From positions 186,001 through 250,000 of the forward strand of contig JAIBCL010000006.1 of the NCBI GenBank assembly GCA_019694165.1: a stretch of DNA of 64,000 bases, given 5' to 3'. Shown here piece by piece: positions 1-64,000 of this stretch. The position numbers were made by a program, and so were the translations under genes. The notes under the pieces are model-generated. The model searched no databases, was not told where the DNA came from, and saw only the letters and a list, made by a program, of their open reading frames with translations. The DNA comes from Verrucomicrobiaceae bacterium. Its GTDB lineage: Bacteria; Verrucomicrobiota; Verrucomicrobiia; Verrucomicrobiales; Verrucomicrobiaceae. Within the stretch, counting starts at the first letter, position 1. Every line of letters starts with the position of its first letter.

Positions 1-2
1 CG

Positions 3-2717
3 CTTTCGCTGCTCGTCCTTGTCTCAAGTGCAAGCGGCCAGCCCTTCACCAACAACATGGACGCCGCCCTCGTCGTCGGGCAGCCAAATTTCACCGCCCA
101 AAACACCACCCGCGATCAATCGACGACCGTCGCTGCGACTGGCTGCGCGGTAAGTGCGACTGGCAAGCTGGCCGTCGTCGATCTATCCATTGGCCGGATA
201 ATGCTCTGGAACGCAATTCCGACGGCAAATGGTGCGCCCGCCAATGTGGTAGTAGGCAAGTCTAGTTTTACCGACACGACGACCGGCACGTCAGCCAGCG
301 TGATGATGAGGGGCTATGATGTGGCCTTTTCACCAGATGGCTCGAAGCTCATAGCCAGCGACACGCTCAACAACCGGGTGCTCATCTGGAACACGGTGCC
401 CACTGTCAACGGCGCCGGTGCGAGTGTGGTGATCGGACAGACGGATTTTGTGACCGCCACGGCCGGAGCGACGGCTGCCAAGCTGGACACACCCACGGGT
501 GTTTTTGTCACGTCTGGCGGCAAGCTGATCATCGGTGACAGGGGAAATAACCGGCTGTTGGTTTTCAATTCAATTCCAACCACCAATGGAGCGGCGGCGG
601 ATGTTGTCATTGGCCAACCTGACATGACGACCAAGACGTTTGGCAATACGGCAAACAAGATGAACGCTCCTGCCCGTTGCACGTTGAGCAGTGATGGGAA
701 ACTTCTGGTAGCGGACGAGATCAATCATCGTGTCCTGATCTTCAATACCGTCCCGACCACAAACGGAGCCTCTGCGGATGTGGTGATCGGCCAGACAGGC
801 TTTGGCAGTTCCACCTTCGGCACCAGCGCAACGAAGTTTGCGAACCCGGCTGGTGTCAGCGTGTCACCCACCGGACAGTTGGCTGTGAGTGACTTCAACA
901 ACAACCGGGTGCTGATTTACAATACCGTTCCCACCGCACATGGCGCGACGGCGGACTTTGTGCTCGGTCAGCCAGATTTCACATCCAGCGCCGCCTTCAA
1001 TGGTGGTGTCTCCGCCCACTCGATGGCTTCGTTGCAATCAGTGCTGTTCATTCCGGATGGACGCCTGCTGGTGGCTGGCAATGTCATGCATCGCCTGATG
1101 ATCTTTGGCGCGCCCACCACGCCTGGACCTGTCGCCTCGAGTTTCGGCGGTGGTGCGGTGACTGCGGCCAATTCACCGGATGCCGCCGGTGCGGACAGCG
1201 GTACGAAGTTTGATGTGCTCAAGCGCGGCGGCTATATCGCGCAGAATGGCAACATCATCTTTCCCGGCTTTCTTCTCGTCGGCACCGGTGGTGTGACGCT
1301 CAGTCCAAACAACTACATGGGCCTCTGGAAGCACAATGGCACCAGCCTCAATCTGCTGGCCCGCAGCGGCAACGATGCCGCCGAAACCGGCACCACGGCG
1401 GCGAAGTGGGACGTGCTGCCGCTGACACCGGCCATCAACGACAGCGGCGAGGTCACATTCCTTGCCTCGCTCGTCGTCAGCGGCGCGAGCACGCCGGCCA
1501 CGACCGTGGACAATGACACCGGCCTGTGGAGCGAGCTGGGTGCCACGGGCCTCGGGATTCTCATGCGCGAGGGTGACACCATCCCGCCCGTTAGTCCGTT
1601 GCAGATCGGTGCTTTTGCCTCCGGGTGCTTTGCCACAGCGCACACCGGTGCCTCGACGGGTGAAGCGGCTTTTGCGGTGACGATGAAAAACGGCAGCACC
1701 GACACCGCCATCCTGCGTGCCAGCATCAACGGCCCGACGGTCACGACCGTCGGCGTCGTCGCCCGTGAAAACACAGCGATGCCTGGCGTGGCGGGCGAGC
1801 TGTTCGGCAATCTCGCCGGCAGCTACACTGACTCCCTGCGCATGGACCCCACCGGCAATCTTTGCTTTGTGGCCCTCTCGGCTTCCAATCGCGAGAGCAT
1901 CTGGTATCAGCCGGCAAGTCCGGCGGGCAGCCCGGCGGCGAAGGCCTTCATCGCCGGCACAGCGGCCACCGGCGACACTGCACCTGGCACCGGCGGCGCG
2001 ACCTTCAAGAACATCAAGTCACCGGCCATCGGCAGCGGCGGCACCATCAGCTTCCGCGGCTTCCTCAACAACAACGGCGACAACGCCGGCGGCGCGAAGA
2101 ACGACGGCATCTGGCGTGGCACGGTGGGCGGCGGCTTCACCTGCATCTTGCGCCGCGGCGACAGTGCGCTGCCGGGCATGGCCATCGGCTCAAAGGTAGG
2201 CAATCTCTGGGGCGGCTGGCTCAACCGCCTCAACCACGGCGCCTGGAAAGGCTGGGAGGACACGGCGGGCGATGGTGTCAGCCCTTTCCCCGCCGACACC
2301 TATGCCATCTACACCGACGTCGGCGGCACGATGCGCGCGCTCGTCCGTGTCGGAGATCCTGCGCCAGGAGCCGGCGGTGCCACGCTGGCCAGCGTGGATC
2401 ATCCCGTGGTCAGCGGCAATGCACCCGGCACCGAGCATGTGGCCTTCCTGGGCACCCTCAGCGGTGCCGGTGTGACGGCGGGCACCAATGACAAGGCGCT
2501 GTGGCGCAGCCTGAACGGCGCAGCCCCCACGCTGGTGCTCCGCACTGGCAGCACGATGGCTACTTCGCAGGGGCCGAAGACCATCTTCAAGTTCGACCTG
2601 CCCGCCTCGAACACCAACGAACGCCGCTGGGAGCAGCCTGTGATGGATGCCACGGGCCGCATCCTCGTGTTGGTGACCTTCACCGACAACGCCACCAGCG
2701 AGGCGCTCATCCCTTGA
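3..2717 (+). CDS. Secreted NHL-repeat protein with NxxGxxxAF-type C-terminal repeats (5' partial)
   Basis: The reading frame is open from the left window edge. The residues before the first ATG (position 57) read LSLLVLVSSASGQPF, the hydrophobic core and cleavage region of a signal peptide, so the real start lies upstream of the window. Residues about 30-350 hold at least five copies of a roughly 60-residue NHL-type repeat with the recurring elements NNRVLIFN, TNGA.ADVVIGQ and GVSVSP.G.L, which form a beta-propeller in this family. Residues about 380-880 hold a second repeat type (LARSGNDAAETG, INDSGEVTF, LREGD) like the tandem NxxGxxxAF repeats of secreted PVC proteins. The role is probably extracellular or surface binding; no catalytic residues were recognised. 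Confidence 0.85.
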   Translation, partial: LSLLVLVSSASGQPFTNNMDAALVVGQPNFTAQNTTRDQSTTVAATGCAVSATGKLAVVDLSIGRIMLWNAIPTANGAPANVVVGKSSFTDTTTGTSASVMMRGYDVAFSPDGSKLIASDTLNNRVLIWNTVPTVNGAGASVVIGQTDFVTATAGATAAKLDTPTGVFVTSGGKLIIGDRGNNRLLVFNSIPTTNGAAADVVIGQPDMTTKTFGNTANKMNAPARCTLSSDGKLLVADEINHRVLIFNTVPTTNGASADVVIGQTGFGSSTFGTSATKFANPAGVSVSPTGQLAVSDFNNNRVLIYNTVPTAHGATADFVLGQPDFTSSAAFNGGVSAHSMASLQSVLFIPDGRLLVAGNVMHRLMIFGAPTTPGPVASSFGGGAVTAANSPDAAGADSGTKFDVLKRGGYIAQNGNIIFPGFLLVGTGGVTLSPNNYMGLWKHNGTSLNLLARSGNDAAETGTTAAKWDVLPLTPAINDSGEVTFLASLVVSGASTPATTVDNDTGLWSELGATGLGILMREGDTIPPVSPLQIGAFASGCFATAHTGASTGEAAFAVTMKNGSTDTAILRASINGPTVTTVGVVARENTAMPGVAGELFGNLAGSYTDSLRMDPTGNLCFVALSASNRESIWYQPASPAGSPAAKAFIAGTAATGDTAPGTGGATFKNIKSPAIGSGGTISFRGFLNNNGDNAGGAKNDGIWRGTVGGGFTCILRRGDSALPGMAIGSKVGNLWGGWLNRLNHGAWKGWEDTAGDGVSPFPADTYAIYTDVGGTMRALVRVGDPAPGAGGATLASVDHPVVSGNAPGTEHVAFLGTLSGAGVTAGTNDKALWRSLNGAAPTLVLRTGSTMATSQGPKTIFKFDLPASNTNERRWEQPVMDATGRILVLVTFTDNATSEALIP

Positions 2718-2845
2718 CGAGACCGCCCCCCTCGTCGGCGTGATACCTCCCGCCGGGTGTGCCGCCGTCGCGCAACCGGTGCGTTGGATTTTGATTCCGT
2801 GGGTTCATCCGCACGGTGGTTCACCCGGTCGTCTTCCGGGCAATT

Positions 2846-3778
2846 TCAACTCCAAGCGAGTGTCACCCGCTGGCCGTGCTCGGCGTGATCGGGATTCAGG
2901 CTGCGGAGTTCGAGATCCATGCCGTCATCGCGCACGATGGCGCGCACCCAGCCGCTGGGGCGCTCCTTGTTGAAGACATAAGCCACGGGCGGGAGGTTCA
3001 CGCGGTGGAGGCCGCTCTTGGCACCGTTGATCACCTGCCAATTGTGCGTGTGGCCGTAAAAGAGCGCCTTCACCTTCTTGTGGCCTTCGATGACGGAGAC
3101 GAGCGCGTCGCTGTCGAGCAAACCGGTTTTCTTGCCGCCCTCGGGCACGGGGACCTGAGGATTGTGATGCACCATCACCACCGTCGGCTTGTCACCGAGA
3201 CTGGCGAGCGTGCGGTCGATCCAGGCGAGCTGCGCCTCGCCGAGCAGGCCGGGCGTGCCGTTGATCTTGTCCAGCGAATCGAGCAGCACCCAGTGAATGC
3301 GCGCACTGGAGACGACGGACACCTGCTTCTGCGCGACGGGCTTCTTCTCCTCGGCGAGCGACAGGTCGAGGCTCGTGCAGTTCGACATGAAAGTTTCGCG
3401 GTTGTCGTGATTGCCGAGCGTAAGGTGCACGGGCAGGCCCGCATCACGCAGCGGCTGCATGAGGGAGACGAAGGTGCTGTAGTCACCCGCCTGGCCGTCG
3501 AGATAGGCAAGATCGCCGTTCACCATGACGCCGAAGGGTTTTTCCTTCTCCTTGAGTGCCTGCGCCACGCAGCGCTTCAAATTGTCCCCCATGCACGCGC
3601 CGCGGGCTTCGAGCGCCACGTTCTCGGCGATGTGCGTGTCGGAGAAGAGAATCCATGTTTCGCCGTCACCGGCGGCGCGCATGGAGTCCGCGCAGGCAAA
3701 ACCCACGCCCGCCGTGGCGCAGCGTTTCAGCCAGTCGCGACGTGAGAGATGGCGGGCAGGCGGAAGGTGAATGGGCAT
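2846..3778 (-). CDS. Tat-exported calcineurin-like metallophosphoesterase
   Basis: The dinuclear metal site of the calcineurin-like family is visible in order: DTH, NGDLAY, GNHD, VHHN and GHTH. The N-terminus carries a twin-arginine signal (SRRDWLKRC followed by a small hydrophobic stretch), so the folded enzyme should be exported to the periplasm. Start 3778 (MPIHLPPARH) was chosen because it places the RR motif about 12 residues in; an in-frame ATG at 3829 would add 17 residues and cannot be excluded. The substrate is unknown; these enzymes cleave phosphomonoesters or phosphodiesters. It converges with the NHL-repeat gene across a 128-bp gap. Confidence 0.88.
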   Translation of the reverse strand: MPIHLPPARHLSRRDWLKRCATAGVGFACADSMRAAGDGETWILFSDTHIAENVALEARGACMGDNLKRCVAQALKEKEKPFGVMVNGDLAYLDGQAGDYSTFVSLMQPLRDAGLPVHLTLGNHDNRETFMSNCTSLDLSLAEEKKPVAQKQVSVVSSARIHWVLLDSLDKINGTPGLLGEAQLAWIDRTLASLGDKPTVVMVHHNPQVPVPEGGKKTGLLDSDALVSVIEGHKKVKALFYGHTHNWQVINGAKSGLHRVNLPPVAYVFNKERPSGWVRAIVRDDGMDLELRSLNPDHAEHGQRVTLAWS

Positions 3779-3940
3779 GGCAGGAGACGGGCGGGTATGT
3801 TCGAGTGCAGGAGATTGAACGGCGCTCATGGCGCGTAGTGATCAAGGCGGCGGCTTCAAAGGCTAAAAAGTGCCGGCGAATGGCAAGCGAATCACTGCCG
3901 GGACCGGTCCGGTTCGGAGGAAGGGCACAACAACGGCGGC

Positions 3941-4561
3941 TCACGTCCCGAAGTACCGGTCTCCGGCGTCGCCAAGTCCTGGCACGATGTAGCAGCGCTC
4001 ATTGAGGCCCGCGTCGATGGCCGAGGTGAAGACCGGCACATCAGGATGCGCGGCCTTGAAGGCGGCGATGCCCTCCGGTGCGCTGACGACGCAGACAAGG
4101 CGCAACCGGTTGGCACCCGCGGCTTTCAATTGCCGCGCCGCCTCCACGGCGCTGCCACCCGTGGCGAGCATGGGATCGAGCAGGAAGACCTCCGCCTCCG
4201 CCAGCGTCGAGGGCAGCTTTGCGTAGTATGACTCCGGCAGCGCGGTCTCTTCATTCCGGCAGATGCCGATGTGAGCGACGATCATGTCGGGCACGAGCGG
4301 CAGGATGCCATCCACCAGCCCGAGACCCGCGCGAAGAATGGGCGAGAGCACCACCTTGCGGCGGATGCGATGTCCCTGCGTGGTCGTGAGCGGCGTTTTC
4401 ACCTCGATCGTCTCAAGTTCCAAATCCTTCGCCGCCTCCGCAAAGAGCAGTCCGGCCAGCCTGCTCAGGTGCCAGCGGAACTTCTCCGTCGCCGTGCGCT
4501 CGTCGCGCATGGCCGTGAGGTGGACTTTCGCGAGGGAGTGGTCGAGGACGTGGACGGGCAT
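3941..4561 (-). CDS. upp: Uracil phosphoribosyltransferase
   Basis: The 206-residue product has the usual length for UPRTase, which converts uracil and PRPP to UMP in pyrimidine salvage. The N-terminus (DHSLAKVHLTAMRDERT) matches the family. The PRPP-binding loop LDPMLATGGSA, the conserved SPILRAGLGL segment and the C-terminal GLGDAGDRYFGT uracil-binding region are all present. The start is fixed by the conserved N-terminus. It is expected to be cytoplasmic. It lies alone between repeat-bearing spacers, so it is probably transcribed independently. Confidence 0.96.
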   Translation of the reverse strand: MPVHVLDHSLAKVHLTAMRDERTATEKFRWHLSRLAGLLFAEAAKDLELETIEVKTPLTTTQGHRIRRKVVLSPILRAGLGLVDGILPLVPDMIVAHIGICRNEETALPESYYAKLPSTLAEAEVFLLDPMLATGGSAVEAARQLKAAGANRLRLVCVVSAPEGIAAFKAAHPDVPVFTSAIDAGLNERCYIVPGLGDAGDRYFGT

Positions 4562-4694
4562 GGGGAAAAGAGGAATGACGAATGCAGAATGACGAATTCG
4601 CCCGGGGGTTACAAGCCTGATTGCAGTCTCATCGCATCAGGCCAGCCCACGACTCAAATCATCCGTCATTCGTCATTCACGCCATTCACGCCAT
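4562..4694. repeat. Intergenic GAATGACGAAT inverted repeat plus ATTCACGCC tandem repeat
   Basis: The spacer between upp and the oxidoreductase gene contains GAATGACGAAT-type units near 4571-4600 and the inverted form CATTCGTCATTC near 4665-4680, followed by three tandem ATTCACGCC units that run into the oxidoreductase stop codon (about 4676-4704). As RNA the inverted parts could form a long hairpin. Such GACGAAT repeats are familiar from intergenic regions of Planctomycetes and Verrucomicrobia. A terminator role for the convergent or tandem minus-strand genes is possible but there is no clear T-run. Confidence 0.6.
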
Positions 4695-6059
4695 TCACGC
4701 CACCGGCGTGACCGCCCATCCGTCACGATAGTGCTTCGTGAGGAATTTCTCGGCTTCCGGCAAATTCGGAATCTTCATGTTCGCGGCATCCCATTCCAGC
4801 GTCCTGCCCTTCTCGGCGAGCCGGCCGGTGACGGGATCGAGGTCGGGCGTGGCAAAACGTGTGGCGACGTTGCCAAGCTGCACCGTCTCGGCGAGCGGGC
4901 CGGCGTAGTGGAAGCCGTCGCTCGTCTTTTGATTGGCGAAGATGCCGTCCACCCAGCGGTGGCGGTGATTGAGACCCTCCTCTTTCGGGTACTTGAAGTC
5001 CTTGAACTTCTCCAGCGGATACAGCCGCGGTCCGCCGACGTGCGCGAGCACCATGTTGCCCTGCTCGCCGATGAAGAGCGAGCCGCTGTTCGGCAGTTCC
5101 AGCTCCGGCGGCATATGTGCAAGCTTGCGATCCGGCTTCAATCCGCCGTCCATCCACGTCACCTCGATTTCGCCCGCGGTGTACTTCGTGCCGGGGAAGA
5201 CATACTTGATGGTCTCGTTCACCGGCCAGACGTGCTGGTTGATGCCGCTGTTCTTCACCGTGAGCGATGTAGGCGCGGTCAGCTCGAGCGCGGTGAATAC
5301 AGGATCGAGAATGTGGCAGCCGAAGTCGCCGAGGCCGCCCGATCCGAAGTCCTGCCAGTCACGCCAGCAGAAGGGGCAATAGACCGGCGCGTAGTCGCGC
5401 ATCGGGGCGACGCCGACCCACAGATTCCAGTCGAGCGTCGCCGGCGGCGCGGCTTTCATTTTCGGCGGCTCCAGCAGGCGCGTGCGCTCGTTGCCCGTCA
5501 CGCCGACCCACGAGTACACTTTCTTCACCTTGCCGATTGCGCCTTCTTTGATCAGCCGCGTGCCGAGGCGGTACTCGATGGCCGAGTGAATCTGATTGCC
5601 CATCTGCGTGATGAGTCCACTTTTCTCCGCCTTCAGCCGAAGCTGGCGCGATTCCCACACCGTGTGCGTCAGCGGCTTCTGCAAATAGACGTGCTTGCCC
5701 GCGTTCATGCAGTCCATCGCCGCCTTCGCGTGCATGTGGTCGGGGATGCCGATGTTTACCGCGTCGATCTTGTCGCCGAGCTTCGCGAGCATCTCGCGGT
5801 AATCCTGAAAGCGGCCCGTGCCCGGGAACTCCTTGTCCGGTCCGGCGAAGTGCGACGTGTCCACGTCGCAAAAGGCGACGTACTTCACTTTCGGATGATC
5901 GCTCGTACTCTTCACATCGCTCCAAGCCATCCCGCTCGCGCCGATGCTCGCGATTTGGAGCATCGAGTTTGGATTCACCGCGCGGAGGATGGCGGGGAAA
6001 CCGGTGACGGCTGCGGAGACGGAGGCGTTCTTCAAAAAGGCGCGGCGTGTGGTGGTCAT
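4695..6059 (-). CDS. Gfo/Idh/MocA family oxidoreductase, Tat-exported
   Basis: The 454-residue protein begins with TTRRAFLKNASVSAAVTG, a twin-arginine signal, followed by an NAD(P)-binding Rossmann fold (IGASGMAW, then AFCDVDTSH). The motif QKPLTHTVWE is the EKP-type active-site segment of the family with Glu replaced by Gln. The C-terminal half is the usual alpha/beta substrate domain (GLGDFGCHILDP, then LDWNLWVG). PVC bacteria carry many such exported oxidoreductases, usually assigned to sugar or polysaccharide metabolism. The substrate cannot be named. It lies just downstream of the DUF1080 lipoprotein gene, a frequent neighbour of this family. Confidence 0.92.
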   Translation of the reverse strand: MTTTRRAFLKNASVSAAVTGFPAILRAVNPNSMLQIASIGASGMAWSDVKSTSDHPKVKYVAFCDVDTSHFAGPDKEFPGTGRFQDYREMLAKLGDKIDAVNIGIPDHMHAKAAMDCMNAGKHVYLQKPLTHTVWESRQLRLKAEKSGLITQMGNQIHSAIEYRLGTRLIKEGAIGKVKKVYSWVGVTGNERTRLLEPPKMKAAPPATLDWNLWVGVAPMRDYAPVYCPFCWRDWQDFGSGGLGDFGCHILDPVFTALELTAPTSLTVKNSGINQHVWPVNETIKYVFPGTKYTAGEIEVTWMDGGLKPDRKLAHMPPELELPNSGSLFIGEQGNMVLAHVGGPRLYPLEKFKDFKYPKEEGLNHRHRWVDGIFANQKTSDGFHYAGPLAETVQLGNVATRFATPDLDPVTGRLAEKGRTLEWDAANMKIPNLPEAEKFLTKHYRDGWAVTPVA

Positions 6060-6135
6060 GGAGTGGTTGGAGTTGAAGTGAATGAGCGAGGGATACGGGC
6101 ACGAAAGCGGTGATGTTTCCCTTGTGTGGCAATCC

Positions 6136-6810
6136 TCACCGCGGATATCCCAGCTCCTCCGCCACCAATGTCCTCACACGCCCCGTGCTCTGGAAGGTCG
6201 CGAGGCCGAAGGGTGCGCAGTTCTCGATGTAGCCGGGGCGCAGGCTGATGACTCGGGCTTTGATGGAGGTGTTGATGACGAGGCGGTCGTCGATCCATGC
6301 TTTGATCTCGTCTTCGCGGACTTCGAGCTTGAGGCGGTACCATTTGCCGTTCTCGAACTTTTGCTCGCTGCGCGTGGAATTGTTCGAGGCGTCCTCGCCG
6401 TCGATGCTGGAAATGCCGACGAGTCCGCCACCCCAGCCGCCGACGACGAGAGTGGCGCAGGTGTCGATGCGGCGGACGGGAAAGGTGATCGCGGCGAAAA
6501 AGTCGGCGCCTTCAACGCGCATGGCTTCGCAGGTGATTGTGTAGTCGCGCAATGGTAGCCCGCCTGACTGCCAGTTGTCGTAGCTCAGGCCGGTCATCGG
6601 TCCGCCGGCTTCCATGAATGCCTCGCCGTCGCGCACCTCGGCCTTGCCAGCGTCGGGCATGGCGGCGGATTTCCAGTGCGTGGCCTCGGTGGCGGAAAGG
6701 AGGTCCCACTTTTTCAGTGTGCGCGTCTCATGCGGCGGCGGTTTGCAGGCTGCGGTCAGCAGAGTGGTGAGAATGAGACAGATGGGACGGATGTGACTCA
6801 TGAGCCTCAT
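6136..6810 (-). CDS. DUF1080 (3-keto-disaccharide hydrolase-like) lipoprotein
   Basis: The N-terminus has a lipoprotein signal ending at LLTAAC, so the mature protein should be lipid-anchored. The remaining 200 residues resemble the DUF1080 concanavalin-like fold, with the typical EVREDEIKAWIDDRLV and PFGLATFQSTGRVR segments. Related domains are linked to 3-keto-glycoside hydrolysis, which fits the Gfo/Idh/MocA gene immediately downstream. Its ATG overlaps the stop of the EVE gene by four bases (ATGA at 6807-6810), suggesting translational coupling. Another in-frame ATG lies three codons further in. Confidence 0.85.
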   Translation of the reverse strand: MRLMSHIRPICLILTTLLTAACKPPPHETRTLKKWDLLSATEATHWKSAAMPDAGKAEVRDGEAFMEAGGPMTGLSYDNWQSGGLPLRDYTITCEAMRVEGADFFAAITFPVRRIDTCATLVVGGWGGGLVGISSIDGEDASNNSTRSEQKFENGKWYRLKLEVREDEIKAWIDDRLVINTSIKARVISLRPGYIENCAPFGLATFQSTGRVRTLVAEELGYPR

Positions 6811-7277
6811 GCCTTTATCCCGCCGAGCGCACAGATGCGCTGCCAGTGCTTCTCATCCACGGGCGTGATCGAGAGGCGGTTGCCGCGACGGAGGACAAGC
6901 ATGTCCGCGAGCTTCGGGTCGGCGCGCAGCATGTCGAGGGTGACGAAGGTATTGAAGTCCGTCTCCCACTTCACGTCCACCAGCAGCCAGCGCGGTTCTT
7001 CACGCTTGCTGCCCGCATCGAAGTACTCCGATGATGGATCGAATTGAGCGGGATCCGGCCGCGCCTCGCTCGCGATCTTCACCAAGCCCGCGATGCCGGG
7101 CACCTCGCAACTCGAGTGATAGAAGAATCCGAGGTCGCCGACGCGCATCTGGTCACGCATCATGTTGCGCACCTGGTAGTTCCGCACGCCGTTCCACGGC
7201 TCCGTTTTCTTCGGGCGCTTCTTGAGATCGTCAAAAGAGAAGACGTCGGGTTCGGATTTGAGGATCCAGTGGTTCAT
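6807..7277 (-). CDS. EVE domain protein (thymocyte nuclear protein 1-like)
   Basis: The 156-residue product is almost entirely an EVE domain. It opens with the diagnostic MNHWILKSEP, continues with FDDL and WNGVRNYQVRNMMRDQM, and has GFFYHSSCEVPGIAG, the segment that forms the modified-base pocket. EVE domains bind modified nucleotides in nucleic acids and are related to the PUA/YTH fold. Start 7277 was chosen over an in-frame ATG at 7301 because the family starts at this methionine. It overlaps the downstream DUF1080 gene by four bases. It is expected to be cytoplasmic. Confidence 0.92.
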   Translation of the reverse strand: MNHWILKSEPDVFSFDDLKKRPKKTEPWNGVRNYQVRNMMRDQMRVGDLGFFYHSSCEVPGIAGLVKIASEARPDPAQFDPSSEYFDAGSKREEPRWLLVDVKWETDFNTFVTLDMLRADPKLADMLVLRRGNRLSITPVDEKHWQRICALGGIKA

Positions 7278-7356
7278 GGAACCACGGGATACACGGAACA
7301 CACGGAAAGGAAAACCAAACTTCTGGTTCCGTGTATTCCGTTGGTTCCGTGGTCAA
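7274..7356. repeat. CACGGAA-type intergenic inverted repeat
   Basis: This spacer holds GGAACCACGG, GATACACGGAACA and CACACGGAA on one side and the inverted forms TTCCGTGTATTCC and TTGGTTCCGTGG on the other, separated by a short AAACC-rich middle. The arms can pair over more than 25 bases with interruptions. CACGGAA/TTCCGTG repeats of this kind are common between genes in PVC genomes. It sits between the D-threonine aldolase-like gene and the EVE gene and may act as a transcript-end hairpin. Confidence 0.6.
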
Positions 7357-7358
7357 AC

Positions 7359-8483
7359 TCAAATCGTAATTCTGCGGTTCCGCGCCGGGATCGGCCAGCG
7401 CTCCGCCACCTTGCCGCCATCGATGACCACCGCCTCACCGTGGAGCGCGACGGTGGGGCAGACGTGGAGGGGAATGCCGTGCAGCGACTGGCCGATGAGA
7501 AAGCGCTCGGGCTGCTCGACTTCGAGCACGAGATGTTCCTCGCTTTGCATCAGTGCCTTCGCTTCGGGCAGTTCCTCGAAGCGCACGCGCGGATGCGGAT
7601 TCTCGGCGGCGACGGACTTGTGGCCGAGATCGAGCGTGAGGCGGTTCGTGCCCGGCTTGCTGATCACACGGGCGAGCAGCACGGCGGCCGGCAGGAAGGG
7701 CATGTCCGCACAGCGGTCACCGTAGCCAAAATCCCACAGCACCGTGGTGCCGGGGCTGCACACGCGGTCGTCACACTTCGCGTGAAATGGGAACGTCGGC
7801 GAGCCGCCGGCGACGAGTTCTTTGACGATGATGCCGTTGCTTTGCAGCTCTTTGCGAAAGGCGAGAACCGGCGCAAACGCTTCCTCACAGCGTTTGCGGC
7901 GCACTTCGACATCCTTGTCGTGGATGTGGCCGTCGTAGGCATGCAGGCCGGCAAATTGCAGGCGCGGCGTGTCTTTGATCGACTTCGCGAGAAACATCGC
8001 CTGCTCGCCCGGCACGATGCCGGTGCGCGCCATGCCGCAGTCGAGTTCGAGATACACACCGAGCGTGACGCGGTTCTGCTGTGCCGCCGCGGCGATGAAA
8101 CGGATCGTTTCCTCGTCATCGGCGATGGTCGAGAAAGTCGTGCCCGGGTATTTGACCGCCAGTTCGGCAAGGCGGTGTGCATTGATGCCCACGCAGGGCA
8201 TGGCCAGCAGCACGTCCGGAGCTCCGGCCTGAGCGCACATTTCCGTCTCGGCGATGGTGGCGGCTTTGTACTTGGTGATGCCGAGTTCGATCTGGCGTTT
8301 GATCAGCGGGCCGAGCTTGTGCGTCTTCACATGCGGGCGCAGGCGCTGCGGGCCGCCGGCGATGTCGAGCATCAGCTTCAGATTGTGCTCGATGCGCTCG
8401 CGATACAGCAACAGCGCGGGCGACGCGATCTGTTCTTCGTCTTCGATGTGGTACCAGGCGTGTGTGGAGTCAGGGGCGGACAT
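7359..8483 (-). CDS. D-threonine aldolase / D-serine dehydratase-like PLP enzyme
   Basis: The 374-residue protein is an alanine racemase-fold (type III) PLP enzyme. The Schiff-base lysine is expected in RPHVKTHK near residue 60, and the C-terminal DSD1-like domain carries HVC in PLHVCP, matching the His-x-Cys zinc site of the eukaryotic-type D-serine dehydratase branch rather than the His-x-Asp site of bacterial D-threonine aldolases. The predicted reaction is cleavage or dehydration of a D-3-hydroxyamino acid. The start at 8483 (MSAPDSTHAWYHIED) was chosen because the much longer frame upstream (to 9002) lies over the PSD1 gene and is not conserved-looking. Confidence 0.87.
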   Translation of the reverse strand: MSAPDSTHAWYHIEDEEQIASPALLLYRERIEHNLKLMLDIAGGPQRLRPHVKTHKLGPLIKRQIELGITKYKAATIAETEMCAQAGAPDVLLAMPCVGINAHRLAELAVKYPGTTFSTIADDEETIRFIAAAAQQNRVTLGVYLELDCGMARTGIVPGEQAMFLAKSIKDTPRLQFAGLHAYDGHIHDKDVEVRRKRCEEAFAPVLAFRKELQSNGIIVKELVAGGSPTFPFHAKCDDRVCSPGTTVLWDFGYGDRCADMPFLPAAVLLARVISKPGTNRLTLDLGHKSVAAENPHPRVRFEELPEAKALMQSEEHLVLEVEQPERFLIGQSLHGIPLHVCPTVALHGEAVVIDGGKVAERWPIPARNRRITI

Positions 8484-8554
8484 GGGGGCGGCATGATGAG
8501 TGCGACGGGGGCGAATGCAAAAGGCAAAATGCGCCGGGAGGAGCGGCACGGTGC

Positions 8555-11638
<3,084 letters not shown>

Positions 11639-11683
11639 CGCCGCAGAGGAACGATCACGCGGCGGATCGACTTTCAGCACGGC

Positions 11684-12394
11684 TCATGTACCGAATTCGA
11701 TGGCTCTTGCCTCCTGCTTTTGCTTCGCCGCATCACCGGTCGCTTTGCCGTTGGCTTTCTCAGCGGGCTTGATCGTCTCCTCGGGCTTCTTCTCCACAGC
11801 CGGTTTCTCTGCCGGTTTTTCGGCGGGCTTGTCCGGCGGACGCCGAAATCCCGGCGTGCCGGACGTGCCTGGCGTACCGCGACGGCCAGCGCCCATGCCT
11901 TTCTCGATGCGCTCGTTCAGCCGCGCCACTTCGCCCTCCTCCAGTTTGCCGTTGCCGTTTTGATCCAGTTTTTTCATCATCTCACCCGGTGCCCTGGCCA
12001 TCATCTTCTCCAGCTCGGGAATCTCGTCGGGGTCGATGCGGTGGTTGCCGTTCTTGTCCACGCGCTTGAGTCCCTCCGCGGCACGCGCCAAGCGTCCGGG
12101 CGCTCCTGGCCGGGTGGCCGGTGCCGTGGCGGCGGTGATCTCGCCCTGTTCGATCTCGCCATTGGCATTCTTGTCGAGCTTCTTCAATTCGGCGAAGGCC
12201 TTCTGCACGGCGGCCGCCTCGTCCGCGTCGATCTGATGATTCCCGTTCTTGTCGAAGGACTTCAGCAACTCGGACAGATCGGCAGCCGGAGGCAGTGCGG
12301 GCCGTCGGGCGGGTCCTTTGTTTTGCGGAGCCGCCTGCACCAATGCGGGCAGGCTGAGAATGGTGAGCAGGGTGGGAATCGACGCAGGTTTCAT
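11684..12394 (-). CDS. Secreted EF-hand protein
   Basis: The 236-residue protein starts with a signal peptide (MKPASIPTLLTILSLPALVQA). It then contains four canonical EF-hand loops: DKNGNHQIDADE, DKNANGEIEQGE, DKNGNHRIDPDE and DQNGNGKLEEGE, each with acidic residues at positions 1, 3 (Asn), 5 and 12. The last 60 residues are a low-complexity tail of Pro/Lys/Glu repeats (KPAEKPAEKPA). It should be a periplasmic or extracellular calcium-binding protein. It lies 45 bp upstream of the PSD1 cytochrome gene on the same strand and may be co-transcribed with it. The start at 12394 is supported by the signal peptide; a longer open frame upstream has no such support. Confidence 0.88.
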   Translation of the reverse strand: MKPASIPTLLTILSLPALVQAAPQNKGPARRPALPPAADLSELLKSFDKNGNHQIDADEAAAVQKAFAELKKLDKNANGEIEQGEITAATAPATRPGAPGRLARAAEGLKRVDKNGNHRIDPDEIPELEKMMARAPGEMMKKLDQNGNGKLEEGEVARLNERIEKGMGAGRRGTPGTSGTPGFRRPPDKPAEKPAEKPAVEKKPEETIKPAEKANGKATGDAAKQKQEARAIEFGT

Positions 12395-12591
12395 GGTGGT
12401 TGAGCAAACTCGGTTCACTTGAATTCTGTCACCCGCACCGGATTTGACACTGCGTGCAGGCAAGCGAAGCGAACGGGACCATCCTGCCAGCCGGACTTCG
12501 TCCGGAGAGGATGGCAGACAAGGCACTGCGACGGGACAACGATATCCGTCCGGGATCCACTGGGGCACCCGCACAGTTGGTGCCGCCCGGC

Positions 12592-12777
12592 CTAACGGCT
12601 CTGCGGCATCATGCCGCCGAAGCGCGAGGAGCCTTCCCATTTGGCGGGACGGTTCCAACCGAGATTGCTGTACTCGTCCGTCCCGGGCGGAGGCTGCGCC
12701 TGCTTCTTCTTCGGCTCGTCCGAAGTGCATGACGCCAGCGATGCGGCGATCAGGGCGATGAAGATGACACGATTCAT
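12592..12777 (-). CDS. Small predicted lipoprotein
   Basis: The 61-residue product starts MNRVIFIALIAASLASC, a lipoprotein signal with a lipobox at LASC, followed by a charged and proline-rich mature part (SDEPKKKQAQPPPG) of about 44 residues. It lies 64 bp downstream of the coiled-coil gene at 12842-13627 on the same strand and probably ends that transcript. The function is unknown. A longer in-frame extension to 13035 was not used because it runs antisense-like through the neighbouring gene and would destroy the signal peptide. Confidence 0.65.
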   Translation of the reverse strand: MNRVIFIALIAASLASCTSDEPKKKQAQPPPGTDEYSNLGWNRPAKWEGSSRFGGMMPQSR

Positions 12778-12841
12778 AATACAAAGCAAAAAAGCCCGCT
12801 GATACCGGCAGCACGGATGCGGGAAGGTTTTCCGCGCAGCA

Positions 12842-13627
12842 CTACTGGACGAGGTTCTCCAGGATAACGCGGTCACCTGGCAGCGGCACCATGCCGGGCA
12901 CGAGGGAGTCGGTGAGGATGTTGGCCACCGTGCGGTTGCCATCCACGGAGATGATGTTGAGCTTGCCCACGGTCTTCGTGCCGCGGGTGACGAGCAGCTT
13001 TGTCTCCTCGGTGATGCCGATGCCCTTGCCGGCATCTATCACGACGAAGCCCCAGTCGTTGTTTACAGCGACCACCCGGGCGGTGAGGCCGTTGCGGTCA
13101 AAGGCTTTCTTGCGGTCTTCGATCTTGCGCACGATGTCGTCCTTCTCCTTCTCGGCCGCGGCGATCTTGGTCTGCTCGGCCTCGACTTCTTTTTTCTTGG
13201 CTTCGGCGGCGGCGGTGAGTTCACCGATGCTCTGCTTCATCTTGTTGAGGTCCTCAGCCAGGGTCTCGGGCTTCACATCAGCCGGCAGCTTCGCGAGCTG
13301 GGCTTTGAGTTCCTCGAGCTTCTTGGTCTTCGCGTCTGTTTCCTCGGCTGTGCGCTTCGAGTCGCTGTCGATCTGGGAAATCTTCACCGTGTGTGCTTTC
13401 AAGCGCTCGGACTCGGCGTCGCTCTCGGTCTGCACGCCCTTGATGTCGCCCTTCAGTTTGGCGATGTCGGCCACCAACTGGTTCACGCCGCCGAGTTCAC
13501 TCTTGATGAGGCGGTGTGTTGAAGCTTTGGCCAGGCGCGTCTCAACGAAGGCACGATTGTTTTGGTAGGCGAAAAAGGATGCCACGGCCATCACGACCGC
13601 ACTGAGGATGAAGAGGACCTTTGTCAT
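12842..13627 (-). CDS. Membrane-anchored coiled-coil protein with C-terminal beta domain (copy 1)
   Basis: The 261-residue protein has one N-terminal membrane segment (VLFILSAVVMAVASFFAYQN), a long coiled coil (residues about 45-170, rich in AKLKGDIKG, KKLEELKAQLAK and AEKEKDD repeats) and a C-terminal domain (about 175-261) with WGFVVIDAGKGIGITEETKLLVTRG and a closing GDRVILENLV. This last domain resembles the FlgT C-terminal-like beta fold. The same architecture occurs in the next gene upstream, so the two are tandem paralogues. A scaffolding role at the cell envelope is plausible but not shown. It overlaps no gene and follows copy 2 by 55 bp. Confidence 0.8.
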   Translation of the reverse strand: MTKVLFILSAVVMAVASFFAYQNNRAFVETRLAKASTHRLIKSELGGVNQLVADIAKLKGDIKGVQTESDAESERLKAHTVKISQIDSDSKRTAEETDAKTKKLEELKAQLAKLPADVKPETLAEDLNKMKQSIGELTAAAEAKKKEVEAEQTKIAAAEKEKDDIVRKIEDRKKAFDRNGLTARVVAVNNDWGFVVIDAGKGIGITEETKLLVTRGTKTVGKLNIISVDGNRTVANILTDSLVPGMVPLPGDRVILENLVQ

Positions 13628-13682
13628 GGGATGTCAGTAGGAAAGCGTGGTGGAAAAACGAAGGAAGCGCGTCCGGCACTGA

Positions 13683-14780
13683 TTACTTTTTCTCGAAAGG
13701 ATCTGCGCCGCCTGCGGGCGGTGCGCCGGCACCCGGTTTGGCGGGAGCGCCGCCGAATGGGTCGGCGGTGGAGGGGTTTTCCTTCGTGCCTGCTCCACCT
13801 GCGGCAGGTGCCGGTGCTGCGGGCGCGGCACCAAAAGGATCACTCGCGGCGGGCGCGGCAGGAGCGGCTCCAGCCGGCATCGCACCGCCAGCGGCGAAAG
13901 GATCGCCCCCCATGGCAGCGGCAGGTGCAGGCGCGGCGGGCGTTTGCGGCGCAGCAGCTGCGCCGGCGGCCGGCGGAGGTGCCGGAGCAGTAGTCGTGGG
14001 TGCGGCTGCCACCGGGGCGGCCTTCACCAAATCACCCGCACGAAGGCGCTCGCCTTTAGCCACGCTGCCGGGGATCACATCAGCCACGGCGATCCGTTGC
14101 TCGACATTTCTCACCTTGAGCTTGGCGATCACATCCTTGCCGCGATGCACCTCGAGATCGGCATTGGCAAAGACACCGCCGGCGTTGCCCTTGTTGAGAA
14201 CGACAAATCCCCATTCGCCAAAGACCGATGCCAGGCTGGCGGTGAACTCCGGATCAACGATGCCTTTGCGGGCACGGGCTTCCTGATCACGGAACTTCGT
14301 GATGGCACCCTGAAGATTGGCGAGAGACTCCTTCTTCGCCGCCAGACGCTGTGTCTCGCTCGCCACTTCGCCGTCCTTGGACTCCTTTTCCTTCTTCAGG
14401 CGTTCCACGTCCGCCAGAAGCTTCTCGACGTTGCCGAGTTCATCGATCTTTTTCTGAATCGTGTCCACCTGCTGCGTCACCTGCGTCAGCGTGTTCTTCG
14501 CAAGTTGCAGCGCGGCGTCCTTTTCCTGCGACTCGGCGGCCGCCTTGGTCACCTTCTGCTTCGTGACCTCGAGTTCCTTTTTCAGGGTTTCGACCTGGGC
14601 TGTCGTTTTCTTCTGCGCCTCCTCACCCTGCTGCTTGCGGGCCAGCAGCGTCGCGTGGTCCTTTTCGGCGCGTTCCGCCAGCATCTTCTCCGATTTCAGC
14701 GCCTTGCTGTTGGTGATCGCAAAATACACCGATACCGCGAGCAGCGCGGCGGTGACTCCAGACAAAAGTTTCCAGACCAT
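13683..14780 (-). CDS. Membrane-anchored coiled-coil protein with C-terminal beta domain and Pro/Ala tail (copy 2)
   Basis: The 365-residue product begins MVWKLLSGVTAALLAVSVYFAI, a single membrane anchor. It is followed by a coiled coil to about residue 180, a beta domain (WGFVVLNKGNAGGVFANADLEVHRG, then VIAKLKVRNVE and RLRAGDLVKA) homologous in layout to the neighbour at 12842-13627, and about 110 residues of Pro/Ala/Gly-rich low complexity with repeated DPFGAAPAAP-type units. Start 14780 was chosen because it begins directly with the membrane segment; the frame continues upstream without support. The two genes and the small lipoprotein gene probably form one transcript. Confidence 0.78.
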   Translation of the reverse strand: MVWKLLSGVTAALLAVSVYFAITNSKALKSEKMLAERAEKDHATLLARKQQGEEAQKKTTAQVETLKKELEVTKQKVTKAAAESQEKDAALQLAKNTLTQVTQQVDTIQKKIDELGNVEKLLADVERLKKEKESKDGEVASETQRLAAKKESLANLQGAITKFRDQEARARKGIVDPEFTASLASVFGEWGFVVLNKGNAGGVFANADLEVHRGKDVIAKLKVRNVEQRIAVADVIPGSVAKGERLRAGDLVKAAPVAAAPTTTAPAPPPAAGAAAAPQTPAAPAPAAAMGGDPFAAGGAMPAGAAPAAPAASDPFGAAPAAPAPAAGGAGTKENPSTADPFGGAPAKPGAGAPPAGGADPFEKK

Positions 14781-15204
14781 AATTCGTTTTTTTTCGAGAG
14801 AATTTGATGAGCTTTCAAGTTCTACCGGATTCACTCCGCCTCGACAACACAAAAGTTTCTTTCGCGGCGAGGTTTTCGATGCTGCTTTTGAGCAGGGAGG
14901 TTTTTTCGGAGTGTTTTTCACCTTGCGTCCATTTCGTGACGACGCATTGATGCGGATAATCCTGATGAAGATGTCGCCCCCCAAGATCATCTTTGAAGTC
15001 ACGTCATTGATGTCGCAGAATGGCCTGCGCCATTTGCGGCGCTGCGTGTGCGGTGCAGCGGTGATGGGAACGTGCCTTTCGTTCGGCGTGGAGATCCCGG
15101 TTTGCACCTCCGCTGGAGCGAGATGGTCGCCTTCGATTGGTCAATCCCTGCCTTTGCCCTTTGCCTTCGCAAGAGGACGCAACGAGGGACATCCCCGCCC
15201 GTCC
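14781..15204. other. Intergenic region between divergent genes, no gene recognised
   Basis: This 424-bp stretch separates the minus-strand coiled-coil operon from a plus-strand small ORF. Several overlapping open frames exist but none shows recognisable domains, a signal peptide or a good start. It should contain the promoter of the coiled-coil operon; a T-rich tract lies just upstream of that start (about 14785-14795). I see no convincing repeat or hairpin. Confidence 0.5.
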
Positions 15205-15405
15205 ATGTTGCGAAAATCTGAAGAGATGGCTGCGGAGGCACCGGCTCCGGCATCAGATGCGATCGACCACGCACGGGCCGCCGAGATAGCCGGACGCCGG
15301 TGGGATGATGACCGAAGCTTGAAGAAATTCATGGAAGTCGTCGTGCTGCCTCTGGCGATCTGCCTCGCCTTGGTGATGGTTTTGCGGAGAGGCGTGTTCA
15401 AGTGA
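15205..15405 (+). CDS. Hypothetical 66-residue protein with C-terminal membrane segment
   Basis: The candidate product is short. Its N-terminal half is acidic/alanine-rich (EEMAAEAPAPASDAIDHARA), and its C-terminal half reads SLKKFMEVVVLPLAICLALVM followed by RRG, a good tail-anchor-like membrane helix. It lies 57 bp upstream of the start of the aguB-like gene on the same strand. An alternative start at 15226 would remove seven residues. I do not recognise the family. Confidence is limited because other frames are also open here. Confidence 0.42.
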   Translation: MLRKSEEMAAEAPAPASDAIDHARAAEIAGRRWDDDRSLKKFMEVVVLPLAICLALVMVLRRGVFK

Positions 15406-15462
15406 CGAGTCCGGTGCTTTGAAAAACCTTGCCCGTCGATGGTTCGCCGTTACCCGTCGTGC

Positions 15463-16329
15463 ATGGCTAGCATCACCCTCGGTCTCATCCAAAGCCTCGG
15501 CTACTCCACGAAGGAGAAAAGCCTCGCGCGTCATCTCGAACTCATCCGCGAAGCGGCGCGGAGGGGGGCGCAAATCGTGTGCCTGCAGGAGCTGTTTCTC
15601 ACGCCGTATTTTTGCAAGACGGAGGACACGCGCCTCTTCGACCTCGCCGAGGCGGTGCCGGGAAAAACGACGGACACACTGGCGAAGCTGGCGAAGAAGC
15701 TCGGCGTCGTGATCATTGCGTCGCTCTTTGAGAAGCGCGCGCCCGGCCTGTATCACAACACCACCGCCGTCATCGACGCGGACGGAAAGTACCTTGGCAA
15801 GTACCGCAAGATGCACATTCCCGAGGACCCGGGTTTCAACGAAAAATTCTACTTCACGCCCGGCGACCTCGGCTACCGCGTGTGGGATACGAAGTTCGGG
15901 AAAATCGGCGTGCTCATCTGCTGGGACCAGTGGTATCCGGAGGCCGCGCGGCTCGCGGCGCTGGGCGGAGCGGAGATTTTGTTCTACCCGACGGCCATCG
16001 GCTGGCTCAAATCCGAGAAGAAACAGCTTGGCAGGGCACAGCATTGCGCGTGGGAGACCGTGCAACGCGGCCACGCCGTGGCGAACGGGTGCTACGTCGC
16101 CGCAGTAAATCGTGCCGGCATCGAGGACGACACTGAATTCTGGGGCCAGACGTTCGTGGCGAATCCGTATGGCGAGATCACGGCCAAAGCGTCCGTGGAC
16201 AAGGAGGAAGTGCTCATTGCCGAATGTGATCTTGGGCTGGTCGAAGATTTTCGCCGCATCTGGCCGTTTTTCCGTGATCGACGGATTGACACATACGGTG
16301 AACTCGCCAAACGCTACCGCGATGAGTAA
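15463..16329 (+). CDS. aguB: N-carbamoylputrescine amidase (nitrilase superfamily)
   Basis: The 288-residue protein shows the nitrilase-superfamily triad: Glu in CLQELFL, Lys in YRKMHIPED and Cys in LICWDQWYPE. Length and motifs match N-carbamoylputrescine amidase, which hydrolyses N-carbamoylputrescine to putrescine, CO2 and ammonia in the agmatine route. The start at 15463 (MASITLGLIQS) is preferred over an ATG eight codons upstream because the family starts at this strand. The last eight bases overlap the start of the agmatine deiminase gene, which supplies the substrate, supporting the call. It is expected to be cytoplasmic. Confidence 0.92.
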   Translation: MASITLGLIQSLGYSTKEKSLARHLELIREAARRGAQIVCLQELFLTPYFCKTEDTRLFDLAEAVPGKTTDTLAKLAKKLGVVIIASLFEKRAPGLYHNTTAVIDADGKYLGKYRKMHIPEDPGFNEKFYFTPGDLGYRVWDTKFGKIGVLICWDQWYPEAARLAALGGAEILFYPTAIGWLKSEKKQLGRAQHCAWETVQRGHAVANGCYVAAVNRAGIEDDTEFWGQTFVANPYGEITAKASVDKEEVLIAECDLGLVEDFRRIWPFFRDRRIDTYGELAKRYRDE

Positions 16330-17365
16330 AGGCTACCCCCAAAACTACCGCCTTCCTGCCGAATTCGAGCCGCAGGACGCGATCTGGCTTTCCTGGCCCA
16401 CGAACAAGGAATCGTGCCCGAAAACCTACTCGAAGCTCCAGGACAAGTTCGGCGAGATCGCCGCGAACATCTCGCGCTACGAACGCGTGCGCATCAATGC
16501 CCCGGCGCTCGCCCACATGAACATCCGCCTGTCGATCGCGGACAATGAAGGCGACCTCAGCCAGGTGGACATCTACGAGAACGCCACCAACGATGTGTGG
16601 TGCCGCGACCACGGGCCGATCTTCATCAAGCACAAGGACAGCGGCAAGGTGGCCGTCACCGACTGGGAATTCAACGCTTGGGGCGGCAAGTTCCCGCCTT
16701 TCGACCTCGACAACGGCATACCTGCCAAGGCGGCGGAGATTTTGAAAATGGACCGCTTCACCTCGAAGATGGTCCTCGAAGGCGGCGCGATCGAGAGCAA
16801 CGGCAACGGCGTGCTTGTCACCACCGAAGCCGTGCTGCTGAACAAGAATCGCAACCCCGGCATGTCGAAGGCCGACGTGGAAAAGGAACTCAAGGCCATG
16901 CTCGGCGTCGAGACCGTGTTCTGGCTCAAGAACGGCATTGAGGGCGATGACACCGACGGCCACATCGACGACATGGTGCGCTTCGTCCGCGAAGACGCTG
17001 TGATCTGCATGATCGAGACCAAGGAGACCGATCCGAACTTCAAAGCGCTCAAGGAAAACCGCGAGCGCCTTAGCGACCTGCGCACGAGGAGCGGCGAACG
17101 CGTCGAAGTCATCGAGATCGAAATGCCCCAGGCCATCGAAGTGAAGGACTGGCGCCTCAGCCGCCTGCCCGCCAGCTACGCAAACTTCCTCATCCTGAAC
17201 AACGCCGTCCTCGTGCCGGCGTTCGGTCACAAGAAGAAGGACCCCGCCGCCGAGGACAAGATCGCCGAGTGTTTCCCCGGCCGCGAGATCATCTCCGTGG
17301 CCTGCAAGGACCTCGTGATGGAAGGCGGCGCGCTGCACTGCATCGCGATGCACCAGCCGAAGTAA
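16322..17365 (+). CDS. aguA: Agmatine deiminase
   Basis: The 347-residue protein belongs to the peptidyl-arginine deiminase-like (PPC) family. Visible motifs are IWLSWPTNKES, the metal-free guanidino site segment WCRDHGPIF, LEGGAIESNGNG, DDTDGHIDDMVRFV and the C-terminal catalytic-cysteine segment MEGGALHCI. It converts agmatine to N-carbamoylputrescine and ammonia, which the overlapping aguB product then cleaves, so the pair makes putrescine without ornithine decarboxylase. Start 16322 (ATGAGTAAAGGC) overlaps the aguB stop by eight bases; the open frame upstream to 16112 is shadow sequence. Confidence 0.94.
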   Translation: MSKGYPQNYRLPAEFEPQDAIWLSWPTNKESCPKTYSKLQDKFGEIAANISRYERVRINAPALAHMNIRLSIADNEGDLSQVDIYENATNDVWCRDHGPIFIKHKDSGKVAVTDWEFNAWGGKFPPFDLDNGIPAKAAEILKMDRFTSKMVLEGGAIESNGNGVLVTTEAVLLNKNRNPGMSKADVEKELKAMLGVETVFWLKNGIEGDDTDGHIDDMVRFVREDAVICMIETKETDPNFKALKENRERLSDLRTRSGERVEVIEIEMPQAIEVKDWRLSRLPASYANFLILNNAVLVPAFGHKKKDPAAEDKIAECFPGREIISVACKDLVMEGGALHCIAMHQPK

Positions 17366-17397
17366 GGTGAGCGGCGCACGCGCTCCTCGCCGTAGGT

Positions 17398-19878
17398 TCA
17401 CGGCTTCTTCACCACATTTCCCCTCAGCCACGCGATCAGATCGGCGCACTCCTGCGGATTCACGACGGCTTCTAGGCCGGTGAGCATCAGCGATGTGCTT
17501 AGCGTCTTCATTTCCTTAATGCCGCTGCGCAGAACGACTTGCTCGACACCACCGGGCATGCGGAGAGTGACGTTGCCGGGCGTTTCGGTGACGAGCAGGC
17601 CGGCGACGAGCGAGCCATCCTTCTTCGTGATCTGAGTGGCCGCGTTGCGGACTTCGACGGCGCGATTGGGATCGAAGATGGCTTCGATGAGCTGCTCGTC
17701 AGGCTTGGAAATGACGGTGCCGAGATCGGGGCCGACTTCGACGCCGAGATCGCGGACTTTGTGACAGGCGATGCACGCTTTCTGAAACACGGCCTGCCCA
17801 CGCGAGGCATCAGCTTTGAGCTTCGCGATTTCGGAGACGTAGCGAGCGACGACTTTTTGCCGATCAGGATTGTTGTTCGTGATCACTGGCAGCTTCGCGA
17901 TGGGTTTGTTGCTCGGCTGCTTCATCTGTGACTTCAAAAACGCCGACTCATCGGCTGGAAGGATATTGGGAGCCGTCGAACCGGTTGCGAGCAGAGCGCC
18001 GGCTCGCACATGTGGCTGAAGCTGGCGCAGCATGGCGACAGTTTCGTCCGTCGAGAAACCACCGAGCGCCTGCGCGGTGAAGATGGCTTGGATGCGAGTA
18101 GCGACCGATGCATCGGCCGACTTCGCGAGCTTTAGAAGTGATGACACGCTTTCTTTTACACCATGCTCGATGAGCAAACGCTGAGCTGTGTCGCGAAGCC
18201 ACCCATTTGATGATGCGAGAGCGGCGACAGGCTCCGCAGCCGCCTTTGTCACGAGACTGCGAATGCTCTTTGTCGCTTTTGCTTTTGGCGCGATGCGATA
18301 GATGCGGCCTTTGTCTTCGCCAGCGCGGAGTTCGAGACCTTTGGCGATCTCGCTCGGAATCCACTCGGGGTGCTCGAGCACGAGGCGATACATGTCCACA
18401 ACGTAGAGCGCGCCGTCGGGTCCCATGCGCGCCATGGTGGGGCGGAACCAGTTGTCCTCGCTCGCGATGAACTCGCTGCGCACATCATCTTTGTGACGAT
18501 GACTCGTGATCGGCGTGTGCGAGTAATCGAGCACTTCGCGGTGCACGAGATTGTTCGCGGGCTCGCAGATGAAGAGCACGTCCTTGACTTCGTCGCCGAA
18601 GAGCGTGTCGCGATACGGAATGGGCGCGCAGCCGGAGGTGAGCGTATTCGTCGCAGCGGCCCAATTGAAACGACGCACAGGCGGACTGACGGGGAAGACT
18701 TCCTTCTCGCCATTGAGCGTCTCGCGCATCGTCTTCACGACAACATCGGGATGCTGCTCGAGATAACGCAGCGGCAGCCAGTAGTGCCAGCCGAGGATGC
18801 TGTTGTTGTTGCCGAACCAATTGCCGTAGTCGTCGCGCCACTTGCCGTATTGCGAGCGGCCGGCCTCGAGCGCGAACTCGCCCGTGCGCGGATCAAAGCG
18901 GAAGTCGTTCGTGGCCATCGACACGTTCTTGCCCGTCTTCGCGGCCGTGATGCTGCCGCCGCTGTCGCCATTCGCGCCGTAGAACCAGCCATCGAGTCCC
19001 CACGCGAAGCCGTTCACGAGGTGCTGCGGATTTCCCGCCGTGAAGCCGCTGAACCACGCTTCGCGCTTGTCGCACTTGCCATCGCCGTCGGTGTCTTCGG
19101 CATAAAAGACATCCGGAATGCTGGCGACGAAGACTCCATTCTTCCACGGCGCGAGACTCGTCGGATGCGTGAGGCCGTCGAGAAAGAGCGTGGCCTTGTC
19201 ATAGATGCCATCGTCGTTGGTGTCTTCGAGGATCTTGATGCGGCCCGTCTGCAGATCACTCACCTTGCCCTGGCCGGTTTCACCATTGGTCGTCTTCTCG
19301 CCGGGCGCAAAAGGATAATCGCCCATCTCCACGACCCACATGAGGCCCTTCGTGTCCCAATCGACAAACACGGGGTCGTTCACCAACGGCTCGCTGGCGA
19401 CGAGCTTCGCTTCAAAGCCGGGCTTCACATGAAGCGCGGCGAGTGATTCCTGTGGTGACCTCGGCGCGGGGCCGGGAACTTTGAGCAGCTCGGCAAAGGG
19501 AATCGATTTGCCGCCACCGACGATCATCACGTTGTCTTTGAAAGTGACGCTGTCGCTGATGATCGGCAGCGAATTGCCGTCACCCGCCTTGCCTTCGCGC
19601 AGGACTTGCGTCCAGCCTTCGAACCACTGGAGGTTCTTCTTCTCGCGTTCCTTCGAGACAAAAAGATAGACGCCATACTCACGGGCATTCGAGACGATGA
19701 GGTCGTCGTAGCCGTCGCCGTTGAGATCGACGAACTTCATGCCGCCGCCTTGAGCGCGATCGGGCAGCGCTGTGGCGGTGGTCTTGCCGTTGGCGGGGTG
19801 CAGATGGGTTTCCTGGGCCGCCGCGACGGAGGCGATGCAGACCGTGAGACAGAGCGAAAGCAGAGCATGTTGTGGCAT
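17398..19878 (-). CDS. PVC-type heme-binding CxxCH protein with membrane-bound dehydrogenase domain
   Basis: The 826-residue protein has a signal peptide (MPQHALLSLCLTVCIASVAAA), an N-terminal FG-GAP/VCBS-like segment (FVDLNGDGYDDLIVSN), and a large six-bladed propeller region of the Pirellula/Verrucomicrobium membrane-bound dehydrogenase type (MWVVEMGDYPF, LEDTNDDGIYDKATLF, GANGDSGG, YVVDMYRLVLEHPEWIP). A HEAT-like stretch follows. A single c-type heme motif CIACHK lies near residue 693 within the C-terminal Planctomycete-type heme-binding domain. It should act in the periplasm in sugar or polysaccharide oxidation, substrate unknown. It converges with aguA. Confidence 0.9.
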   Translation of the reverse strand: MPQHALLSLCLTVCIASVAAAQETHLHPANGKTTATALPDRAQGGGMKFVDLNGDGYDDLIVSNAREYGVYLFVSKEREKKNLQWFEGWTQVLREGKAGDGNSLPIISDSVTFKDNVMIVGGGKSIPFAELLKVPGPAPRSPQESLAALHVKPGFEAKLVASEPLVNDPVFVDWDTKGLMWVVEMGDYPFAPGEKTTNGETGQGKVSDLQTGRIKILEDTNDDGIYDKATLFLDGLTHPTSLAPWKNGVFVASIPDVFYAEDTDGDGKCDKREAWFSGFTAGNPQHLVNGFAWGLDGWFYGANGDSGGSITAAKTGKNVSMATNDFRFDPRTGEFALEAGRSQYGKWRDDYGNWFGNNNSILGWHYWLPLRYLEQHPDVVVKTMRETLNGEKEVFPVSPPVRRFNWAAATNTLTSGCAPIPYRDTLFGDEVKDVLFICEPANNLVHREVLDYSHTPITSHRHKDDVRSEFIASEDNWFRPTMARMGPDGALYVVDMYRLVLEHPEWIPSEIAKGLELRAGEDKGRIYRIAPKAKATKSIRSLVTKAAAEPVAALASSNGWLRDTAQRLLIEHGVKESVSSLLKLAKSADASVATRIQAIFTAQALGGFSTDETVAMLRQLQPHVRAGALLATGSTAPNILPADESAFLKSQMKQPSNKPIAKLPVITNNNPDRQKVVARYVSEIAKLKADASRGQAVFQKACIACHKVRDLGVEVGPDLGTVISKPDEQLIEAIFDPNRAVEVRNAATQITKKDGSLVAGLLVTETPGNVTLRMPGGVEQVVLRSGIKEMKTLSTSLMLTGLEAVVNPQECADLIAWLRGNVVKKP

Positions 19879-20068
19879 GGCAGTGAAACGTCACACACCT
19901 CCCATGTCTCGCCGCGCACGGATGCCGGGGGGGTTGATAGTTGCTGGCGGATGGTCGATAGAAGCACGGCTCGGAAAAGCCTGTTGCGGTCGATGTCGAG
20001 CAGCATGACGAGGCCGTTCACAGGCTCTTCATTCCACGATCCATCATCAAATCACTGCTTTCCGCCTC

Positions 20069-21559
20069 ATGAAACACATCCTCGCACTCGACCAGGGCAC
20101 CACCAGTTCGCGGGCCATCTTGTTTGATCACGCCGGCGCGATTGTCGCCGTGGCGCAGAAGGAGTTCCGGCAGATATATCCGAAGCCCGGCTGGGTGGAG
20201 CATGATGCGAAGGAAATCTGGGCCACACAGATTCAGACGGCGGACGAGGTGTTGAACCGGGCGGGCATCCGGCCCGCGGACGTGGCTGCCATCGGCATCA
20301 CCAACCAGCGCGAGACCACCGTCGTGTGGGACAGGAAAACTGGCGAGCCGATCTGCAATGCCATCGTGTGGCAGGATCGCCGCACCGCTGCTGCGTGCGA
20401 CAAACTCAAGGCGCGCGGCCTCGCGCCGATGATCAAGAAGAAGACCGGACTCGTGCTCGACGCCTATTTTTCAGGCACGAAGCTTCAGTGGATGCTCGAC
20501 AATGTGAAGGGCGTGAAGGCGAAGGCCAGGGCCGGAGAGCTTGCCTTTGGCACCATCGACTCCTGGCTTGTCTGGCGGCTCACCGGCGGTCGTGTACATG
20601 TCACGGACCCGAGCAATGCCTCCCGCACCCTTTTGCTGAATCTCAAAACCGGCGACTGGGATGACGAGTTGCTCAAACTCTTCGACGTGCCGCGCTCCAT
20701 GCTGCCCGAGGTGCGCTCCTCAAGTGAAGTGTATGGCGCCACCACGCTGCTCGGCGGCGAGATTCCCATCGCCGGCATCGCGGGCGATCAGCAGGCCGCG
20801 CTCTTCGGCCAGGTGTGCACCAAGCCGGGCATGGTGAAAAACACGTATGGCACCGGTTGCTTCATGCTCATGAACACGGGTGCGAAACCCGTCGCATCGA
20901 AAAACAAGCTCCTGACCACCATTGCCTGGCGCATCGGCGGCAAGACGGAATATGCGCTCGAGGGCAGCATTTTCATCGCTGGCGCCGTCGTTCAATGGCT
21001 GCGTGACGGCCTCGGCATCATCAAGTCGTCGCCGGAGGTCGAAACCCTCGCGGCGAGCGTGCCGGACACGCATGGCGTCTATCTCGTGCCGGCATTCGCG
21101 GGGCTTGGTGCGCCGCATTGGGACCAGTATGCGCGCGGCACGATCGTGGGCCTCACGCGCGGCAGCACGAAGGCTCACATCGCGCGCGCGGCGCTCGAGG
21201 GCATCGCGCTCCAGGTGATGGACGTCCTCCATGCGATGCATGCCGACTCGGGAATCAAGCTTGCGGAACTCCGCGTCGATGGCGGCGCATGCGCGAACAA
21301 TCTGCTCATGCAAATGCAGGCTGATCTGCTCGGCGTGCCCGTCGTGCGCCCGCGCGTCGCGGAGACCACCGCGCTCGGTGCGGCTTATCTCGCGGGTCTC
21401 GCGACCGGCTTCTGGAAGAATCAGGCCGACATCGCCCGGCAATGGAAGGCGGACCGGCGATTCAAGCCCACGATGAAACCGGCGGCACGGATGGAGACCG
21501 GGCGCGGATGGCGGAAGGCTCTGGCCTGCGCGAAAGCGTGGGAGGACAATCCGGAATGA
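20069..21559 (+). CDS. glpK: Glycerol kinase
   Basis: The 496-residue protein is a FGGY-family kinase of standard length. It starts with [20 protein letters not shown], the phosphate-1 loop, and has [13 protein letters not shown], the glycerol-contacting [26 protein letters not shown] and the C-terminal ATP-binding segment [21 protein letters not shown]. It phosphorylates glycerol to glycerol 3-phosphate using ATP in the cytoplasm. No glpF or glpD gene is adjacent. The start is fixed by the conserved N-terminus. It is divergent from the PVC cytochrome gene, so its promoter lies in 19879-20068. Confidence 0.96.
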
Positions 21560-21619
21560 GCTGCCGCTGATGCGCACGAGCGCGGCGGCCCGCTCTCCAT
21601 CCCCGGGGTGAAAACGCGC

Positions 21620-22855
21620 TCAACGTGCAGGCGGTGCGCTGCCGGCAGGTTTTTCTTTGCGCAGCACGCGGCCGATCTGGCCGGTGAGCCAGAGGTAGTG
21701 ATCGGCAGGCAGGCCGTCGTTCGTGACGAAGCCCTGCGTGCCGACCGGCGCTTCGTCCGCGCATTTGAAGATGGCCGTGCCTTCGTCCATCTCGTCGAAC
21801 ATGGCGACGTAGAGCATGTCGGCGCCGCGTTCGATGCGCTGCATGGCCTGAGACCAGAAGAACTGGCCGCCGAGGCGCGGGATGGCGTTCAGCTTTGCAT
21901 TGACTCCGCGTGCGGCGCTGAGATTGCACCAACTGAAGCCGGGGAAGATCACGGGCAGGTAGTCTTTTTTGTGCTCCCGGCACCACGCGGCGTCGGCCTC
22001 GTGGACTTTCCCGATCTCGCGCTCTGCTCCCTGGGCCGAGCCGTAGCGGCCGACGGCCCACGGGCTGATGATGCCGGCCGGCCGGAGCACATCGTGCAGT
22101 TTCGCGTCATTCACCGCATCGCGGTCCAGCGTGCGCCAGCCGAAGGGCACGCCGGCCATCACGGTCATGCCGCCAAACTCGGGGTTGTCGCGCAGGAAAC
22201 GGAGGAGCGCGGCGCACTCGTCGAGCGTGTAGTCGCGTTTGTCATTGAAGCCAATGCCCCACACGGCCACGACGGGCCGCCCGGCGTGGTGAAGATAGGC
22301 CGGATCGTCGATGACGCGCCGCTCATTGCGCAGGCGCTTCCAATCCTGCATGACCACGGTCTCGATCTCGCCCGCGCGCAGACCGGTGAGGTCGTACATC
22401 ACCGCCCACGCGCGATCCGTCTTCCCTGCGGCGGTGCGCACGTTTTCCATCACGCGGTCGGCGAAGGACCGCTGCTTTTCTCCCTTCAGCACGGTGCCAA
22501 AGCGCTGGAGAAAAACACCATCGATGCCGTGGTCGCGCATCCAGCCGAAGTGGCGCTGCACGGTCCGGGCGTTCGCCGAGCTGAACACCTGCGCGGGCCT
22601 GCCGTCGGCGAACTTGAGCGGAGAGTCGAATCGCTCGTCCTTGCCGAGTTCACGCACGTCGGGCCAGAGGTCGATGGTGCAGCCGCCGGCGGCACGGAAC
22701 CCGTAGTGCTGCCAGCGCATGCCCATGCCATCCCCCTCGGCCCCGAACCAGCCCTGGTAGCCGCACATCACCGTGCCGGTGAGCGTGGTGTGGTCGGCCG
22801 CGGGGACGGTGCCGCACGCGAGGGTGAAGAGGGCGACAAGGCGGACGGGAATCAT
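21620..22855 (-). CDS. Secreted glycoside hydrolase family 71/99-like protein
   Basis: The 411-residue product has a signal peptide (MIPVRLVALFTLACGTVPA) and a TIM-barrel-like sequence with GTVMCGYQGWFGAEGDG, HGIDGVFLQRFG, GRPVVAVWGIGFND, IISPWAVGRYG and FDEMDEGTAIFK. This pattern is that of the GH71/GH99-like proteins frequent in PVC and Bacteroidetes genomes. GH99 enzymes act as endo-alpha-mannosidases, but substrate and activity here are inference. The start at 22855 overlaps the stop of the Nudix gene by four bases, so the two are probably translated from one message. Confidence 0.8.
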   Translation of the reverse strand: MIPVRLVALFTLACGTVPAADHTTLTGTVMCGYQGWFGAEGDGMGMRWQHYGFRAAGGCTIDLWPDVRELGKDERFDSPLKFADGRPAQVFSSANARTVQRHFGWMRDHGIDGVFLQRFGTVLKGEKQRSFADRVMENVRTAAGKTDRAWAVMYDLTGLRAGEIETVVMQDWKRLRNERRVIDDPAYLHHAGRPVVAVWGIGFNDKRDYTLDECAALLRFLRDNPEFGGMTVMAGVPFGWRTLDRDAVNDAKLHDVLRPAGIISPWAVGRYGSAQGAEREIGKVHEADAAWCREHKKDYLPVIFPGFSWCNLSAARGVNAKLNAIPRLGGQFFWSQAMQRIERGADMLYVAMFDEMDEGTAIFKCADEAPVGTQGFVTNDGLPADHYLWLTGQIGRVLRKEKPAGSAPPAR

Positions 22856-23262
22856 TGGCGGGATGCGAGATGAAATTCGAGTGCGAGGGCGATTGGGATG
22901 TCTGCCTCCGCGAGATCGTGGTCGCGCAGACCAGCCGCGCGCACCCACCGCACGGCGGCATGCTCGTGCGGATGCGGCTCGGCGCTGTGTGGGCCGAGCG
23001 TGCAGAGAAAGGGGATCAGCTCGATCTCGCCGCGTTCGTAGCGATGAAGCGAAGACGGGAGGCTGCCGCTGATCTCAATCTCGCAGCCCAGTTCCTCACG
23101 AATCTCCCGCTTCAGCGCGTCGGCCGGGTTTTCTCCCGGTTCGATCTTGCCGCCGGGAAACTCCCATTTCAGCGCGAGGTGCTTCCCTGCAGGCCGCTGC
23201 GCGATGAGCACGCGTTCATCTCGAATGATGAGCGCGCAGACGACGGGGACAGGATGGTTCAT
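22852..23262 (-). CDS. Nudix hydrolase, MutT-like (8-oxo-dGTP diphosphatase type)
   Basis: The 136-residue protein carries a complete Nudix box, GGKIEPGENPADALKREI followed by REELGCEI, with the REExGU glutamates that bind Mg2+. The N-terminal VCALIIRDERVLIAQRP and the WEFPGGK segment match MutT-type enzymes, which remove 8-oxo-dGTP from the nucleotide pool. Substrate assignment within the Nudix family from sequence alone is uncertain. Its stop overlaps the start of the GH71/99-like gene by four bases. Confidence 0.88.
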   Translation of the reverse strand: MNHPVPVVCALIIRDERVLIAQRPAGKHLALKWEFPGGKIEPGENPADALKREIREELGCEIEISGSLPSSLHRYERGEIELIPFLCTLGPHSAEPHPHEHAAVRWVRAAGLRDHDLAEADIPIALALEFHLASRQ

Positions 23263-23404
23263 CGGCCGGACGGTTCACGCCCGCGGCCGGCGGTCGATCT
23301 CCCGCCTGCGAACGTGTGCGGGACAAAGGCGGTTTTCCGATAAGTTGCAACCGCTCACTCGCGTATTACGGCCCCTCGAAACCCAGCAACAAAAATCACA
23401 GGTC

Positions 23405-24553
23405 ATGAAGCCACGTCTTCTTCTGCTTTCCGGATTGCTCGCCGTCGCCGGCATGAGCGTCGCCCAAGAAAAGAAACCAGATGCTGCTCCCGCGAAGCCA
23501 GCAGTCACGCAGACGCCTGCACAACCGCAGAAGCCCGCCACTCCGCAGACCCCGGCCGCACCGGTGCCAGCTGTGAAGCCCGCTGCCGCCCCGGCCCCAA
23601 AACCCGCGCCCACTGCCGCCACGCCGGTGAAACCCACGACGCCTCCAGCAACGGCGCCGAAACCCGACCCGAAGGCCGCCGCTGCGAAGCCGGCCCCAGC
23701 TCCGGCCAAACCGGCGACACCAACACCTACGCCAGCCAAGCCCGACCCGAAGGCCGCCGCCGCAAAGCCCGCGCCGGTGCCGCCGCCGAAGCCCGTTTCC
23801 ATTTTCCCCGACAAGATTCTCGAGGAAGCCATCCGCAAGCAGGTCTTTGCCAAGCGAGAGAACAAGGAGCCGATCACCGCCGCGGACGTGGCCACCGTGG
23901 CGATCCTCGAAGGCAAGAACCTTGGCATCAAGGATCTCACCGGTCTGGAGAAGTGTGTGCAACTCGCCTCCATCACGCTGCCGGGCAATCAGATCACCAA
24001 TCTCAAAGCCATCGCCGGCCTCGAGCGCCTGCAGTTCCTCGACGTGTCGAGGAATCAGATCGAAGACATCTCCCCGCTGGCCGCCTGCAAGGCGCTGCAA
24101 TATGTGGAACTCACCGGCAACAAGGTGAGGGACGTGTCCGCGCTCGGCGGCATCACGGCGCTCACCTCGCTCTACCTTGCGGGAAACCAGATCAAGGACG
24201 CCAGCCCGCTCTTCAAGCTGCCGAAGGTCTGGACGCTTTACTTGGAAGGCAACCCTGTGGCGAACGTCACCGGCATCGGCCAGATGAAGTGGCTCTCGAT
24301 GCTCTCGCTCAAAGGCTGCGGCATCGCCGACATCGTGCCGCTAGAGCCTCTCGGCAGCTTGCAGTTCCTATTCCTGGAGAACAACAAGATCGCCGACTTC
24401 GCCCCGCTCCACCGCATGTGGAAGAAGGACAACGACGGCCCGAAAGCCTGGGCACCCTACTGTCAGATCTACGTCGGAGGCAATCCCGCCGCTGATGCGT
24501 CGAAGAAACTGCTCGATGAATTGAAGGCCGCCGGCGCGAGGATCGTGCAGTGA
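23405..24553 (+). CDS. Secreted leucine-rich-repeat protein with Pro/Ala-rich stalk
   Basis: The 382-residue protein starts with a signal peptide (MKPRLLLLSGLLAVAGMSVAQ). Residues about 22-135 are a Pro/Ala/Lys low-complexity stalk containing two near-identical PDPKAAAAKPAP units. Residues about 140-375 form an internalin-like LRR domain with about 22-residue units, for example LERLQFLDVSRNQIEDISPL and LTSLYLAGNQIKDASPL. Such domains bind proteins or glycans at the cell surface. The start at 23405 is chosen because it opens the signal peptide; the longer upstream frame overlaps the divergent Nudix gene. Confidence 0.87.
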   Translation: MKPRLLLLSGLLAVAGMSVAQEKKPDAAPAKPAVTQTPAQPQKPATPQTPAAPVPAVKPAAAPAPKPAPTAATPVKPTTPPATAPKPDPKAAAAKPAPAPAKPATPTPTPAKPDPKAAAAKPAPVPPPKPVSIFPDKILEEAIRKQVFAKRENKEPITAADVATVAILEGKNLGIKDLTGLEKCVQLASITLPGNQITNLKAIAGLERLQFLDVSRNQIEDISPLAACKALQYVELTGNKVRDVSALGGITALTSLYLAGNQIKDASPLFKLPKVWTLYLEGNPVANVTGIGQMKWLSMLSLKGCGIADIVPLEPLGSLQFLFLENNKIADFAPLHRMWKKDNDGPKAWAPYCQIYVGGNPAADASKKLLDELKAAGARIVQ

Positions 24554-24576
24554 TGCACTGAGGGAAAGGGAACAGG

Positions 24577-24750
24577 ATGACTTCGACCCCGCACGAGCAG
24601 CAAGACGGAGAACAGCCGCCGCCGGCCGCCGTCAGCCTCCCCCTCAGGGAAGCACTTGAAACGGATGCGCACGACTTGAGCGCCGAGGAGCAGATGGCGC
24701 GCTACGAGGAAGCACTGAAGGAGAGCGACTGGGGTCACCAGCCCTGCTGA
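24577..24750 (+). CDS. Hypothetical 57-residue acidic protein
   Basis: A short frame starts 23 bases after the LRR gene, with a purine-rich AGGGAAAGGGAACAGG leader upstream of its ATG. The product is acidic and hydrophilic, with a predicted C-terminal helix (LSAEEQMARYEEALKESDW), and has no membrane segment or signal peptide. I do not recognise a family. The spacing and leader suggest co-expression with the LRR gene. It could also be a chance frame. Confidence 0.42.
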   Translation: MTSTPHEQQDGEQPPPAAVSLPLREALETDAHDLSAEEQMARYEEALKESDWGHQPC

Positions 24751-24883
24751 TCCGACCGGACGCGGGCGCAAGCAGCCCCGCAAAAAGGTCGGGTGCTCAG
24801 CTCTCGATGCTCGCCTGGGACAGTGAAGTTGGACCCGGCTGCGCACACGGAGTGCGGCGGCCGATCCCCGAGGGTGGCCTCGA

Positions 24884-25492
24884 CTACTCGATCAGGTGAT
24901 TTCCAAAAGGCAGCAGCAGGGTGAGTTGCTTCGCGAGCGCCAGTTCACGGGGAGTAATCATCTCCCTGTCGAGGGGCAAGGTGCCGCCCGTAATCTGCCG
25001 GATCACGCGTTGGTGCGGCATCCAGTTGAGATCGCCAAGTTTGCAGGTCGCACCCAGAGGTTCGCCCGCAGCCTTCCTGAACGCTTTGAAGATCAGCTCT
25101 GAGCAATAAATCTTTGCGTCGTCGAATTCATATTGGATGTCGTACGGCCGGCCTTTGAATTCGCGGGCTGCGCTCACCATGGCCTCGATCTTCGGCTGAT
25201 ACGCAGGTTTCAAGCGGCAGACGGAGAACTCCCATTTTCGCCCCTGAAGCACCCAATTCCGCAACGGAGTCTCCTTAACCGGGCCGACTGCCTCCAAGAC
25301 CAGCCATCCGGTGTCGTTCTTCACCACGATGCCGCAATGCGAATATGGGGAGGCTGTGCAGCCCTCTATCGCGTCAATGACCGGATTGTGAGGCAGCGAC
25401 TGGAAGACAACATCACCCGTTTGAGGGTGATATGTGGTCTCCGAGGGCGTCTTGGATTTCTTCAGCGGCCCACCGGCAAAAGCTGCCGACAC
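24884..25492 (-). CDS. YiiX/YebB-like NlpC/P60 cysteine hydrolase (start uncertain)
   Basis: The product has the permuted NlpC/P60 layout of YiiX-like proteins: HPQTGDVVFQS, then SPYSHCGIVV with the catalytic-type His, and downstream YCSELIFKAF with the catalytic Cys. These enzymes hydrolyse amide or ester bonds in cell-wall peptides or lipids. The start is a problem. The listed GTG at 25492 begins inside a hydrophobic stretch, and the in-frame upstream codons encode LSVVGLIVSAAFA, the core of a signal peptide, but no ATG, GTG or TTG precedes it before an in-frame stop at 25568-25570. Either an unusual CTG start near 25513 is used or the 5' end has been damaged by a frameshift. Confidence 0.75.
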   Translation of the reverse strand: MSAAFAGGPLKKSKTPSETTYHPQTGDVVFQSLPHNPVIDAIEGCTASPYSHCGIVVKNDTGWLVLEAVGPVKETPLRNWVLQGRKWEFSVCRLKPAYQPKIEAMVSAAREFKGRPYDIQYEFDDAKIYCSELIFKAFRKAAGEPLGATCKLGDLNWMPHQRVIRQITGGTLPLDREMITPRELALAKQLTLLLPFGNHLIE

Positions 25493-25877
25493 GATGAGTC
25501 CAACGACGGACAGACAAGGTGCCTGCTCTTTTGATGCCGGCGTGGTGCCAGCGAGACGACAGTGCGATCAGCGGGACACCCCAGAACGTGGCTTTTCTGG
25601 CAACAAGGGCATGCCAGCCATCAGCCTGAAACGGCTCCCTGGGGGAAAGCTGGTCGAGTTGCTTCGTTGACGCCCCGAGATTGCTCCCGGCTAGTGGCCG
25701 CACAAGCTGATCGGGCGTCTGAACTGACGACGCCTCTGTTGATGATGGAAGGACGCCCTGTCCGGAAATCGAGATGCAACTGAGTGGGGTGTCATTCATT
25801 CCAGGTTTGTCATGCTGACAGAAACCCAGACGGAAGTCGAGACACAATTCCAAAAAGCCGCGGTTGGCGTCGGTGCT
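25493..25877. other. Intergenic region, no gene recognised
   Basis: This 385-bp spacer lies between the YiiX-like gene and nuoF, both on the minus strand. Open frames cross it in several directions but none has recognisable motifs. It includes the signal-peptide-like codons in frame with the YiiX-like gene (about 25493-25530). No terminator with a T-run was seen for nuoF. Confidence 0.5.
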
Positions 25878-27272
25878 TCACGCCACCAATCCAGCCGCGG
25901 CCACGAGCGTCTCTTCGTTCACGATGCGGCCGGTGAACTCGGGTTTGCAGTCAGCTTTGAGTTCATCGCGGAACTTCTTCACGAAGCTCTGCGTCGGCCA
26001 TGAGCACGCTTCACCGAAGGCACAGATGGTTTTGCCTTCGATCTGATTCGCCACGGTTTCGAGCATGTCCACGTCATCGGGGCTGGCTTTGCCATCGACG
26101 ATGCGGTCGCTGATCTTGCGCATCCAGAGGCTGCCTTCGCGGCAGGGGGTGCACTGGCCGCAGGATTCGTGGGCGTAGAAGGCGTTCAGGTTGTTGATCA
26201 CCCAGCTCATCTTGCGGCTGTCGTCCATGATCATCACGCCGCCTGAGCCGGCCATGGAGCCACAGGCAGCCATGGTGTCGAAGTCCATGGGGATGTCCAT
26301 GATGCCGAGTTCGCGACCGTCCTTGAGTTTGAATTTCTCATCGGCGCGCAGCACTTTCGCGGACGACCCGCCGGGGATGATGGCCTTCAGCTTGCGGCCG
26401 GGTTTGAGTCCGCCGCAGAGAACGTCGATGACCTCGCCCATGGTGATCTTGCCGACTTCGACTTCGTAGTAGCCAGGCTTTTGCACGTCGCCGCTCACGC
26501 AAAGGATGCGCGTGCCGGTGTTGTTCGGCGTGCCGAGCTTCGCGTATTCCGCGCCGCCCATCTGGATGATGTGCTTCACATGGCAGAGCGATTCGACGTT
26601 GTTCACGATCGTCGGGCTCATGTAGAGGCCGAGGGCAGCGGGGAAATACGGCGGCTTGATGCGCGGGTAGGGGCGCTTGCCTTCGAGCGACTCGATGAGA
26701 CCGGTCTCCTCGCCGCAGATGTATGCACCTGCGCCGCGATGGACGTAAATCTCGCAGTCGAATCCGGAGCCTAGGATGTTGTTGCCGAGGAAATTCTTCT
26801 CTCGCGCTTCATTGAGCGCCTTCTCGAGAATCTTCGCCGCCATCGGGAACTCCTCGCGGATGTAGATGTAGGCGAGCTTTGCGCCGACGGCGAAACAGGA
26901 GATCACCATGCCCTCGACGAGCTGATGCGGATCCTGATGCATGATGTAGCGATCCTTGAAGGTGCCGGGCTCGGACTCGTCCGCGTTGCAAATGAGATAC
27001 ACCGGCTTCGTGTTCGTCGGCGGGATGAATCCCCACTTCACACCGGTCGGGAAGCCAGCGCCGCCGCGACCGCGCAATCCGCTCGCCTTCACCTCGTTGA
27101 TGATGGCGCTCTTCTCCATCGTCAGCGCTTTCTTGAGCTGCTCGTAGCCGCCGTCCTTCAAATAGCAGTCGATGGACGGATCGTAGCCGGCGCGATCGAC
27201 GTTGCGGAAGATGAGCCGATGCTCACGCGCGTGAGGTTCTTTGCCTGGAAGATACTGGACGGGGGAAGCCAT
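25878..27272 (-). CDS. nuoF: NADH-quinone oxidoreductase subunit F
   Basis: The 464-residue protein carries the NuoF hallmarks: the FMN/NADH-binding GLRGRGGAGFPTG, NADESEPGTFKDR, the GAGAYICGEETGLIESLEG segment, and the N3 [4Fe-4S] cluster ligands SCGQCTPCREG plus the distal Cys in TICAFGEAC. In complex I this subunit accepts electrons from NADH on FMN at the tip of the peripheral arm in the cytoplasm. No other nuo gene lies next to it: the gene downstream on the same strand is the YiiX-like hydrolase and the upstream side is non-coding. It may serve complex I encoded elsewhere, or be an extra copy acting in another NADH-dependent complex. Confidence 0.93.
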   Translation of the reverse strand: MASPVQYLPGKEPHAREHRLIFRNVDRAGYDPSIDCYLKDGGYEQLKKALTMEKSAIINEVKASGLRGRGGAGFPTGVKWGFIPPTNTKPVYLICNADESEPGTFKDRYIMHQDPHQLVEGMVISCFAVGAKLAYIYIREEFPMAAKILEKALNEAREKNFLGNNILGSGFDCEIYVHRGAGAYICGEETGLIESLEGKRPYPRIKPPYFPAALGLYMSPTIVNNVESLCHVKHIIQMGGAEYAKLGTPNNTGTRILCVSGDVQKPGYYEVEVGKITMGEVIDVLCGGLKPGRKLKAIIPGGSSAKVLRADEKFKLKDGRELGIMDIPMDFDTMAACGSMAGSGGVMIMDDSRKMSWVINNLNAFYAHESCGQCTPCREGSLWMRKISDRIVDGKASPDDVDMLETVANQIEGKTICAFGEACSWPTQSFVKKFRDELKADCKPEFTGRIVNEETLVAAAGLVA

Positions 27273-27560
27273 TCCCGATTATCCAAACCAGCGTATGCCC
27301 GGCAAGGCCGATGTGAGAAAAGATTGCCCGCCTTGATCGCCTTCGTCGCATCAATGCTGTTGCCGTATCGCTGCACTTGCGAGATCGCCGTCCGCGGCCG
27401 CTTGGCTCTGTGAAAAATCACAGAATTTCGTCAGGCTCTTGAGATCCAGCGGTTGCGCTCCTTATGAAAATCAGAGAGCAGCCTCTGGTCACTTTGGCCT
27501 TGCTCATGGCTCCGTACGTTCGCGTTCAGACTGCGGGGACTCTGGATTCCGGGCCATGAA
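27273..27560. other. Intergenic region upstream of nuoF
   Basis: No credible gene is seen in this 288-bp stretch. It should contain the nuoF promoter. It leads into the phased hairpins at 27561-27627 and then into degraded coding sequence. Confidence 0.4.
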
Positions 27561-27627
27561 CCGGGGTGAGACCCCGGCAGAACTACCGGGGTGTACTCCC
27601 GGGTCTCCAACCGGGGGCAGCCCCCGG
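27561..27627. repeat. Three GC-rich hairpins spaced exactly 25 bp apart
   Basis: Three short palindromes follow one another: CCGGGGT-GAG-ACCCCGG starts at 27561, CCGGG-GTGTACT-CCCGG starts at 27586, and CCGGGGG-CAG-CCCCCGG starts at 27611. The start-to-start distance is 25 bp in both cases. Stems are 5-7 bp with short loops. The arrangement resembles a small repetitive-extragenic-palindrome array. It lies in non-coding DNA between nuoF and degraded plus-strand sequence. Confidence 0.7.
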
Positions 27628-27977
27628 GCAAGGACCCGTATTGTCAGGTCGCGCGCTCGGATGTGAAATCGTCCCGCTCAATCCAAGCCATGATCCGCCG
27701 CACCTTCAGCAGCAAGCGCCGTTCCTTCGTGCAAGCCGGCTGCACCATCCGGTCCGCTGCGTCACCCGACGCGCTCGCCCGGAGCCGCCGACGGCTGCCC
27801 CCTGCCGGAAGTGCGGCGGCATGGTTTGCCCACCGGTTTCGCGGCGTCCAGTATGCTGCGGGAAGCGCTCTCCCAGGAACCACCGGGTGTCATGATGGAT
27901 GGAGCACGGCTTTTCCCGTCCTCCCCGCAATGGCCCCGCCAGCGAGCATTGCGTTCACTGGCACTCGTCTGTTAGCA

Positions 27978-28190
27978 CGGAAGCGCGCCAAACGCGCCAC
28001 CTACTACCGCATCTTCATCAAGGTCATCGGCACCGACGCCGACTTTCGCCAGATCCTCCCCAACCCCCAAGGCCTCAGCCTCCCCCTCGAAGACCTCCCC
28101 CCCGGCGCCACCGTCGAAGCCCGCCTCACCGCCGCCAACGAAGCCGGCGAAGCGGAGCAGACGGTCAAGGTCAATGCGGTGGTGGGGTGA
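27978..28190 (+). pseudogene. 3' remnant of a fibronectin type III-like protein gene
   Basis: The last 70 codons before the stop at 28188-28190 encode a plausible C-terminal FN3-like domain: TYYRIFIKVIGTDADFRQI, then LSLPLEDLPPGATVEARLTA and NEAGEAEQTVKVNAV. Short proteins ending in such a domain are common in Verrucomicrobia. The frame continues upstream to 27591, but that part is Arg/Ser-rich and unlike protein sequence, so the upstream part of the gene appears lost or shifted. Whether this fragment is expressed is unknown. Confidence 0.5.
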
Positions 28191-28229
28191 CAAGCCACCC
28201 ACAGTGTATCCGCTCACCCACTACATCCG

Positions 28230-28649
28230 ATGCCAAACTTCGAAGACATCAAAACTCTGGCCGGCCTTTGGCGGGTGGTGATCGTCCTCGCCGGCGGCAT
28301 GGTGGCACTTTTCGGTGTGTTCGGGATTTTTGGGATCACCTCGCTCACGAGCCATGAAAAATGGCAAGTGCCTCTCGTTGGCATCCTGCTCCTACTGACG
28401 GGAGCCTATTGGCTGAAAAACCAACCGCCTAGCCGGGAGGAGAGAAAATTCGACGTCGTCACTCCAGGAGAGACGCCATGGCCGCAGCCTGCTGTCTCAG
28501 CGGCCAAAACCACTCTCTACGCTGGCGCTACGCCACCGCAAAGTACCGCTCTCCTTCGCCTCAACCGCCCCCAAGCGCTTGCAGCTCGGGCCACCCTGGG
28601 GTTCTGTTGGGTATTTGTGATTGGCGCATTAAGCGTCGTATTGCATTGA
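28230..28649 (+). CDS. Hypothetical membrane protein
   Basis: The 139-residue product has two membrane segments near the N-terminus (VVIVLAGGMVALFGVFGIFGI, about residues 16-36, and VPLVGILLLLTGAYWL, about 47-62), a hydrophilic middle, and a third hydrophobic segment at the C-terminus (TLGFCWVFVIGALSVVL). I do not recognise the family. It starts 39 bp after the FN3-like remnant. The leader is C/A-rich without a Shine-Dalgarno sequence, as for many genes of this chromosome. Confidence 0.6.
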   Translation: MPNFEDIKTLAGLWRVVIVLAGGMVALFGVFGIFGITSLTSHEKWQVPLVGILLLLTGAYWLKNQPPSREERKFDVVTPGETPWPQPAVSAAKTTLYAGATPPQSTALLRLNRPQALAARATLGFCWVFVIGALSVVLH

Positions 28650-28717
28650 AAGTGAGGGTTTCGCCTCGCTGCACCCATTTTGTCAATCGGGCGACTCTGT
28701 TGGGCGAGGCACGGACG

Positions 28718-28912
28718 ATGGCTGAGCACATTCGCCGGAAACGGGTCTCGTTGGGCATGAGCCAAGAAGGTCTGGCAGCAGAACTGGGTGTAAATCCTTG
28801 GACGGTGTCCGCTTGGGAAACGGGAGATGCGAAGCCTCGCTCGTGGAATCAAAGAAGAATCGTTGACTGGCTGGGGTTCCCTGCCGGTGTTGTCGAAAGT
28901 CAAAAGCTCTAA
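28718..28912 (+). CDS. Small XRE-type helix-turn-helix protein or domain remnant
   Basis: The 64-residue frame is one helix-turn-helix domain: IRRKRVSLGMSQEGLAAELGVNPWTVSAWETG, then RRIVDWLGFP. This variant (WE.G..KPR followed by a final IVDWLG) is the type found as a short regulator or at the end of mobile-element proteins. In-frame sequence extends upstream to 28478 but looks non-coding. It may be a functional small DNA-binding protein or a fragment of a longer regulator. Confidence 0.55.
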   Translation: MAEHIRRKRVSLGMSQEGLAAELGVNPWTVSAWETGDAKPRSWNQRRIVDWLGFPAGVVESQKL

Positions 28913-28951
28913 TAGTAAGCGCTATCGCGGTGGAGTGCCGCCGATGGCGTT

Positions 28952-29341
28952 TCAATCGTGTTCCTCGCTGACCTCGGAGTAGTGAAAGGGGCAGCCGGCG
29001 GTGATGGCTGGCGAGATGGTGATCTCAGGTCCGAATCGACGTAAATAGGTGCTCTCGCTGAAAACGGAGGTGATCCAATAGCCTTCTCCCTCATAAACCA
29101 CAGAATGACTATGGGGGACGCGATGCAGCAGCTTCGCGTATGTTGGCGGTTCTCCATGTCTCACGCACTGAAAATCGACCTTGGCCTTCGCTAGCGAATT
29201 TCTAGCACTGGCGGACATCCCGGACTCGTCCAGCCCAGGAAACAGCGGCTTGAGCCGGGGGAAGAAATGAGGGTTCGCACAGCTACTCAGAAGGGAGAGG
29301 CAAAGGAACGAGATTACGAGGGGAGGAATGATTCGAGGCAT
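28952..29341 (-). CDS. Hypothetical lipoprotein
   Basis: The 129-residue product begins MPRIIPPLVISFLCLSLLSSC, a lipoprotein signal with a lipobox at LSSC. The mature part has no recognised domain; it contains two further Cys residues (FQCVRH and AGCPFHY) that could form a disulfide. The start at 29341 is preferred over an ATG four codons upstream because the signal is more compact. A palindrome of the same type as at the RND operon lies 43-60 bp upstream of its start, so the two may be co-regulated. Confidence 0.65.
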   Translation of the reverse strand: MPRIIPPLVISFLCLSLLSSCANPHFFPRLKPLFPGLDESGMSASARNSLAKAKVDFQCVRHGEPPTYAKLLHRVPHSHSVVYEGEGYWITSVFSESTYLRRFGPEITISPAITAGCPFHYSEVSEEHD

Positions 29342-29383
29342 GAGCTTGTCCAAACGGGTCGGTTGCGGTTTTCCTTCGTGAAA

Positions 29384-29401
29384 TGTGACGGAACTGTCAC
29401 A
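29384..29401. promoter_or_regulatory. Candidate operator, TGTGAC-N6-GTCACA
   Basis: A perfect 6-bp inverted repeat with a 6-bp spacer lies between the lipoprotein gene and the end of the TolC gene. The extended sequence AAATGTGAC...GTCACAC matches the sequence upstream of the RND operon at 35083-35104 in all but two arm positions. Its position 43-60 bp upstream of the lipoprotein start fits a promoter operator. The regulator is not encoded next to it. Confidence 0.5.
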
Positions 29402-29442
29402 CAGATAATGAAAGGTGCTGGAGTGTGTGCGTCAACATGCGT

Positions 29443-30726
29443 TCACTTCATCTTTCCCGTCGCATAGTCGAGCATCGAGCGACGAAGCAGATACTCATAG
29501 CGCGCGGTGGTGGCGGTGATCTCGACAGTGGTGGCGTTGAGCTGGCTTTGGCTGAGTTCGACGATGGAACTGCTGCCGGCATCGTATTTGGCTTGGGCGA
29601 GGCTGAGGGTCTTCTTTGCCTGTTCGAGAAGCTTGGCGGCGATACCTTGACGCTCTTGCGCGTTCTTCGCGTTGAGCCAGGCGAGGCGGACGTCGCGGGT
29701 GACATTGTTTTCTTCGTCGCGAAGAGCGGCATCGGCGGACTTGGCTTTGAGTTCGGCTTCCTTGCGGCGGGCGGCGTTGAGTCCGCCAGTGCTGAGCGGC
29801 CAGCTCAGGACAAGACCGGCGGCGGCATAGTTTTCATTCAAGTCTTTGTCATGCCACGGGATCACGCCGGCAGCGCCTTGAATGGAAAGAGTGGGCCGGT
29901 TCAGTTTGTGCTCGGCGCTGGCAAAGGCGTGCGCGGCGTCGCGCTCCAGGCGGAGGCGCGCGAGATCGGGGCGGGCTTCGAGGGCGGACTCGATGAGTGC
30001 GGACACATCGCCGGGCAGCGCGGCGGGGGACGGCGCGCCTGCAAGCCGGTAGGACTTCGCGCGCGGCTCGTCGAGCAGCGCGGCGAGCGTGGCGTGGGCG
30101 GATTGCAGATCGCTCTGCGATTTGGAAAGAAGAAGCTGCGCGTCTTGCAGATTCACTTCGGCGAAGCTGGCGTCGAGTTCGGACTTGAGCTGGTTCTTGG
30201 CGAGCGTGGCGATTTGATCGCGGAGCAGCGTGCGCGTCTTCACGGTGTCCTCGGCGACCTCCAGCAACGCGGCGGCCTGAAGCGCGCCGACATAAGCGCC
30301 ATCCACCTGAAGCCAGATCTGCGCGCGAGTGGCGGCGATGTTTTGCTCGTCGGCTCCGGCTTTGAACTGCGCGCTCTGCTCCAAACTGGCGCTGCGGCCG
30401 AAGTCAGTGATGAGCTGGCTGAGGTTCACCGATGCGGAGGCGCGATCAAAGACGGACGACACCGGCAGCGAGGGCGAGACGATGCGCGTGTTGTCGCTGG
30501 CGGCGACCGCCGTGCCGGCATTGCCGAGAACGAACGGGAGGAAAGCCGAATGCGACTGCTTCACCGTTTGTTGCGAGGCGAGCGATTTGAGTTCCGCCAC
30601 GCTGATCTTCGGATGCTTCTCCAATGCGATGCTGCGTGCATCGGCAAGCGTGAGCGAACGCGCCTTGTCGCCCGTCTCGGCGACGGCTGAAGCAATGAGC
30701 AAAAAGAAAATCGGGAGCGTGCGCAT
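29443..30726 (-). CDS. TolC-family outer membrane efflux protein
   Basis: The 427-residue protein has a signal peptide (MRTLPIFFLLIASAVA) and two long helical hairpin repeats of the TolC family (residues about 20-210 and 225-427). It contains typical segments such as LTLADARSIALEKHP at the start and ARRKEAELKAKSADAALRDE and YDAGSSSIVELSQSQ in the second half. It should form the outer-membrane exit duct of the tripartite RND pump encoded directly upstream. It is the third gene of the operon, six bases after the pump gene. Confidence 0.92.
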   Translation of the reverse strand: MRTLPIFFLLIASAVAETGDKARSLTLADARSIALEKHPKISVAELKSLASQQTVKQSHSAFLPFVLGNAGTAVAASDNTRIVSPSLPVSSVFDRASASVNLSQLITDFGRSASLEQSAQFKAGADEQNIAATRAQIWLQVDGAYVGALQAAALLEVAEDTVKTRTLLRDQIATLAKNQLKSELDASFAEVNLQDAQLLLSKSQSDLQSAHATLAALLDEPRAKSYRLAGAPSPAALPGDVSALIESALEARPDLARLRLERDAAHAFASAEHKLNRPTLSIQGAAGVIPWHDKDLNENYAAAGLVLSWPLSTGGLNAARRKEAELKAKSADAALRDEENNVTRDVRLAWLNAKNAQERQGIAAKLLEQAKKTLSLAQAKYDAGSSSIVELSQSQLNATTVEITATTARYEYLLRRSMLDYATGKMK

Positions 30727-30732
30727 GGCGGA

Positions 30733-33700
30733 TCAGGCGTGTTGTGGCTGCGTGTGATGGTGATGATGCGGGTGCTGCTCCGGCGGCTTCCGGTTGCGAT
30801 GCGCGATGAGATAAGCAGCCGGCACGATGAAGAGCGTGAGCACGACCGAGACAGCGAGTCCGCCGATGATGGCGCGAGCGAGCGGCGCGTAGGCTTCGGA
30901 ACCCGTGCCGAGCTTCAAGGCCATTGGCAGCAGCCCGATGAGCGTGGCGAGCGAGGTCATCAGGATCGGGCGGAGGCGGACGCGGCAGGCTTCGATCAGC
31001 GCATCGTGCAGCGTGCGGCCTTCCTGATGCAGATGCCGGGCGAACTCGACGATGAGGATGCTGTTGCTGACGACGATGCCCACCATCATCACCACGCCCA
31101 TGAGCGACATCACATTCAGCGTCGTGCCGGTGAGCCAGAGCGTGACGATCACACCCGCGAGTCCGGTTGGAACGGCGAGCAGAATGAGGAAGGGATCGAT
31201 AAACGACTGGAACTGCGAGACGAGAATCAGATAGACGAGCACGACGGCGAGCAGGAGGCCGAGGCCGAAGGTTTTGAAGGAGGCGTTCATGCCCTGCACC
31301 ATGCCACGCACGTCGATGCGCGAGCCCTCGGGCACTGTGGTTTCGGCGATGATGCGGTCGATGTCCTTCATCACGCGGCCAAGGTCTTCGCCCGATGATG
31401 ACACAAAGAGATGCACCACTTTGCGAAGCTGATGATGGTCCACCTGAGTCGGGCCGGTGATGCGGCGGATGGAAGCGACGGCATCGAGCCGTGTTGATTC
31501 CGTCATGCCGGGCGCGCGAATCGGAATGGCCTTCAGCATGTTGAAGTCCTGCACGTAATTCTCCGGGTATTGCACGACGAGGTAATAGTCGTTCAAGCTC
31601 GCGGGATCGGCGTAGAAGGTCGGCGCGATGAGGCCGTTGCTCAGCAGCGCGGTGATGATGTTCTGCACCACTTCCTTGGCGCTGAGTCCAAGCTCGGCGA
31701 TGCGTTTGCGGTCGAGATCGAGGCGGATCGCGGGGTAATCCATGTCGATTGGAATCAGCGCGTCTGCCACGCCGGGAAGAGCTTTCACCTGCCGCGCGAT
31801 GTTCGCGGCGGTTTTGAAGTTGGCGTCCATCTTCGAGCCGCTGACCTGGATGTCGATGGGCGCAGGCTGGCCGAGATTGAGCACGGCATCGACCAAGCCG
31901 CCGCTCTGGAAATACGCGGTGAGTTCCGGCAACTCCTTGCGGATGCGCTCGCGCACCTTGTTCATGTATTCGTAACTGCCCACGCGGTGCTTCTCCTGAA
32001 GGCTCACCTGCACGATGGCCGTGTGCTGCGCGGAGTTGGCATTGTAGATCGCAGAAAAGTCCGGCGTGATGCCGATGTTCGAGACGATGAGGCCGATGTC
32101 CTCCTTTGCGACTTCCTCACGGCAAATCTGCTCCACCTTGATCACATGCTGCTCGGTGACTTCGAGGCGCGTGCCTGACGGCGCTTTGAGATTGATCATG
32201 AACTGCGCGGGGTCGGTGCGCGGGAAGTAGGTCATGCCGATGAGCGGATAGAGCAGCAGGCTCGCGGCGAACACGGCGGTGATGAGCAGCACGGTCACGA
32301 CCGGCACCTTCAAAGACCAGCGCAGCAAGTGGGAGTAAACATTGACGCCGGTTTGGAAGCGACGGTTGAACCAGCCGTGAAAACCTTTGCCGCCGATTTC
32401 CTGATGGCTGTCGCGCGCTTTGAGAAGCTTGCCGCAGAACAGCGGCACGACGGTGAGCGCGATGAGGTACGAGGCAAACAGAGACACGACCACCGCAAGC
32501 GCCAGCGCCATGAAGAGGTAGCGGCTCGGGCCGTAAAGGAAGATCACCGGCAGGAATACGACCGCCGTTGTGAGCGTGGCGGAGAGCACGGGCATCGCGA
32601 CTTCGCGCCCGCCGTGAATCGCCGCTTCCTTCGGCCCCTCGCCTAATTCGAGATGGCGGAAGATGTTTTCCAGCACGATCACCGAGTTGTCGATGAGGCG
32701 CGAGAATGCGAGCGCGAGGCCGCCGAGAATCATCGTGTTCACCGTGCCGCCACCGAGCGCGAGCACGATGAAGGTCGCCAGCACAGACAACGGAATGCTC
32801 AGGAACACGGCGATGGTCGAACGCAGCGATCCGAGGAACAGCAGGATCATCAGTCCGGTGAGCACAAGGCCGATTCCGCCTTCATGCACCAGATTCTCGA
32901 TGGCGTTCTTCACGAAGATCGATTGGTCGAACACCACGTCGGTCTTCAATTCCTTCGGAATGTCCACCAGATGCTTCACCGCTTCCTTGATGCCATCGAC
33001 GACGGCGATTGTGTTCGCATCACCGCCTTGTCGCAGCACGGGCTGATACGCCGAGCGCTGCCCATCCACGCGCACGGTGCTGTATTGCAGGCTCGCGTGG
33101 TCCTTGACCTCGCCCACATCGCCGACCATCACGGATGACTGCCCGACCGTCTTCAGCGGAATGCGCGTGATGTCGTCCAGCGTTTCAAGCTGGCTGTTCG
33201 CGTAGATGTTGAAGTTGAGCGGCCCGATGCGCACATCCCCGGCGGGAAGAATCAGGTTCGAGTCGTTCACCGAGCGCACCACGTCCATCACGCTGAGCTG
33301 GTTCGCCTCCAGCTTCATCGGATCGACATAAATCATGATCTGCCGGTAGCGCCCGCCGAACGGTTGCGGCAGCGATGCGCCGGGCACGGTGGCGACTTGA
33401 GTGCGAACCTTGTAGTGGCCCACGTCGCGCAATTGCGCCTCGTTCATGCCTTCACCTTTCAATGTGATGAGGCATACCGGCTGGCTCGACGCATCGAACT
33501 TCAACACAACCGGCGGCAGCGTGCCGGGTGGCAATCGTCGCAGTTCAGCGATGGCGAGATTGCCGATGGTGCTCACTGCCGAGTCCGCGTTCACGCCGGG
33601 CTGGAAGTAAATCTTGATCAGGCTCGTCCCGGGCAGCGAGCGCGACTCGATGTGCTCGATGCCGCTGGCGAGCGTGAAGAAGCGTTCGAGACGCGCGGTG

Positions 33701-33882
33701 AGATCCTGCTCAATCTGCTCCGGCGGCATGCCCGGATAAAAAGTCGCGACGACCACGACGGGGATTTTGATCTCAGGAAACAAATCCACCGGCATCCTCA
33801 CGACGCTGGTGATGCCAATGACCACGGTCATCAAGCACACCACGATGATGAAATACGGATAGCGAAGAGAGAAACTGGACAT
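30733..33882 (-). CDS. RND efflux transporter permease (HAE1/AcrB-like)
   Basis: The 1049-residue protein has the two-fold RND layout: an N-terminal helix (YFIIVVCLMTVVIGITSVVRM), a porter domain beginning PVDLFPEIKIPVV, six central helices, a second porter domain and six C-terminal helices (GMVQGMNASFKTFGLGLLLAVVLVYLIL is split here by domain boundaries). The proton-relay helix TM4 reads LIDNSVIVLEN, so the first of the two AcrB aspartates is kept and the second is Asn, as in some related pumps. It is driven by the proton gradient; the substrate is unknown. The C-terminus is His-rich (HPHHHHHTQPQHA). It is the middle gene of the adaptor-pump-TolC operon. Confidence 0.94.
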   Translation of the reverse strand: MSSFSLRYPYFIIVVCLMTVVIGITSVVRMPVDLFPEIKIPVVVVATFYPGMPPEQIEQDLTARLERFFTLASGIEHIESRSLPGTSLIKIYFQPGVNADSAVSTIGNLAIAELRRLPPGTLPPVVLKFDASSQPVCLITLKGEGMNEAQLRDVGHYKVRTQVATVPGASLPQPFGGRYRQIMIYVDPMKLEANQLSVMDVVRSVNDSNLILPAGDVRIGPLNFNIYANSQLETLDDITRIPLKTVGQSSVMVGDVGEVKDHASLQYSTVRVDGQRSAYQPVLRQGGDANTIAVVDGIKEAVKHLVDIPKELKTDVVFDQSIFVKNAIENLVHEGGIGLVLTGLMILLFLGSLRSTIAVFLSIPLSVLATFIVLALGGGTVNTMILGGLALAFSRLIDNSVIVLENIFRHLELGEGPKEAAIHGGREVAMPVLSATLTTAVVFLPVIFLYGPSRYLFMALALAVVVSLFASYLIALTVVPLFCGKLLKARDSHQEIGGKGFHGWFNRRFQTGVNVYSHLLRWSLKVPVVTVLLITAVFAASLLLYPLIGMTYFPRTDPAQFMINLKAPSGTRLEVTEQHVIKVEQICREEVAKEDIGLIVSNIGITPDFSAIYNANSAQHTAIVQVSLQEKHRVGSYEYMNKVRERIRKELPELTAYFQSGGLVDAVLNLGQPAPIDIQVSGSKMDANFKTAANIARQVKALPGVADALIPIDMDYPAIRLDLDRKRIAELGLSAKEVVQNIITALLSNGLIAPTFYADPASLNDYYLVVQYPENYVQDFNMLKAIPIRAPGMTESTRLDAVASIRRITGPTQVDHHQLRKVVHLFVSSSGEDLGRVMKDIDRIIAETTVPEGSRIDVRGMVQGMNASFKTFGLGLLLAVVLVYLILVSQFQSFIDPFLILLAVPTGLAGVIVTLWLTGTTLNVMSLMGVVMMVGIVVSNSILIVEFARHLHQEGRTLHDALIEACRVRLRPILMTSLATLIGLLPMALKLGTGSEAYAPLARAIIGGLAVSVVLTLFIVPAAYLIAHRNRKPPEQHPHHHHHTQPQHA

Positions 33883-33916
33883 GTGGGAGCGGCGGAGGCT
33901 GGAGGGAGAGGACTGC

Positions 33917-35068
33917 TCAGTTGGCCTTCGCCACTTCGATCAGCTTTGGTTGCACCGTCTGTCCCGGTGCGATCTGCGCGCGGCTGCCGATCATGACGAG
34001 ATCGTTTTCAGCCAGGCCACTCAGAATCTCCACTTTCGTAGGCGTCTCCAGTCCCACCGTGACCGTGCGCTCCTCGATCTTGTTGTCCTTGTTCACGACA
34101 TAAACGGTCGCTCCCGTTTTTTCACGCAGCACCGCTTCCACCGGCACCACCAGCGCCTTCTCGCGGCGGTCCAGTTTCAGCACCGCGGAGGCATACATGC
34201 CGGGGATCAGGGACAAATCCGTGTTCTCCACATCGACTTCGGCTTCCATCGTGCGCGTCGCCGTCTCGACCTTGCGAGTGAAGCGCGCGACCTTGCCGTT
34301 GAGGGTGCGGTTGATGCCAGCAACGCGCAGTTCGACCGGATCACCAATCTTCACGCGCGAGACGAACGAGGCCGAGATGGGAAATGCGACGCGCAGCTTG
34401 TCATTCTGCGACAGCCTCACGAGCGGCAATGCACCCGAACTCGTGCCCGCCTGAATCAGCGCGCCGACGCTCGCGTAGCGCTTCGTGACCACACCCGCGA
34501 ACGGCGCCGTGATGCGCGCGTAGTCGAGCATGGTCTGCATCTTCTTCACTTCCGTCTCCGCCACCTTCACCGCTTCCCGCGACGAGACCAGCGCCGCCTC
34601 GGCGGAGCGGTCACGCATCTTCGCATTGTCCATGTCCTGCGCCGCGATCAGCTTCGGCTGCGCCTTGTCGGTCGCAGACAGGCGGGTGTAAACCGAATGC
34701 GCTTCATCAAACGTCGCCTGCGCATGATCCACCTCCGCCTTCGCCCGGCGCTGGGAGGCCAGGGCATGGTCGATCTCCAGCTTTTGCTCCGGCACCTCCA
34801 ACGTCGCCAGCAGTTGATCGTTCTTCACCACATCGCCGGCATCCACCGTAATTGCCTCGACGAAGCCCGTGACTTTCGCGTGCAACTCGATCTCCTGCCA
34901 CGGGCGCAGTTCCGCGTTGAAGGCCACCTCAACAAATACATCGGCGCGCGTCACTGGCGTTGCGGCGACGGGCACCTCAGCCGCTTTGTCCGAGGAATGG
35001 GCGCAGATTGAAAACAGGAGCAGAATGGCAAGGCAGCAAGGGCTGCGTCGAAGGAACAAGGAAATCAT
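33917..35068 (-). CDS. RND efflux periplasmic adaptor subunit
   Basis: The 383-residue membrane-fusion protein begins with a signal sequence (CLAILLLFSICAHS). It has the first half of a lipoyl/barrel-sandwich domain (PWQEIELHAKVTGFVEAITVDAGDVV), a helical hairpin (about residues 95-165), the second lipoyl half (ITAPFAGVVTKRYASVGALI), a beta-barrel domain and a C-terminal membrane-proximal domain. It bridges the pump and TolC proteins encoded downstream. An AGGAG ribosome-binding site lies three bases before its ATG. An operator-like palindrome overlaps the leader at 35084-35101. Confidence 0.93.
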   Translation of the reverse strand: MISLFLRRSPCCLAILLLFSICAHSSDKAAEVPVAATPVTRADVFVEVAFNAELRPWQEIELHAKVTGFVEAITVDAGDVVKNDQLLATLEVPEQKLEIDHALASQRRAKAEVDHAQATFDEAHSVYTRLSATDKAQPKLIAAQDMDNAKMRDRSAEAALVSSREAVKVAETEVKKMQTMLDYARITAPFAGVVTKRYASVGALIQAGTSSGALPLVRLSQNDKLRVAFPISASFVSRVKIGDPVELRVAGINRTLNGKVARFTRKVETATRTMEAEVDVENTDLSLIPGMYASAVLKLDRREKALVVPVEAVLREKTGATVYVVNKDNKIEERTVTVGLETPTKVEILSGLAENDLVMIGSRAQIAPGQTVQPKLIEVAKAN

Positions 35069-35083
35069 TGGCTCCTATGAACG

Positions 35084-35101
35084 TGTGGCGAAATTGTCAC
35101 A
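35084..35101. promoter_or_regulatory. Candidate operator of the RND efflux operon, TGTGGC-N6-GTCACA
   Basis: An imperfect palindrome with 6-bp arms (five of six positions complementary) and a 6-bp spacer lies 16-33 bp upstream of the adaptor start. Read on the minus strand, the flanked form AAATGTGAC-N6-GCCACAC matches the palindrome at 29384-29401. This position would let a repressor block transcription of the operon. No TetR or MarR gene is adjacent. Confidence 0.5.
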
Positions 35102-35104
35102 TTT

Positions 35105-35543
35105 CAGAGATTGACAGCTTGGGCAGACCTTTAGGGATACAGGTCGGATCACGCCTCTGCACCAGCCGCCCGGAACCGTCCGTCTCGCCTGCCGGATTGC
35201 CGCTGCGCGGACTTCCCGGCCAGTCGAGCCAGACCATTCCGGCCCCCACTCGCCCGGCAAGTGTCGCTCCGAATCCCGGCCTACCCGGCTGGGATTCCAT
35301 GCGAGGGATGGTTTGAGCCGCCGCCGCGCCAGACCCGCTTTCTGCCGCTTTTCCACACGGGACTGGCCCGCCCCCCAAACCCCGGACCGATTTAGACGAA
35401 CCACGTTGCCGTATGGCCGCTTCTGGCACCACCACCGGCCCGCTGCCACAGCGTCCATCCGCCCCGTCGTCCGTGTCATTGGAGGCTCCGCCCTGTAACT
35501 GGCGCGGGAAAGGAAAATGGTTCTAACGCCCCCTGCCGCCGCA
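35105..35543. other. Intergenic region at the left edge of the mobile island
   Basis: About 440 bp without a credible gene; the long minus-strand frame here is not protein-like and continues antisense to the next gene. A TTGACA hexamer occurs at 35111-35116 on the plus strand, but the matching -10 is weak. The left junction of the island probably lies within this stretch. I could not find a direct repeat shared with the right edge, and no tRNA is present. Confidence 0.4.
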
Positions 35544-35567
35544 CCCCGATTCGTGGCAAAATCGGGG
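35544..35567 (+). promoter_or_regulatory. Hairpin covering the start region of the first island gene
   Basis: A perfect 7-bp inverted repeat, CCCCGAT at 35544-35550 and ATCGGGG at 35561-35567, with a 10-base loop, ends two bases before the GTG at 35570. The right arm contains the only G-rich ribosome-binding candidate. Folding in the mRNA would hide it, suggesting translational control or protein binding. Confidence 0.45.
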
Positions 35568-35569
35568 GC

Positions 35570-36328
35570 GTGAGCTTCGTGACCATCCACGACCTGTCGC
35601 GGGAACTGAACATCCCCGCCCGTGTCGTCCGGTATCGCTTCCACCAACTCAGGCAGGCCGGGAAGCTGGCTGAGGGCGACGATTTTCGTCGCGAGGACTA
35701 TGTGGACGAGCAGCACTTCACTTGGCTGATCAACCCCCTCGCCTACATGCGCGAGACGGGCAAGGTGGTCGCGCCGCCCCCTATTGGCATCCACTTCCCG
35801 AAAATCGAGCCGCCTGTTTCTCCCACTGGTTACGACGATGGCAACCAAGCTGGTAACAATCCACCGCCGATGGTTAACCAAGTTGATACCAAACCGAGCG
35901 CGCCTGTTACCCAAGCCCCGCCGCTTGGCAACCAACCGGATACCAAGCCACAGATCCCCTCTCTCGAACGGGAGATGATTGAGTTTTTGAAGGAGCAAAT
36001 CGGCGAGAAAGACAGTCAGCTCCACACGAAGGACGAGCAGATTAAAGGGCTGTCCGAGCAGTTGAAAGAATCAAGCGATCTCAATGTGCGGCTGGTCGGT
36101 CAGAACGTGCATCAGGCGAATCAGATTCAAGAACTGTTGAAACTCTCTTCCGGCAGTGCGTCCGATGCGAAGACGGTTACCAGTTTTGGCAACCAAGATG
36201 CGGAGGTTGTTAACGAAGTGGTTAACAGTGACGACGAGTTTGATAACAGCTTTGTTGCCAGCCCCGATGCCGATGGCTACCACGCGCCACAGGAGACGCA
36301 CGAGCAGGGGAGCGGAGCAGCGGTTTAG
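35570..36328 (+). CDS. Plasmid-type HTH and coiled-coil protein (replication or partition accessory)
   Basis: The product of about 252 residues has an N-terminal winged-helix-like segment (TIHDLSRELNIPARVVRYRFHQL), a Pro/Asn/Gln-rich middle (residues about 80-140) with repeated NQ and DTKP units, and a coiled coil (LEREMIEFLKEQIGEKDSQL, then KDEQIKGLSEQLKES, residues about 140-205). HTH-plus-coiled-coil proteins like this are typical accessory replication or partition proteins of plasmids. GTG at 35570 is the longest start; GTG at 35579 has better spacing to the GGGGG at 35564-35568. The coding sequence carries many copies of a GGYAACCAA/GATACCAAG motif also found in the gene at 50033-53107. 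Confidence 0.65.
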   Translation: MSFVTIHDLSRELNIPARVVRYRFHQLRQAGKLAEGDDFRREDYVDEQHFTWLINPLAYMRETGKVVAPPPIGIHFPKIEPPVSPTGYDDGNQAGNNPPPMVNQVDTKPSAPVTQAPPLGNQPDTKPQIPSLEREMIEFLKEQIGEKDSQLHTKDEQIKGLSEQLKESSDLNVRLVGQNVHQANQIQELLKLSSGSASDAKTVTSFGNQDAEVVNEVVNSDDEFDNSFVASPDADGYHAPQETHEQGSGAAV

Positions 36329-36363
36329 CCTCGTAGCTTTTACACAGGCAGCAGTTCGGAGGT

Positions 36364-36783
36364 TTGGCCTTGGTGCCGCATAATCCGGGCGTGGAGAAAT
36401 ATTCGCGCGATTTCAAAGGCGTCTGGATTCCAAAGGAAATCTGGCTCTCTGAAAAGCTGTCCCTCATGGAGAAGGTGCTTTTCGTCGAGATTCAGAGCCT
36501 CGACAACGAGCGCGGTTGTTATGCTTCCAACCGTCATTTCTCCGAGTTCTTCCAAGTCAGCCCCCGCCAGATCGCGACCTACATCGCCTCGCTCAAGGCG
36601 AAGGGCTTCATTTCGGTGCGAATACAGAACCAGAACGAGCGCACGATCCGGGCGATGGGGAAGTATGCCCGCGTGCCCGAGGACAAGATCCGCGCCTACC
36701 GCGAAATGAGCAATGCCCTCGCGGACAAAATGCGCATCTCTGGCCGCAAGGGGGGTATGAAGAAAGCTTCAGGGGAGGTATGA
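36364..36783 (+). CDS. Helix-turn-helix replication initiator-like protein
   Basis: The product of about 139 residues has a winged-helix domain of the HTH_36 type seen in phage and plasmid replication proteins: FKGVWIPKEIWLSEKLSLMEKVLFVEIQSL, here given in parts as WIPKEIWLSEKLSLMEK and VLFVEIQSLDN, followed by CYASNRHFSEFFQVSPRQIATYI. The start is TTG at 36364 or GTG at 36373; no ATG fits. The 3' end consists of repeats with 23-bp spacing that continue past the stop codon and look like iterons. Its stop overlaps the next ATG (ATGA at 36780). It probably starts replication of the element at this site. Confidence 0.7.
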   Translation: MALVPHNPGVEKYSRDFKGVWIPKEIWLSEKLSLMEKVLFVEIQSLDNERGCYASNRHFSEFFQVSPRQIATYIASLKAKGFISVRIQNQNERTIRAMGKYARVPEDKIRAYREMSNALADKMRISGRKGGMKKASGEV

Positions 36784-36826
36784 AGTCCGCTTCCGTCCAC
36801 CCATGAAGAAAACTTCAACTAAGTAA
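36757..36826. repeat. Iteron-like repeats, TGAAG-N4-CTTCA with 23-bp spacing
   Basis: Three units start with ATGAAG at 36757, 36780 and 36803: TGAAGAAAGCTTCA, TGAAGTCCGCTTCC and TGAAGAAAACTTCA. Each is a short palindrome with 5-bp arms, and the spacing is exactly 23 bp, about two helical turns. The first lies in the HTH gene and the others beyond its stop. Because 23 is not a multiple of three, the spacing cannot be explained by a repeated peptide in one frame. Each unit also opens a mini-frame whose stop overlaps the next ATG (36780-36806 and 36803-36826). Confidence 0.7.
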
Positions 36827-36829
36827 TAC

Positions 36830-37015
36830 ATGAATAAAACAAAAAATAATCCAGGCAAGGGCCGAACCCCTTTGAGGGGGAGGAAGGAGGCCAAAGATCG
36901 GCGGGCGACGAGGTTTGAAACCGTGCGATGGTTGGAGCTTGTGGTGGCCGGGGAACAGCGCCGCGTCTTCGAGCGAGTGAGAACAAGACCCGAACTGCCC
37001 GTGATTCGCTTCTGA
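36830..37015 (+). CDS. Hypothetical 61-residue basic protein
   Basis: A short frame starts at the ATG four bases after the last iteron mini-frame. The product is very basic (MNKTKNNPGKGRTPLRGRKE at the start, then RRATRFETVRWLEL and a C-terminal RVRTRPELPVIRF). Basic composition suggests nucleic-acid binding, but no fold is recognised. It may simply be the next open stretch downstream of the initiator. Confidence 0.4.
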   Translation: MNKTKNNPGKGRTPLRGRKEAKDRRATRFETVRWLELVVAGEQRRVFERVRTRPELPVIRF

Positions 37016-37109
37016 GTAAGGAAATGGGCCGCCAGCCGTCAATATTTTGCGACGCCACCCAGACGAGCCGCCTCTCGACAGCAGCCTCCAAAACCGTTAG
37101 TCTCAAGCC

Positions 37110-37385
37110 ATGAGCCACACGCTCGACCACATCCGGCAGGAACTCAAAACGCTGCGGCCAGCCGAGCGTTTTGACCTGTGGCGCGATCTCGGCAGAGAGT
37201 TTGATCCGCCGTCTGATTCCGACGGCGACGAGGGGGCCGTCGAGTCCGCGTGGGACGCCGAGATTGACGCCCGCGTCAGAGAGATCGAAAGGGGCGAGGT
37301 CGAGCTTGTATCCGCCGACGAGGCCATTCAGCGTGTCCGAGCCAAGCTCGCCACGCGCCGCGCGCCTCGTAAGTCGGCTAAATGA
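37110..37385 (+). CDS. Antitoxin, addiction-module component family
   Basis: The 91-residue protein resembles the small putative addiction-module component family: an N-terminal helical pair (LDHIRQELKTLRPAERFDLWRDL) and an acidic middle with AWDAEIDARVREIERGEVELVSADEAIQRVRAKL, given here in parts, which is the stretch typical of ParE/RelE-partner antitoxins. Its stop codon overlaps the toxin start by four bases (ATGA at 37382-37385), as expected for a toxin-antitoxin operon. It should neutralise the downstream product by direct binding. Confidence 0.82.
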   Translation: MSHTLDHIRQELKTLRPAERFDLWRDLGREFDPPSDSDGDEGAVESAWDAEIDARVREIERGEVELVSADEAIQRVRAKLATRRAPRKSAK

Positions 37386-37702
37386 AGTTGGCCACTATGC
37401 ACCCAACCGCCGAGCGCGAGTTGGGTGAGATCACGGATTACTACGCAGCGATAGCTGCGGAACTGGCTGACGCCTTCGTGGGCTGTTTCGAGTCGTATAA
37501 GGCCCGAATCGTCGAAAATCCGCTGCAATTCAGCATCCGCAGGGGAGCCGTTCGCCGGGCGAATCTCGCTCCGCAGTTCGGCGAATACTACCTGCCGTTT
37601 ATGATCCAAAAGAATCGCGTTGTCATTCTCGCTGTCGCGCACGCCAGACGCCGACCGCACTACTGGCGGGATCGAATTGGCGAGGCGAAGAAGCTGGCTT
37701 GA
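37382..37702 (+). CDS. ParE/RelE-family toxin
   Basis: The 106-residue protein has the ParE/RelE fold signature: an N-terminal strand and helices (MHPTAERELGEITDYYAAI and LADAFVGCFESYKARIVENP), a central QFSIRRGAVRRANLAPQFGEYYLPFMI region, and a C-terminal ILAVAHARRRPHYWRDRI that matches the conserved VLAVAH..R.P.YW pattern. ParE-type toxins inhibit gyrase and RelE-type toxins cleave mRNA; this sequence is closer to ParE. The start overlaps the antitoxin gene. The pair probably stabilises the island. Confidence 0.85.
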   Translation: MKLATMHPTAERELGEITDYYAAIAAELADAFVGCFESYKARIVENPLQFSIRRGAVRRANLAPQFGEYYLPFMIQKNRVVILAVAHARRRPHYWRDRIGEAKKLA

Positions 37703-37786
37703 TTCGGCGAAACCGCACCCGAAAAGAGCGAGGTTTCTTCGTGTCCTTTAGACCAGCGGCCACTTCACAAACCGCCGCTTTCATGG

Positions 37787-37822
37787 TGTAGTGTCGCGAA
37801 ACAGATAATGTCCGACACTACA
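37787..37822. repeat. Perfect 10-bp inverted repeat with 16-bp spacer
   Basis: TGTAGTGTCG at 37787-37796 pairs with CGACACTACA at 37813-37822 across a 16-base spacer that itself contains ATGTC. The outer ends read TG...CA. It lies 85 bp after the toxin gene and marks the start of the palindrome-rich non-coding segment. The shape suits a recombination or transposon-end site or a protein-binding site. Confidence 0.65.
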
Positions 37823-38314
37823 AATGGCTCTACATCCATCGTATGTAGGGGCTATCGCCCGCGCTATCGCGAATCCGCCGGTCAACAGAGCGACAACTTG
37901 CGCCCCCAACGTGTCCGGGCTACCGCCCGACCTCGCAGTTTTTCCATACGGCTATCGGGACTCGGAGCGGCCTAACCGGCGCACACTCGCCAAAAACCGC
38001 GAGGTCGGGCGCTACACGGGCTATCGCCCTGCCCGACACGTTGGGGGACTACTGGCGCACGACCACGCGCCGAGGGCGCGACGACTTCGCAGCCGCTAGC
38101 CGCAGGCTGCGCACGACCGCCGTTGGAAAAACTGCCGCGCTGTCCCCTGCCGCGACGAGCGGCGGTATGATGGTCGCGGAGCTTCGGGACTCACAGCCAG
38201 TCGCCATTACCCCGCCGACTCGTTCACACATCGTTTGTCGGCGGCTCATCCTGCAATGCCACACTGACACGGGGGCAGCGCAGGGGAATCGGAGTGGCGG
38301 CTGGCTCTGGAGCC
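37823..38314. other. Palindrome-rich non-coding segment upstream of the VirD4-like gene
   Basis: No credible gene is present in this stretch. Three GGGC-TAYC-GCCC mini-hairpins occur at 37849-37860, 37917-37928 and 38018-38029, with related GCGCTATCGC (37861) and CGGCTATCGGG (37949). A larger imperfect palindrome has outer arms 37903-37920 and 38031-38047 (17 bp with one extra C) and inner arms GCCCGACCTCGC 37925-37936 and GCGAGGTCGGGC 37999-38010. GCAGTTTTTCCA (37935-37946) is inverted at 38124-38135. Further stems are at 38067-38079, 38088-38111 and 38213-38243. An origin of transfer or replication, or a folded RNA, would fit. Confidence 0.65.
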
Positions 38315-39604
38315 ATGAACTGCGCACGCTGCCTTATCGGGCACCGCTACGGCTGGGGCGAAGATGTCCCATTCGGCATCTCCGCCACAGATCGGCGGCA
38401 GCATGTTTATGTGATCGGAAAAACCGGCTCCGGTAAATCGACCCTGCTGCGAAACATGATCATCCAGCATGTGTTCGCGGGCGATGGAGTCGGCTTGATT
38501 GATCCGCACGGCGACCTTGCCGAAGACATCCTCGATCATGTCCCGCCGTGGCGGGCCGATCACCTCGTCTATTTCAATCCAGCCGATACCGACTTCCCCA
38601 TCGGTTTGAATCCTCTCGCCAACGTCATGCCGGATGACCGGCATCTCGTCGCTTCGGGTGTCGTAGCCGCATTCAAAAGCATCTGGGCAGACTCGTGGGG
38701 GCCACGTTTGGAATACACGCTTCACAACGCCGTCGCCTCCCTGCTCCACTGTCAGAACACCTCACTCATCGGCATCAATCGCCTTCTCACCGACCCAAGT
38801 TATCGCGCATGGGTAGTGCGCCAGATCGACGATCCGTTTCTGCGCGACTACTGGACTCAGGAATACGAGAGCTACGATCCGCGCTTTTTGCGCGAGATCA
38901 TCGCGCCGATCCAAAACAAAGTCGGCCAGTTCATGCTCTCCCCCATCGTCCGCAACATACTTGGTCAGGTGTGCAGCAAAGTGTCCATTCCTTTCGTGAT
39001 GGACAACGAACGGCTGTTCATCGCCAACCTCTCAAAAGGCAAACTCGGCCACGACAAATCGAACCTTCTCGGCTCGCTGCTCACCACGCAGTTTCAACTC
39101 GCCGCAATGGCGAGAGCAGACACACCGGAGCATGAGCGCCGCGATTTCTACCTGTTCATCGACGAGTTCCAAAACTTCTCCACCGATGCCTTCGCCAGCA
39201 TTCTCGCCGAGGCGCGGAAGTATCGGCTCTCCCTCACTCTCTCCCACCAATACGTCGATCAGCTTTCGCTTCCCGTTCGGCAGGCGGTGTTCGGCAACGT
39301 CGGCACCATGATCGCCTTCCGCGTCGGCCACGCCGACGCCGACGCGCTCCATTTCGAGTTTGGCGAAGAATTTGTGCCGAGCGTTTTCGTCGATCTCAAT
39401 CGCTTCGAGATCATCGCCCGACTTCTTGAAAACGGCTCCAACACGCAGCCGTTCCGAGGCCGAACCATGCCACCGATTGATGAGCGCGTTGGCAGACGCG
39501 AGAAGCTGATTGCGCGATCACGGGAGCGATTCGCGACGCCACGAGCAGAGATTGAAGCGAAGCTCAATCGGTGGCTTACGTCGTCATCCGCCGTCAATTG
39601 CTGA
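38315..39604 (+). CDS. VirD4/TraD-like DNA-transfer ATPase (short form)
   Basis: The 429-residue protein has a Walker A motif GKTGSGKST near residues 35-43, LIDPHGDLAEDILDH, which is typical of type IV coupling ATPases with a TraM-recognition/TraD-DNA-binding domain, and the Walker B segment FYLFIDEFQNFS. The following LAEARKYRLSLTLSHQYVDQL and FGNVGTMIAFRVG segments are the C-terminal helicase-like half. It lacks N-terminal membrane helices, unlike classical VirD4. ATG 38315 has TGGAG seven bases upstream and is preferred over GTG 38294. It should pump DNA during transfer. A second, longer family member is at 50033-53107. Confidence 0.83.
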   Translation: MNCARCLIGHRYGWGEDVPFGISATDRRQHVYVIGKTGSGKSTLLRNMIIQHVFAGDGVGLIDPHGDLAEDILDHVPPWRADHLVYFNPADTDFPIGLNPLANVMPDDRHLVASGVVAAFKSIWADSWGPRLEYTLHNAVASLLHCQNTSLIGINRLLTDPSYRAWVVRQIDDPFLRDYWTQEYESYDPRFLREIIAPIQNKVGQFMLSPIVRNILGQVCSKVSIPFVMDNERLFIANLSKGKLGHDKSNLLGSLLTTQFQLAAMARADTPEHERRDFYLFIDEFQNFSTDAFASILAEARKYRLSLTLSHQYVDQLSLPVRQAVFGNVGTMIAFRVGHADADALHFEFGEEFVPSVFVDLNRFEIIARLLENGSNTQPFRGRTMPPIDERVGRREKLIARSRERFATPRAEIEAKLNRWLTSSSAVNC

Positions 39605-39650
39605 CCGAACGAGGCTTTGGTAGGGTCATTCGCGGATGAGTGCCTCGCGG

Positions 39651-39700
39651 GGTGTCAGCATGAAGCCCGTCTCACAGTGAGGCTGGCTTCTCCTGACACC
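39651..39700 (+). promoter_or_regulatory. 50-nt two-stem hairpin in the leader of the 39730 gene
   Basis: GGTGTCAG (39651-39658) pairs with CTGACACC (39693-39700), and inside it GAAGCC (39662-39667) pairs with GGCTTC (39685-39690). Both arms are perfect. The hairpin ends just upstream of an AAGGAGG ribosome-binding site. It could be a riboregulator, an mRNA stabiliser or a protein-binding site on DNA. Confidence 0.55.
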
Positions 39701-39729
39701 ACAACCCAAAACAGCAAGGAGGCATTCTC

Positions 39730-40023
39730 ATGTCCGTTTCCGCTACCGCGCCACCAAAGGCCAAATTCCCTCTTGGTAATCTTGTCTCGACACCAGGAGC
39801 ACTGGAAGTCCTCACGCATCCTGAAATCATGTCCGCGCTTTCGCGCCACATCACCGGAGATTGGGGCGAAGTCGATGCCGAAGACAAACGCGCCAACGAT
39901 CAATCCCTGATCGACGGCTCGCGACTGCTTTCCGCTTATCGCAGCCAAGACGGCACCAAGTTCTGGATCATCACCGAAGCCGACCGATCCGTCACCACCG
40001 TATTGCTGCCGGAGGAATACTGA
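39730..40023 (+). CDS. Hypothetical protein conserved-looking, 97 residues
   Basis: The product is a small soluble protein with no signal peptide or membrane segment. It has an N-terminal Pro/Ala-rich part, a helical middle (ALEVLTHPEIMSALSRHITGDWGEV) given here only in part, and a C-terminal strand-rich part (RLLSAYRSQDGTKFWIITEADRS, then VTTVLLPEEY). Start 39730 has an excellent AAGGAGG site eight bases upstream, and a strong terminator follows at 40049, so it forms its own transcription unit. I do not assign a function; the FWIITEADRSVTTVLLPEEY ending is typical of small plasmid proteins. Confidence 0.72.
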   Translation: MSVSATAPPKAKFPLGNLVSTPGALEVLTHPEIMSALSRHITGDWGEVDAEDKRANDQSLIDGSRLLSAYRSQDGTKFWIITEADRSVTTVLLPEEY

Positions 40024-40048
40024 TCGAGATCTGATGCAGCACTCGCGC

Positions 40049-40076
40049 CCCCGTCAAATCGACGGGGCTTTCTTTT
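40049..40076 (+). terminator. Rho-independent terminator
   Basis: CCCCGTC (40049-40055) and GACGGGG (40061-40067) form a 7-bp stem with a 5-base loop, followed by CTTTCTTTTCT. It lies 26 bp after the stop of the 39730-40023 gene. Confidence 0.85.
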
Positions 40077-40129
40077 CTCAAGACCACGGAGCGAGTCAGC
40101 ACACCTTGCATCATCTCCCCCGTGCCGAA

Positions 40130-40498
40130 TCACTCCTTCTCCACCCCATACACGCGCTTTTGCGCGTAAGTGGTCAACCAGACCGCAGCATCCACCGCCT
40201 CGCCGCGCTTTTCTTCCAGTGCGTCTCTAGCGTCTTGCGCGAGGCCGAGTGCGAGTTTCGCGGCGCAGTGTGGGTGAAGGGAAATGCCCATTTCCATAAA
40301 CTGCCAATAAATATACGGCGTGCCGAGCTTCTCTCCGCACTTGAAGCAGTCGTCGTGAATCTCGTTGCACTCCACTCGGCTCAACGGCTCTGCGAAGCCC
40401 ATCGCGGCCAGCTTGGATTTCTCCGCGTCCGTCAGGTCGGGATCAGTCATCCAGTCGGGATGCTTGGGGATGAAGTCTTGCTCTCGAATCAAGCTCAT
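40130..40498 (-). CDS. Hypothetical protein with Cys/His metal-site candidate
   Basis: The 122-residue protein has a charged N-terminus, a segment CNEIHDDCFKCGEKLG and a later LHPHCAAKL, which together could bind one zinc ion through CxxC plus HxxHC residues. The C-terminal part is helical (AQDARDALEEKRGEAVDAAVWL). I do not recognise a family. It is the only minus-strand gene between the coupling ATPase and the replication-relaxation gene and is divergent from the latter, with 23 bp between starts. Confidence 0.65.
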   Translation of the reverse strand: MSLIREQDFIPKHPDWMTDPDLTDAEKSKLAAMGFAEPLSRVECNEIHDDCFKCGEKLGTPYIYWQFMEMGISLHPHCAAKLALGLAQDARDALEEKRGEAVDAAVWLTTYAQKRVYGVEKE

Positions 40499-40521
40499 GG
40501 CTCGCGTGATAAAATAGCTTC

Positions 40522-41457
40522 ATGTCAATCACCGTCGCCCGGCGACTGCCGCGCTTTCGGCGCGTGAGCGATCAAGTATCGCCTATTCAAATTACGTCGC
40601 GCGACCTCGAAATCATCCGCCAAATCAGCCGACATCGCTTTTTGCGCTCCACACACGTCATCGCCCTCGCGGGTGGCAGCGCACAGCAAGTCTTGCGGCG
40701 ACTCCAGCGGCTCTACCACCTCGGCTATCTGGAGCGACCGAAATGCCAGATCGACTACTACCACCGCACCGGTTCGCAGCGCCTTGTGTATGGCCTCGCG
40801 CGGAAAGGCGCGACAGTGCTCGCCAGTCTCGGTGGTTCCGAACACAGACCCATCGATTGGAATGAGAAGAACCAGCACATAGGCCGCCCGTTTCTCGAAC
40901 ACGCTTTGCTCGTGAGTGACTTCACAGTTTTGCTCGAACTCTCCTGTCGCTCCCGAAACGATGTGCGGTTCATCACCGCCAACGAACTCCCGCTGCCGTC
41001 AGCCACACAGAAACTCGGTGAACCATTCCGTTGGGGCGTCACGATGCCCACTGGAGAAAAACTCGGCATTGTCCCCGATGCCGTTTTTGCCCTCGATCAA
41101 ACCCGCGCTGGCGGCACCATAGAGCGCACCTTCTACTTTCTCGAAGCCGACCGCGCCACCATGCCGATCACGCGACGCGGACTGAAACAAACCTCCTTCT
41201 TTCGCAAACTTCTCGCCTACGAAGCCACATGGTCACACGGCCTCCATCGTTCTCGCTTCGGTTTTCACCGCTTCCGCGTGCTCACAATCACCAGCACCTC
41301 GCAGCGCAGCACCAACCTCATCGCCGCCAGCCGCAAGCTGAGGAGCGGCCAAGGACTTTTCATGTTCTCCGATGCGGCGGCGCTCTCCTCTGCCGCCAAT
41401 GCGCTCGCGATGTCTTGGCGCACCGCGATCAATCAGACGGAAACACTCCTTCGGTGA
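40522..41457 (+). CDS. Replication-relaxation family protein
   Basis: The 311-residue protein has the N-terminal winged helix of the replication-relaxation family: LEIIRQISRHRFLRSTHVIALAGGSAQQVLRRLQRLYHLGYLE, given here in parts as ITSRDLEIIRQISRHRFLR and VLRRLQRLYHLGYLERP. It is followed by YGLARKGATVLASLGG and a C-terminal domain with a conserved IVPDAVFAL and FYFLEADRATMPI. Family members are found on plasmids and ICEs of many phyla and are thought to act in replication initiation or mobilisation. It supports the mobile nature of the region. Confidence 0.82.
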   Translation: MSITVARRLPRFRRVSDQVSPIQITSRDLEIIRQISRHRFLRSTHVIALAGGSAQQVLRRLQRLYHLGYLERPKCQIDYYHRTGSQRLVYGLARKGATVLASLGGSEHRPIDWNEKNQHIGRPFLEHALLVSDFTVLLELSCRSRNDVRFITANELPLPSATQKLGEPFRWGVTMPTGEKLGIVPDAVFALDQTRAGGTIERTFYFLEADRATMPITRRGLKQTSFFRKLLAYEATWSHGLHRSRFGFHRFRVLTITSTSQRSTNLIAASRKLRSGQGLFMFSDAAALSSAANALAMSWRTAINQTETLLR

Positions 41458-41609
41458 ATCTGCACCGCTCATCACACAATAAAGCGGCCCACTTGTCCAT
41501 AGCTGCCCCCTGTTGGTAGCATTCCCCGCAGAACACACGGCGGCGCTCGCATTGCCCCGTGTCAGTTCATCTCTGCAATCTCAACACGATCTGAAAGGAG
41601 TTCTTTCCC

Positions 41610-42647
41610 ATGTCTCAAAACACCAAAGCTCGGTGGGTCGATTTCGCCCACGTCAAAGCCTCGGTCACGATTGATCAAGTGCTTGTTCACTATGGCATCC
41701 GTGATCAGTTCAAACCCCAAGGCAGCGGCCAGAGCCTTCGCGGGCCGTGCCCCATTCATGGCGGCAAAGCCAAGGATTTCTCTGTAGATCTCAGCAAGAA
41801 CATCTGGATTTGCCATTCCAGCCGATGCTCATGCGGCGGAAATGTCCTCGACCTCGTGCGGCTCAAAGAGCAGACCACGCTTCGTCAGGCTGCCATTCTG
41901 CTTTGCGATTGGTTCAACATTTCGGATACGCCGAACGCGGATTCACACCCCGTGTCGGCTGATAGCAATCAGCCCAGGCGACAAAAACCGAAGGAGTATG
42001 CGCAAAAGCAAGAGCCGCCGAAAGCTGCTCGCGAGTCTGCCGAGGAGGCGAAGCCGAACAAACCACTCAGCTTCGCGCTATCCAATCTCGACCCCGCGCA
42101 TCCGTATCTTGCGGAGCGCGGATTGACGGCGGAAACCATCGAGCATTTCGGCCTCGGCTTCTGTGCAAAAGGCATGATGGCTGGCCGCGTCGTGGTGCCA
42201 ATCCACAACGCCGCCGCTGAACTCGTCGCCTATGCCGGACGCTGGCCCGGCGAGCCGCCGGACAAGGACACGCCAAAATGGAAGCTGCCGCCCGGTTACT
42301 GGAAGACGCAGGACATCTTCAACTTGTTCCGCATCGCCGAGGAACCGGCAGAGACGCCGCTCGTCATCGTCGAGGGCTTCATCGGTGCCATGTGGCTCCA
42401 CCAACTCGGCCACCACAAAGTCATCGCGCTGATGGGCAGCACGATGAGTGACGTTCAACTGTCCCTCATCGCCCAGCGCATCACAGCGAGCACTCGGATT
42501 GTCATCATGTTCGACGAGGACGAAGCCGGTCGCGAAGGCCGCGACGAAATCGCCCCGCGCCTCGCCGCGCTCTGTTACGTCCGCATCCACCGCTTCCCTG
42601 AAGAAGGAACGCAACCTGAGTCTTTACAGCAAAACACTGTCGAGTAG
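41610..42647 (+). CDS. DNA primase-like protein (CHC2 zinc finger and Toprim)
   Basis: The 345-residue protein has a CHC2 zinc-binding domain at the N-terminus (CPIHGGKAKDFSVDL, then WICHSSRCSCGGNVLDLVRL, residues about 45-85). A Pro/Lys-rich linker follows, then a DnaG-type N-terminal core segment (YLAERGLTAETIEHFGLGF). A Toprim domain has VIVEGFIGAMWLHQLG (near residue 252) and MFDEDEAGREGRDE (near 297) with the DxDxxG acidic site. It is shorter than DnaG and lacks the helicase-binding domain, as in element-borne primases. The ATG has AAAGGAG nine bases upstream. A hairpin (ACACGG at 41535, CCGTGT at 41557) lies in the leader. A decayed copy of its 3' end lies at 43740-44035. Confidence 0.88.
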   Translation: MSQNTKARWVDFAHVKASVTIDQVLVHYGIRDQFKPQGSGQSLRGPCPIHGGKAKDFSVDLSKNIWICHSSRCSCGGNVLDLVRLKEQTTLRQAAILLCDWFNISDTPNADSHPVSADSNQPRRQKPKEYAQKQEPPKAARESAEEAKPNKPLSFALSNLDPAHPYLAERGLTAETIEHFGLGFCAKGMMAGRVVVPIHNAAAELVAYAGRWPGEPPDKDTPKWKLPPGYWKTQDIFNLFRIAEEPAETPLVIVEGFIGAMWLHQLGHHKVIALMGSTMSDVQLSLIAQRITASTRIVIMFDEDEAGREGRDEIAPRLAALCYVRIHRFPEEGTQPESLQQNTVE

Positions 42648-42656
42648 CTGCTACCC

Positions 42657-42686
42657 CGCCTCCCCAAGTGGAAGGCGGTTTTCTTG
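42657..42686 (+). terminator. Rho-independent terminator of the primase gene
   Basis: CCGCCT (42657-42662) pairs with AGGCGG (42674-42679), followed by TTTTCTT. It lies 10 bp after the primase stop. A degenerate copy with CCCCGC...GGCGGC occurs at about 43997-44029. Confidence 0.8.
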
Positions 42687-42690
42687 TCGG

Positions 42691-43023
42691 TCACAGGTTT
42701 AGCAATACTAGCGACACCACGCCCAGCGCAAAGCCGATCATCTCGCGCGTGGTGAGATGCTCTCCGAAGAGCACAAGGCCGCAGATGGCAAGGCTCACGC
42801 TCCACAATACCGAGAACAAGACTCCCGAAGTGGCGAGCTTGGCAGTTTGCAGCACGATCACCCAACTGAAGCCGCACAGGCCGTAGATCAATGAACCCAC
42901 GATGAAGCTACCGGAGGTGAACGGTCGCGGCAGCGCGGCGGCGCGCTTGAAGAAGACATCACCGATGGCGCAGATGAGCACCAACCAGACAATATGAAGC
43001 CATGCCACCGCGCTCATTTGCAC
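42691..43023 (-). CDS. Small four-helix transporter (SMR/EamA-like)
   Basis: The 110-residue product consists of four hydrophobic segments: WLHIVWLVLICAIGDVFFK, FIVGSLIYGLCGFSWVIVL, LFSVLWSVSLAICGLVLF and MIGFALGVVSLVLLNL. This is the size and layout of small multidrug resistance or half-size EamA transporters, which work as dimers exchanging cationic compounds for protons. The SMR membrane glutamate is not obvious in helix 1, so substrate is uncertain. The start overlaps the end of the SET gene by 10 bp (or 4 bp if the ATG at 43017 is used), suggesting co-translation. Confidence 0.75.
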   Translation of the reverse strand: MQMSAVAWLHIVWLVLICAIGDVFFKRAAALPRPFTSGSFIVGSLIYGLCGFSWVIVLQTAKLATSGVLFSVLWSVSLAICGLVLFGEHLTTREMIGFALGVVSLVLLNL

Positions 43024-43379
43024 CGGAACGAGTAGCCCAACTGGCGGTAATCTAGCGTGATCTCTTCACCCGGCAGGATGTCGCGGATCGCGGTGATCGT
43101 GTTACCGCCGTCCGTCGCGTTCGGGGTGTCGGAATGGTTAATGAACCGGTCATCGTCACCGGTCAGCAGGTAGCAGCCGCAGTCGTTTTCAAACGACGAG
43201 TAGTAGAGCACCTGCCTCTGGGCGTGAGGCGACAAGTTTCTGAGTTCGTTTTCTGTGTAGCGAACGTCAAACGGCGGGTCGAATGCCCAGATAGTTTCCC
43301 CCGCCTTGATGTGTTGATGGGCGAACAAACCTTGGCCGTGAATGAGGGAAGGTTGGGCAGTGGCGTGAACTCGAAGCAT
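43014..43379 (-). CDS. SET domain protein (lysine methyltransferase-like)
   Basis: The 121-residue product is a compact SET domain. It starts VHATAQPSLIHGQGLFAHQHIKAGE, the G-x-G-L-F segment that binds S-adenosylmethionine, has DDRFINHSDTPNA with the diagnostic NHS pseudoknot motif, and ends with ILPGEEITLDYRQL, matching the GEEITxDY motif. Catalytic residues appear intact, so protein-lysine methylation is a fair prediction; the substrate is unknown. Start 43379 (MLRVHAT) was chosen; the frame further upstream runs antisense to the XRE gene. An operator pair begins three bases upstream of this start. Confidence 0.85.
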   Translation of the reverse strand: MLRVHATAQPSLIHGQGLFAHQHIKAGETIWAFDPPFDVRYTENELRNLSPHAQRQVLYYSSFENDCGCYLLTGDDDRFINHSDTPNATDGGNTITAIRDILPGEEITLDYRQLGYSFRCK

Positions 43380-43381
43380 CG

Positions 43382-43422
43382 GTGTCTGGAAATCCAAACA
43401 ACTTGTCTGGAATCCCAGACAA
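43382..43422. promoter_or_regulatory. Two tandem palindromic operators in the SET/XRE divergent promoter
   Basis: Copy 1 is GTGTCTGG-AAAT-CCAAACAA (43382-43401) and copy 2 is TTGTCTGG-AATC-CCAGACAA (43403-43422). Copy 2 has perfect 8-bp arms. The centres are 21 bp apart, two helical turns, so two dimers would bind on one face. The XRE gene starts 40 bp to the right and the SET gene starts directly to the left. This is the expected layout for autoregulation by the XRE protein together with control of the SET-transporter genes. Confidence 0.72.
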
Positions 43423-43461
43423 TCACAATCAAAAAGGCCCATATTCTCGCGGGGTCTTCTC

Positions 43462-43722
43462 ATGGCAGCCCCGCGCAACATCGTCGGCCCCCAGGTCATG
43501 CGGATTCGGAACGGCAAGAGCATGTCCCAATCCGATCTGGCTGTGGCGTGCCAATTGATCGGCTGGGACGTGTCGCGCGGCGTCATCGCCAGGATCGAGG
43601 GCCGCGTGAAATGGGTGTCGGATTCGGAACTGCTCCAACTGGCGAAGGCACTGAAAGTGACTGTTCCCGAACTCTTTCCCAAAAGCGCGCAGCGATTATT
43701 TCGAATCGCGCAAGCTGGTTAG
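43462..43722 (+). CDS. XRE-family helix-turn-helix regulator
   Basis: The 86-residue protein is a single helix-turn-helix domain: VMRIRNGKSMSQSDLAVACQ, then IGWDVSRGVIARIEGR and VSDSELLQLAKALKVTVPELF. It is divergent from the SET gene, with two well-formed tandem palindromes in the 82-bp gap, so it is probably the repressor of both. The insertion in the recognition helix region (LIGWDVSRGVIARIE) is typical of the branch that contains phage-like regulators. It has the only regulator gene in this part of the island. Confidence 0.85.
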   Translation: MAAPRNIVGPQVMRIRNGKSMSQSDLAVACQLIGWDVSRGVIARIEGRVKWVSDSELLQLAKALKVTVPELFPKSAQRLFRIAQAG

Positions 43723-43739
43723 ACCGCGCTCATTTGCCC

Positions 43740-44035
43740 TGCTCACCAAAGTAAAGACCGCCACTACCACAAAGTCATGCCCCTCATGGGCGGCTCGATG
43801 AGAGCTTCTCAAATCACATATCGCCCAACACCTTACGGAAGACACCCGCATCATCGTCATGCTCGTCGAAGACAACGCCGGGTGAGCAGGCCGCGAGCGA
43901 ATCGCTCACCACCTCGCCCCCCCTCTGCTATACGCGCACCCGCCGGTTCACGGAAGGAATGCAGTCGGTGAGCCTTTTACTGTGACAACAACTCCACCCC
44001 GCTTCTCCGATGGGGCGGCTTCGTTCCTGTCGTTT
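43740..44035 (+). pseudogene. Decayed second copy of the primase 3' end and its terminator
   Basis: The sequence CACAAAGTCATGCCCCTCATGG and what follows aligns with the primase region from about 42400 onward (there CACAAAGTCATCGCGCTGATGG; both quoted in part). In one frame it encodes RIIVMLVEDNAG, then a stop, then AGRERIAHHLAP, matching RIVIMFDEDEAGREGRDEIAPRLA in the intact gene. A stop codon replaces the Arg codon after the Toprim DxDxxG motif and a frameshift separates the two halves. The similarity continues past the stop into the terminator (CCCCGC...GGCGGC at 43997-44015). This is a diverged segmental duplication, not a functional gene. Confidence 0.7.
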
Positions 44036-44101
44036 GTCCTGCAAACTCCTAAACCGCCTTGTTGTCAACAGTTGCTTGTGGTATCAAAGCCAACGACATT
44101 T

Positions 44102-44830
44102 ATGTCCACTCAACCAGAATCTCCAAGGAGAAAGATTGCGAGGGGCCTACAAAACGCGGCCATGCCAATCTTTTACTTGGTGGCGACCTTCGTTCTTGTC
44201 GGTGTCTGGAGAATCCTTGATTGGCCGCAGGGTGACGAGCTGATCAAGCTCGTTCGCGGATTATTTGCCCAATACGGAATATGGTTTGTATTAGTGTCGG
44301 CCATCCTTGAGGGGCTTGTTCTAGTCAATATCTATGTGCCTTGCTCTTTCGTAATAGTGATGGCCGTTATCCTAGCGAGAGGCGACCCGCTGCGGGCAGC
44401 TCTCTCTGTTGTGGCTACTCAATGTGGATTTTTGCTTTCATCGTTCGTAAATTATGGGATAGGCATACTTGGGCTCGCTCCTCTGATTGAGAAGTTCCCA
44501 GCAGGAGCTTCATTAACCAAGCGAGCTGAAGCATGGCAGATGAAATGGGGTGCAATGGCGATTGGCTTGTCATATTGGCACCCGAACTTTGGGGCGTTTG
44601 CAGCCGTGAATGCCGGAAAAGGTCGCGTTCCCTTTCCGCTTTTCTTAAAATGGGTAATTCCTGCGATTGTCGCTTGGAACACTTTATTCGGGCTGCTCTT
44701 CTACTTCTTCGCACCACGAGCGGAGGCAGCCGCGTCATCCACTCCCATCTTATTCGTTCAGGCGATATTCGGGGTGTGGGCGACGACGGCTTTCCTGCTT
44801 GGATTTTTTCGAGCCTCTAGTCGGAAATGA
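44102..44830 (+). CDS. VTT/DedA-like integral membrane protein
   Basis: The 242-residue product has about five or six hydrophobic segments (PIFYLVATFVLVGVWRIL, GIWFVLVSAILEGLVLVNIY, SFVIVMAVILA, WVIPAIVAWNTLFGLLFYFF and a final FVQAIFGVWATTAFLLGFF). The middle pattern Q..FLLSSFVNYGIGILG, then WQMKWGAMAIGLSYWHP and AVNAGKGRVPFPLFLKWV, resembles the VTT (DedA/SNARE-associated) domain, including the W...KWG and the conserved AG..RVPF element. DedA proteins are linked to lipid-carrier recycling. Start 44102 was chosen because it has a proper N-terminal charged head. Base composition is lower in GC than the surroundings. Confidence 0.6.
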   Translation: MSTQPESPRRKIARGLQNAAMPIFYLVATFVLVGVWRILDWPQGDELIKLVRGLFAQYGIWFVLVSAILEGLVLVNIYVPCSFVIVMAVILARGDPLRAALSVVATQCGFLLSSFVNYGIGILGLAPLIEKFPAGASLTKRAEAWQMKWGAMAIGLSYWHPNFGAFAAVNAGKGRVPFPLFLKWVIPAIVAWNTLFGLLFYFFAPRAEAAASSTPILFVQAIFGVWATTAFLLGFFRASSRK

Positions 44831-45183
44831 GTTTCCGATTCGTTCACGAAATTTACGAAGTCTCCTTCCTCATACTGAAGCACTTTGATTGTCCCATCTG
44901 GAAGTTCCAGCAAGTCGCAGTTCGATTTCGGTGCCAGCAACACCCTCCAAGGTTTAACCCCACGTTTGATCTCAATTATCACCCCGTGATTAAGCCAAAG
45001 GCAATCAATAGAGTGATTCATAAAACATGTATGAAACCAATTCGCCCTGGGGATATATAGCCCCATCCTCTGCCAACCGGCACCCCGGAATAGTAGACCC
45101 CTTACACGGTCTAAGCGAGAGACTGCTCGCAAAAATTGGACAAAGTGCATTCCCCACTTCTCTGTTACTTCTTCAGGCACCAT
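44758..45183 (-). CDS. DUF192-like protein
   Basis: The 141-residue product shows the DUF192 pattern: RGLLFRGAGWQRMGLYI, then the short TCFMNHSIDCLWL, which corresponds to the conserved T.FM...ID..FL segment, and the K...KPWRVLLAPKSNCDLLELPDG ending, given here in two parts (KRGVKPWRVLLAP, CDLLELPDG). The function of DUF192 is unknown. Its start overlaps the membrane-protein gene by 11 bp. Its 3' end overlaps the convergent VTT-like gene by 73 bp, an unusual arrangement, so the tail after VLQYEEGDFVNF may be read-through. Confidence 0.65.
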   Translation of the reverse strand: MVPEEVTEKWGMHFVQFLRAVSRLDRVRGLLFRGAGWQRMGLYIPRANWFHTCFMNHSIDCLWLNHGVIIEIKRGVKPWRVLLAPKSNCDLLELPDGTIKVLQYEEGDFVNFVNESETHFRLEARKNPSRKAVVAHTPNIA

Positions 45184-45793
45184 CTTGTCCTAAGCTGATC
45201 GTCGGAGCGACCGTGTTGCGATTTATCGCATTGGCAGCGACTTTAATCATCATGATTGAATGAAATCCAATGAAGAGGCGGACGAAAAGAATGACATTCC
45301 ACCGAGGCCATCGCCATTCGCCGAATGTGATACCAGAATCAACGTAGGTCTTTACAAACTCAAGCTTACCTAGAGCACCCCCCAACAACAACCAAATTAC
45401 GAATAGAAGGAAAAACACCCCAGATCCAATACAAAGGCCTTCAAGTGTTCCAAGCCAGTATTTTGCAGGGGAGGTTACCACAACCTGTGTGCCATCCTTC
45501 TGACCGAGTACAACAACCGCCCACATAAGAGCTGTAAATTGTGCAATCCAAAAGTAGATTCCCAGTACGGTCGTGTAGAACTGAAGAGAGTAATCTACCA
45601 AGCCAAAACTCTGCGTGTTCTTGAAAAGATCAGCATATTGCTTCCACTCGGGGTCTGAACCCAGGTTAAACAAGTCGGCTTTTGTTCGGAACATCGCAAT
45701 GCCAAACAACAAAGGAAGAACTGACGGAATGGCGAATGCCGGTGTCGCGAGGAGGTTCAGGAACTTTTTCGCGTGATGGATATGGCTTGCCAT
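45173..45793 (-). CDS. Hypothetical integral membrane protein
   Basis: The 206-residue protein has four hydrophobic segments: ATPAFAIPSVLPLLFGIAMF, LQFYTTVLGIYFWIAQFTALMWAVVVL, GLCIGSGVFFLLFVIWLLLGG and WNVILFVRLFIGFHSIMMI (longer spans quoted in part). No family was recognised. It lies between the isoprenoid synthase-like gene (22 bp upstream) and the DUF192-like gene (overlapping by 11 bp), so the three form a compact minus-strand operon. Membrane location next to a prenyl-synthase-like enzyme suggests a lipid-related cargo function. Confidence 0.65.
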   Translation of the reverse strand: MASHIHHAKKFLNLLATPAFAIPSVLPLLFGIAMFRTKADLFNLGSDPEWKQYADLFKNTQSFGLVDYSLQFYTTVLGIYFWIAQFTALMWAVVVLGQKDGTQVVVTSPAKYWLGTLEGLCIGSGVFFLLFVIWLLLGGALGKLEFVKTYVDSGITFGEWRWPRWNVILFVRLFIGFHSIMMIKVAANAINRNTVAPTISLGQDGA

Positions 45794-45815
45794 TCTGTGG
45801 AGGCATTTGGGGTTT

Positions 45816-46883
45816 CTATGTTGTTTGAGCGATAACGATCAGTTGTCGCCTAAAGATGTCGATCTCGGTCTTGTCCTTTCTGTGCGAAGGAAGTTCCAGC
45901 AACGTCACGGCTTGCGTGTGGGCTGTTTTGACTTCTTGGTATAGCCAATCGAAGTAACCGCTTACCGCACCGTTACAACGTCCAAGCGTTTTTAATGATA
46001 ATCTACAGCGCTCTATTGCATCAATACAAATAGAAAGCGCCTTGGACAGATTCGGCTCCCCACTTACATCTAACCAGAATTGGTCAGGCTTTTGATCAAA
46101 GCGCGAGCGACCCTCGCAAGGGCGCAGCCCCCTCAATGGAAATGTATGGTGTCCTCGGAGCCAGTCATCGTGTAGATCGGTAATATCATCCAACAACTGA
46201 AACGCGATTTTTATGGAATCGACCATCTTCACAACCTCTCGTCGTTTGAGCTTGAGATGTGCTTTGGTCAAGGTGCTTGCCTGAGCGAACGCCTCAGTGC
46301 AAATATCGAGAGCCGAAACTTTTCTTGAAGCCATCGCAAGTTCCTGTCGGATCAATTTGACGCCGCGCGCTCGATAGAATCCAGGTTCATCGACCGCAGC
46401 AGCAGCGCAGGCACGAAGAGAAGCCTCTATACGCGAAGCGATCAACTTCGGATATAGTGCGTTTTGGCTGAACAGGCTCGCTCCTCTGGCAACGAGAAGA
46501 GGTGCTGCGATTGCGAAGGCTCCTCTCTCGATTGACAAATCCTCGTCAAGGATGTCATCGACAATCAATATTGCTGTGTAAATGTGAAGCCAAGCAATCG
46601 CCAGAGCAACAGTGTCGTCCTTGCTAACTTGAAAAAGGTCTCCGAGTATGATCGGCAGCTTCTCCCCTAGCATCGGATCACCTTCGGAGCGCCGGACTCT
46701 CGATTTCCAAAACGCCGAAACCTGCGCCCCTATAGCCGGAGGTAGCTCGTCGAGCGAACGATCGAACGCTTCTCTTACAGCCACAACAGTGCCACCGTCA
46801 AAAAAACTAAAGAATGGAGACACTGGAGCTTTCGCTGACCGAAAAACGCAAGTTCCTGTTTGTTTCATGACAGAATATGCCAC
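45816..46883 (-). CDS. Class I isoprenoid synthase-like enzyme
   Basis: The 355-residue protein has both aspartate-rich motifs of trans-isoprenyl diphosphate synthases and class I terpene enzymes: DDILDED at residues 109-115 and DDITDLHDD at 232-240, each at the end of a helix. The surrounding helical pattern is consistent with the all-alpha fold. Sequence outside the motifs is not that of housekeeping farnesyl or octaprenyl synthases, so it may be a specialised synthase, a terpene cyclase or a ComQ-like prenyltransferase. The residues before about 40 may be leader. It heads a three-gene operon and has lower GC than its flanks. Confidence 0.75.
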   Translation of the reverse strand: MAYSVMKQTGTCVFRSAKAPVSPFFSFFDGGTVVAVREAFDRSLDELPPAIGAQVSAFWKSRVRRSEGDPMLGEKLPIILGDLFQVSKDDTVALAIAWLHIYTAILIVDDILDEDLSIERGAFAIAAPLLVARGASLFSQNALYPKLIASRIEASLRACAAAAVDEPGFYRARGVKLIRQELAMASRKVSALDICTEAFAQASTLTKAHLKLKRREVVKMVDSIKIAFQLLDDITDLHDDWLRGHHTFPLRGLRPCEGRSRFDQKPDQFWLDVSGEPNLSKALSICIDAIERCRLSLKTLGRCNGAVSGYFDWLYQEVKTAHTQAVTLLELPSHRKDKTEIDIFRRQLIVIAQTT

Positions 46884-47105
46884 GATTCTAGCGGCTCACG
46901 ACTTCTTGTCGATACCGATTTTGTGAATTTGGGGATTGCATTTCCCGGCTGCGCAAGTGGCTTGAATGACCGATTCTAATTTGAACTGCAATCAATGAAT
47001 GGGCTGCCTTGCGCACCCGCTTTCTGACCTCACCGCTGGTTGAGGTTGTGATTGACGAATCTCGCCAATCCATAAGCTTATCCATGTTCTAGGTCTGCTC
47101 CCGAA

Positions 47106-49331
47106 ATGACCGCGCGAACAGCACATTCCAGTTTGGACGGCACTTCCACTTGGTTGAGCCTTGGGGGTTGCATCCTTGGACTCGCAGTCGCGTTCGTGTG
47201 GCTACCGGATTCACTTTGGGAACATTTTTTGCCCTCCCTTCCCGCCAAGCTTTTCTCGCCGTTATTCACTTCGTCGTTTGTGGCAGGCTGGGTCGTCGGT
47301 CTGTGTCGCCTTAAAACAGGCCGCGCTGAACGAGAAGGGGCGAGCCTGTCTCGGGCTTCGGTCGCGGGGCTGATCACGGCAATAGTGGCCTGCCTCGCGG
47401 CCCACGCGGCGAGCATGGGGCCGCGCGGCGCGTCATCACTGCCTCTATCTGTTGCCGCCGCGTTCCTCGCGCTGGGGATGCTCCCGAGCGCGATGTTCGC
47501 CACGTTCGGTGCGGGATTCGCGAACGCCATCCCGCGTTGGATTGGCGCGCTTGTGGCCGGAGTGATGATTTTGGTTTGGCCGGCTGGTTATCTGATTGGG
47601 CGGATGGTGGAAAAGAAGCCGGTTACATTGCACACGGCACAGCCCGTTGTCGCTCCCCCGCCGAAACCATCGCCGCGCTACGCGAAGCCCAAGGACTTCG
47701 ATGCGGCGAATGCTTGGAAGCGAACTGTGCTCCGAGAAGACGTGATTTCGGACATGGCGAGCGGATCGCCGCTAGTGCTCTCGCGCTCGGAGCAGCGGAT
47801 TGCATTCGTCAGCAGCGTGAACGGTAAGTTATTGCTCACCGTGCGCCACCTTTATGCATCGGATCAAGATCGTGCGGTTGGATTGGCGGGAGGAGCTGTT
47901 GCGCTCGGGTGGTCGCCGGACGACAGCCGCCTCGTTTCCCTTGGAGGCGACGGCGTGTTTTCGGTTTGCGAACCGGAACGCGGCTCGCTGATTCCGTTGC
48001 CAATTCCGAAAATCAAATCGAGTGATGTGTCCGGTTTCGTGTGGTGGCAAGCGGAAGACGTGCTGGTGATTTCTCGACGCGGCGAGCCGCAGATGCTCTC
48101 GCTGGATACGTTGCGGCTGATGCCCACGAGCCAGCATCAAGGCTGGGCGGCTTTGAAGGACGCGGATCGGCGGCGCATTGTGGGGACTGCGGACATGCCG
48201 CCGCTGCATTCGGGCGACAAGCTTCGGTATTCACTGGATGCGAGCGGCGATGCTCGCTCCTTGATGGCGCATGATACGCAAGCGCTCTACGGCCGCGTTC
48301 TCGCCGCCAATCTCGCAGGGGTGCGGCAAGCCTTCTCGAATCGCGACGGGAGCATCCTCTTTCTCGCGGAGCGCGAGCGGTTGAGGTCTTTGTACATAGG
48401 TCTTCGTGATGCGCCAACGCTGCGCTTCGTTGCGGAGAGTCGCGAGGACTTCCCCGCGACCGACGCAGCGAAGGCTGCAATCAAGGATCGCTCCATTGAG
48501 TGCCTGATCGCGCCACCGATCATCAACCCGCTCAACGGCAAGACGGTCTCCGGCGATGTCGAGCACGCGAAGGGGCTGGCCCGTGTCATCGCGGCTGATG
48601 GCAAGACGGCCACCGTTTGGGTAACCGAGGAACGCGCCCCGATTCACGAGGGCGACGTGGTGATGCTGCCCCGCGCTGCCCTGCCGAATGGAGGCGCGCT
48701 GCTTTCGCCGACGTGGTTCGCCGTTCTCACGAAGGCAGACGCGAGCCAGGACATTCCCCGGCGTGAGATCGAAAAGCCTCCCGTTGCGGCCGTTACCACG
48801 AAGCCGGACGCTCCACCTGCAACGCCCGTGACTGAGAAGCCGCCGGCTACCAGTCCCGTGCAATCTCCAGCGCCTAAGGCTGAACCGATGCTCATCATAC
48901 CGCCGAAGAAAACCGAACCCCATCCCCCGCCGACTATGAGCGCCGAGGACAAGGTTCGGCAACTGGTGGTGCGGCACCACGAAGCGCTGAGCAAACACGA
49001 TCTCGACGGCGTGCTGGACACCTGCGGCGCAATCGCCACGATCAACGGGAAGGATCACACCCGCGCAGAAGTCCGCTCGACCCTGATCGGCATTTTTTCC
49101 CAAAAGTCGCGCATCGTTGAAAGCGTGGACGGCGAGATCGACGTGCGGCGCGGCCAGAACAGCCGGTTCACTGCGAGCTACGATTTCGTGTTCGAGGCGA
49201 GCATTCCGCACGGTGATGATGAGCGCGGATACGGCCACATCGACATGGACGTGCTGCTCACCACGCAGGGGCCGAAAATGGTGAAGAAGTCGATGCGCGT
49301 GCTCCGCGTCGATAAGCTCAGAGGGAAATAG
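47106..49331 (+). CDS. Large membrane protein with propeller-like and NTF2-like domains
   Basis: The 741-residue product has about five N-terminal membrane segments (for example WLSLGGCILGLAVAFVWLP, GLITAIVACLAAHAA and GALVAGVMILVWPAGYLIG, up to about residue 165). A WD40-like region follows (residues about 190-560, with GWSPDDSRLVSLGGDGVFSV), then a Pro/Lys linker (560-620) and a C-terminal NTF2/SnoaL-like domain (VRQLVVRHHEALSKHDLDGVLD, then FTASYDFVFEASI). I do not recognise the combination. It is followed at 6 bp by the 49337 gene and then the coupling ATPase, so it probably belongs to a transfer operon. Confidence 0.7.
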   Translation: MTARTAHSSLDGTSTWLSLGGCILGLAVAFVWLPDSLWEHFLPSLPAKLFSPLFTSSFVAGWVVGLCRLKTGRAEREGASLSRASVAGLITAIVACLAAHAASMGPRGASSLPLSVAAAFLALGMLPSAMFATFGAGFANAIPRWIGALVAGVMILVWPAGYLIGRMVEKKPVTLHTAQPVVAPPPKPSPRYAKPKDFDAANAWKRTVLREDVISDMASGSPLVLSRSEQRIAFVSSVNGKLLLTVRHLYASDQDRAVGLAGGAVALGWSPDDSRLVSLGGDGVFSVCEPERGSLIPLPIPKIKSSDVSGFVWWQAEDVLVISRRGEPQMLSLDTLRLMPTSQHQGWAALKDADRRRIVGTADMPPLHSGDKLRYSLDASGDARSLMAHDTQALYGRVLAANLAGVRQAFSNRDGSILFLAERERLRSLYIGLRDAPTLRFVAESREDFPATDAAKAAIKDRSIECLIAPPIINPLNGKTVSGDVEHAKGLARVIAADGKTATVWVTEERAPIHEGDVVMLPRAALPNGGALLSPTWFAVLTKADASQDIPRREIEKPPVAAVTTKPDAPPATPVTEKPPATSPVQSPAPKAEPMLIIPPKKTEPHPPPTMSAEDKVRQLVVRHHEALSKHDLDGVLDTCGAIATINGKDHTRAEVRSTLIGIFSQKSRIVESVDGEIDVRRGQNSRFTASYDFVFEASIPHGDDERGYGHIDMDVLLTTQGPKMVKKSMRVLRVDKLRGK

Positions 49332-49336
49332 CTGCC

Positions 49337-50029
49337 ATGTTCGGACTGTTTTCATTGCGGAAGCCCGAGGTGCATAAGCACCAGGGCACCTACATCGAGA
49401 AGTTCAGCGTCCCGCCCGGCGAGTTCTACGCGGCCATCGAGCGCGAGATCGCGGCGCTCGGCATCCCCGACATCGCCGTGTCCCGCGTGTTCTACCGCGA
49501 GGGCGGGCCGGTCTCCGCCGAGCGCGAATACCTCCGCATCGGCCGGGGGCGGCTCGGATACATTGTCTGCGCCGCGAGCTGGGGCACGAGCTTCTTTTTC
49601 AGCAAGCGGTTCACCGAGAAGACGCGCAACCTGCGCGTGTGGGAGGTCGTCGCCATGCTCGCGTTTCTCGCGAGCGCGTTCGCCGCCTACTGGCAGTTTC
49701 TCGGCCTCGTGTGGGGCATCATCATCTTCGTGCTCAATGTCATTGCAGCCGCCATGCTGTGTCGGAACGCGGTCGCGATGGGCTGGGATTGGCTCGACGA
49801 TTTGCTCCTCCGCCTGCCAGTCATCGGCACCTTCTACGAGAACTATCTGCGGCCCGGCGCTTACTTCAAAGACGACACGCTCGGCCTATTCGTAAACCTC
49901 GCCGATTCTATTGTTGATCGCCAGATCAAGGCATTCACCGCGGATAGTGGCGTGACGCTCGGCGAGTTCAAAGACCTCAAACCCGAAGGCAAGCTCGCGG
50001 CGTTTGTCCGGAAATTAGTCGGAGGATGA
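49337..50029 (+). CDS. Hypothetical membrane protein of the transfer operon
   Basis: The 230-residue protein has a soluble N-terminal domain (EKFSVPPGEFYAAIEREIAAL, FYREGGPVSAEREYLRIGRG) and two central membrane helices (VVAMLAFLASAFAAYWQFLG and VWGIIIFVLNVIAAAML). The C-terminal part is soluble (VNLADSIVDRQIKAFTADSG). No family name was recognised. It sits between the 741-residue membrane protein gene and the large coupling ATPase gene with 6-bp and 4-bp gaps, so the three are almost certainly co-transcribed. It may anchor the ATPase, which has no membrane helix of its own. Confidence 0.7.
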   Translation: MFGLFSLRKPEVHKHQGTYIEKFSVPPGEFYAAIEREIAALGIPDIAVSRVFYREGGPVSAEREYLRIGRGRLGYIVCAASWGTSFFFSKRFTEKTRNLRVWEVVAMLAFLASAFAAYWQFLGLVWGIIIFVLNVIAAAMLCRNAVAMGWDWLDDLLLRLPVIGTFYENYLRPGAYFKDDTLGLFVNLADSIVDRQIKAFTADSGVTLGEFKDLKPEGKLAAFVRKLVGG

Positions 50030-50032
50030 CGC

Positions 50033-53000
50033 ATGGGTTGGCTCGACGACCAGATTTCAGATCAGTTCTGGACGTGGGAGGCGCTGGGGCGCGGGGTGCT
50101 CACGTTTCCCGAACCCGTGTCGCCGTCGCCGCCATTCGTGCCCTTCACGGGCTACCGGCTGCCGCAAACGCAGGATGACGGGCGTCGGCCAGGGTTGCTT
50201 GAACGAATGTCGAAGGCGTTCCGCTCCGAGCCTCCCCCACTGCCAGAGGTCGAGGACGAGGAACCGGAACCGAACTGGCGCGGGGAAAAAGAATTCTGCG
50301 AGACACTGGTGCTGCTGCCGGAGTCATTCAAGGCGGATAGCGAGGTCTTCGGGCGGATGCTCGCCAATATGCAGGGTTGCTGCGATGCAATGGCGTTCGA
50401 GATCGTGGGTGCGCCGGGGCGCGTGGTCTGCCAACTTGCGACGAGCGTTGACGATGCGGCTTCGGCACGCCGGCAACTGACGGCGCACTTTCCAGAGGCG
50501 TCATTCGTGCCGTGCGATGGCAATCTGGCCTCCGCGTGGCTGGCGGAAAATGAGGCGCACAGCGCCATCGTCGAGTTCGCGCTATGCCGCGAGTTCATGC
50601 TCCCGCTGGCGCGGAGCAAGACCGATCCGTTCGTCGGCTTGGTCGGGGCGCTGTCCGATCTCGGCGACGGCGAGGCGGGCGTGTATCAGGTGATCTTCGA
50701 GCCGCTGGCCGAGCCGTGGGCGGAGAGCGCGTTCGCCGCTGTCGCGGATGGCGAGGGCAAGCCGATCTTTGACGACCGCCCGGAGCTGGTGAAGGCCGCC
50801 GCCGACAAGCTGTCGCAGCCGCTCTACGGCGCGGTGGTGCGCATTGCAGCCCGCAGTGTGGACTTCCACCGCGCGTGGGAAATCGCACGAGAGATGGCCT
50901 CCGCGCTGCGCGTGTTCTCGTGGCGCAACGGCAACGAGCTTTTCCCGCTGCCTAACGACAACTATCCCCACGACGAGCACGAGCGCGATTTGCTGATGCG
51001 GCAGACGCGGCGCAGCGGGATGATCCTCAACGTGGACGAGTTGATTGGCTTCGCCCACTTCCCCACTGCGGCGGTGCGGTCGCCGGTGTTCGCCCGCTTC
51101 GCGGCGGACACGCGACCGGCCAGCATCGCGCGACGTGACGGCGTGTTTCTCGGATTCAACGAGCACGCTGGAGAAACGAGAGAAGTGTGGCTCGATGCGC
51201 AATCGCGACTGCGGCACTGCCACATCATCGGCGGCACCGGCACGGGCAAATCGACGCTGATGCTCTCGATGATCGCGCAGGACATCGAGCACGGCGAGGG
51301 GTTCGCCTTGCTCGACCCGCACGGCGACTTGGTTGATGCCGTGATGGGCTTGATTCCGCCGGAGCGCGCGGGCGATGTCGTATTGCTCGATCCGTCCGAC
51401 GAGCAGTTCGTCGTGCCGTTCAACATCCTCTCCGCGCACTCAGACTTCGAGAAGCAGCTCCTCGCGAGCGACCTCGTGTCCGTGTTCCAGCGCCTCAGCA
51501 CGAGTTGGGGCGACCAGATGCAGGTGGTGATGCAGAACGCGGTGCTCGCCTTTCTCGAAAGCGACGAGGGAGGCACACTCGCCGACGTGCGGCGGTTCCT
51601 CATCGACGCCGCTTGGCGGGAGCGGTTCCTGCGCACCGTCGCCGATGCCGACGTGCGCTTCTACTGGCGGAGCGCGTTCCCGCAGCTCGGCGGCGGGCGC
51701 AGCATCGGGCCGATCCTCACGCGATTGGAGACGTTCCTCTCGCCGAAGCCGATCCGCTACATGGTGTCGCAGCGCGAGAACCGGCTCGACTTCGACGCGA
51801 TCATGGGTGGCGGGAAAATCTTCCTCGCGAAGCTGCCGCAGGGAGTGATTGGCCGAGAGAACGCCTTCCTGCTCGGCAGCCTCCTCATGACGAAGCTGCA
51901 ACAGGCGGCGATGGGCCGCGCGCGCATGAGCGCGGCGGAGCGCGTCCCGTTCCACTGCTACATCGACGAGTTCCAGCACTTCATCACGCCGTCGCTCACC
52001 GAGATACTGAGTGGCGCGAGAAAGTATGGCCTTGGCCTCGTGCTCGCGCACCAAGAGCTAAAGCAATTGGAGCGCGACCGGGACATGGCGAGCGCCGTGC
52101 TCGCCAACGCCTTCACCCGCGTCGTGTTCCGCGTCAGCGATTCGGACGCGCGGACCCTCGCGGAGGGCTTTGCGCACTTCGAGGCACGACACTTGCAGAG
52201 CCTCGGCACCGGCGAGGCGCTGTGCCGCATCGGGAGCGCTGGCAACGATTTCAACTTGTCCGTGCCACTGCCGCCGGAGATTGACGAGGAAGACGCGACT
52301 GCGAATCGCGCTGCTGTGATCGAGGTGTCGCGCGCAACGTATGCGATGCCGCGCAGTGAGATTGAGGCCGAGATGCTGCGGCGGCTCGAAGCGGAGGAAG
52401 TCGCGCAACCGCCGCGCAGAGCGAAGCCCGCGCCGGTGAGCGAGCCGCTGGCGGTAACCAAATCGGATACCAAGTCGGCAGCCGAGGTGGTTAACGAAAC
52501 GAGCGAGCACACGGAGGCGGCGGAACCGCCAGCAGAAGTAAACCAGGCCGCGCCAACGAGCGCGGGCATGGGACGCGGTGGATTGGATCACCAGTTCATC
52601 GTCGAGCAGCTTGCCGTTGATGCGATCCGCTTTGGCTACCGGGCCACCAAGGAATTCGCGGTGCCAGACGGGCGCGTGGACATCGCGCTGGAGAAGCGCG
52701 AGCGGCGGATCGCAATCGAAGTGGCGGTGAACACGAACACCGCCCACGAGATGGAGAACATCTTGAAGTGCTTCGCGGGCGGCTTCGATCATGTCGTGTC
52801 GCTCTCGCCGCTGCCCAACGTGCTCGAGAACATCCGACGCGCAGCCGGGCGACGATTGCCGTCGGAACAACTGTCGCGGATGCAGTTCCACGCGCCGGGG
52901 AGTTTCCTCGCGTGGCTGGAGGTCATCTCCGCGAGCGACGCGGAGAGTGTCGCGCAACCTTCCGACGAGATGCGCACATACGGCGGCAGGCGCGTCCGCA

Positions 53001-53107
53001 TCAAGCGCGTTGAACTCGCGCCGGACGAGCGAGCACGACTGGAGAAAGAGCACTTGGCGGCCATCGCGGAGATTCTGAGCAGTAGCTCAACAACGAGCGC
53101 TGATTGA
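50033..53107 (+). CDS. VirD4/TraD-like DNA-transfer ATPase with C-terminal nuclease-like domain (long form)
   Basis: The 1024-residue protein has an N-terminal domain of about 380 residues with no recognised motif, Walker A GGTGTGKST near residue 400, LLDPHGDLVDAVMG, Walker B FHCYIDEFQHF near 640, and LSGARKYGLGLVLAHQELKQL, the same ATPase core as the gene at 38315-39604. The C-terminal third has a Pro/Glu linker and then a domain with GYRATKEFAVPDGRVDIAL and RRIAIEVAVNTN, which resembles a PD-(D/E)xK nuclease core with Lys replaced. GGAGG lies upstream of the ATG. It shares repeated DNA motifs with the gene at 35570. Confidence 0.85.
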   Translation: MGWLDDQISDQFWTWEALGRGVLTFPEPVSPSPPFVPFTGYRLPQTQDDGRRPGLLERMSKAFRSEPPPLPEVEDEEPEPNWRGEKEFCETLVLLPESFKADSEVFGRMLANMQGCCDAMAFEIVGAPGRVVCQLATSVDDAASARRQLTAHFPEASFVPCDGNLASAWLAENEAHSAIVEFALCREFMLPLARSKTDPFVGLVGALSDLGDGEAGVYQVIFEPLAEPWAESAFAAVADGEGKPIFDDRPELVKAAADKLSQPLYGAVVRIAARSVDFHRAWEIAREMASALRVFSWRNGNELFPLPNDNYPHDEHERDLLMRQTRRSGMILNVDELIGFAHFPTAAVRSPVFARFAADTRPASIARRDGVFLGFNEHAGETREVWLDAQSRLRHCHIIGGTGTGKSTLMLSMIAQDIEHGEGFALLDPHGDLVDAVMGLIPPERAGDVVLLDPSDEQFVVPFNILSAHSDFEKQLLASDLVSVFQRLSTSWGDQMQVVMQNAVLAFLESDEGGTLADVRRFLIDAAWRERFLRTVADADVRFYWRSAFPQLGGGRSIGPILTRLETFLSPKPIRYMVSQRENRLDFDAIMGGGKIFLAKLPQGVIGRENAFLLGSLLMTKLQQAAMGRARMSAAERVPFHCYIDEFQHFITPSLTEILSGARKYGLGLVLAHQELKQLERDRDMASAVLANAFTRVVFRVSDSDARTLAEGFAHFEARHLQSLGTGEALCRIGSAGNDFNLSVPLPPEIDEEDATANRAAVIEVSRATYAMPRSEIEAEMLRRLEAEEVAQPPRRAKPAPVSEPLAVTKSDTKSAAEVVNETSEHTEAAEPPAEVNQAAPTSAGMGRGGLDHQFIVEQLAVDAIRFGYRATKEFAVPDGRVDIALEKRERRIAIEVAVNTNTAHEMENILKCFAGGFDHVVSLSPLPNVLENIRRAAGRRLPSEQLSRMQFHAPGSFLAWLEVISASDAESVAQPSDEMRTYGGRRVRIKRVELAPDERARLEKEHLAAIAEILSSSSTTSAD

Positions 53108-53178
53108 AGTGGGATCAAGTAGAGCTTTTCAGTTGCGCAAAGGTAATTCGTGGCTAAATTCCCAACAAAGTAAATGCC

Positions 53179-54888
53179 ATGAATGCATCTCAAAAGAAAG
53201 GGAAACGGGTAGGTGTCTGGATTCGAGTCAGCACCGAGGATCAAGCCATCGGCGAAAGCCCGCAGCACCACGAGTATCGCGCCCGGCAGTATGCCGAGTT
53301 CCAAGGCTGGACGGTGATCGAGGTTTACGACTTGGCCGGCGTGAGCGGCAAATCCGTCTGGGAGCACCCGGAATGCCAGCGGATGCTGCGCGACCTCAAG
53401 CGCGGCCACATCCAAGGATTGATCTTCTCCAAGTTAGCCCGCCTCGCGCGGAACACCCGCGAACTGCTCGATTTCGCGGACGTGTTCGAGGAGCACAAGG
53501 CCGCGCTCGTTTCCATCGAAGAGAAGATCGACACGTCCACCCCGGCGGGACTGCTCTTCTACACGATGCTCGGGGCCATCGCGCAGTGGGAGCGCGAGGA
53601 GATTACCGCGCGCGTGCATTCGTCGATCAAGGTGCGCGCCAAGCTCGGCAAGCCGTTGAGCGGCGGCGCGCCCTACGGCTACAAGTGGGAGGACAAGAAG
53701 CTCGTGCAGGTGCCCAGCGAGGCGGCGGTGCGGCGGCTCGCCTTTGAATACTTTCTGGAGCACAAGCGCAAGGGCGTCGTGGCGCGGCTGCTCAACGGGA
53801 AGGGCCACCGCACCCGGCACGGCAAGGAGTTCCGCGACATGCACGTCAAGCGGATGCTCGAATGCCCCAGCGCCATCGGCGTTTACCGCACCAACACGCA
53901 CAAGGGCAACGGGAACGGCAAGGGCTGGCAGCGCAAGCCGGAGAGCGAGTGGGGCAGCAGCCCGTGCCCGGCCATCGTGAGCGAGGACGTGTTCCGGCGC
54001 GTGAACGAAATCCTGGAGCAGCAGTTCAAGCCAACGGCCAAGCCCGGCAAGAAGCCGACGCACGTCTTCGCGGGTGTGGTGCGGTGCGCCTGCGGCGGCA
54101 AGATGTATGTTTACACCCGCAGCCCGAACTACACCTGCACGCGATGCAAGAACAAGATCGGCGCGCGGGCACTCGACGAGTTGTTTCTCGACTGCATCAA
54201 GGACACGCTCGCCGACAGCGGCCAGATCGCCGAGCAGATCAAAGCCGCCAAATCCAAGATCGCGCTGCGATCCGGCGAGATCGCGGCGGCCCGCAAGGAA
54301 CTCGACGAGGTGAAGGCCGAGATGCGGAAGGTTTACGACCTCTACATCGCGGGCGGCGTGGACGTGGAGGGATTCAAGGCGATCAACAAGCCGCTGGAGC
54401 AGCGGCTCAACGGGCTGACCGAATCGCTCGCGCGACTGGAGGGCGAAGTGTCCGCACGGCAGGTGAACGACCTGAGCGTGGACGCCATCCGGCAGGAGGC
54501 GCGGAGCCTGTCCAAGGCGTGGTCTGGACTCGACGCCGACGGCAAGCAGCGAATCGTGTCGATGCTCTGCAAGGAGATCGTCGTGCCCGACAAAGACCCC
54601 GAAGCCCCAATCGAGTTGACCCTCACCCATGCCCCGCCGCGAGACACGAGCGCCCACATACCATCGCCGCACAAAGCGCCCTCCAAACCTCGCGATAGCC
54701 GGAACAACCCCGGCGACTCCGATCACCCCTCCCAGCCTCCCTCCGGTGAAGTCTCTGACTCCACTTCAAACTGCCTTAAAGCCCCACAGAGCCTTGTCCA
54801 TTCAACCCAAAACCCGGCAACTACACATTACCAGCGCGACGCTATTCGGAGATGCGCAGAAAGCTGTCGAGCGGATCGAGAGTGGTGA
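53179..54888 (+). CDS. Large serine recombinase (site-specific integrase)
   Basis: The 569-residue protein has a resolvase N-terminal domain with the catalytic serine near residue 18 (VWIRVSTEDQA), ARLARNTRELLDF and TMLGAIAQWEREEI. A recombinase domain (residues about 175-290) is followed by a zinc ribbon with CACGGKMYVYT and YTCTRCKNK, and a coiled coil (about 365-440). This is the layout of large serine integrases that insert and excise elements between short att sites. The last 90 residues are Pro/Ser-rich and overlap another open frame at 54629-55027, so the attachment junction may lie here. It is the only integrase in the island. Confidence 0.92.
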   Translation: MNASQKKGKRVGVWIRVSTEDQAIGESPQHHEYRARQYAEFQGWTVIEVYDLAGVSGKSVWEHPECQRMLRDLKRGHIQGLIFSKLARLARNTRELLDFADVFEEHKAALVSIEEKIDTSTPAGLLFYTMLGAIAQWEREEITARVHSSIKVRAKLGKPLSGGAPYGYKWEDKKLVQVPSEAAVRRLAFEYFLEHKRKGVVARLLNGKGHRTRHGKEFRDMHVKRMLECPSAIGVYRTNTHKGNGNGKGWQRKPESEWGSSPCPAIVSEDVFRRVNEILEQQFKPTAKPGKKPTHVFAGVVRCACGGKMYVYTRSPNYTCTRCKNKIGARALDELFLDCIKDTLADSGQIAEQIKAAKSKIALRSGEIAAARKELDEVKAEMRKVYDLYIAGGVDVEGFKAINKPLEQRLNGLTESLARLEGEVSARQVNDLSVDAIRQEARSLSKAWSGLDADGKQRIVSMLCKEIVVPDKDPEAPIELTLTHAPPRDTSAHIPSPHKAPSKPRDSRNNPGDSDHPSQPPSGEVSDSTSNCLKAPQSLVHSTQNPATTHYQRDAIRRCAESCRADREW

Positions 54889-55027
54889 GGCGAAAGGGAG
54901 GGGAATGGAGATCAAGATGGCAACACTGAAAGCTAGCGGCAGTGAGCACGCCTGGGTGCTCGTCGGCTACAACGACAACCCGCTGCCGAGCGCTGAACAA
55001 CTTCAACACCTTATCGAAATCCCATGA
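54629..55027 (+). CDS. Hypothetical ORF overlapping the recombinase 3' end (start uncertain)
   Basis: The frame overlaps the recombinase by 260 bp. Its N-terminal 60 residues are Pro/Thr-rich and look like the other frame of the recombinase tail. The last 70 residues look more protein-like (LFGDAQKAVERIESGEAKGRG, then ASGSEHAWVLVGYNDNPLPSA). An internal ATG at 54906 would give a 40-residue product. The stop overlaps the next start (ATGA at 55024-55027). It could be the surviving 3' part of a host gene into which the island inserted. Confidence 0.35.
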   Translation: MPRRETRAPTYHRRTKRPPNLAIAGTTPATPITPPSLPPVKSLTPLQTALKPHRALSIQPKTRQLHITSATLFGDAQKAVERIESGEAKGRGMEIKMATLKASGSEHAWVLVGYNDNPLPSAEQLQHLIEIP

Positions 55028-55560
55028 AAGCCTGTGCCGTTCTGCCATGCCTCCGCATTTGCAAGCGCCGCCTCCCCGAGGCCGCTCGGGCAGCTTGCGC
55101 ATCCGCGCGCTGGCACCGGGCCTCTTCGGACGGGGGTGACCTGCGCGCCCTTGCTCTGCTCGCCGCCATCCTCAGTGCCTCCCCATTGCGCGCCGACACG
55201 ACATTGAACCTCACGGTCAAAGACTCCACAGGGGCCCTCGTCAAGACAGGAACCGTGTTGATCGAACGCGATGGCGCGCCACCCCAGTCGCTTAAACTCG
55301 GTGACAACCAGCCGCTCGCCAAGCCCATCGCAGGGAACGGGCGGTTTCACCTGACCATCGTGGCAGACGACCCCGGTCTAAATGCTTGGTCCGTGCGCAA
55401 CCTCTCGGCACAGGCGACATCGCAGTCATTCACCGCGGAACTCCGCCGTCCAGAGGTCGAACCCCAATGGCTCAAGCAGCACGCCGCAGCGTTGCGCGCC
55501 CATTTCGACGAGGTCATGAAGCGTTCCCGGCCTGCCCGCGGGGCATCACCCAGCCGCTGA
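55024..55560 (+). CDS. Predicted secreted protein
   Basis: The 178-residue frame has a long basic N-terminal part followed by a hydrophobic core, LRALALLAAILSASPLRAD, which looks like a signal peptide with a late cleavage site (after about residue 58). The mature part is mainly beta strands (TTLNLTVKDSTGALVKTGTV, then HLTIVADDPGLNAWSV) and ends with a basic helix (HAAALRAHFDEVMKRSR). The real start may be a later codon nearer the hydrophobic core. It opens the plus-strand cluster that runs to the window end. I do not recognise a family. Confidence 0.5.
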   Translation: MKACAVLPCLRICKRRLPEAARAACASARWHRASSDGGDLRALALLAAILSASPLRADTTLNLTVKDSTGALVKTGTVLIERDGAPPQSLKLGDNQPLAKPIAGNGRFHLTIVADDPGLNAWSVRNLSAQATSQSFTAELRRPEVEPQWLKQHAAALRAHFDEVMKRSRPARGASPSR

Positions 55561-55602
55561 GGCAGCCGCACGTTCTCCACCCGTCACCCAAAGCCAACCT
55601 CC

Positions 55603-55862
55603 ATGCCCTACGATCCCACCAAGCCCGCCAATGGAACCACCGCCAGCTCCGCTGAGATGCGCGCGCAGTTTCAGGCGCTCAACGCTGACATCCAAAGCCG
55701 GGCGCGACGCAGGGTGATCTGGCCGCCCAGATCGCCAACACGCCGCATGACTGCGTCGGCGTGCAAACCTTCGCCGAGCAAGGCATCAGCTTCAGCGACC
55801 CCGATGACCAGCAGATGGCCAGCAAGATCGATGAACTGATCACCATCCTCCGGCGGAACTGA
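55603..55862 (+). pseudogene. Frameshifted small protein of the MPYDPTKPAN type
   Basis: The first frame encodes MPYDPTKPANGTTASSAEM followed by RAQFQALNADIQSR, the typical start of a short (about 75-85 residue) protein family frequent in Verrucomicrobia. After about 55697 the matching continuation is in another frame: TQGDLAAQIANTPHDCVGV, then FSDPDDQQMASKIDELITIL and RRN stop at 55862. Both halves are clearly coding-like, so a single-base indel separates them. It may be a real pseudogene or an error in the sequence. Confidence 0.6.
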
Positions 55863-55924
55863 GGCGCGCCACGCCAGCCAAGTTTTCTCATCAATCACCC
55901 GTCACCCTCAACTCATCCACCACC

Positions 55925-57265
55925 ATGCCCAACATCACCAACTGGAACTCTGACTTCGACATAATCGTCCAGGCCGGCCACGAAAACACTCCTGACGACA
56001 AGACCGGCGGCGAGAGCCAATGGGGCAAGGAGATCAACTGGACTCCCATCGTCGCCAACGAAGCCGTGCGCATCCTCACTACAGCAAATGTGCGCGCCAA
56101 AAAAATCGACGCCAGCATCAAGACCGGCCACACCGGCTGGGAGTGCAAGCTCGCCGTGTTCCTCCATTTCGACGATCCCGACAACGGCAGCAGCGGCCCG
56201 TCCGTCGGCTATCCGCCCGGCCACGGTAATGAGCCGGCGGCCAACGACTGGAAGACCTTGTACAAAACCTACTGGCCCTTCCCAGGCACCTGGCACAACG
56301 ACAACTTCACCGCCGACGAACAGGGTTACTACGGCTATAAGTTCACCCGCACCACGGACGCCGAGATGCTCATCGAGTTCGGCGACCTCAGCAACCAGGA
56401 GCAGGCGCTCTGGATGCGCCCGCGTTTGAAGTGGCTGGGCGCGCTGCTCGCGCACTTCCTCAGCAAGCGCAGCGGCTTGGGCAATGTGCCCGATCCCGGC
56501 CCATTCCAGACGACGGGAGGAGCGCATTTCATCGGGCTCGCCGCCAGCAAGCCTGCGGGTGCCGCGGCCAAAAAAATAGGCACCGCCAAATTCGCCGCCA
56601 AACCGACGGGTAAAACTCCGCATTATCACATGCCGTCTTACGCTGTGCCGGAGTTCGGCCCCGCCTCCGGAATGCCGTGGGCCAGCGCCGTACCACAGCC
56701 GAAGGTTAACTGGTACAAAGGCATCGTCACTGACAGCGCCTTCACCTTTTCCGGACCCGTCCCCGCGCTCTACTACGAAAGCAAATTCGCCATCGACGCC
56801 GACGGCTCCAGCGGCGACGCGCAGGACGATCCCGACGGCCAGACCGACACCAGCCTGCACACCGCCAACGGCGTGGCGCTGAACTCGCGAACCTATCCCT
56901 TCATCGTGCTGCCCTTGCAGCCTACGAAACCCGACGCCAGCCGCAAGACCATCCAGGATCTCGGTGCAAAGCTCGGCGATCTCGGCGTCGTGATCTACGA
57001 GACCGGCAAAGTCATCCCCGTCCTCTACGGCGACAAAGGCCCCGCAGCCAGCCTCGGCGAAGGCAGCATGGGCGTGGCCAAGGCGCTGGGCATGAGCGAC
57101 AGCCCGACCAATGGAGGCATCAACGCGAGCGAAGTGCCCCCCGGTGTCGTGCATGTCGTCTTCCCCGGCACCACCGATGAAAAAAACGGCCGCACCAAAC
57201 GCACCCCCGCAGATGTCGCCAAAGACGCGATGGCCCTGTTCAACAAGCTGCGCGGCAAAAAATAA
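55925..57265 (+). CDS. Amidase_3-like and GH75 chitosanase-like fusion protein
   Basis: The 446-residue protein has an N-terminal N-acetylmuramoyl-L-alanine amidase-like domain (residues about 10-200) with IIVQAGHENTP holding His19 and Glu20, IVANEAVRILTTANV, and LAVFLHFDD matching the second zinc His. The C-terminal part (about 280-440) looks like the GH75 chitosanase domain: KFAIDADGSSGD, ALNSRTYPFIVLPL, LGDLGVVIYETGKVIPVLYGDKGP quoted in part, LGEGSMGVAKALGM and HVVFPGT. There is no signal peptide. The predicted role is cleavage of peptidoglycan cross-bridge stems and of the glycan chain. Confidence 0.75.
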   Translation: MPNITNWNSDFDIIVQAGHENTPDDKTGGESQWGKEINWTPIVANEAVRILTTANVRAKKIDASIKTGHTGWECKLAVFLHFDDPDNGSSGPSVGYPPGHGNEPAANDWKTLYKTYWPFPGTWHNDNFTADEQGYYGYKFTRTTDAEMLIEFGDLSNQEQALWMRPRLKWLGALLAHFLSKRSGLGNVPDPGPFQTTGGAHFIGLAASKPAGAAAKKIGTAKFAAKPTGKTPHYHMPSYAVPEFGPASGMPWASAVPQPKVNWYKGIVTDSAFTFSGPVPALYYESKFAIDADGSSGDAQDDPDGQTDTSLHTANGVALNSRTYPFIVLPLQPTKPDASRKTIQDLGAKLGDLGVVIYETGKVIPVLYGDKGPAASLGEGSMGVAKALGMSDSPTNGGINASEVPPGVVHVVFPGTTDEKNGRTKRTPADVAKDAMALFNKLRGKK

Positions 57266-57318
57266 CGCGCCGCGCGTGACCGCCATGCCCTGCTTCAACA
57301 ATCCGACTCTCGAACGCC

Positions 57319-58815
57319 GTGCTCAACAGCCTCGACACTCTCATTGCCTTCGTCACCATCATGTCCATTAGCAGCATGATGGTGCTCGTCATCGTCCAGA
57401 TGATCGCCGCCGCACTCAGCTTACGCGGCAAGAACATGGCCAACGCCCTGGCCCTCACCTTTCAAACCCTCGCGCCGGAACTAAAGGCAAACGCCCACAA
57501 ACTGGCGCAAAGAGTCCTTTCCGATTCACTGCTCTCCGACTCGATGCTGCTCAGCAAATGCAGGACGACGGAATCGAAGGCAGAACGAGACAAGCCGTGG
57601 AGCTTTTGGTGGCCGTTCGGCAAGGCAATGGATTTGGCCAGCGCCATCCGGCCTGAAGAGGTGTACGCAGCGCTACAAAAACTACGCGACGACCAAGACC
57701 TGGGAGCGGCGGCCAAAAGACTCGTCGATGCCGACCCTACCGACACCAAACAAAGTGATGCGCTCCAGGCGAGGACCGACGCAGTGGTCAAAACTGGCGA
57801 GGCATTGCTCGCAGCGACGGGCGGCAATGCCGAACTGAAGGAGGAGATTAAAAAATCCATCAGCGAAGCCAGCGGTGCGCTGCTCCTGGAGATCGATGCC
57901 GCGAAGGAATCCGTCGAGCGCTGGGTGAGCGCTGCGCAGGACCGCGCGGAGCAGTGGTTCCGCACCCACACGCGCGGCGTCACAATCGCGGTCAGCATCG
58001 TCTTCGCCGTCTTCTGCCAGCTCGACGCGGTGGAGATATTTCAACATGTGAGCACCGATGATAAGGCGCGCGAGGCGCTGGTGAAAGCTGGCGAGCAGGC
58101 GCTCAAGGAGGCTGACGGCACGCTCGATGAAAAAGGAGGGCTGCCCCGCTGGGTGGCGGACCAGTGGGGACGCGACTTCGCCGCCTTCAAGCTCACCGAG
58201 GACGAGAGCAAGAACGCGAAGCAGATCGCGCAAGTGCGCGAGGCCGCGCAGAAGCACGTCACAAAAGAGGCGGTCGATAGTACATTGAAATCCCAAGCCC
58301 AGGCGCGTGACGGTATGAAGTCGAAATTGGCGGCGGACGAGGCGGCAGCGAAAGCAAAGCCGGAAGACGCGGGTTTGAAAAAGGCCGCCGAAAAATCCAG
58401 GGCAGACCTGGAGAGGCAGGAGCAAGCCGTTGCAAAACTGGATGGCCTCGCAAAGGACTTCGACACAGCCTTCACATCCGTCGAATCTGCCGCATTCAAG
58501 GCTTATGAAGGGGCGCAGGAAGAAAAGCTCAAGCGCCTGCAAGACATCTCGGGCACCGCAGGCTTCGACATCGTTCCGAAGCATGGCTGGCGCTGGAAGG
58601 TCAAAGACGGAGACTTTTCGAACAATTTTTTCGACAACTTCCGAGCCGCCTATTGCAGCCGGCACTTCTTTGGCATCGCCATCTTTGCCGCCCTGCTCAC
58701 GCTAGGCGCTCCTTATTGGTTCAATCTGCTCAAGAACCTCTCCAGCCTGCGCCCGGCCCTGAGCCAGCTCATCGAAGGCGAGAAGAAGACGTCGACGGCC
58801 GCTGCTAGGAAATAG
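57319..58815 (+). CDS. Inner-membrane coiled-coil protein
   Basis: The 498-residue protein (GTG start) has an N-terminal membrane helix (LIAFVTIMSISSMMVLVIVQMI), a second helix in the middle (TIAVSIVFAVFCQLDAV, about residue 220), and a third near the C-terminus (FFGIAIFAALLTLGAPYWF, about 455). The stretches between them are long coiled coils (EEIKKSISEASGALLLEIDA; ARDGMKSKLAADEAAAKAKP; KSRADLERQEQAVAKLDGLA). No known domain was recognised. Its size and topology suit an envelope-spanning scaffold. It lies between two peptidoglycan-hydrolase genes of the same operon. Confidence 0.7.
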   Translation: MLNSLDTLIAFVTIMSISSMMVLVIVQMIAAALSLRGKNMANALALTFQTLAPELKANAHKLAQRVLSDSLLSDSMLLSKCRTTESKAERDKPWSFWWPFGKAMDLASAIRPEEVYAALQKLRDDQDLGAAAKRLVDADPTDTKQSDALQARTDAVVKTGEALLAATGGNAELKEEIKKSISEASGALLLEIDAAKESVERWVSAAQDRAEQWFRTHTRGVTIAVSIVFAVFCQLDAVEIFQHVSTDDKAREALVKAGEQALKEADGTLDEKGGLPRWVADQWGRDFAAFKLTEDESKNAKQIAQVREAAQKHVTKEAVDSTLKSQAQARDGMKSKLAADEAAAKAKPEDAGLKKAAEKSRADLERQEQAVAKLDGLAKDFDTAFTSVESAAFKAYEGAQEEKLKRLQDISGTAGFDIVPKHGWRWKVKDGDFSNNFFDNFRAAYCSRHFFGIAIFAALLTLGAPYWFNLLKNLSSLRPALSQLIEGEKKTSTAAARK

Positions 58816-58885
58816 CGCACGCCCGGCTCGCTCCCTATCCGTGACATTCATTCCCCTCACTCATCCACATCACCAATAACCCAAC

Positions 58886-59515
58886 ATGAAGAAGAAACCA
58901 GCCAAACCAGCCGCCAAGAAAACCGCCGCGAAAAAAGCCGCCTCCCTCACACCTCATGCCGCCTTCGCAGCCGCTCATGCCTTGAGCGGTCACGGCAGCA
59001 GCAATGCGCACTCCAAGCCCGCCATCAAGCAGTTCATCCAAAGCCCGAACCGCTCCTCGCGCAACGGCGCGGTCATCGACCAGATCGTGGTCCATTGCAC
59101 GGAAGCGAGCCTGGCCAGCACCATCGCGACTTTCCAAGACGGCAGGCCCAAGTCGCAAGGCGGCCGGCAGGTTTCCGCCCACTATGTCATCAATCGCAAC
59201 GGCGACATCTACCAGATGGTCAGCGACAGCGAGCGGGCGAATCATTGCGTGGGAGCGAACCAGAAATCCATCGGCATCGAGCATGTGGGATTGAAGACTG
59301 ATTCCATGTCTGCAGCGCAGACGATCGCCACGGTGGCGCTGATGAACTGGCTCAAGGAGCAATACGACGTTCCGCGCTCGCGCATCTTCGGACATGACTT
59401 CTCGCCGGATTACACGGGCGGTGGCACCTCCTGCCCGGACAAGCTCTTCGGCGGCGCCCATACCCAGCAGCAGGTGCAGACGTGGCTCGCCGCCAACGGC
59501 GTGAATGCTCCGTGA
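58886..59515 (+). CDS. PGRP/Amidase_2 N-acetylmuramoyl-L-alanine amidase with Lys-rich leader
   Basis: The 209-residue protein starts with a histone-tail-like leader (MKKKPAKPAAKKTAAKKAAS) and continues with an Amidase_2/PGRP domain from about residue 60: IVVHCTEAS with the first zinc His at residue 70, SAHYVINRNGDIYQMV, SIGIEHVGL, and FGHDFSPDYTGGGTSCPDK with the last zinc ligands. It should cleave the bond between muramic acid and the peptide stem. It has no signal peptide. The leader before the ATG is C/A-rich and lacks a Shine-Dalgarno sequence. Confidence 0.87.
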   Translation: MKKKPAKPAAKKTAAKKAASLTPHAAFAAAHALSGHGSSNAHSKPAIKQFIQSPNRSSRNGAVIDQIVVHCTEASLASTIATFQDGRPKSQGGRQVSAHYVINRNGDIYQMVSDSERANHCVGANQKSIGIEHVGLKTDSMSAAQTIATVALMNWLKEQYDVPRSRIFGHDFSPDYTGGGTSCPDKLFGGAHTQQQVQTWLAANGVNAP

Positions 59516-59567
59516 CCCGCGGCCGCGAAGACTTTTCATCGACCTCAACTTCAGAACTCCACATCTC

Positions 59568-60071
59568 ATGGCCAGAAAAGCTGCAAAAAAATCCGCCAAA
59601 AAAGCGAACTCGAACAAGCCCACGCTGCAATCCATGGCGCAGACCGTATCTCTGCTCGGCAAACGTCTCGATCTTCTCAATGGCAGGCTCAACGGTCATC
59701 AACGGCTGCTCAGGCGCCGCGGAAGGCCGCTCGCACTAACGCCGGGCCACGCGGTGATGGCTGCGGCGCATCACGCCGCTCACGATCATCACTTCCAGGA
59801 CGAGGATGACGTGGTCCGCGAAGTGATCACCCTCCTCGTGGAGGATGCGATCACCTCGAGCCGCGCCGATCCCGATGAGCCGCTCGCCGAGTTGTTCGAC
59901 CAAGTGCGCGATGAGAGCGCCTCGGCCGATGGTTTTGATCCGCTCGGCGATTTTGTCCGCGATCTCGGCGCGCATCTGGGCTGGTCGCCGGGTTTCATGC
60001 CAAATCATCTCGGCAAACCAGGACTGCGCACCGCGCGTGAGATCGGTGCCTTTGCCTGGGGCGAGCGTTGA
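59568..60071 (+). CDS. Hypothetical protein with Lys-rich N-terminus
   Basis: The 167-residue product starts MARKAAKKSAKKANSNKP and then has a helical region (LQSMAQTVSLLGKRLDLLNG), a His-rich segment (AVMAAAHHAAHDHHFQDEDD) and an acidic helical C-terminal domain (VREVITLLVEDAITSSRADP; LAELFDQVRDESAS). No family was recognised. The Lys/Ala leader resembles that of the amidase gene upstream. It may be a partner or carrier protein of the neighbouring enzymes. Confidence 0.6.
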   Translation: MARKAAKKSAKKANSNKPTLQSMAQTVSLLGKRLDLLNGRLNGHQRLLRRRGRPLALTPGHAVMAAAHHAAHDHHFQDEDDVVREVITLLVEDAITSSRADPDEPLAELFDQVRDESASADGFDPLGDFVRDLGAHLGWSPGFMPNHLGKPGLRTAREIGAFAWGER

Positions 60072-60117
60072 GCCGCGTCTTTCCCGGCCTGAGGAATCAC
60101 AAGCCACTCTCCAACCC

Positions 60118-61431
60118 ATGACCACAGCTTCTCATTCCCGTTTCATCTTCGCGATTGCCATTCTCCTGGCCGTGCCGTTGCTTTCCAATGCCGCCACCGC
60201 CGTCAAGATCGGCATCAGGCCGAACTGGCAGCCGAACGCGCCGCAAAGTCACTTCGGCCACACGAGCATCAAGGTGCATGTCATCGATCCAAACGCTTCC
60301 GAGGGCGGGCTTCCCGATCTGCACTCGGGTCCGCCGCTCTTCGACAATCAAGGACCGGGGACGAAGCCGGACTTCTGGGACGTCACCCGTGTGAAAGGCG
60401 GAAAGGCCAAGACCGATGCGCCGGAAGTGTTGACGGTCAAAGTCATCACCCACCAAACCGGCTGGAGCTACGATCTGGATTTGCCCGGCCTCGTGGCGGC
60501 AGAGGGCGATGAGTTTGAGGTGAAAGTCACCAGCGGTCATGATCCCGATGAGATGCTGCTCCCGGGATTCACGGTGGCGAACAAGGATGATCTGGTGCTC
60601 AAGCTTACGATCGACAAAGGTACGGGCGATTTTTTACGGCACATCGGCGGCCTCGCCACGAAGCCCGACTTCTCAATCCAGGAAGGCGAGGACAATGTGT
60701 ACTCGCTTAAGCTCCTCGCCGGCTTTGACGACGAAGGCAGGAACGACTCCTACTGGAGCGGCAAGGCGCTGCTGAGCGCCGACATCGCGCTGCATCCGAA
60801 GGACGAGGGCCGTCACTTCTCCAAGATCGTGGGCGAGTTGGACGGGCTGTACACTTTCAAGTTCGCCGGCTTCGAGGACATTTCTTCGGAGTTTCATGCG
60901 CGCGAGCAACTCGGGATCAGCTCGCGGCTGGAGTCCGACCAGCAATTCGACAACACCAACATAACCCTCGGCATCACGAGCTGGACTGCGGTCAATGGCA
61001 GGCTGCTGCATGACTTCTCCAACCTCTTCTGCTGGTTCGGAGACAAACCAACGCAGTCTCCGCCCGCGTTGATCAATCTCTCCTACGAGCTGGTGGAGAA
61101 GGTCAATCGCGATGCCGAGTCGCGCGCCCGTTCCATCGACCGCACCACGGACCGCGTCCGCGTGCATCTCCTCTGGCAGTTGCTCGTCGGCCACAAGTTC
61201 GTCACGCTCTTCGACTCGCCCTACAATCTCGCATTGGTCATCGACTCCGGAGTGGCCTATGACTTTGGCAACTCCAAGACCGCGCCAGATGTAAACCTCG
61301 CCCTCGAGTTCGGTCCTTACCTCAGCAATAAATCCGTGCCGACCTTTGTCCTCAGCTACATCAACGGCAAGACGAGCACCAAGTTCGAGAACTACAGCGA
61401 GATCCTCGGCGGACTGAAATGGCGCTGGTAG
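60118..61431 (+). CDS. Secreted protein, candidate outer-membrane beta-barrel
   Basis: The 437-residue product has a signal peptide (FIFAIAILLAVPLLSNAAT). The N-terminal part (residues about 30-180) is beta-rich with Gly/Asp-rich loops. The C-terminal 250 residues alternate strands and turns (LLSADIALHPKDEGRHFSKI; NITLGITSWTAVNGRLLHDF; LALVIDSGVAYDFGNS) and the protein ends in an aromatic residue (LGGLKWRW), as outer-membrane barrels usually do. It would be the outer-membrane component of the cluster. The family is not recognised and the barrel assignment is an inference. Confidence 0.6.
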   Translation: MTTASHSRFIFAIAILLAVPLLSNAATAVKIGIRPNWQPNAPQSHFGHTSIKVHVIDPNASEGGLPDLHSGPPLFDNQGPGTKPDFWDVTRVKGGKAKTDAPEVLTVKVITHQTGWSYDLDLPGLVAAEGDEFEVKVTSGHDPDEMLLPGFTVANKDDLVLKLTIDKGTGDFLRHIGGLATKPDFSIQEGEDNVYSLKLLAGFDDEGRNDSYWSGKALLSADIALHPKDEGRHFSKIVGELDGLYTFKFAGFEDISSEFHAREQLGISSRLESDQQFDNTNITLGITSWTAVNGRLLHDFSNLFCWFGDKPTQSPPALINLSYELVEKVNRDAESRARSIDRTTDRVRVHLLWQLLVGHKFVTLFDSPYNLALVIDSGVAYDFGNSKTAPDVNLALEFGPYLSNKSVPTFVLSYINGKTSTKFENYSEILGGLKWRW

Positions 61432-61487
61432 CACCTTTTGCCGCCAATTCTTCTGATGCACCACAACCATCAACACAACAAAACCAT

Positions 61488-62261
61488 ATGAAATCGTCAA
61501 ACAAGATCATAAAACGCTCCCACAAGTGGTATGGCTGGCTTCCTGATCTGCCAGACCATCGCGACCTCCTATATGCAGCCATCAAGCCAAAGGCGCTGAA
61601 GCTGCCTCCGTCGGTGGATCTTCGCGCTGGTTGTCCGCCCGTGGAAAACCAAGGATCCCTGGGAAGTTGCACCGCACATGCTCTCGTAGGCAATCTGGAG
61701 TTTCTTGAACTCAAGTCCGGCCAGCCCTTGGTCGATCGGAGCCGTCTGTTCGTGTACTACAATGAGCGGGTCATCGAAGGAACCGTTTCCTCCGACAGCG
61801 GGGCGTTCCTCCGCGACGGCATCAAGACTCTGGCCAAGCAAGGCGTTTGTGACGAGCCAATCTGGCCTTACCGGATTGCTAAATTCGCCAAGAAGCCGCC
61901 CGCGGCTTGTTACAAACAAGCCACAAAGAACCGGATTCAATCGTATCACAGGCTCAATACCGTGGATGAGATGCGCGCATGTCTCGCGGAAGGGTACCCG
62001 TTTGTGTTCGGTTTCACCGTGTACGAATCGTTCGAGTCGCAAACCGTGGCGCAGACCGGAGTGCTGGGCATGCCCAAGTCTGGCGAAAAGGTGCTCGGCG
62101 GACATGCGGTGATGGCGGTTGGCTATGATCACGCTAAAAGCCGTTTCCTCGTGCGTAACTCATGGGATACCGACTGGGGAATGAATGGCTATTACACGAT
62201 GCCTTACGATTATCTGGCCAGTCGCGAGCTGTCCGACGATTTTTGGACGATCCGACAGTAG
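61488..62261 (+). CDS. C1 family (papain-like) cysteine peptidase
   Basis: The 257-residue protein has the complete papain catalytic set: NQGSLGSCTAHALVG with catalytic Cys61, GGHAVMAVGYDH with the His, and RNSWDTDWGMNGYY with the Asn. The propeptide is almost absent and there is no signal peptide; the N-terminus is basic (MKSSNKIIKRSHKWYGWLPD). This compact type of C1 peptidase is common in bacterial clusters. Start 61488 was chosen because it lies just before the conserved WYGWLPDLPDHRD segment. It probably processes or cleaves proteins delivered together with the neighbouring cell-wall hydrolases. Confidence 0.88.
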   Translation: MKSSNKIIKRSHKWYGWLPDLPDHRDLLYAAIKPKALKLPPSVDLRAGCPPVENQGSLGSCTAHALVGNLEFLELKSGQPLVDRSRLFVYYNERVIEGTVSSDSGAFLRDGIKTLAKQGVCDEPIWPYRIAKFAKKPPAACYKQATKNRIQSYHRLNTVDEMRACLAEGYPFVFGFTVYESFESQTVAQTGVLGMPKSGEKVLGGHAVMAVGYDHAKSRFLVRNSWDTDWGMNGYYTMPYDYLASRELSDDFWTIRQ

Positions 62262-62318
62262 CGACGCCAGAGTGAACCTGAGTGAACCTCAGTGACCAAC
62301 AATCATACCCGAACCACC

Positions 62319-63464
62319 ATGATCAAGAAAGCAACTAAGAACACATCGCCAAGGAAGACCACCGCACCATTGAAGAACCAAGCTCAGAGCATGACCGTTC
62401 AGCAGGCGCGCCAGCAGCTCAACATCACCGTTGATCTCATCCCGAATACCAACAGCAACCGCCCCGGCACGCCGCTTCAGGCGAAGAAGGTGACGATTCA
62501 CAACACGGACAATGACTCGGCGGGCGCTGACGCTCGCGCGCACGCCAAATACATGAAGGGCACGGACGCTCAGCAGCGAAAGGTATCCTGGCACTTCACC
62601 GTGGATGACGGCAGCGTGTATCAGAGCCTCCCGGTCAATGAAGTCGGCTGGCACGCAGCGACCCATGCGGGGAACACCACTTCGCTTGGCATCGAGATCT
62701 GCGAGAATCAGGGCATCAACCAGACGGCAGCCAACACGCGCGCAGCTTTGCTCACAGCGCTGATGCTTTATGAACTCCACATTCCGCTTGCGGGAAACGT
62801 TGTGCAACATCATGACTGGAGCGGCAAGAACTGCCCTCATATGTTGCGCGCCACCGCCGGAGGCTGGACAGCTTTTCTTGCGGAAGTGAAGGCGTTTTAC
62901 GATGCCTTCAGCGCCGATGCGCCGCACAGCCACCTGGCTGCACTGAGTCACCACGCTCCCGTGCATGCATTGGATGTCGCCCCGGCTGGCAAGAGATTGA
63001 GACCTAGAGTCTCCGCCGCTGCATTCCGCTTTGGCGGCGCGGCTCACGCGGAAGGTGTTTCTGGCGTTCAATCTGACATCCTTTCCACCGAGTTCGGTGG
63101 TGGTAGCGAAGCAGGAATGCCCAGCGCTTACGGGGGTATTGTCGATCCAGACGAGCCGCAGGCTTCGCTCCCGGCACGTGTCCCTAGTTCCCAGCGTCGA
63201 GTCGTTGTCACGAATCCTGCCAATGGCCGGAGCGTCGAGTGTCTGGTTAATGATGTCGGCCCTTGGAACACCCATGACGCTTATTGGAACACTGGCAGCA
63301 GGCCCGCGGCAGAAGCACAGCACCAGAATGGCGATGTGGCGGAGAACGGCCAGGTGCCCTCGAACGAGGCAGGCATCGATCTCACCCCAGCCGCCATGCT
63401 TGCCCTCGGCGTACACGGACCGGTAAATACTCGCAAGGTCCGAGTCGATTGGGAATTTGTCTAA
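62319..63464 (+). CDS. Amidase_2 (endolysin-like) fused to a DPBB-like domain
   Basis: The 381-residue protein has a Lys-rich N-terminus (MIKKATKNTSPRKTTAPLKN) and an Amidase_2 domain like phage endolysins: KVTIHNTDNDS with the first zinc His, WHFTVDDGSVYQSLP, TSLGIEICENQG, and HHDWSGKNCPHM. The last 120 residues (LPARVPSSQRRVVVTNPANG, then VNDVGPWNTHDAYW and EAGIDLTPAAMLALG) resemble the double-psi beta-barrel fold of RlpA-like or related proteins, including the DVGPW and GIDLTPAAM elements. Start 62319 was chosen over GTG 62292. It probably cuts peptide stems from peptidoglycan. Confidence 0.85.
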   Translation: MIKKATKNTSPRKTTAPLKNQAQSMTVQQARQQLNITVDLIPNTNSNRPGTPLQAKKVTIHNTDNDSAGADARAHAKYMKGTDAQQRKVSWHFTVDDGSVYQSLPVNEVGWHAATHAGNTTSLGIEICENQGINQTAANTRAALLTALMLYELHIPLAGNVVQHHDWSGKNCPHMLRATAGGWTAFLAEVKAFYDAFSADAPHSHLAALSHHAPVHALDVAPAGKRLRPRVSAAAFRFGGAAHAEGVSGVQSDILSTEFGGGSEAGMPSAYGGIVDPDEPQASLPARVPSSQRRVVVTNPANGRSVECLVNDVGPWNTHDAYWNTGSRPAAEAQHQNGDVAENGQVPSNEAGIDLTPAAMLALGVHGPVNTRKVRVDWEFV

Positions 63465-63482
63465 ACTTCAACAACGACAGCC

Positions 63483-64000
63483 ATGCCCCTCACGCTCTCC
63501 GTCATTGTCCTCACCCACTTCGGTCTGCTCGATGGCTCGGCCGCCGTCGCCATTGACGACAAGTCCTTTGTCGTCGCCACCGATGAACTCAACACCCTGT
63601 TTGTCAGCCGCTTCGCCAGCGGCGGCCCCCAGCCGGTGTTCGATCTCGATCGCGATCTCCACGATTTTCCCAGCGCGAAAAAAAAGAAGGGCGGCTTCAA
63701 GGAGGCTGATCTGGAGGGTGCCGCGAAGGTGGGGGACAATTTGATTTACTGGATCGGTTCGCACTCGCGCGACGGGGACGGAGATGATTGTCCACAACGG
63801 CAGGTGTTTTTCGCCACTAAACTGAGCGAAGAGTCCGACTGTAGAAAAGCGCTTGTGAAAGAAGGAAAGGTGTACACCAACCTTCTTGCCGACATGATCG
63901 GCGACCCGAAGCTGAAAAAGTTCAAGCTTGAAGAGGCTGCGACAAAGAAACCGAAGAATCCGAATGCGTTGAACATAGAGAGCCTGTGCACAGCAGCGGA
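63483..64000 (+). CDS. DUF3616 domain protein (3' partial)
   Basis: The frame starts at 63483 and is open to the right window edge (172 codons). It resembles DUF3616: LLDGSAAVAIDDKSFVVATD, then DLHDFPSAKKKKGGFKEADL, and GAAKVGDNLIYWIGSHSRDG, the conserved EADLEGAA..GD..YWIGSHGR-like pattern. The function of DUF3616 is unknown; it occurs next to secreted hydrolases. The rest of the gene lies outside the window. There is no signal peptide at the chosen start. Confidence 0.75.
   Translation, partial: MPLTLSVIVLTHFGLLDGSAAVAIDDKSFVVATDELNTLFVSRFASGGPQPVFDLDRDLHDFPSAKKKKGGFKEADLEGAAKVGDNLIYWIGSHSRDGDGDDCPQRQVFFATKLSEESDCRKALVKEGKVYTNLLADMIGDPKLKKFKLEEAATKKPKNPNALNIESLCTAA

Follow-up and report, generated by a model that had tools for sequence, protein, structure and literature searches.

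A covarying nested palindrome upstream of VirD4 as the probable transfer origin of a Verrucomicrobiota element with a MOBC relaxase

MOBC relaxases and the element in the window

MOBC is one of the relaxase families that have been studied less. To our knowledge, a stable covalent intermediate with DNA has not been observed for MOBC relaxases, and these enzymes resemble restriction enzymes. The MOBC prototype, TraX of pAD1, joins a winged helix to a restriction-endonuclease-like domain, and how DNA is handed over without a known covalent link has been stated to be open (PMC12857230). The TraX binding site consists of five direct repeats that lie 70-120 bp from nic (PMC12857230). PF13814 represents the MobC relaxase superfamily in CONJscan, and streptococcal class 8 integrative and mobilisable elements carry a MobC relaxase, VirD4 and a serine integrase (PMC5357655).

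The window, that is, the whole 64,000-nucleotide stretch of a Verrucomicrobiaceae genome analysed here, contains an element with a comparable set of genes, all on the plus strand. These encode a VirD4-type coupling ATPase (38294-39604; PF10412, E 1.8e-9), a MOBC-type relaxase of the Replic_Relax family (40522-41457), a DnaG-like primase belonging to the transfer module (41610-42647; CHC2 zinc finger and Toprim) and a large serine recombinase (53179-54888; PF00239, E 1e-31; PF07508, E 2e-15), which is the proposed integrase of the element. Upstream of the module lie an antitoxin (37110-37385) and a ParE-type toxin (37382-37702), with PF09720/PF05016 matches covering the pair. The presence of both a MOBC relaxase and a large serine recombinase indicates an integrative mobilisable or conjugative element. 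No direct repeat longer than 9 bp was found between its presumed ends, as short att cores are expected for an element of the serine-recombinase type, and a search for the empty site in relatives matched the flanking gene at just 29-37% identity.

An earlier note on this DNA recognised no relaxase and suggested an unusual mobilisation route. The product of 40522-41457 nevertheless matches PF13814 with 76 bits against a cut-off of 25 (E 4.4e-21), and with a MOBC relaxase present such a route is not needed, though Pfam scans of the element's ORFs recognised no standard mating-pore genes. The predicted structure of the relaxase is confident (pLDDT 84 for the whole protein, 87 for the C-terminal domain). 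In this model, the stretch of residues from about 21 to 109 resembles MarR-type winged helices, with Z up to 10.8. The C-terminal part carries a PD...ExD...K arrangement in which P185-D186, E208-x-D210 and K229 are invariant in eight relatives, and restriction enzymes and related nucleases make up most of the best structural matches of this domain, BstEII, PaqCI, FokI and MunI among them, at a modest Z of 6.2-6.7.

At 47106-53107 in the window, proteins of 741 and 230 aa without a Pfam match adjoin a 1024-aa VirD4/HerA-like ATPase; the two recur as a pair in another element (L107), and the proteins of this stretch are possibly an unrecognised translocation apparatus. A SET-domain protein gene lies inside the mobile element at 43014-43682. 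The contig of the window also holds a second element of the same family (L033, G000:C19:48000-67000), with genes for a tyrosine recombinase and ArdC, a palindrome, and genes for VirD4, relaxase and primase; its cargo, identified by eye, is phosphoribosyltransferase-like and PfkB-like.

A nested palindrome maintained by paired mutations

A large nested palindrome occupies 37903-38047, exactly where the earlier note had placed it. The outer arms (37903-37918 and 38032-38047) pair over 13+4 bp with a single unpaired C, as described, and their ends read CCCCAAC and GTTGGGG. The inner arms (37921-37943 and 37992-38014) are present too; they are 23 nt long with 91% complementarity, and not 12 bp as first given. 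Both reported GGGC-TAYC-GCCC hairpins exist, at 37917-37928 and 38018-38029, the latter reading GGGC-GATA-GCCC on the minus strand. The first has bases in common with the inner stem at its foot, and hairpin and stem therefore compete; a third copy of GGGCTATCGCCC lies outside the palindrome on the plus strand (37849-37860). Across the entire 7.8-Mb genome, GGGCTAYCGCCC has only three copies, all at this locus within 180 bp.

The single-stranded DNA fold has an energy of -49.0 kcal/mol, whereas shuffled sequences average -28.1 (z = -7.3) and none of 200 shuffles does as well; the opposite strand is more stable still (-56.0 kcal/mol). A de-novo detector found one nested palindrome in the 64-kb window, five in 966 kb of real control DNA, a background of roughly 5 per Mb, and none in 1.37 Mb of shuffled DNA. 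The palindrome of the window is thus real and not a product of chance. The 501-bp region around it occurs once in the genome, and no close plasmid DNA match to the region was found. A REP/BIME (REP/RAYT) repeat was considered and rejected, as the motif is restricted to one locus and has no dispersed copies in the genome. Protein coding was likewise rejected: the ORF at 37824-38099 has no Pfam match, and aligned relatives have indels inside it.

Homologous elements show that the fold itself is conserved. Among ten diverse copies of the palindrome, 18 of 36 base pairs have changed on both sides, and the covariation score of 0.435 compares with 0.157 for shuffled data (0/500) and at most 0.081 when partners are slid. 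The fold is maintained by paired mutations across distant relatives, and the earlier note's refuting condition, an absence of structural conservation in related islands, turned out in favour of the structure. The strand antisense to VirD4 is the more stable one in 29/29 elements, with a mean of -66.6 vs -57.7 kcal/mol, these elements being related and not independent. Distant and Enterococcus elements likewise have the more stable fold on the strand antisense to the relaxase gene. Since the elements are related, counts of G.T pairs are no more than suggestive as a test of strand.

Association with VirD4 and the relaxase

VirD4 homologues in a sample of the phylum led to similar palindromes upstream of VirD4 genes. 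A first covariance model, built on four copies, was used to search 68 genomes of the family irrespective of their genes, and the fold was recovered in 21. All 19 genomes with a close VirD4 carry it (Fisher 6e-15), as do all 17 with a MOBC relaxase (Fisher 1e-12), both values taking the 68 genomes as independent. The two palindrome genomes outside the VirD4 set are one whose contig stops just past the palindrome (G438) and one with a VirD4 remnant (G406). Wherever the contig is long enough, a VirD4 homologue follows the palindrome in the same orientation, the remnant being one such case. A second model, built on the minus strand, was used on 388 genomes of the phylum and found the palindrome in four, exactly those with a close VirD4. 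Named public genomes yielded further copies.

The palindrome is part of a conserved module of fixed order: an operator-like Box A, about 56 nt, the nested palindrome, and ACGAC direct repeats. Box A in the window is a 15-bp inverted repeat, ACATCCATCGTATGT, at 37832-37846, matching the family consensus ACATACnnnGTATGT at 11/12 positions. It lies 52-59 nt before the palindrome in 11/11 class-1 elements, the window among them, and 85-101 nt before it in class-2 elements. A further inverted repeat, GTAGTGTCG ... CGACACTAC, is seen at 37788-37821, between the toxin gene and Box A. The plus-strand ACGAC repeats (38059-38063, 38081-38085 and 38113-38117, spanning 38059-38117) form the proposed relaxase binding region. 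Over 29 loci, 50 copies lie on the plus strand vs 3 on the minus strand, shuffles giving a mean of 12.1 and a maximum of 21; the repeats are only 5 bp long and irregular, and some elements have one or none.

What stands next to this module varies. The window has toxin-antitoxin genes and a serine recombinase, several relatives (L031-L033, L089 and L090) have a tyrosine recombinase, and elements of one genus (g3) have Rep, ParA and ParB genes beside the palindrome. Integration and maintenance genes are exchanged around a module that keeps to VirD4 and the relaxase, a pattern that speaks against both a site for an integrase and an origin specific to one replicon.

More distant loci were also surveyed. 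Nested palindromes were also seen in four elements on IMG/VR contigs to which the model has no match; their sequences are unrelated, and they stand 0.03 to 0.6 kb upstream of an ATPase or relaxase gene belonging to the module. No covariance-model match was obtained for patescibacterial VirD4 homologues, near which no relaxase was detected, and a few such loci still have nested palindromes. One, at L150 1601-1740 in a Candidatus Magasanikbacteria genome, lies about 15 bp upstream of a VirD4-like ORF, again with no relaxase detected nearby; another is at L154 1638-1855.

A probable transfer origin and its relation to known systems

Positions from about 37832 to 38117 are likely to form the oriT of an integrative element with a MOBC relaxase, VirD4, a primase and a large serine recombinase. 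This reading rests on the strict co-occurrence with VirD4 and the relaxase, the compensatory conservation, the fixed layout of the module with its Box A spacing and direct repeats, and an anatomy of the pAM373 type. The palindrome is very probably the start site for passing the integrated element between Verrucomicrobiota cells. The earlier note had offered transfer or replication; the former is well supported, while the latter fits less well. Adjoining Rep, ParA and ParB genes in the g3 elements would suit a site at which the excised element replicates or is partitioned, but the palindrome is kept where Rep and ParAB are absent and tyrosine recombinase genes stand instead, and it tracks VirD4 and the relaxase, so that such a role appears very unlikely. 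Slightly less remote, though still improbable, is a site of the Frpo or ssi kind, in which RNA polymerase or primase would act on the folded strand that enters the recipient, for early expression or complementary-strand synthesis. The strand asymmetry of the fold, the primase gene in the module and the nearby toxin-antitoxin, ArdC and defence genes are consistent with it. Frpo candidates are defined by -35/-10 hexamers in the stem (PMC11541004), yet no -10-like hexamer with 5/6 matches was found on either strand of six palindromes, and -35-like hexamers were isolated only. Such a role could coexist with an oriT.

An alternative possibility is a recombination site for gene capture, similar to attI or attC, at the edge of a cargo region. 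The g3 elements (L077-L088 and L091) are about 95% identical except in a variable stretch between the palindrome and VirD4. It begins +6 to +83 past the palindrome and stops about 120-145 bp short of VirD4, and a class II prokaryotic Argonaute, an E1/ThiF-type protein and a capP-like protein are among its cargo; in the window only 246 bp separate the palindrome from VirD4. The greater stability of the bottom strand, as in attC, and an Xer-like integrase adjoining in some relatives also speak for capture. Against it, the attC likeness drawn in the earlier note fails at the consensus (ends of the form RYYYAAC ... GTTRRRY), and the CCCCAAC/GTTGGGG ends are not kept in relatives, those of L031-L033 being CCCAYGTG / CAYGTGGG. 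The palindrome is intact in the window, although no PF00589 match (tyrosine recombinase or integron integrase) was found there. The right border of the hotspot is a promoter-like TGCTATAAT of VirD4 followed by a conserved leader, and a second site was not seen. We therefore give capture very little weight, and the hotspot may mark only a gap between two needed sites that tolerates insertion. The leader (38190-38310 in the window; also L096, L098-L100 and L102) conserves CAGCCGCCATTACC, in the window as CAGCCAGTCGCCATTACC. RNA folds were predicted for six leaders, and in all of them this motif is paired to the start-codon region GGAGTGGCGGCTG, suggesting that VirD4 translation may be controlled by its own leader. 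Might the palindrome itself be a structured non-coding RNA or mRNA leader? Its strong, conserved and covarying fold would allow this, but the more stable strand is antiparallel to VirD4, no conserved sequence stands beyond the ACGAC repeats, at the position that a promoter for this strand would need, and further downstream VirD4 is served by a promoter-like site and leader of its own. A known RNA family was rejected, an Rfam search being without match, and an RNA role in general seems highly improbable.

If the locus is an oriT, the winged helix of the relaxase would serve to bind the ACGAC direct repeats, and a second protein or a dimer would bind Box A, for which HTH proteins encoded at 35570-36328 and 36364-36783 are candidates. 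The nuclease-like domain of the relaxase could then nick a single strand within or next to the palindrome, with the folded single strand positioning or terminating cleavage. VirD4 would export the nicked strand, and the primase may help to rebuild the duplex. Were the minus strand transferred, one may speculate that maintenance genes enter first and VirD4 and the relaxase last, as usual. A bolder proposal, which we hold as doubtful, is that MOBC relaxases recognise and cut a folded structure, either an extruded cruciform or a one-strand hairpin, and not only a linear nic sequence. If so, structure-specific processing would have left its mark in the compensatory conservation and in the recurrence of palindromes whose sequences are unrelated. 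The palindrome is a short DNA substrate suited to structure-specific nicking tests. As a computable signature, a covarying nested palindrome could serve to find MOBC transfer origins, and it identifies a Verrucomicrobiota family of mobile elements carrying defence genes.

Likenesses to known systems differ in kind. With attC sites the palindrome shares a folding single strand, extra-helical bases and a favoured bottom strand, but it is a single site and not an array, the core-site consensus is absent and there is no integron integrase. With Frpo and ssi sites it shares long conserved single-stranded DNA hairpins close to conjugation genes, but the stems examined are without promoter hexamers. 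Streptococcal class 8 elements have the same three protein families but belong to a different phylum, and the element in the window has in addition a primase, RadC-like and maintenance genes.

Among MOBC systems, no nested palindrome was found in CloDF13, in whose record mobC is unannotated, or within 7-8 kb of Sulfitobacter and Bradyrhizobium MOBC relaxase loci; from the latter, the pairing of MOBC with a palindrome is not universal. The closest anatomy is that of pAM373, typed as MOBC. The primary paper on the origins of pAD1 and pAM373 is reportedly that of Francia and Clewell (2002). The 36.7 kb of pAM373 contain one nested palindrome (14392-14533), which lies between the TraG-like and Replic_Relax genes and is followed by five 12-bp direct repeats. 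Applying the repeat-to-nic distance of pAD1 to pAM373 would put nic in or next to this palindrome, which may thus be its experimentally mapped oriT. A nested palindrome stands at the same place in three other Enterococcus plasmids of the MOBC type, whose relaxases share 47-60% identity with that of pAM373; one Enterococcus MOBC plasmid has a second, downstream of the relaxase (L207 3534-3693).

The differences between pAM373 and the window are clear. No sequence likeness between the palindromes is seen, and the relaxases are barely alignable (hhalign probability 1%). The repeats of pAM373 are 12 bp and regular while those of the window are shorter and less regular, Box A was not found in pAM373, and the palindrome of the window lies upstream of both genes instead of between them. 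The likenesses are those of architecture: a palindrome of 142 nt in pAM373 vs 145 in the window, outer arms of 18 vs 13-17 bp and inner arms of 25 vs 17-23 bp, adjoining VirD4-type and Replic_Relax genes, direct repeats on the VirD4 side and, in both, a more stable strand antisense to the relaxase. We regard as new the compensatory conservation of the nested fold, the fixed spacing of Box A, the Verrucomicrobiota element family and, ultimately, an anatomy common to a Verrucomicrobiota element and the MOBC plasmids of Enterococcus.

Follow-up and report, generated by a model that had tools for sequence, protein, structure and literature searches.

The cassette and the element that carries it

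Four genes of low GC content (0.47 to 0.51) lie at positions 44102-46883 of the window, the 64,000-nucleotide stretch of a Verrucomicrobiaceae contig that was analyzed here (Table 1). A divergent class I isoprenoid-synthase-like enzyme heads an operon-like unit, with a gap of 22 bp to the gene of a membrane protein without a family, which in turn overlaps the DUF192 gene by 11 bp; the gene of a VTT/DedA-like membrane protein is convergent with this unit and shares 73 bp with the DUF192 gene. The start codon of the enzyme gene is GTG, and an ATG at 46868 is also possible. Hydropathy gave four membrane segments for the 206-aa protein and none for the DUF192 protein, which scored 31.9 bits against Pfam PF02643 (cutoff, 27). 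Promoter- and terminator-like sites at the cassette occurred at chance level only, the repeats at its ends were short, chance-like pairs, and a search of Rfam gave no matches.

Table 1. Coordinates of the cassette genes, motifs, and surrounding element in the window
Feature	Position	Strand	Basis or remark
Left backbone: TraD-like ATPase, 97-aa protein, replication-relaxation protein, primase	38294..42647	+	
ORF of 122 aa inside the left backbone stretch	40130-40498	-	
EamA/SMR-like small membrane protein adjoining the cassette	42691..43023	-	
Small SET-domain protein	43014..43379	-	Pfam SET, 51.8 bits
VTT/DedA-like membrane protein, 242 aa	44102..44830	+	ORF and profile match; convergent with operon
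DUF192 protein, 141 aa	44758..45183	-	ORF and Pfam
Four-helix membrane protein, 206 aa, without family	45173..45793	-	ORF and hydropathy
Class I isoprenoid-synthase-like enzyme, divergent, 355 aa	45816..46883	-	ORF, profile match, tree
Second Asp-rich motif block QLLDDITDLHDDWLRGHHTFPL, residues 229-250	46134..46199	-	Alignment; common to relative L136:6708-7712
DDITDLHDD	46164-46190	-	
DDILDED, residues 109-115	46539-46559	-	Aligned with FARM of 26 synthases
Right backbone: 741-aa and 230-aa membrane-type proteins, large TraD-like ATPase, serine recombinase	47106..54888	+	

The 1-kb bins within 44001-47000 have GC contents of 0.50, 0.47, and 0.50, compared to 0.575 and 0.61 in the flanking bins. 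The cassette occupies the cargo slot of an integrated element whose backbone recurs in related elements, and the four cassette genes were found in none of the 10 related elements compared. The cassette is foreign DNA, gained horizontally and carried as cargo by this mobile element. These results bear out the original prediction of lower-GC cargo in which the enzyme, a four-helix membrane protein, and a DUF192 protein form an operon facing a VTT/DedA-like gene. The EamA/SMR-like gene has a host-like GC content and is probably cargo separate from the cassette, and the ORF of the SET-domain protein stays open farther upstream, to 43682. Among the open-access papers searched, none described such a cassette in its title or the beginning of its abstract.

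Family and IPP site of the lead enzyme

The two aspartate-rich motifs, which had been read as intact at the outset, are indeed so: all six motif Asp residues are retained, with D109, D110, and D113 giving the first DDxxD of Pfam family PF00348 and D232, D233, and D236 giving the second. The enzyme as a whole scored 14.6 bits against PF00348 (E value, 0.019) and did not reach the gathering cutoff of 27. A profile-profile comparison with 26 synthases from relatives gave a match of 88% over 265 columns for the enzyme alone and 93% together with its one relative (see below), compared to 1.6% and 5.9%, respectively, against 23 squalene/phytoene synthases (hhalign); the 1.6% rules out a squalene/phytoene synthase (PF00494), which the short second-motif loop had suggested. 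The score against the synthase profile was 50.0, compared to a maximum of 23.4 in 150 shuffles of the same composition, and 150 shuffles with both motifs held fixed reached at most 45.9; the motifs thus carry the greater part of the profile signal, though not the whole of it. The spacing between the FARM and the SARM is 123 in the enzyme and 127 or 133 in 15 relatives. At an E value of ≤1, the enzyme matched neither PF00494 in Pfam nor any terpene-cyclase model in Pfam or NCBIfam. Canonical bacterial terpene cyclases have NSE/DTE as the second motif, unlike the DDITDLHDD found here. A PDB sequence search gave a meaningful match for neither the enzyme nor its relative, PHROGs gave weak unnamed matches for the enzyme and the VTT protein, and a single-sequence AlphaFold model of the enzyme, with a pLDDT of 42, was uninformative. 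These comparisons place the enzyme as a far-diverged protein within the class I isoprenoid superfamily, on its trans-isoprenyl-diphosphate-synthase side.

What sets the enzyme apart from these synthases, despite the shared Asp-rich motifs, is the IPP site. Binding of IPP is assigned to the G-K-R-x-R-P residues, the conserved His residues, the lysine of KT, and the GKxxGKD loop. Among the 38 columns conserved at ≥85% in the 26 synthases, 15 are kept, including the six motif Asp residues and the Gln preceding the second motif. The enzyme lacks all five residues that make up G-K-R-(x)-R-P, the two conserved His residues, the lysine of KT, and the conserved Arg that follows the first motif, and the GKxxGKD loop usual at the second motif is missing. 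Because the N-terminal IPP region cannot be aligned with certainty at ~22% identity, some of these losses may be shifts. A basic pair, R64-R65, lies close to the position of the G-K-R-x-R-P site. The loss of parts needed for elongation while the metal-binding machinery is kept suggests a product other than the routine lipids of the cell. Excerpts of two reports on insects (PMC10962984, PMC12376265) describe terpene synthases, LlTPS and PsTPS1, that arose from elongating synthases with the Asp motifs kept and the IPP-contact residues lost. Those enzymes are animal duplicates, whereas the enzyme here is encoded by a bacterial mobile gene, and the analogy is one of residue pattern only; by this analogy, a non-elongating, terpene-synthase-like enzyme is most likely.

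Relatives of the enzyme and of its membrane partners

Three ordinary synthases, from all of which the enzyme differs, are encoded by the host itself, and routine elongation is therefore already provided. In the tree, the enzyme and its one relative form a group (96/83) outside the long, short, and third-type synthase clades of the host lineage, although both sit on long branches, which may attract. The claim that the enzyme is something other than a housekeeping polyprenyl synthase of the host lineage therefore withstood this placement.

The relative, a 334-aa enzyme encoded at L136:6708-7712 in genome G752 (genome E value, 1.5e-5), was the only one found when 365 genomes of the host class were searched at an E value of ≤1. 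Of the 70 places listed, the window's own included, those in G872 (9.2e-4) and G868 (0.005) were checked and proved to be ordinary PF00348 proteins, and the other 66 were left aside. The two enzymes scored 116 against each other, compared to a maximum of 61 in 1,000 shuffles, and both carry QLLDDxxDxxxDxxxGxxTxPL. Alone, the L136 enzyme matched the synthase profile weakly (8.6%) and had no Pfam match. Immediately upstream of its gene are a 190-aa four-helix ORF and an Atg22-like MFS gene; a GNAT gene follows it, and TniB/Mu-transposase genes are nearby. No convincing transposon ends were found at L136, no DUF192 or VTT gene was recognized beside the enzyme, and the gene order is unlike that of the cassette. 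The score between the two four-helix proteins was reached by 134 of 1,000 shuffles and does not support homology.

Phmmer searches with the window enzyme, run on 386 genomes from the host order and on 387 from its phylum, each returned the window itself as the sole match; since the order, phylum, and class draws overlap, the distinct genomes are fewer than their sum. No homolog was found in plasmids (tblastn, E value of ≤0.01) or phages, and pattern scans of genome contigs and viral contigs found none; 13 weak plasmid rows (E value of ≤10) overlie flavohemoprotein or other unrelated genes. The L136 enzyme had no homolog in plasmids, phages, or viral contigs, and in 35 genomes around G752 it found only itself, apart from one row (E value, 0.07) with two stops, which was discarded.

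The four-helix protein had no homolog in plasmids or in 387 genomes, where one match (E value, 0.007) contained two stops and was discarded. The VTT protein matched a profile of 25 DedA proteins from relatives at 97% (hhalign score, 73.2; maximum in 100 shuffles, 24.9), the Pfam VTT model did not find its gene in its own genome even at an E value of ≤10, and the match to NCBIfam UptA (E value, 7e-5) was far below the model cutoff. Homologs appeared as three weak matches in plasmids (E values, 0.07 to 0.09) and in 3 of 336 other genomes of the phylum (4e-5 to 2e-4). By profile, this protein shares the VTT fold with the DedA/UptA undecaprenyl-phosphate flippases (COG0586), but Tyr158 replaces the first Arg of the second reentrant helix, the residue scored here, which is Arg in 24 of the 25 DedA relatives. 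An excerpt of a report on these flippases (PMC10127716) gives Arg residues at this helix as essential. A lipid-carrier bypass, one of three roles offered in the original prediction, is disfavored because the IPP site is lost and the VTT protein lacks this near-invariant Arg.

Proposed role and competing explanations

The enzyme is best read as a class I isoprenoid enzyme that is rare and mobile, no longer elongates chains, and has membrane partners. We give a probability of about 0.48 to this explanation as a whole, from the horizontal gain of the cassette as mobile cargo to the roles set out below. From the sequences, we infer a catalytic activity other than elongation, with the following substrate, product, and partner roles. 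The enzyme would bind a host-made prenyl diphosphate (GPP, FPP, or GGPP) through Mg2+ held by both Asp-rich motifs, ionize it, and quench the cation in the pocket or with an acceptor other than IPP, thus acting as a terpene synthase or small-molecule prenyltransferase. At the membrane, the four-helix protein of the same unit would either handle the lipophilic product or respond to it, and the DUF192 and VTT-type proteins may be accessory.

An elongating synthase with a rearranged IPP site, one that supplies envelope lipids or glycans with a special polyprenyl chain, would agree with the intact second DDxxD motif, the usual binder of IPP, with the membrane and VTT-type partners, and with the one Arg retained after the first motif (ERG for RRG). 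We nevertheless consider it unlikely given the missing IPP-site residues, the ordinary synthases already present in the host, and the Tyr in the VTT protein. Still less probable is that the cassette is a decaying or noncatalytic relic carried by the element; the near absence of relatives and the very long branch would fit this, but all motif Asp residues are retained and the four ORFs are intact and tightly packed. A similarly low probability is given to an anti-phage or interbacterial conflict cassette, in which the enzyme would make or consume a prenylated compound and the four-helix protein would act at the membrane. The same slot bears E1-E2/JAB CBASS-type genes, a methyltransferase, and an LmuA-like protein in the second copy of the element in this genome and a type III restriction system, an oligonucleotide cyclase, and PDC-S06 in sister element G013 (10 of 10 proteins matched, all picked for their defense-like look). 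However, the slot also bears metal-efflux, ABC-transport, and biosynthetic genes, no cassette protein matched any of 5,027 PADLOC models at an E value of ≤0.1, and the neighbors of the L136 enzyme are MFS and GNAT genes.

The least probable explanation, and a second role from the original prediction, is a peptide or protein prenyltransferase like ComQ or PalQ that makes a prenylated signal. The tryptophan prenyltransferase ComQ belongs to the same superfamily and shares the FARM, and a lost IPP site with a kept Mg site would suit such an enzyme. According to an excerpt of a report on ComQ (PMC5331326), however, its second motif must be a pseudo-SARM (N/G-D-x-x-x), and Asp in the first place sharply cuts activity; the window enzyme has DDITD. 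ComQ also has a ComX gene beside it, whereas no such gene was seen here, and the cassette is without a sensor kinase. None of 66 ORFs of at least 22 aa in 43600-47150, inspected by eye, resembled a ComQ-type precursor (53 to 58 aa, with Trp third or fourth from the C terminus). Trp in one of these places was seen in one of the 66, at 45441-45551 (36 aa, TTG start), which is out of frame within the membrane-protein gene. PalQ (PMC10853753), compared by its description, is also a remote superfamily member in a small gene cluster, but a precursor gene with a C-terminal Trp was not recognized in 43600-47150, where there were only out-of-frame short ORFs. ComQ-type prenylation is thus disfavored by the DDxxD second motif and the lack of a plausible precursor gene. 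Of the original interpretation, the foreign cargo and the protein identities are upheld, the ComQ-like and bypass roles are disfavored, and a terpene-type product stays as the best of the three roles as judged from sequence.

A wider proposal, which we regard as doubtful, is that the window and L136 enzymes found a new mobile class I branch with the shared motif and a lost IPP site, each working with its own dedicated four-helix protein as a two-component system, moving between bacteria on TraD/serine-recombinase and Mu/Tn7-type elements, and making a terpenoid or prenylated product for conflict or signaling. If the reading of a mobile, non-elongating enzyme is true, a bacterial isoprenoid branch would be moving as cargo and would have been missed by curated models, with one member falling below the Pfam cutoff and the other being without any match. 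It would also be a bacterial parallel to the path in insects from a chain-elongating synthase to a terpene synthase.

The enzyme and its relative

The enzyme that heads the cassette is likely, judging from its sequence, to be homologous to the trans-isoprenyl diphosphate synthases, with shuffling, masking and other-protein controls indicating that the signal lies mostly in its two aspartate-rich motifs. It scored 14.6 bits against PF00348 (cut-off, 27) and matched no other Pfam family, its matches to NCBIfam IPPS models were weak, and the confidence of its predicted structure was low (pLDDT of 42). Alignment by hhalign with 26 ordinary synthases of the host and its relatives gave 88% across 265 columns, and the two motifs lined up with their counterparts. 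The score against the synthase profile was 50.0, compared to maxima of 23.4 for 150 composition shuffles and 45.9 for 150 shuffles that kept the motifs; masking both motifs lowered it to 23.4, and 18 other proteins of the window scored 9 to 21. A squalene/phytoene synthase identity was rejected (1.6% by hhalign against 23 such synthases). The table also lists other synthase-like proteins encountered.

Searched at a loose threshold, 365 genomes of the class yielded a 334-aa relative in genome G752 (E value of 1.5e-5). The pair score was 116, while 1,000 shuffles reached at most 61, and in BLAST among 50 proteins the relative was by a wide margin the top match to the enzyme (E value of 9e-8; next, 0.001). 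Both proteins carry P..L...F...S ahead of the first motif and, where the second motif lies, QLLDDxxDxxxDxxxGxxTxPL. The original prediction named placement within the host's housekeeping synthases as its refutation; when 42 proteins were placed in a tree, the enzyme and its relative grouped together (96/83) on the side of the synthases and fell outside all of the host-type clades, with a program warning of long branches for both. The relative's gene and its cassette neighbors have a GC content of 0.51 to 0.55, and TniB- and Mu-transposase-like genes start 0.9 kb past them. Sequence comparison gave no demonstrable homology between the four-helix protein of the cassette and that of the relative's locus. 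The rarity of such enzymes, with two members in our sample, may be overstated, since the searches covered genome, plasmid and phage collections and scanning 85,000 genomes for a pattern has low sensitivity for so divergent a protein.

The cassette as cargo of an integrated element

The four open reading frames and both motifs lie where originally predicted, and the description as lower-GC DNA also held: 44001-47000 is the GC minimum of the 64-kb window (0.50, 0.47 and 0.50 per 1-kb bin; next lowest bin, 0.551). Third-position GC is 0.49 to 0.52 in the four genes versus 0.70 to 0.71 in the adjoining primase and 741-aa genes. The three genes on the minus strand lie as close together as in an operon, the VTT-type gene is convergent with them and overlaps the last by 73 bp, and no promoter or terminator signals above chance were seen at the cassette.

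An integrated element surrounds the cassette in the 7.8-Mb host genome, and of 59 genomes from the host's family 21 have its large TraD-like ATPase. In ten elements of this kind, drawn from ten genomes and counting another copy on the same host contig, the backbones can be aligned, and the genes between backbone genes vary from element to element, which marks 42691-47000 as a cargo slot. The enzyme, membrane, DUF192 and VTT genes were found in none of the ten (34 loci searched; the only matches were the window's own L004 and L005). Among ten proteins picked from two sister elements, there was defence cargo (CBASS-type E1-E2/JAB, type III restriction and others); another pick of ten proteins included RND efflux, ABC-transport, acyl-synthase and further cargo.

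Features of the cassette, its element and other loci
Feature	Location	Details
Enzyme	45816-46883 (-)	355 aa
First motif	46539-46559	DDILDED
Second motif	46164-46190	DDITDLHDD
Membrane protein	45173-45793 (-)	206 aa, four-helix
DUF192 protein	44758-45183 (-)	
VTT-type protein	44102-44830 (+)	
65-aa ORF	46888-47085 (-)	Stops 4 bp ahead of enzyme GTG; codon-position GC flat (0.51/0.48/0.49); probably no real gene
Left of cassette	42691-43379 (-)	Small SET-domain protein overlapping EamA/SMR-like protein; GC host-like
Element before cargo		In order: TraD-like ATPase, 97-aa protein, replication-relaxation protein, DnaG-type primase
Element after cargo		In order: 741-aa protein, 230-aa protein, second TraD-like ATPase, serine recombinase
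Relative's cassette	L136 (G752:C46:36000-50500), 4697-8558	In order: Atg22-like MFS, 190-aa four-helix protein, enzyme, GNAT
Second same-family element, same contig	L033/L034 (G000:C19:56800-82000)	CBASS-like E1-E2/JAB, Csx27-like protein, methyltransferase, LmuA-like protein
Same-family element cargo	L026:6126-14054	PPDK-like, FAD monooxygenase-like, KAS III and DUF3419 proteins; looks like a small biosynthetic cluster
Third polyprenyl synthase type, host and relatives	L003 (G000:C12), L085-L088, L138:4223-5995	L138 copy fused C-terminal to (behind) a DUF116 domain
Very divergent squalene/phytoene-synthase-like protein	L060 (G056:C1, about 882 kb)	33 bits; tree branch length, 7.1

Possible roles and proposed action

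A prenylated signal of the ComQ type, as the original prediction considered, is disfavored by the motif itself: ComQ requires N or G at the first place of its pseudo-second motif, where Asp is described as cutting activity sharply (PMC5331326), and our enzyme has Asp there, with no convincing precursor open reading frame nearby. The lipid-carrier bypass, also suggested originally, is disfavored too, as it would need a functional VTT flippase, a family whose essential residues are described in PMC10127716, and the cassette protein has Tyr in place of the Arg of 24 of 25 relatives. The one pointer to a defence role is the defence cargo of sister elements, and the cassette itself had no PADLOC match.

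The reading that we prefer is a class I enzyme that would not elongate. The 26 synthases have 38 conserved columns, of which the enzyme retains 15, among them all six motif Asp residues and the Gln preceding the second motif. The Gly, Lys and Args of G-K-R-x-R-P are lost. The K of KT has gone too, together with the Arg that follows the first motif and two His close to that motif, and the enzyme has no GKxxGKD loop. The insect criterion based on IPP-contact residues was reportedly defined by Rebholz in 2023. In ordinary synthases, the two motifs are described as holding the allylic substrate and IPP via Mg2+ (PMC5331326). In insects, the loss of IPP-contact residues with retention of the Asp motifs has served as a selector for terpene synthases, confirmed by assay (PMC10962984, PMC12376265). 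For termites, PMC13143122 describes GGPPS-like proteins that have substituted motifs and include terpene synthases, and an inactive FPPS-like protein whose Asp motifs are disrupted. Like the insect terpene synthases, the cassette enzyme combines kept Asp motifs with lost IPP-contact residues, and by this analogy we infer that it should ionise a prenyl diphosphate without adding IPP.
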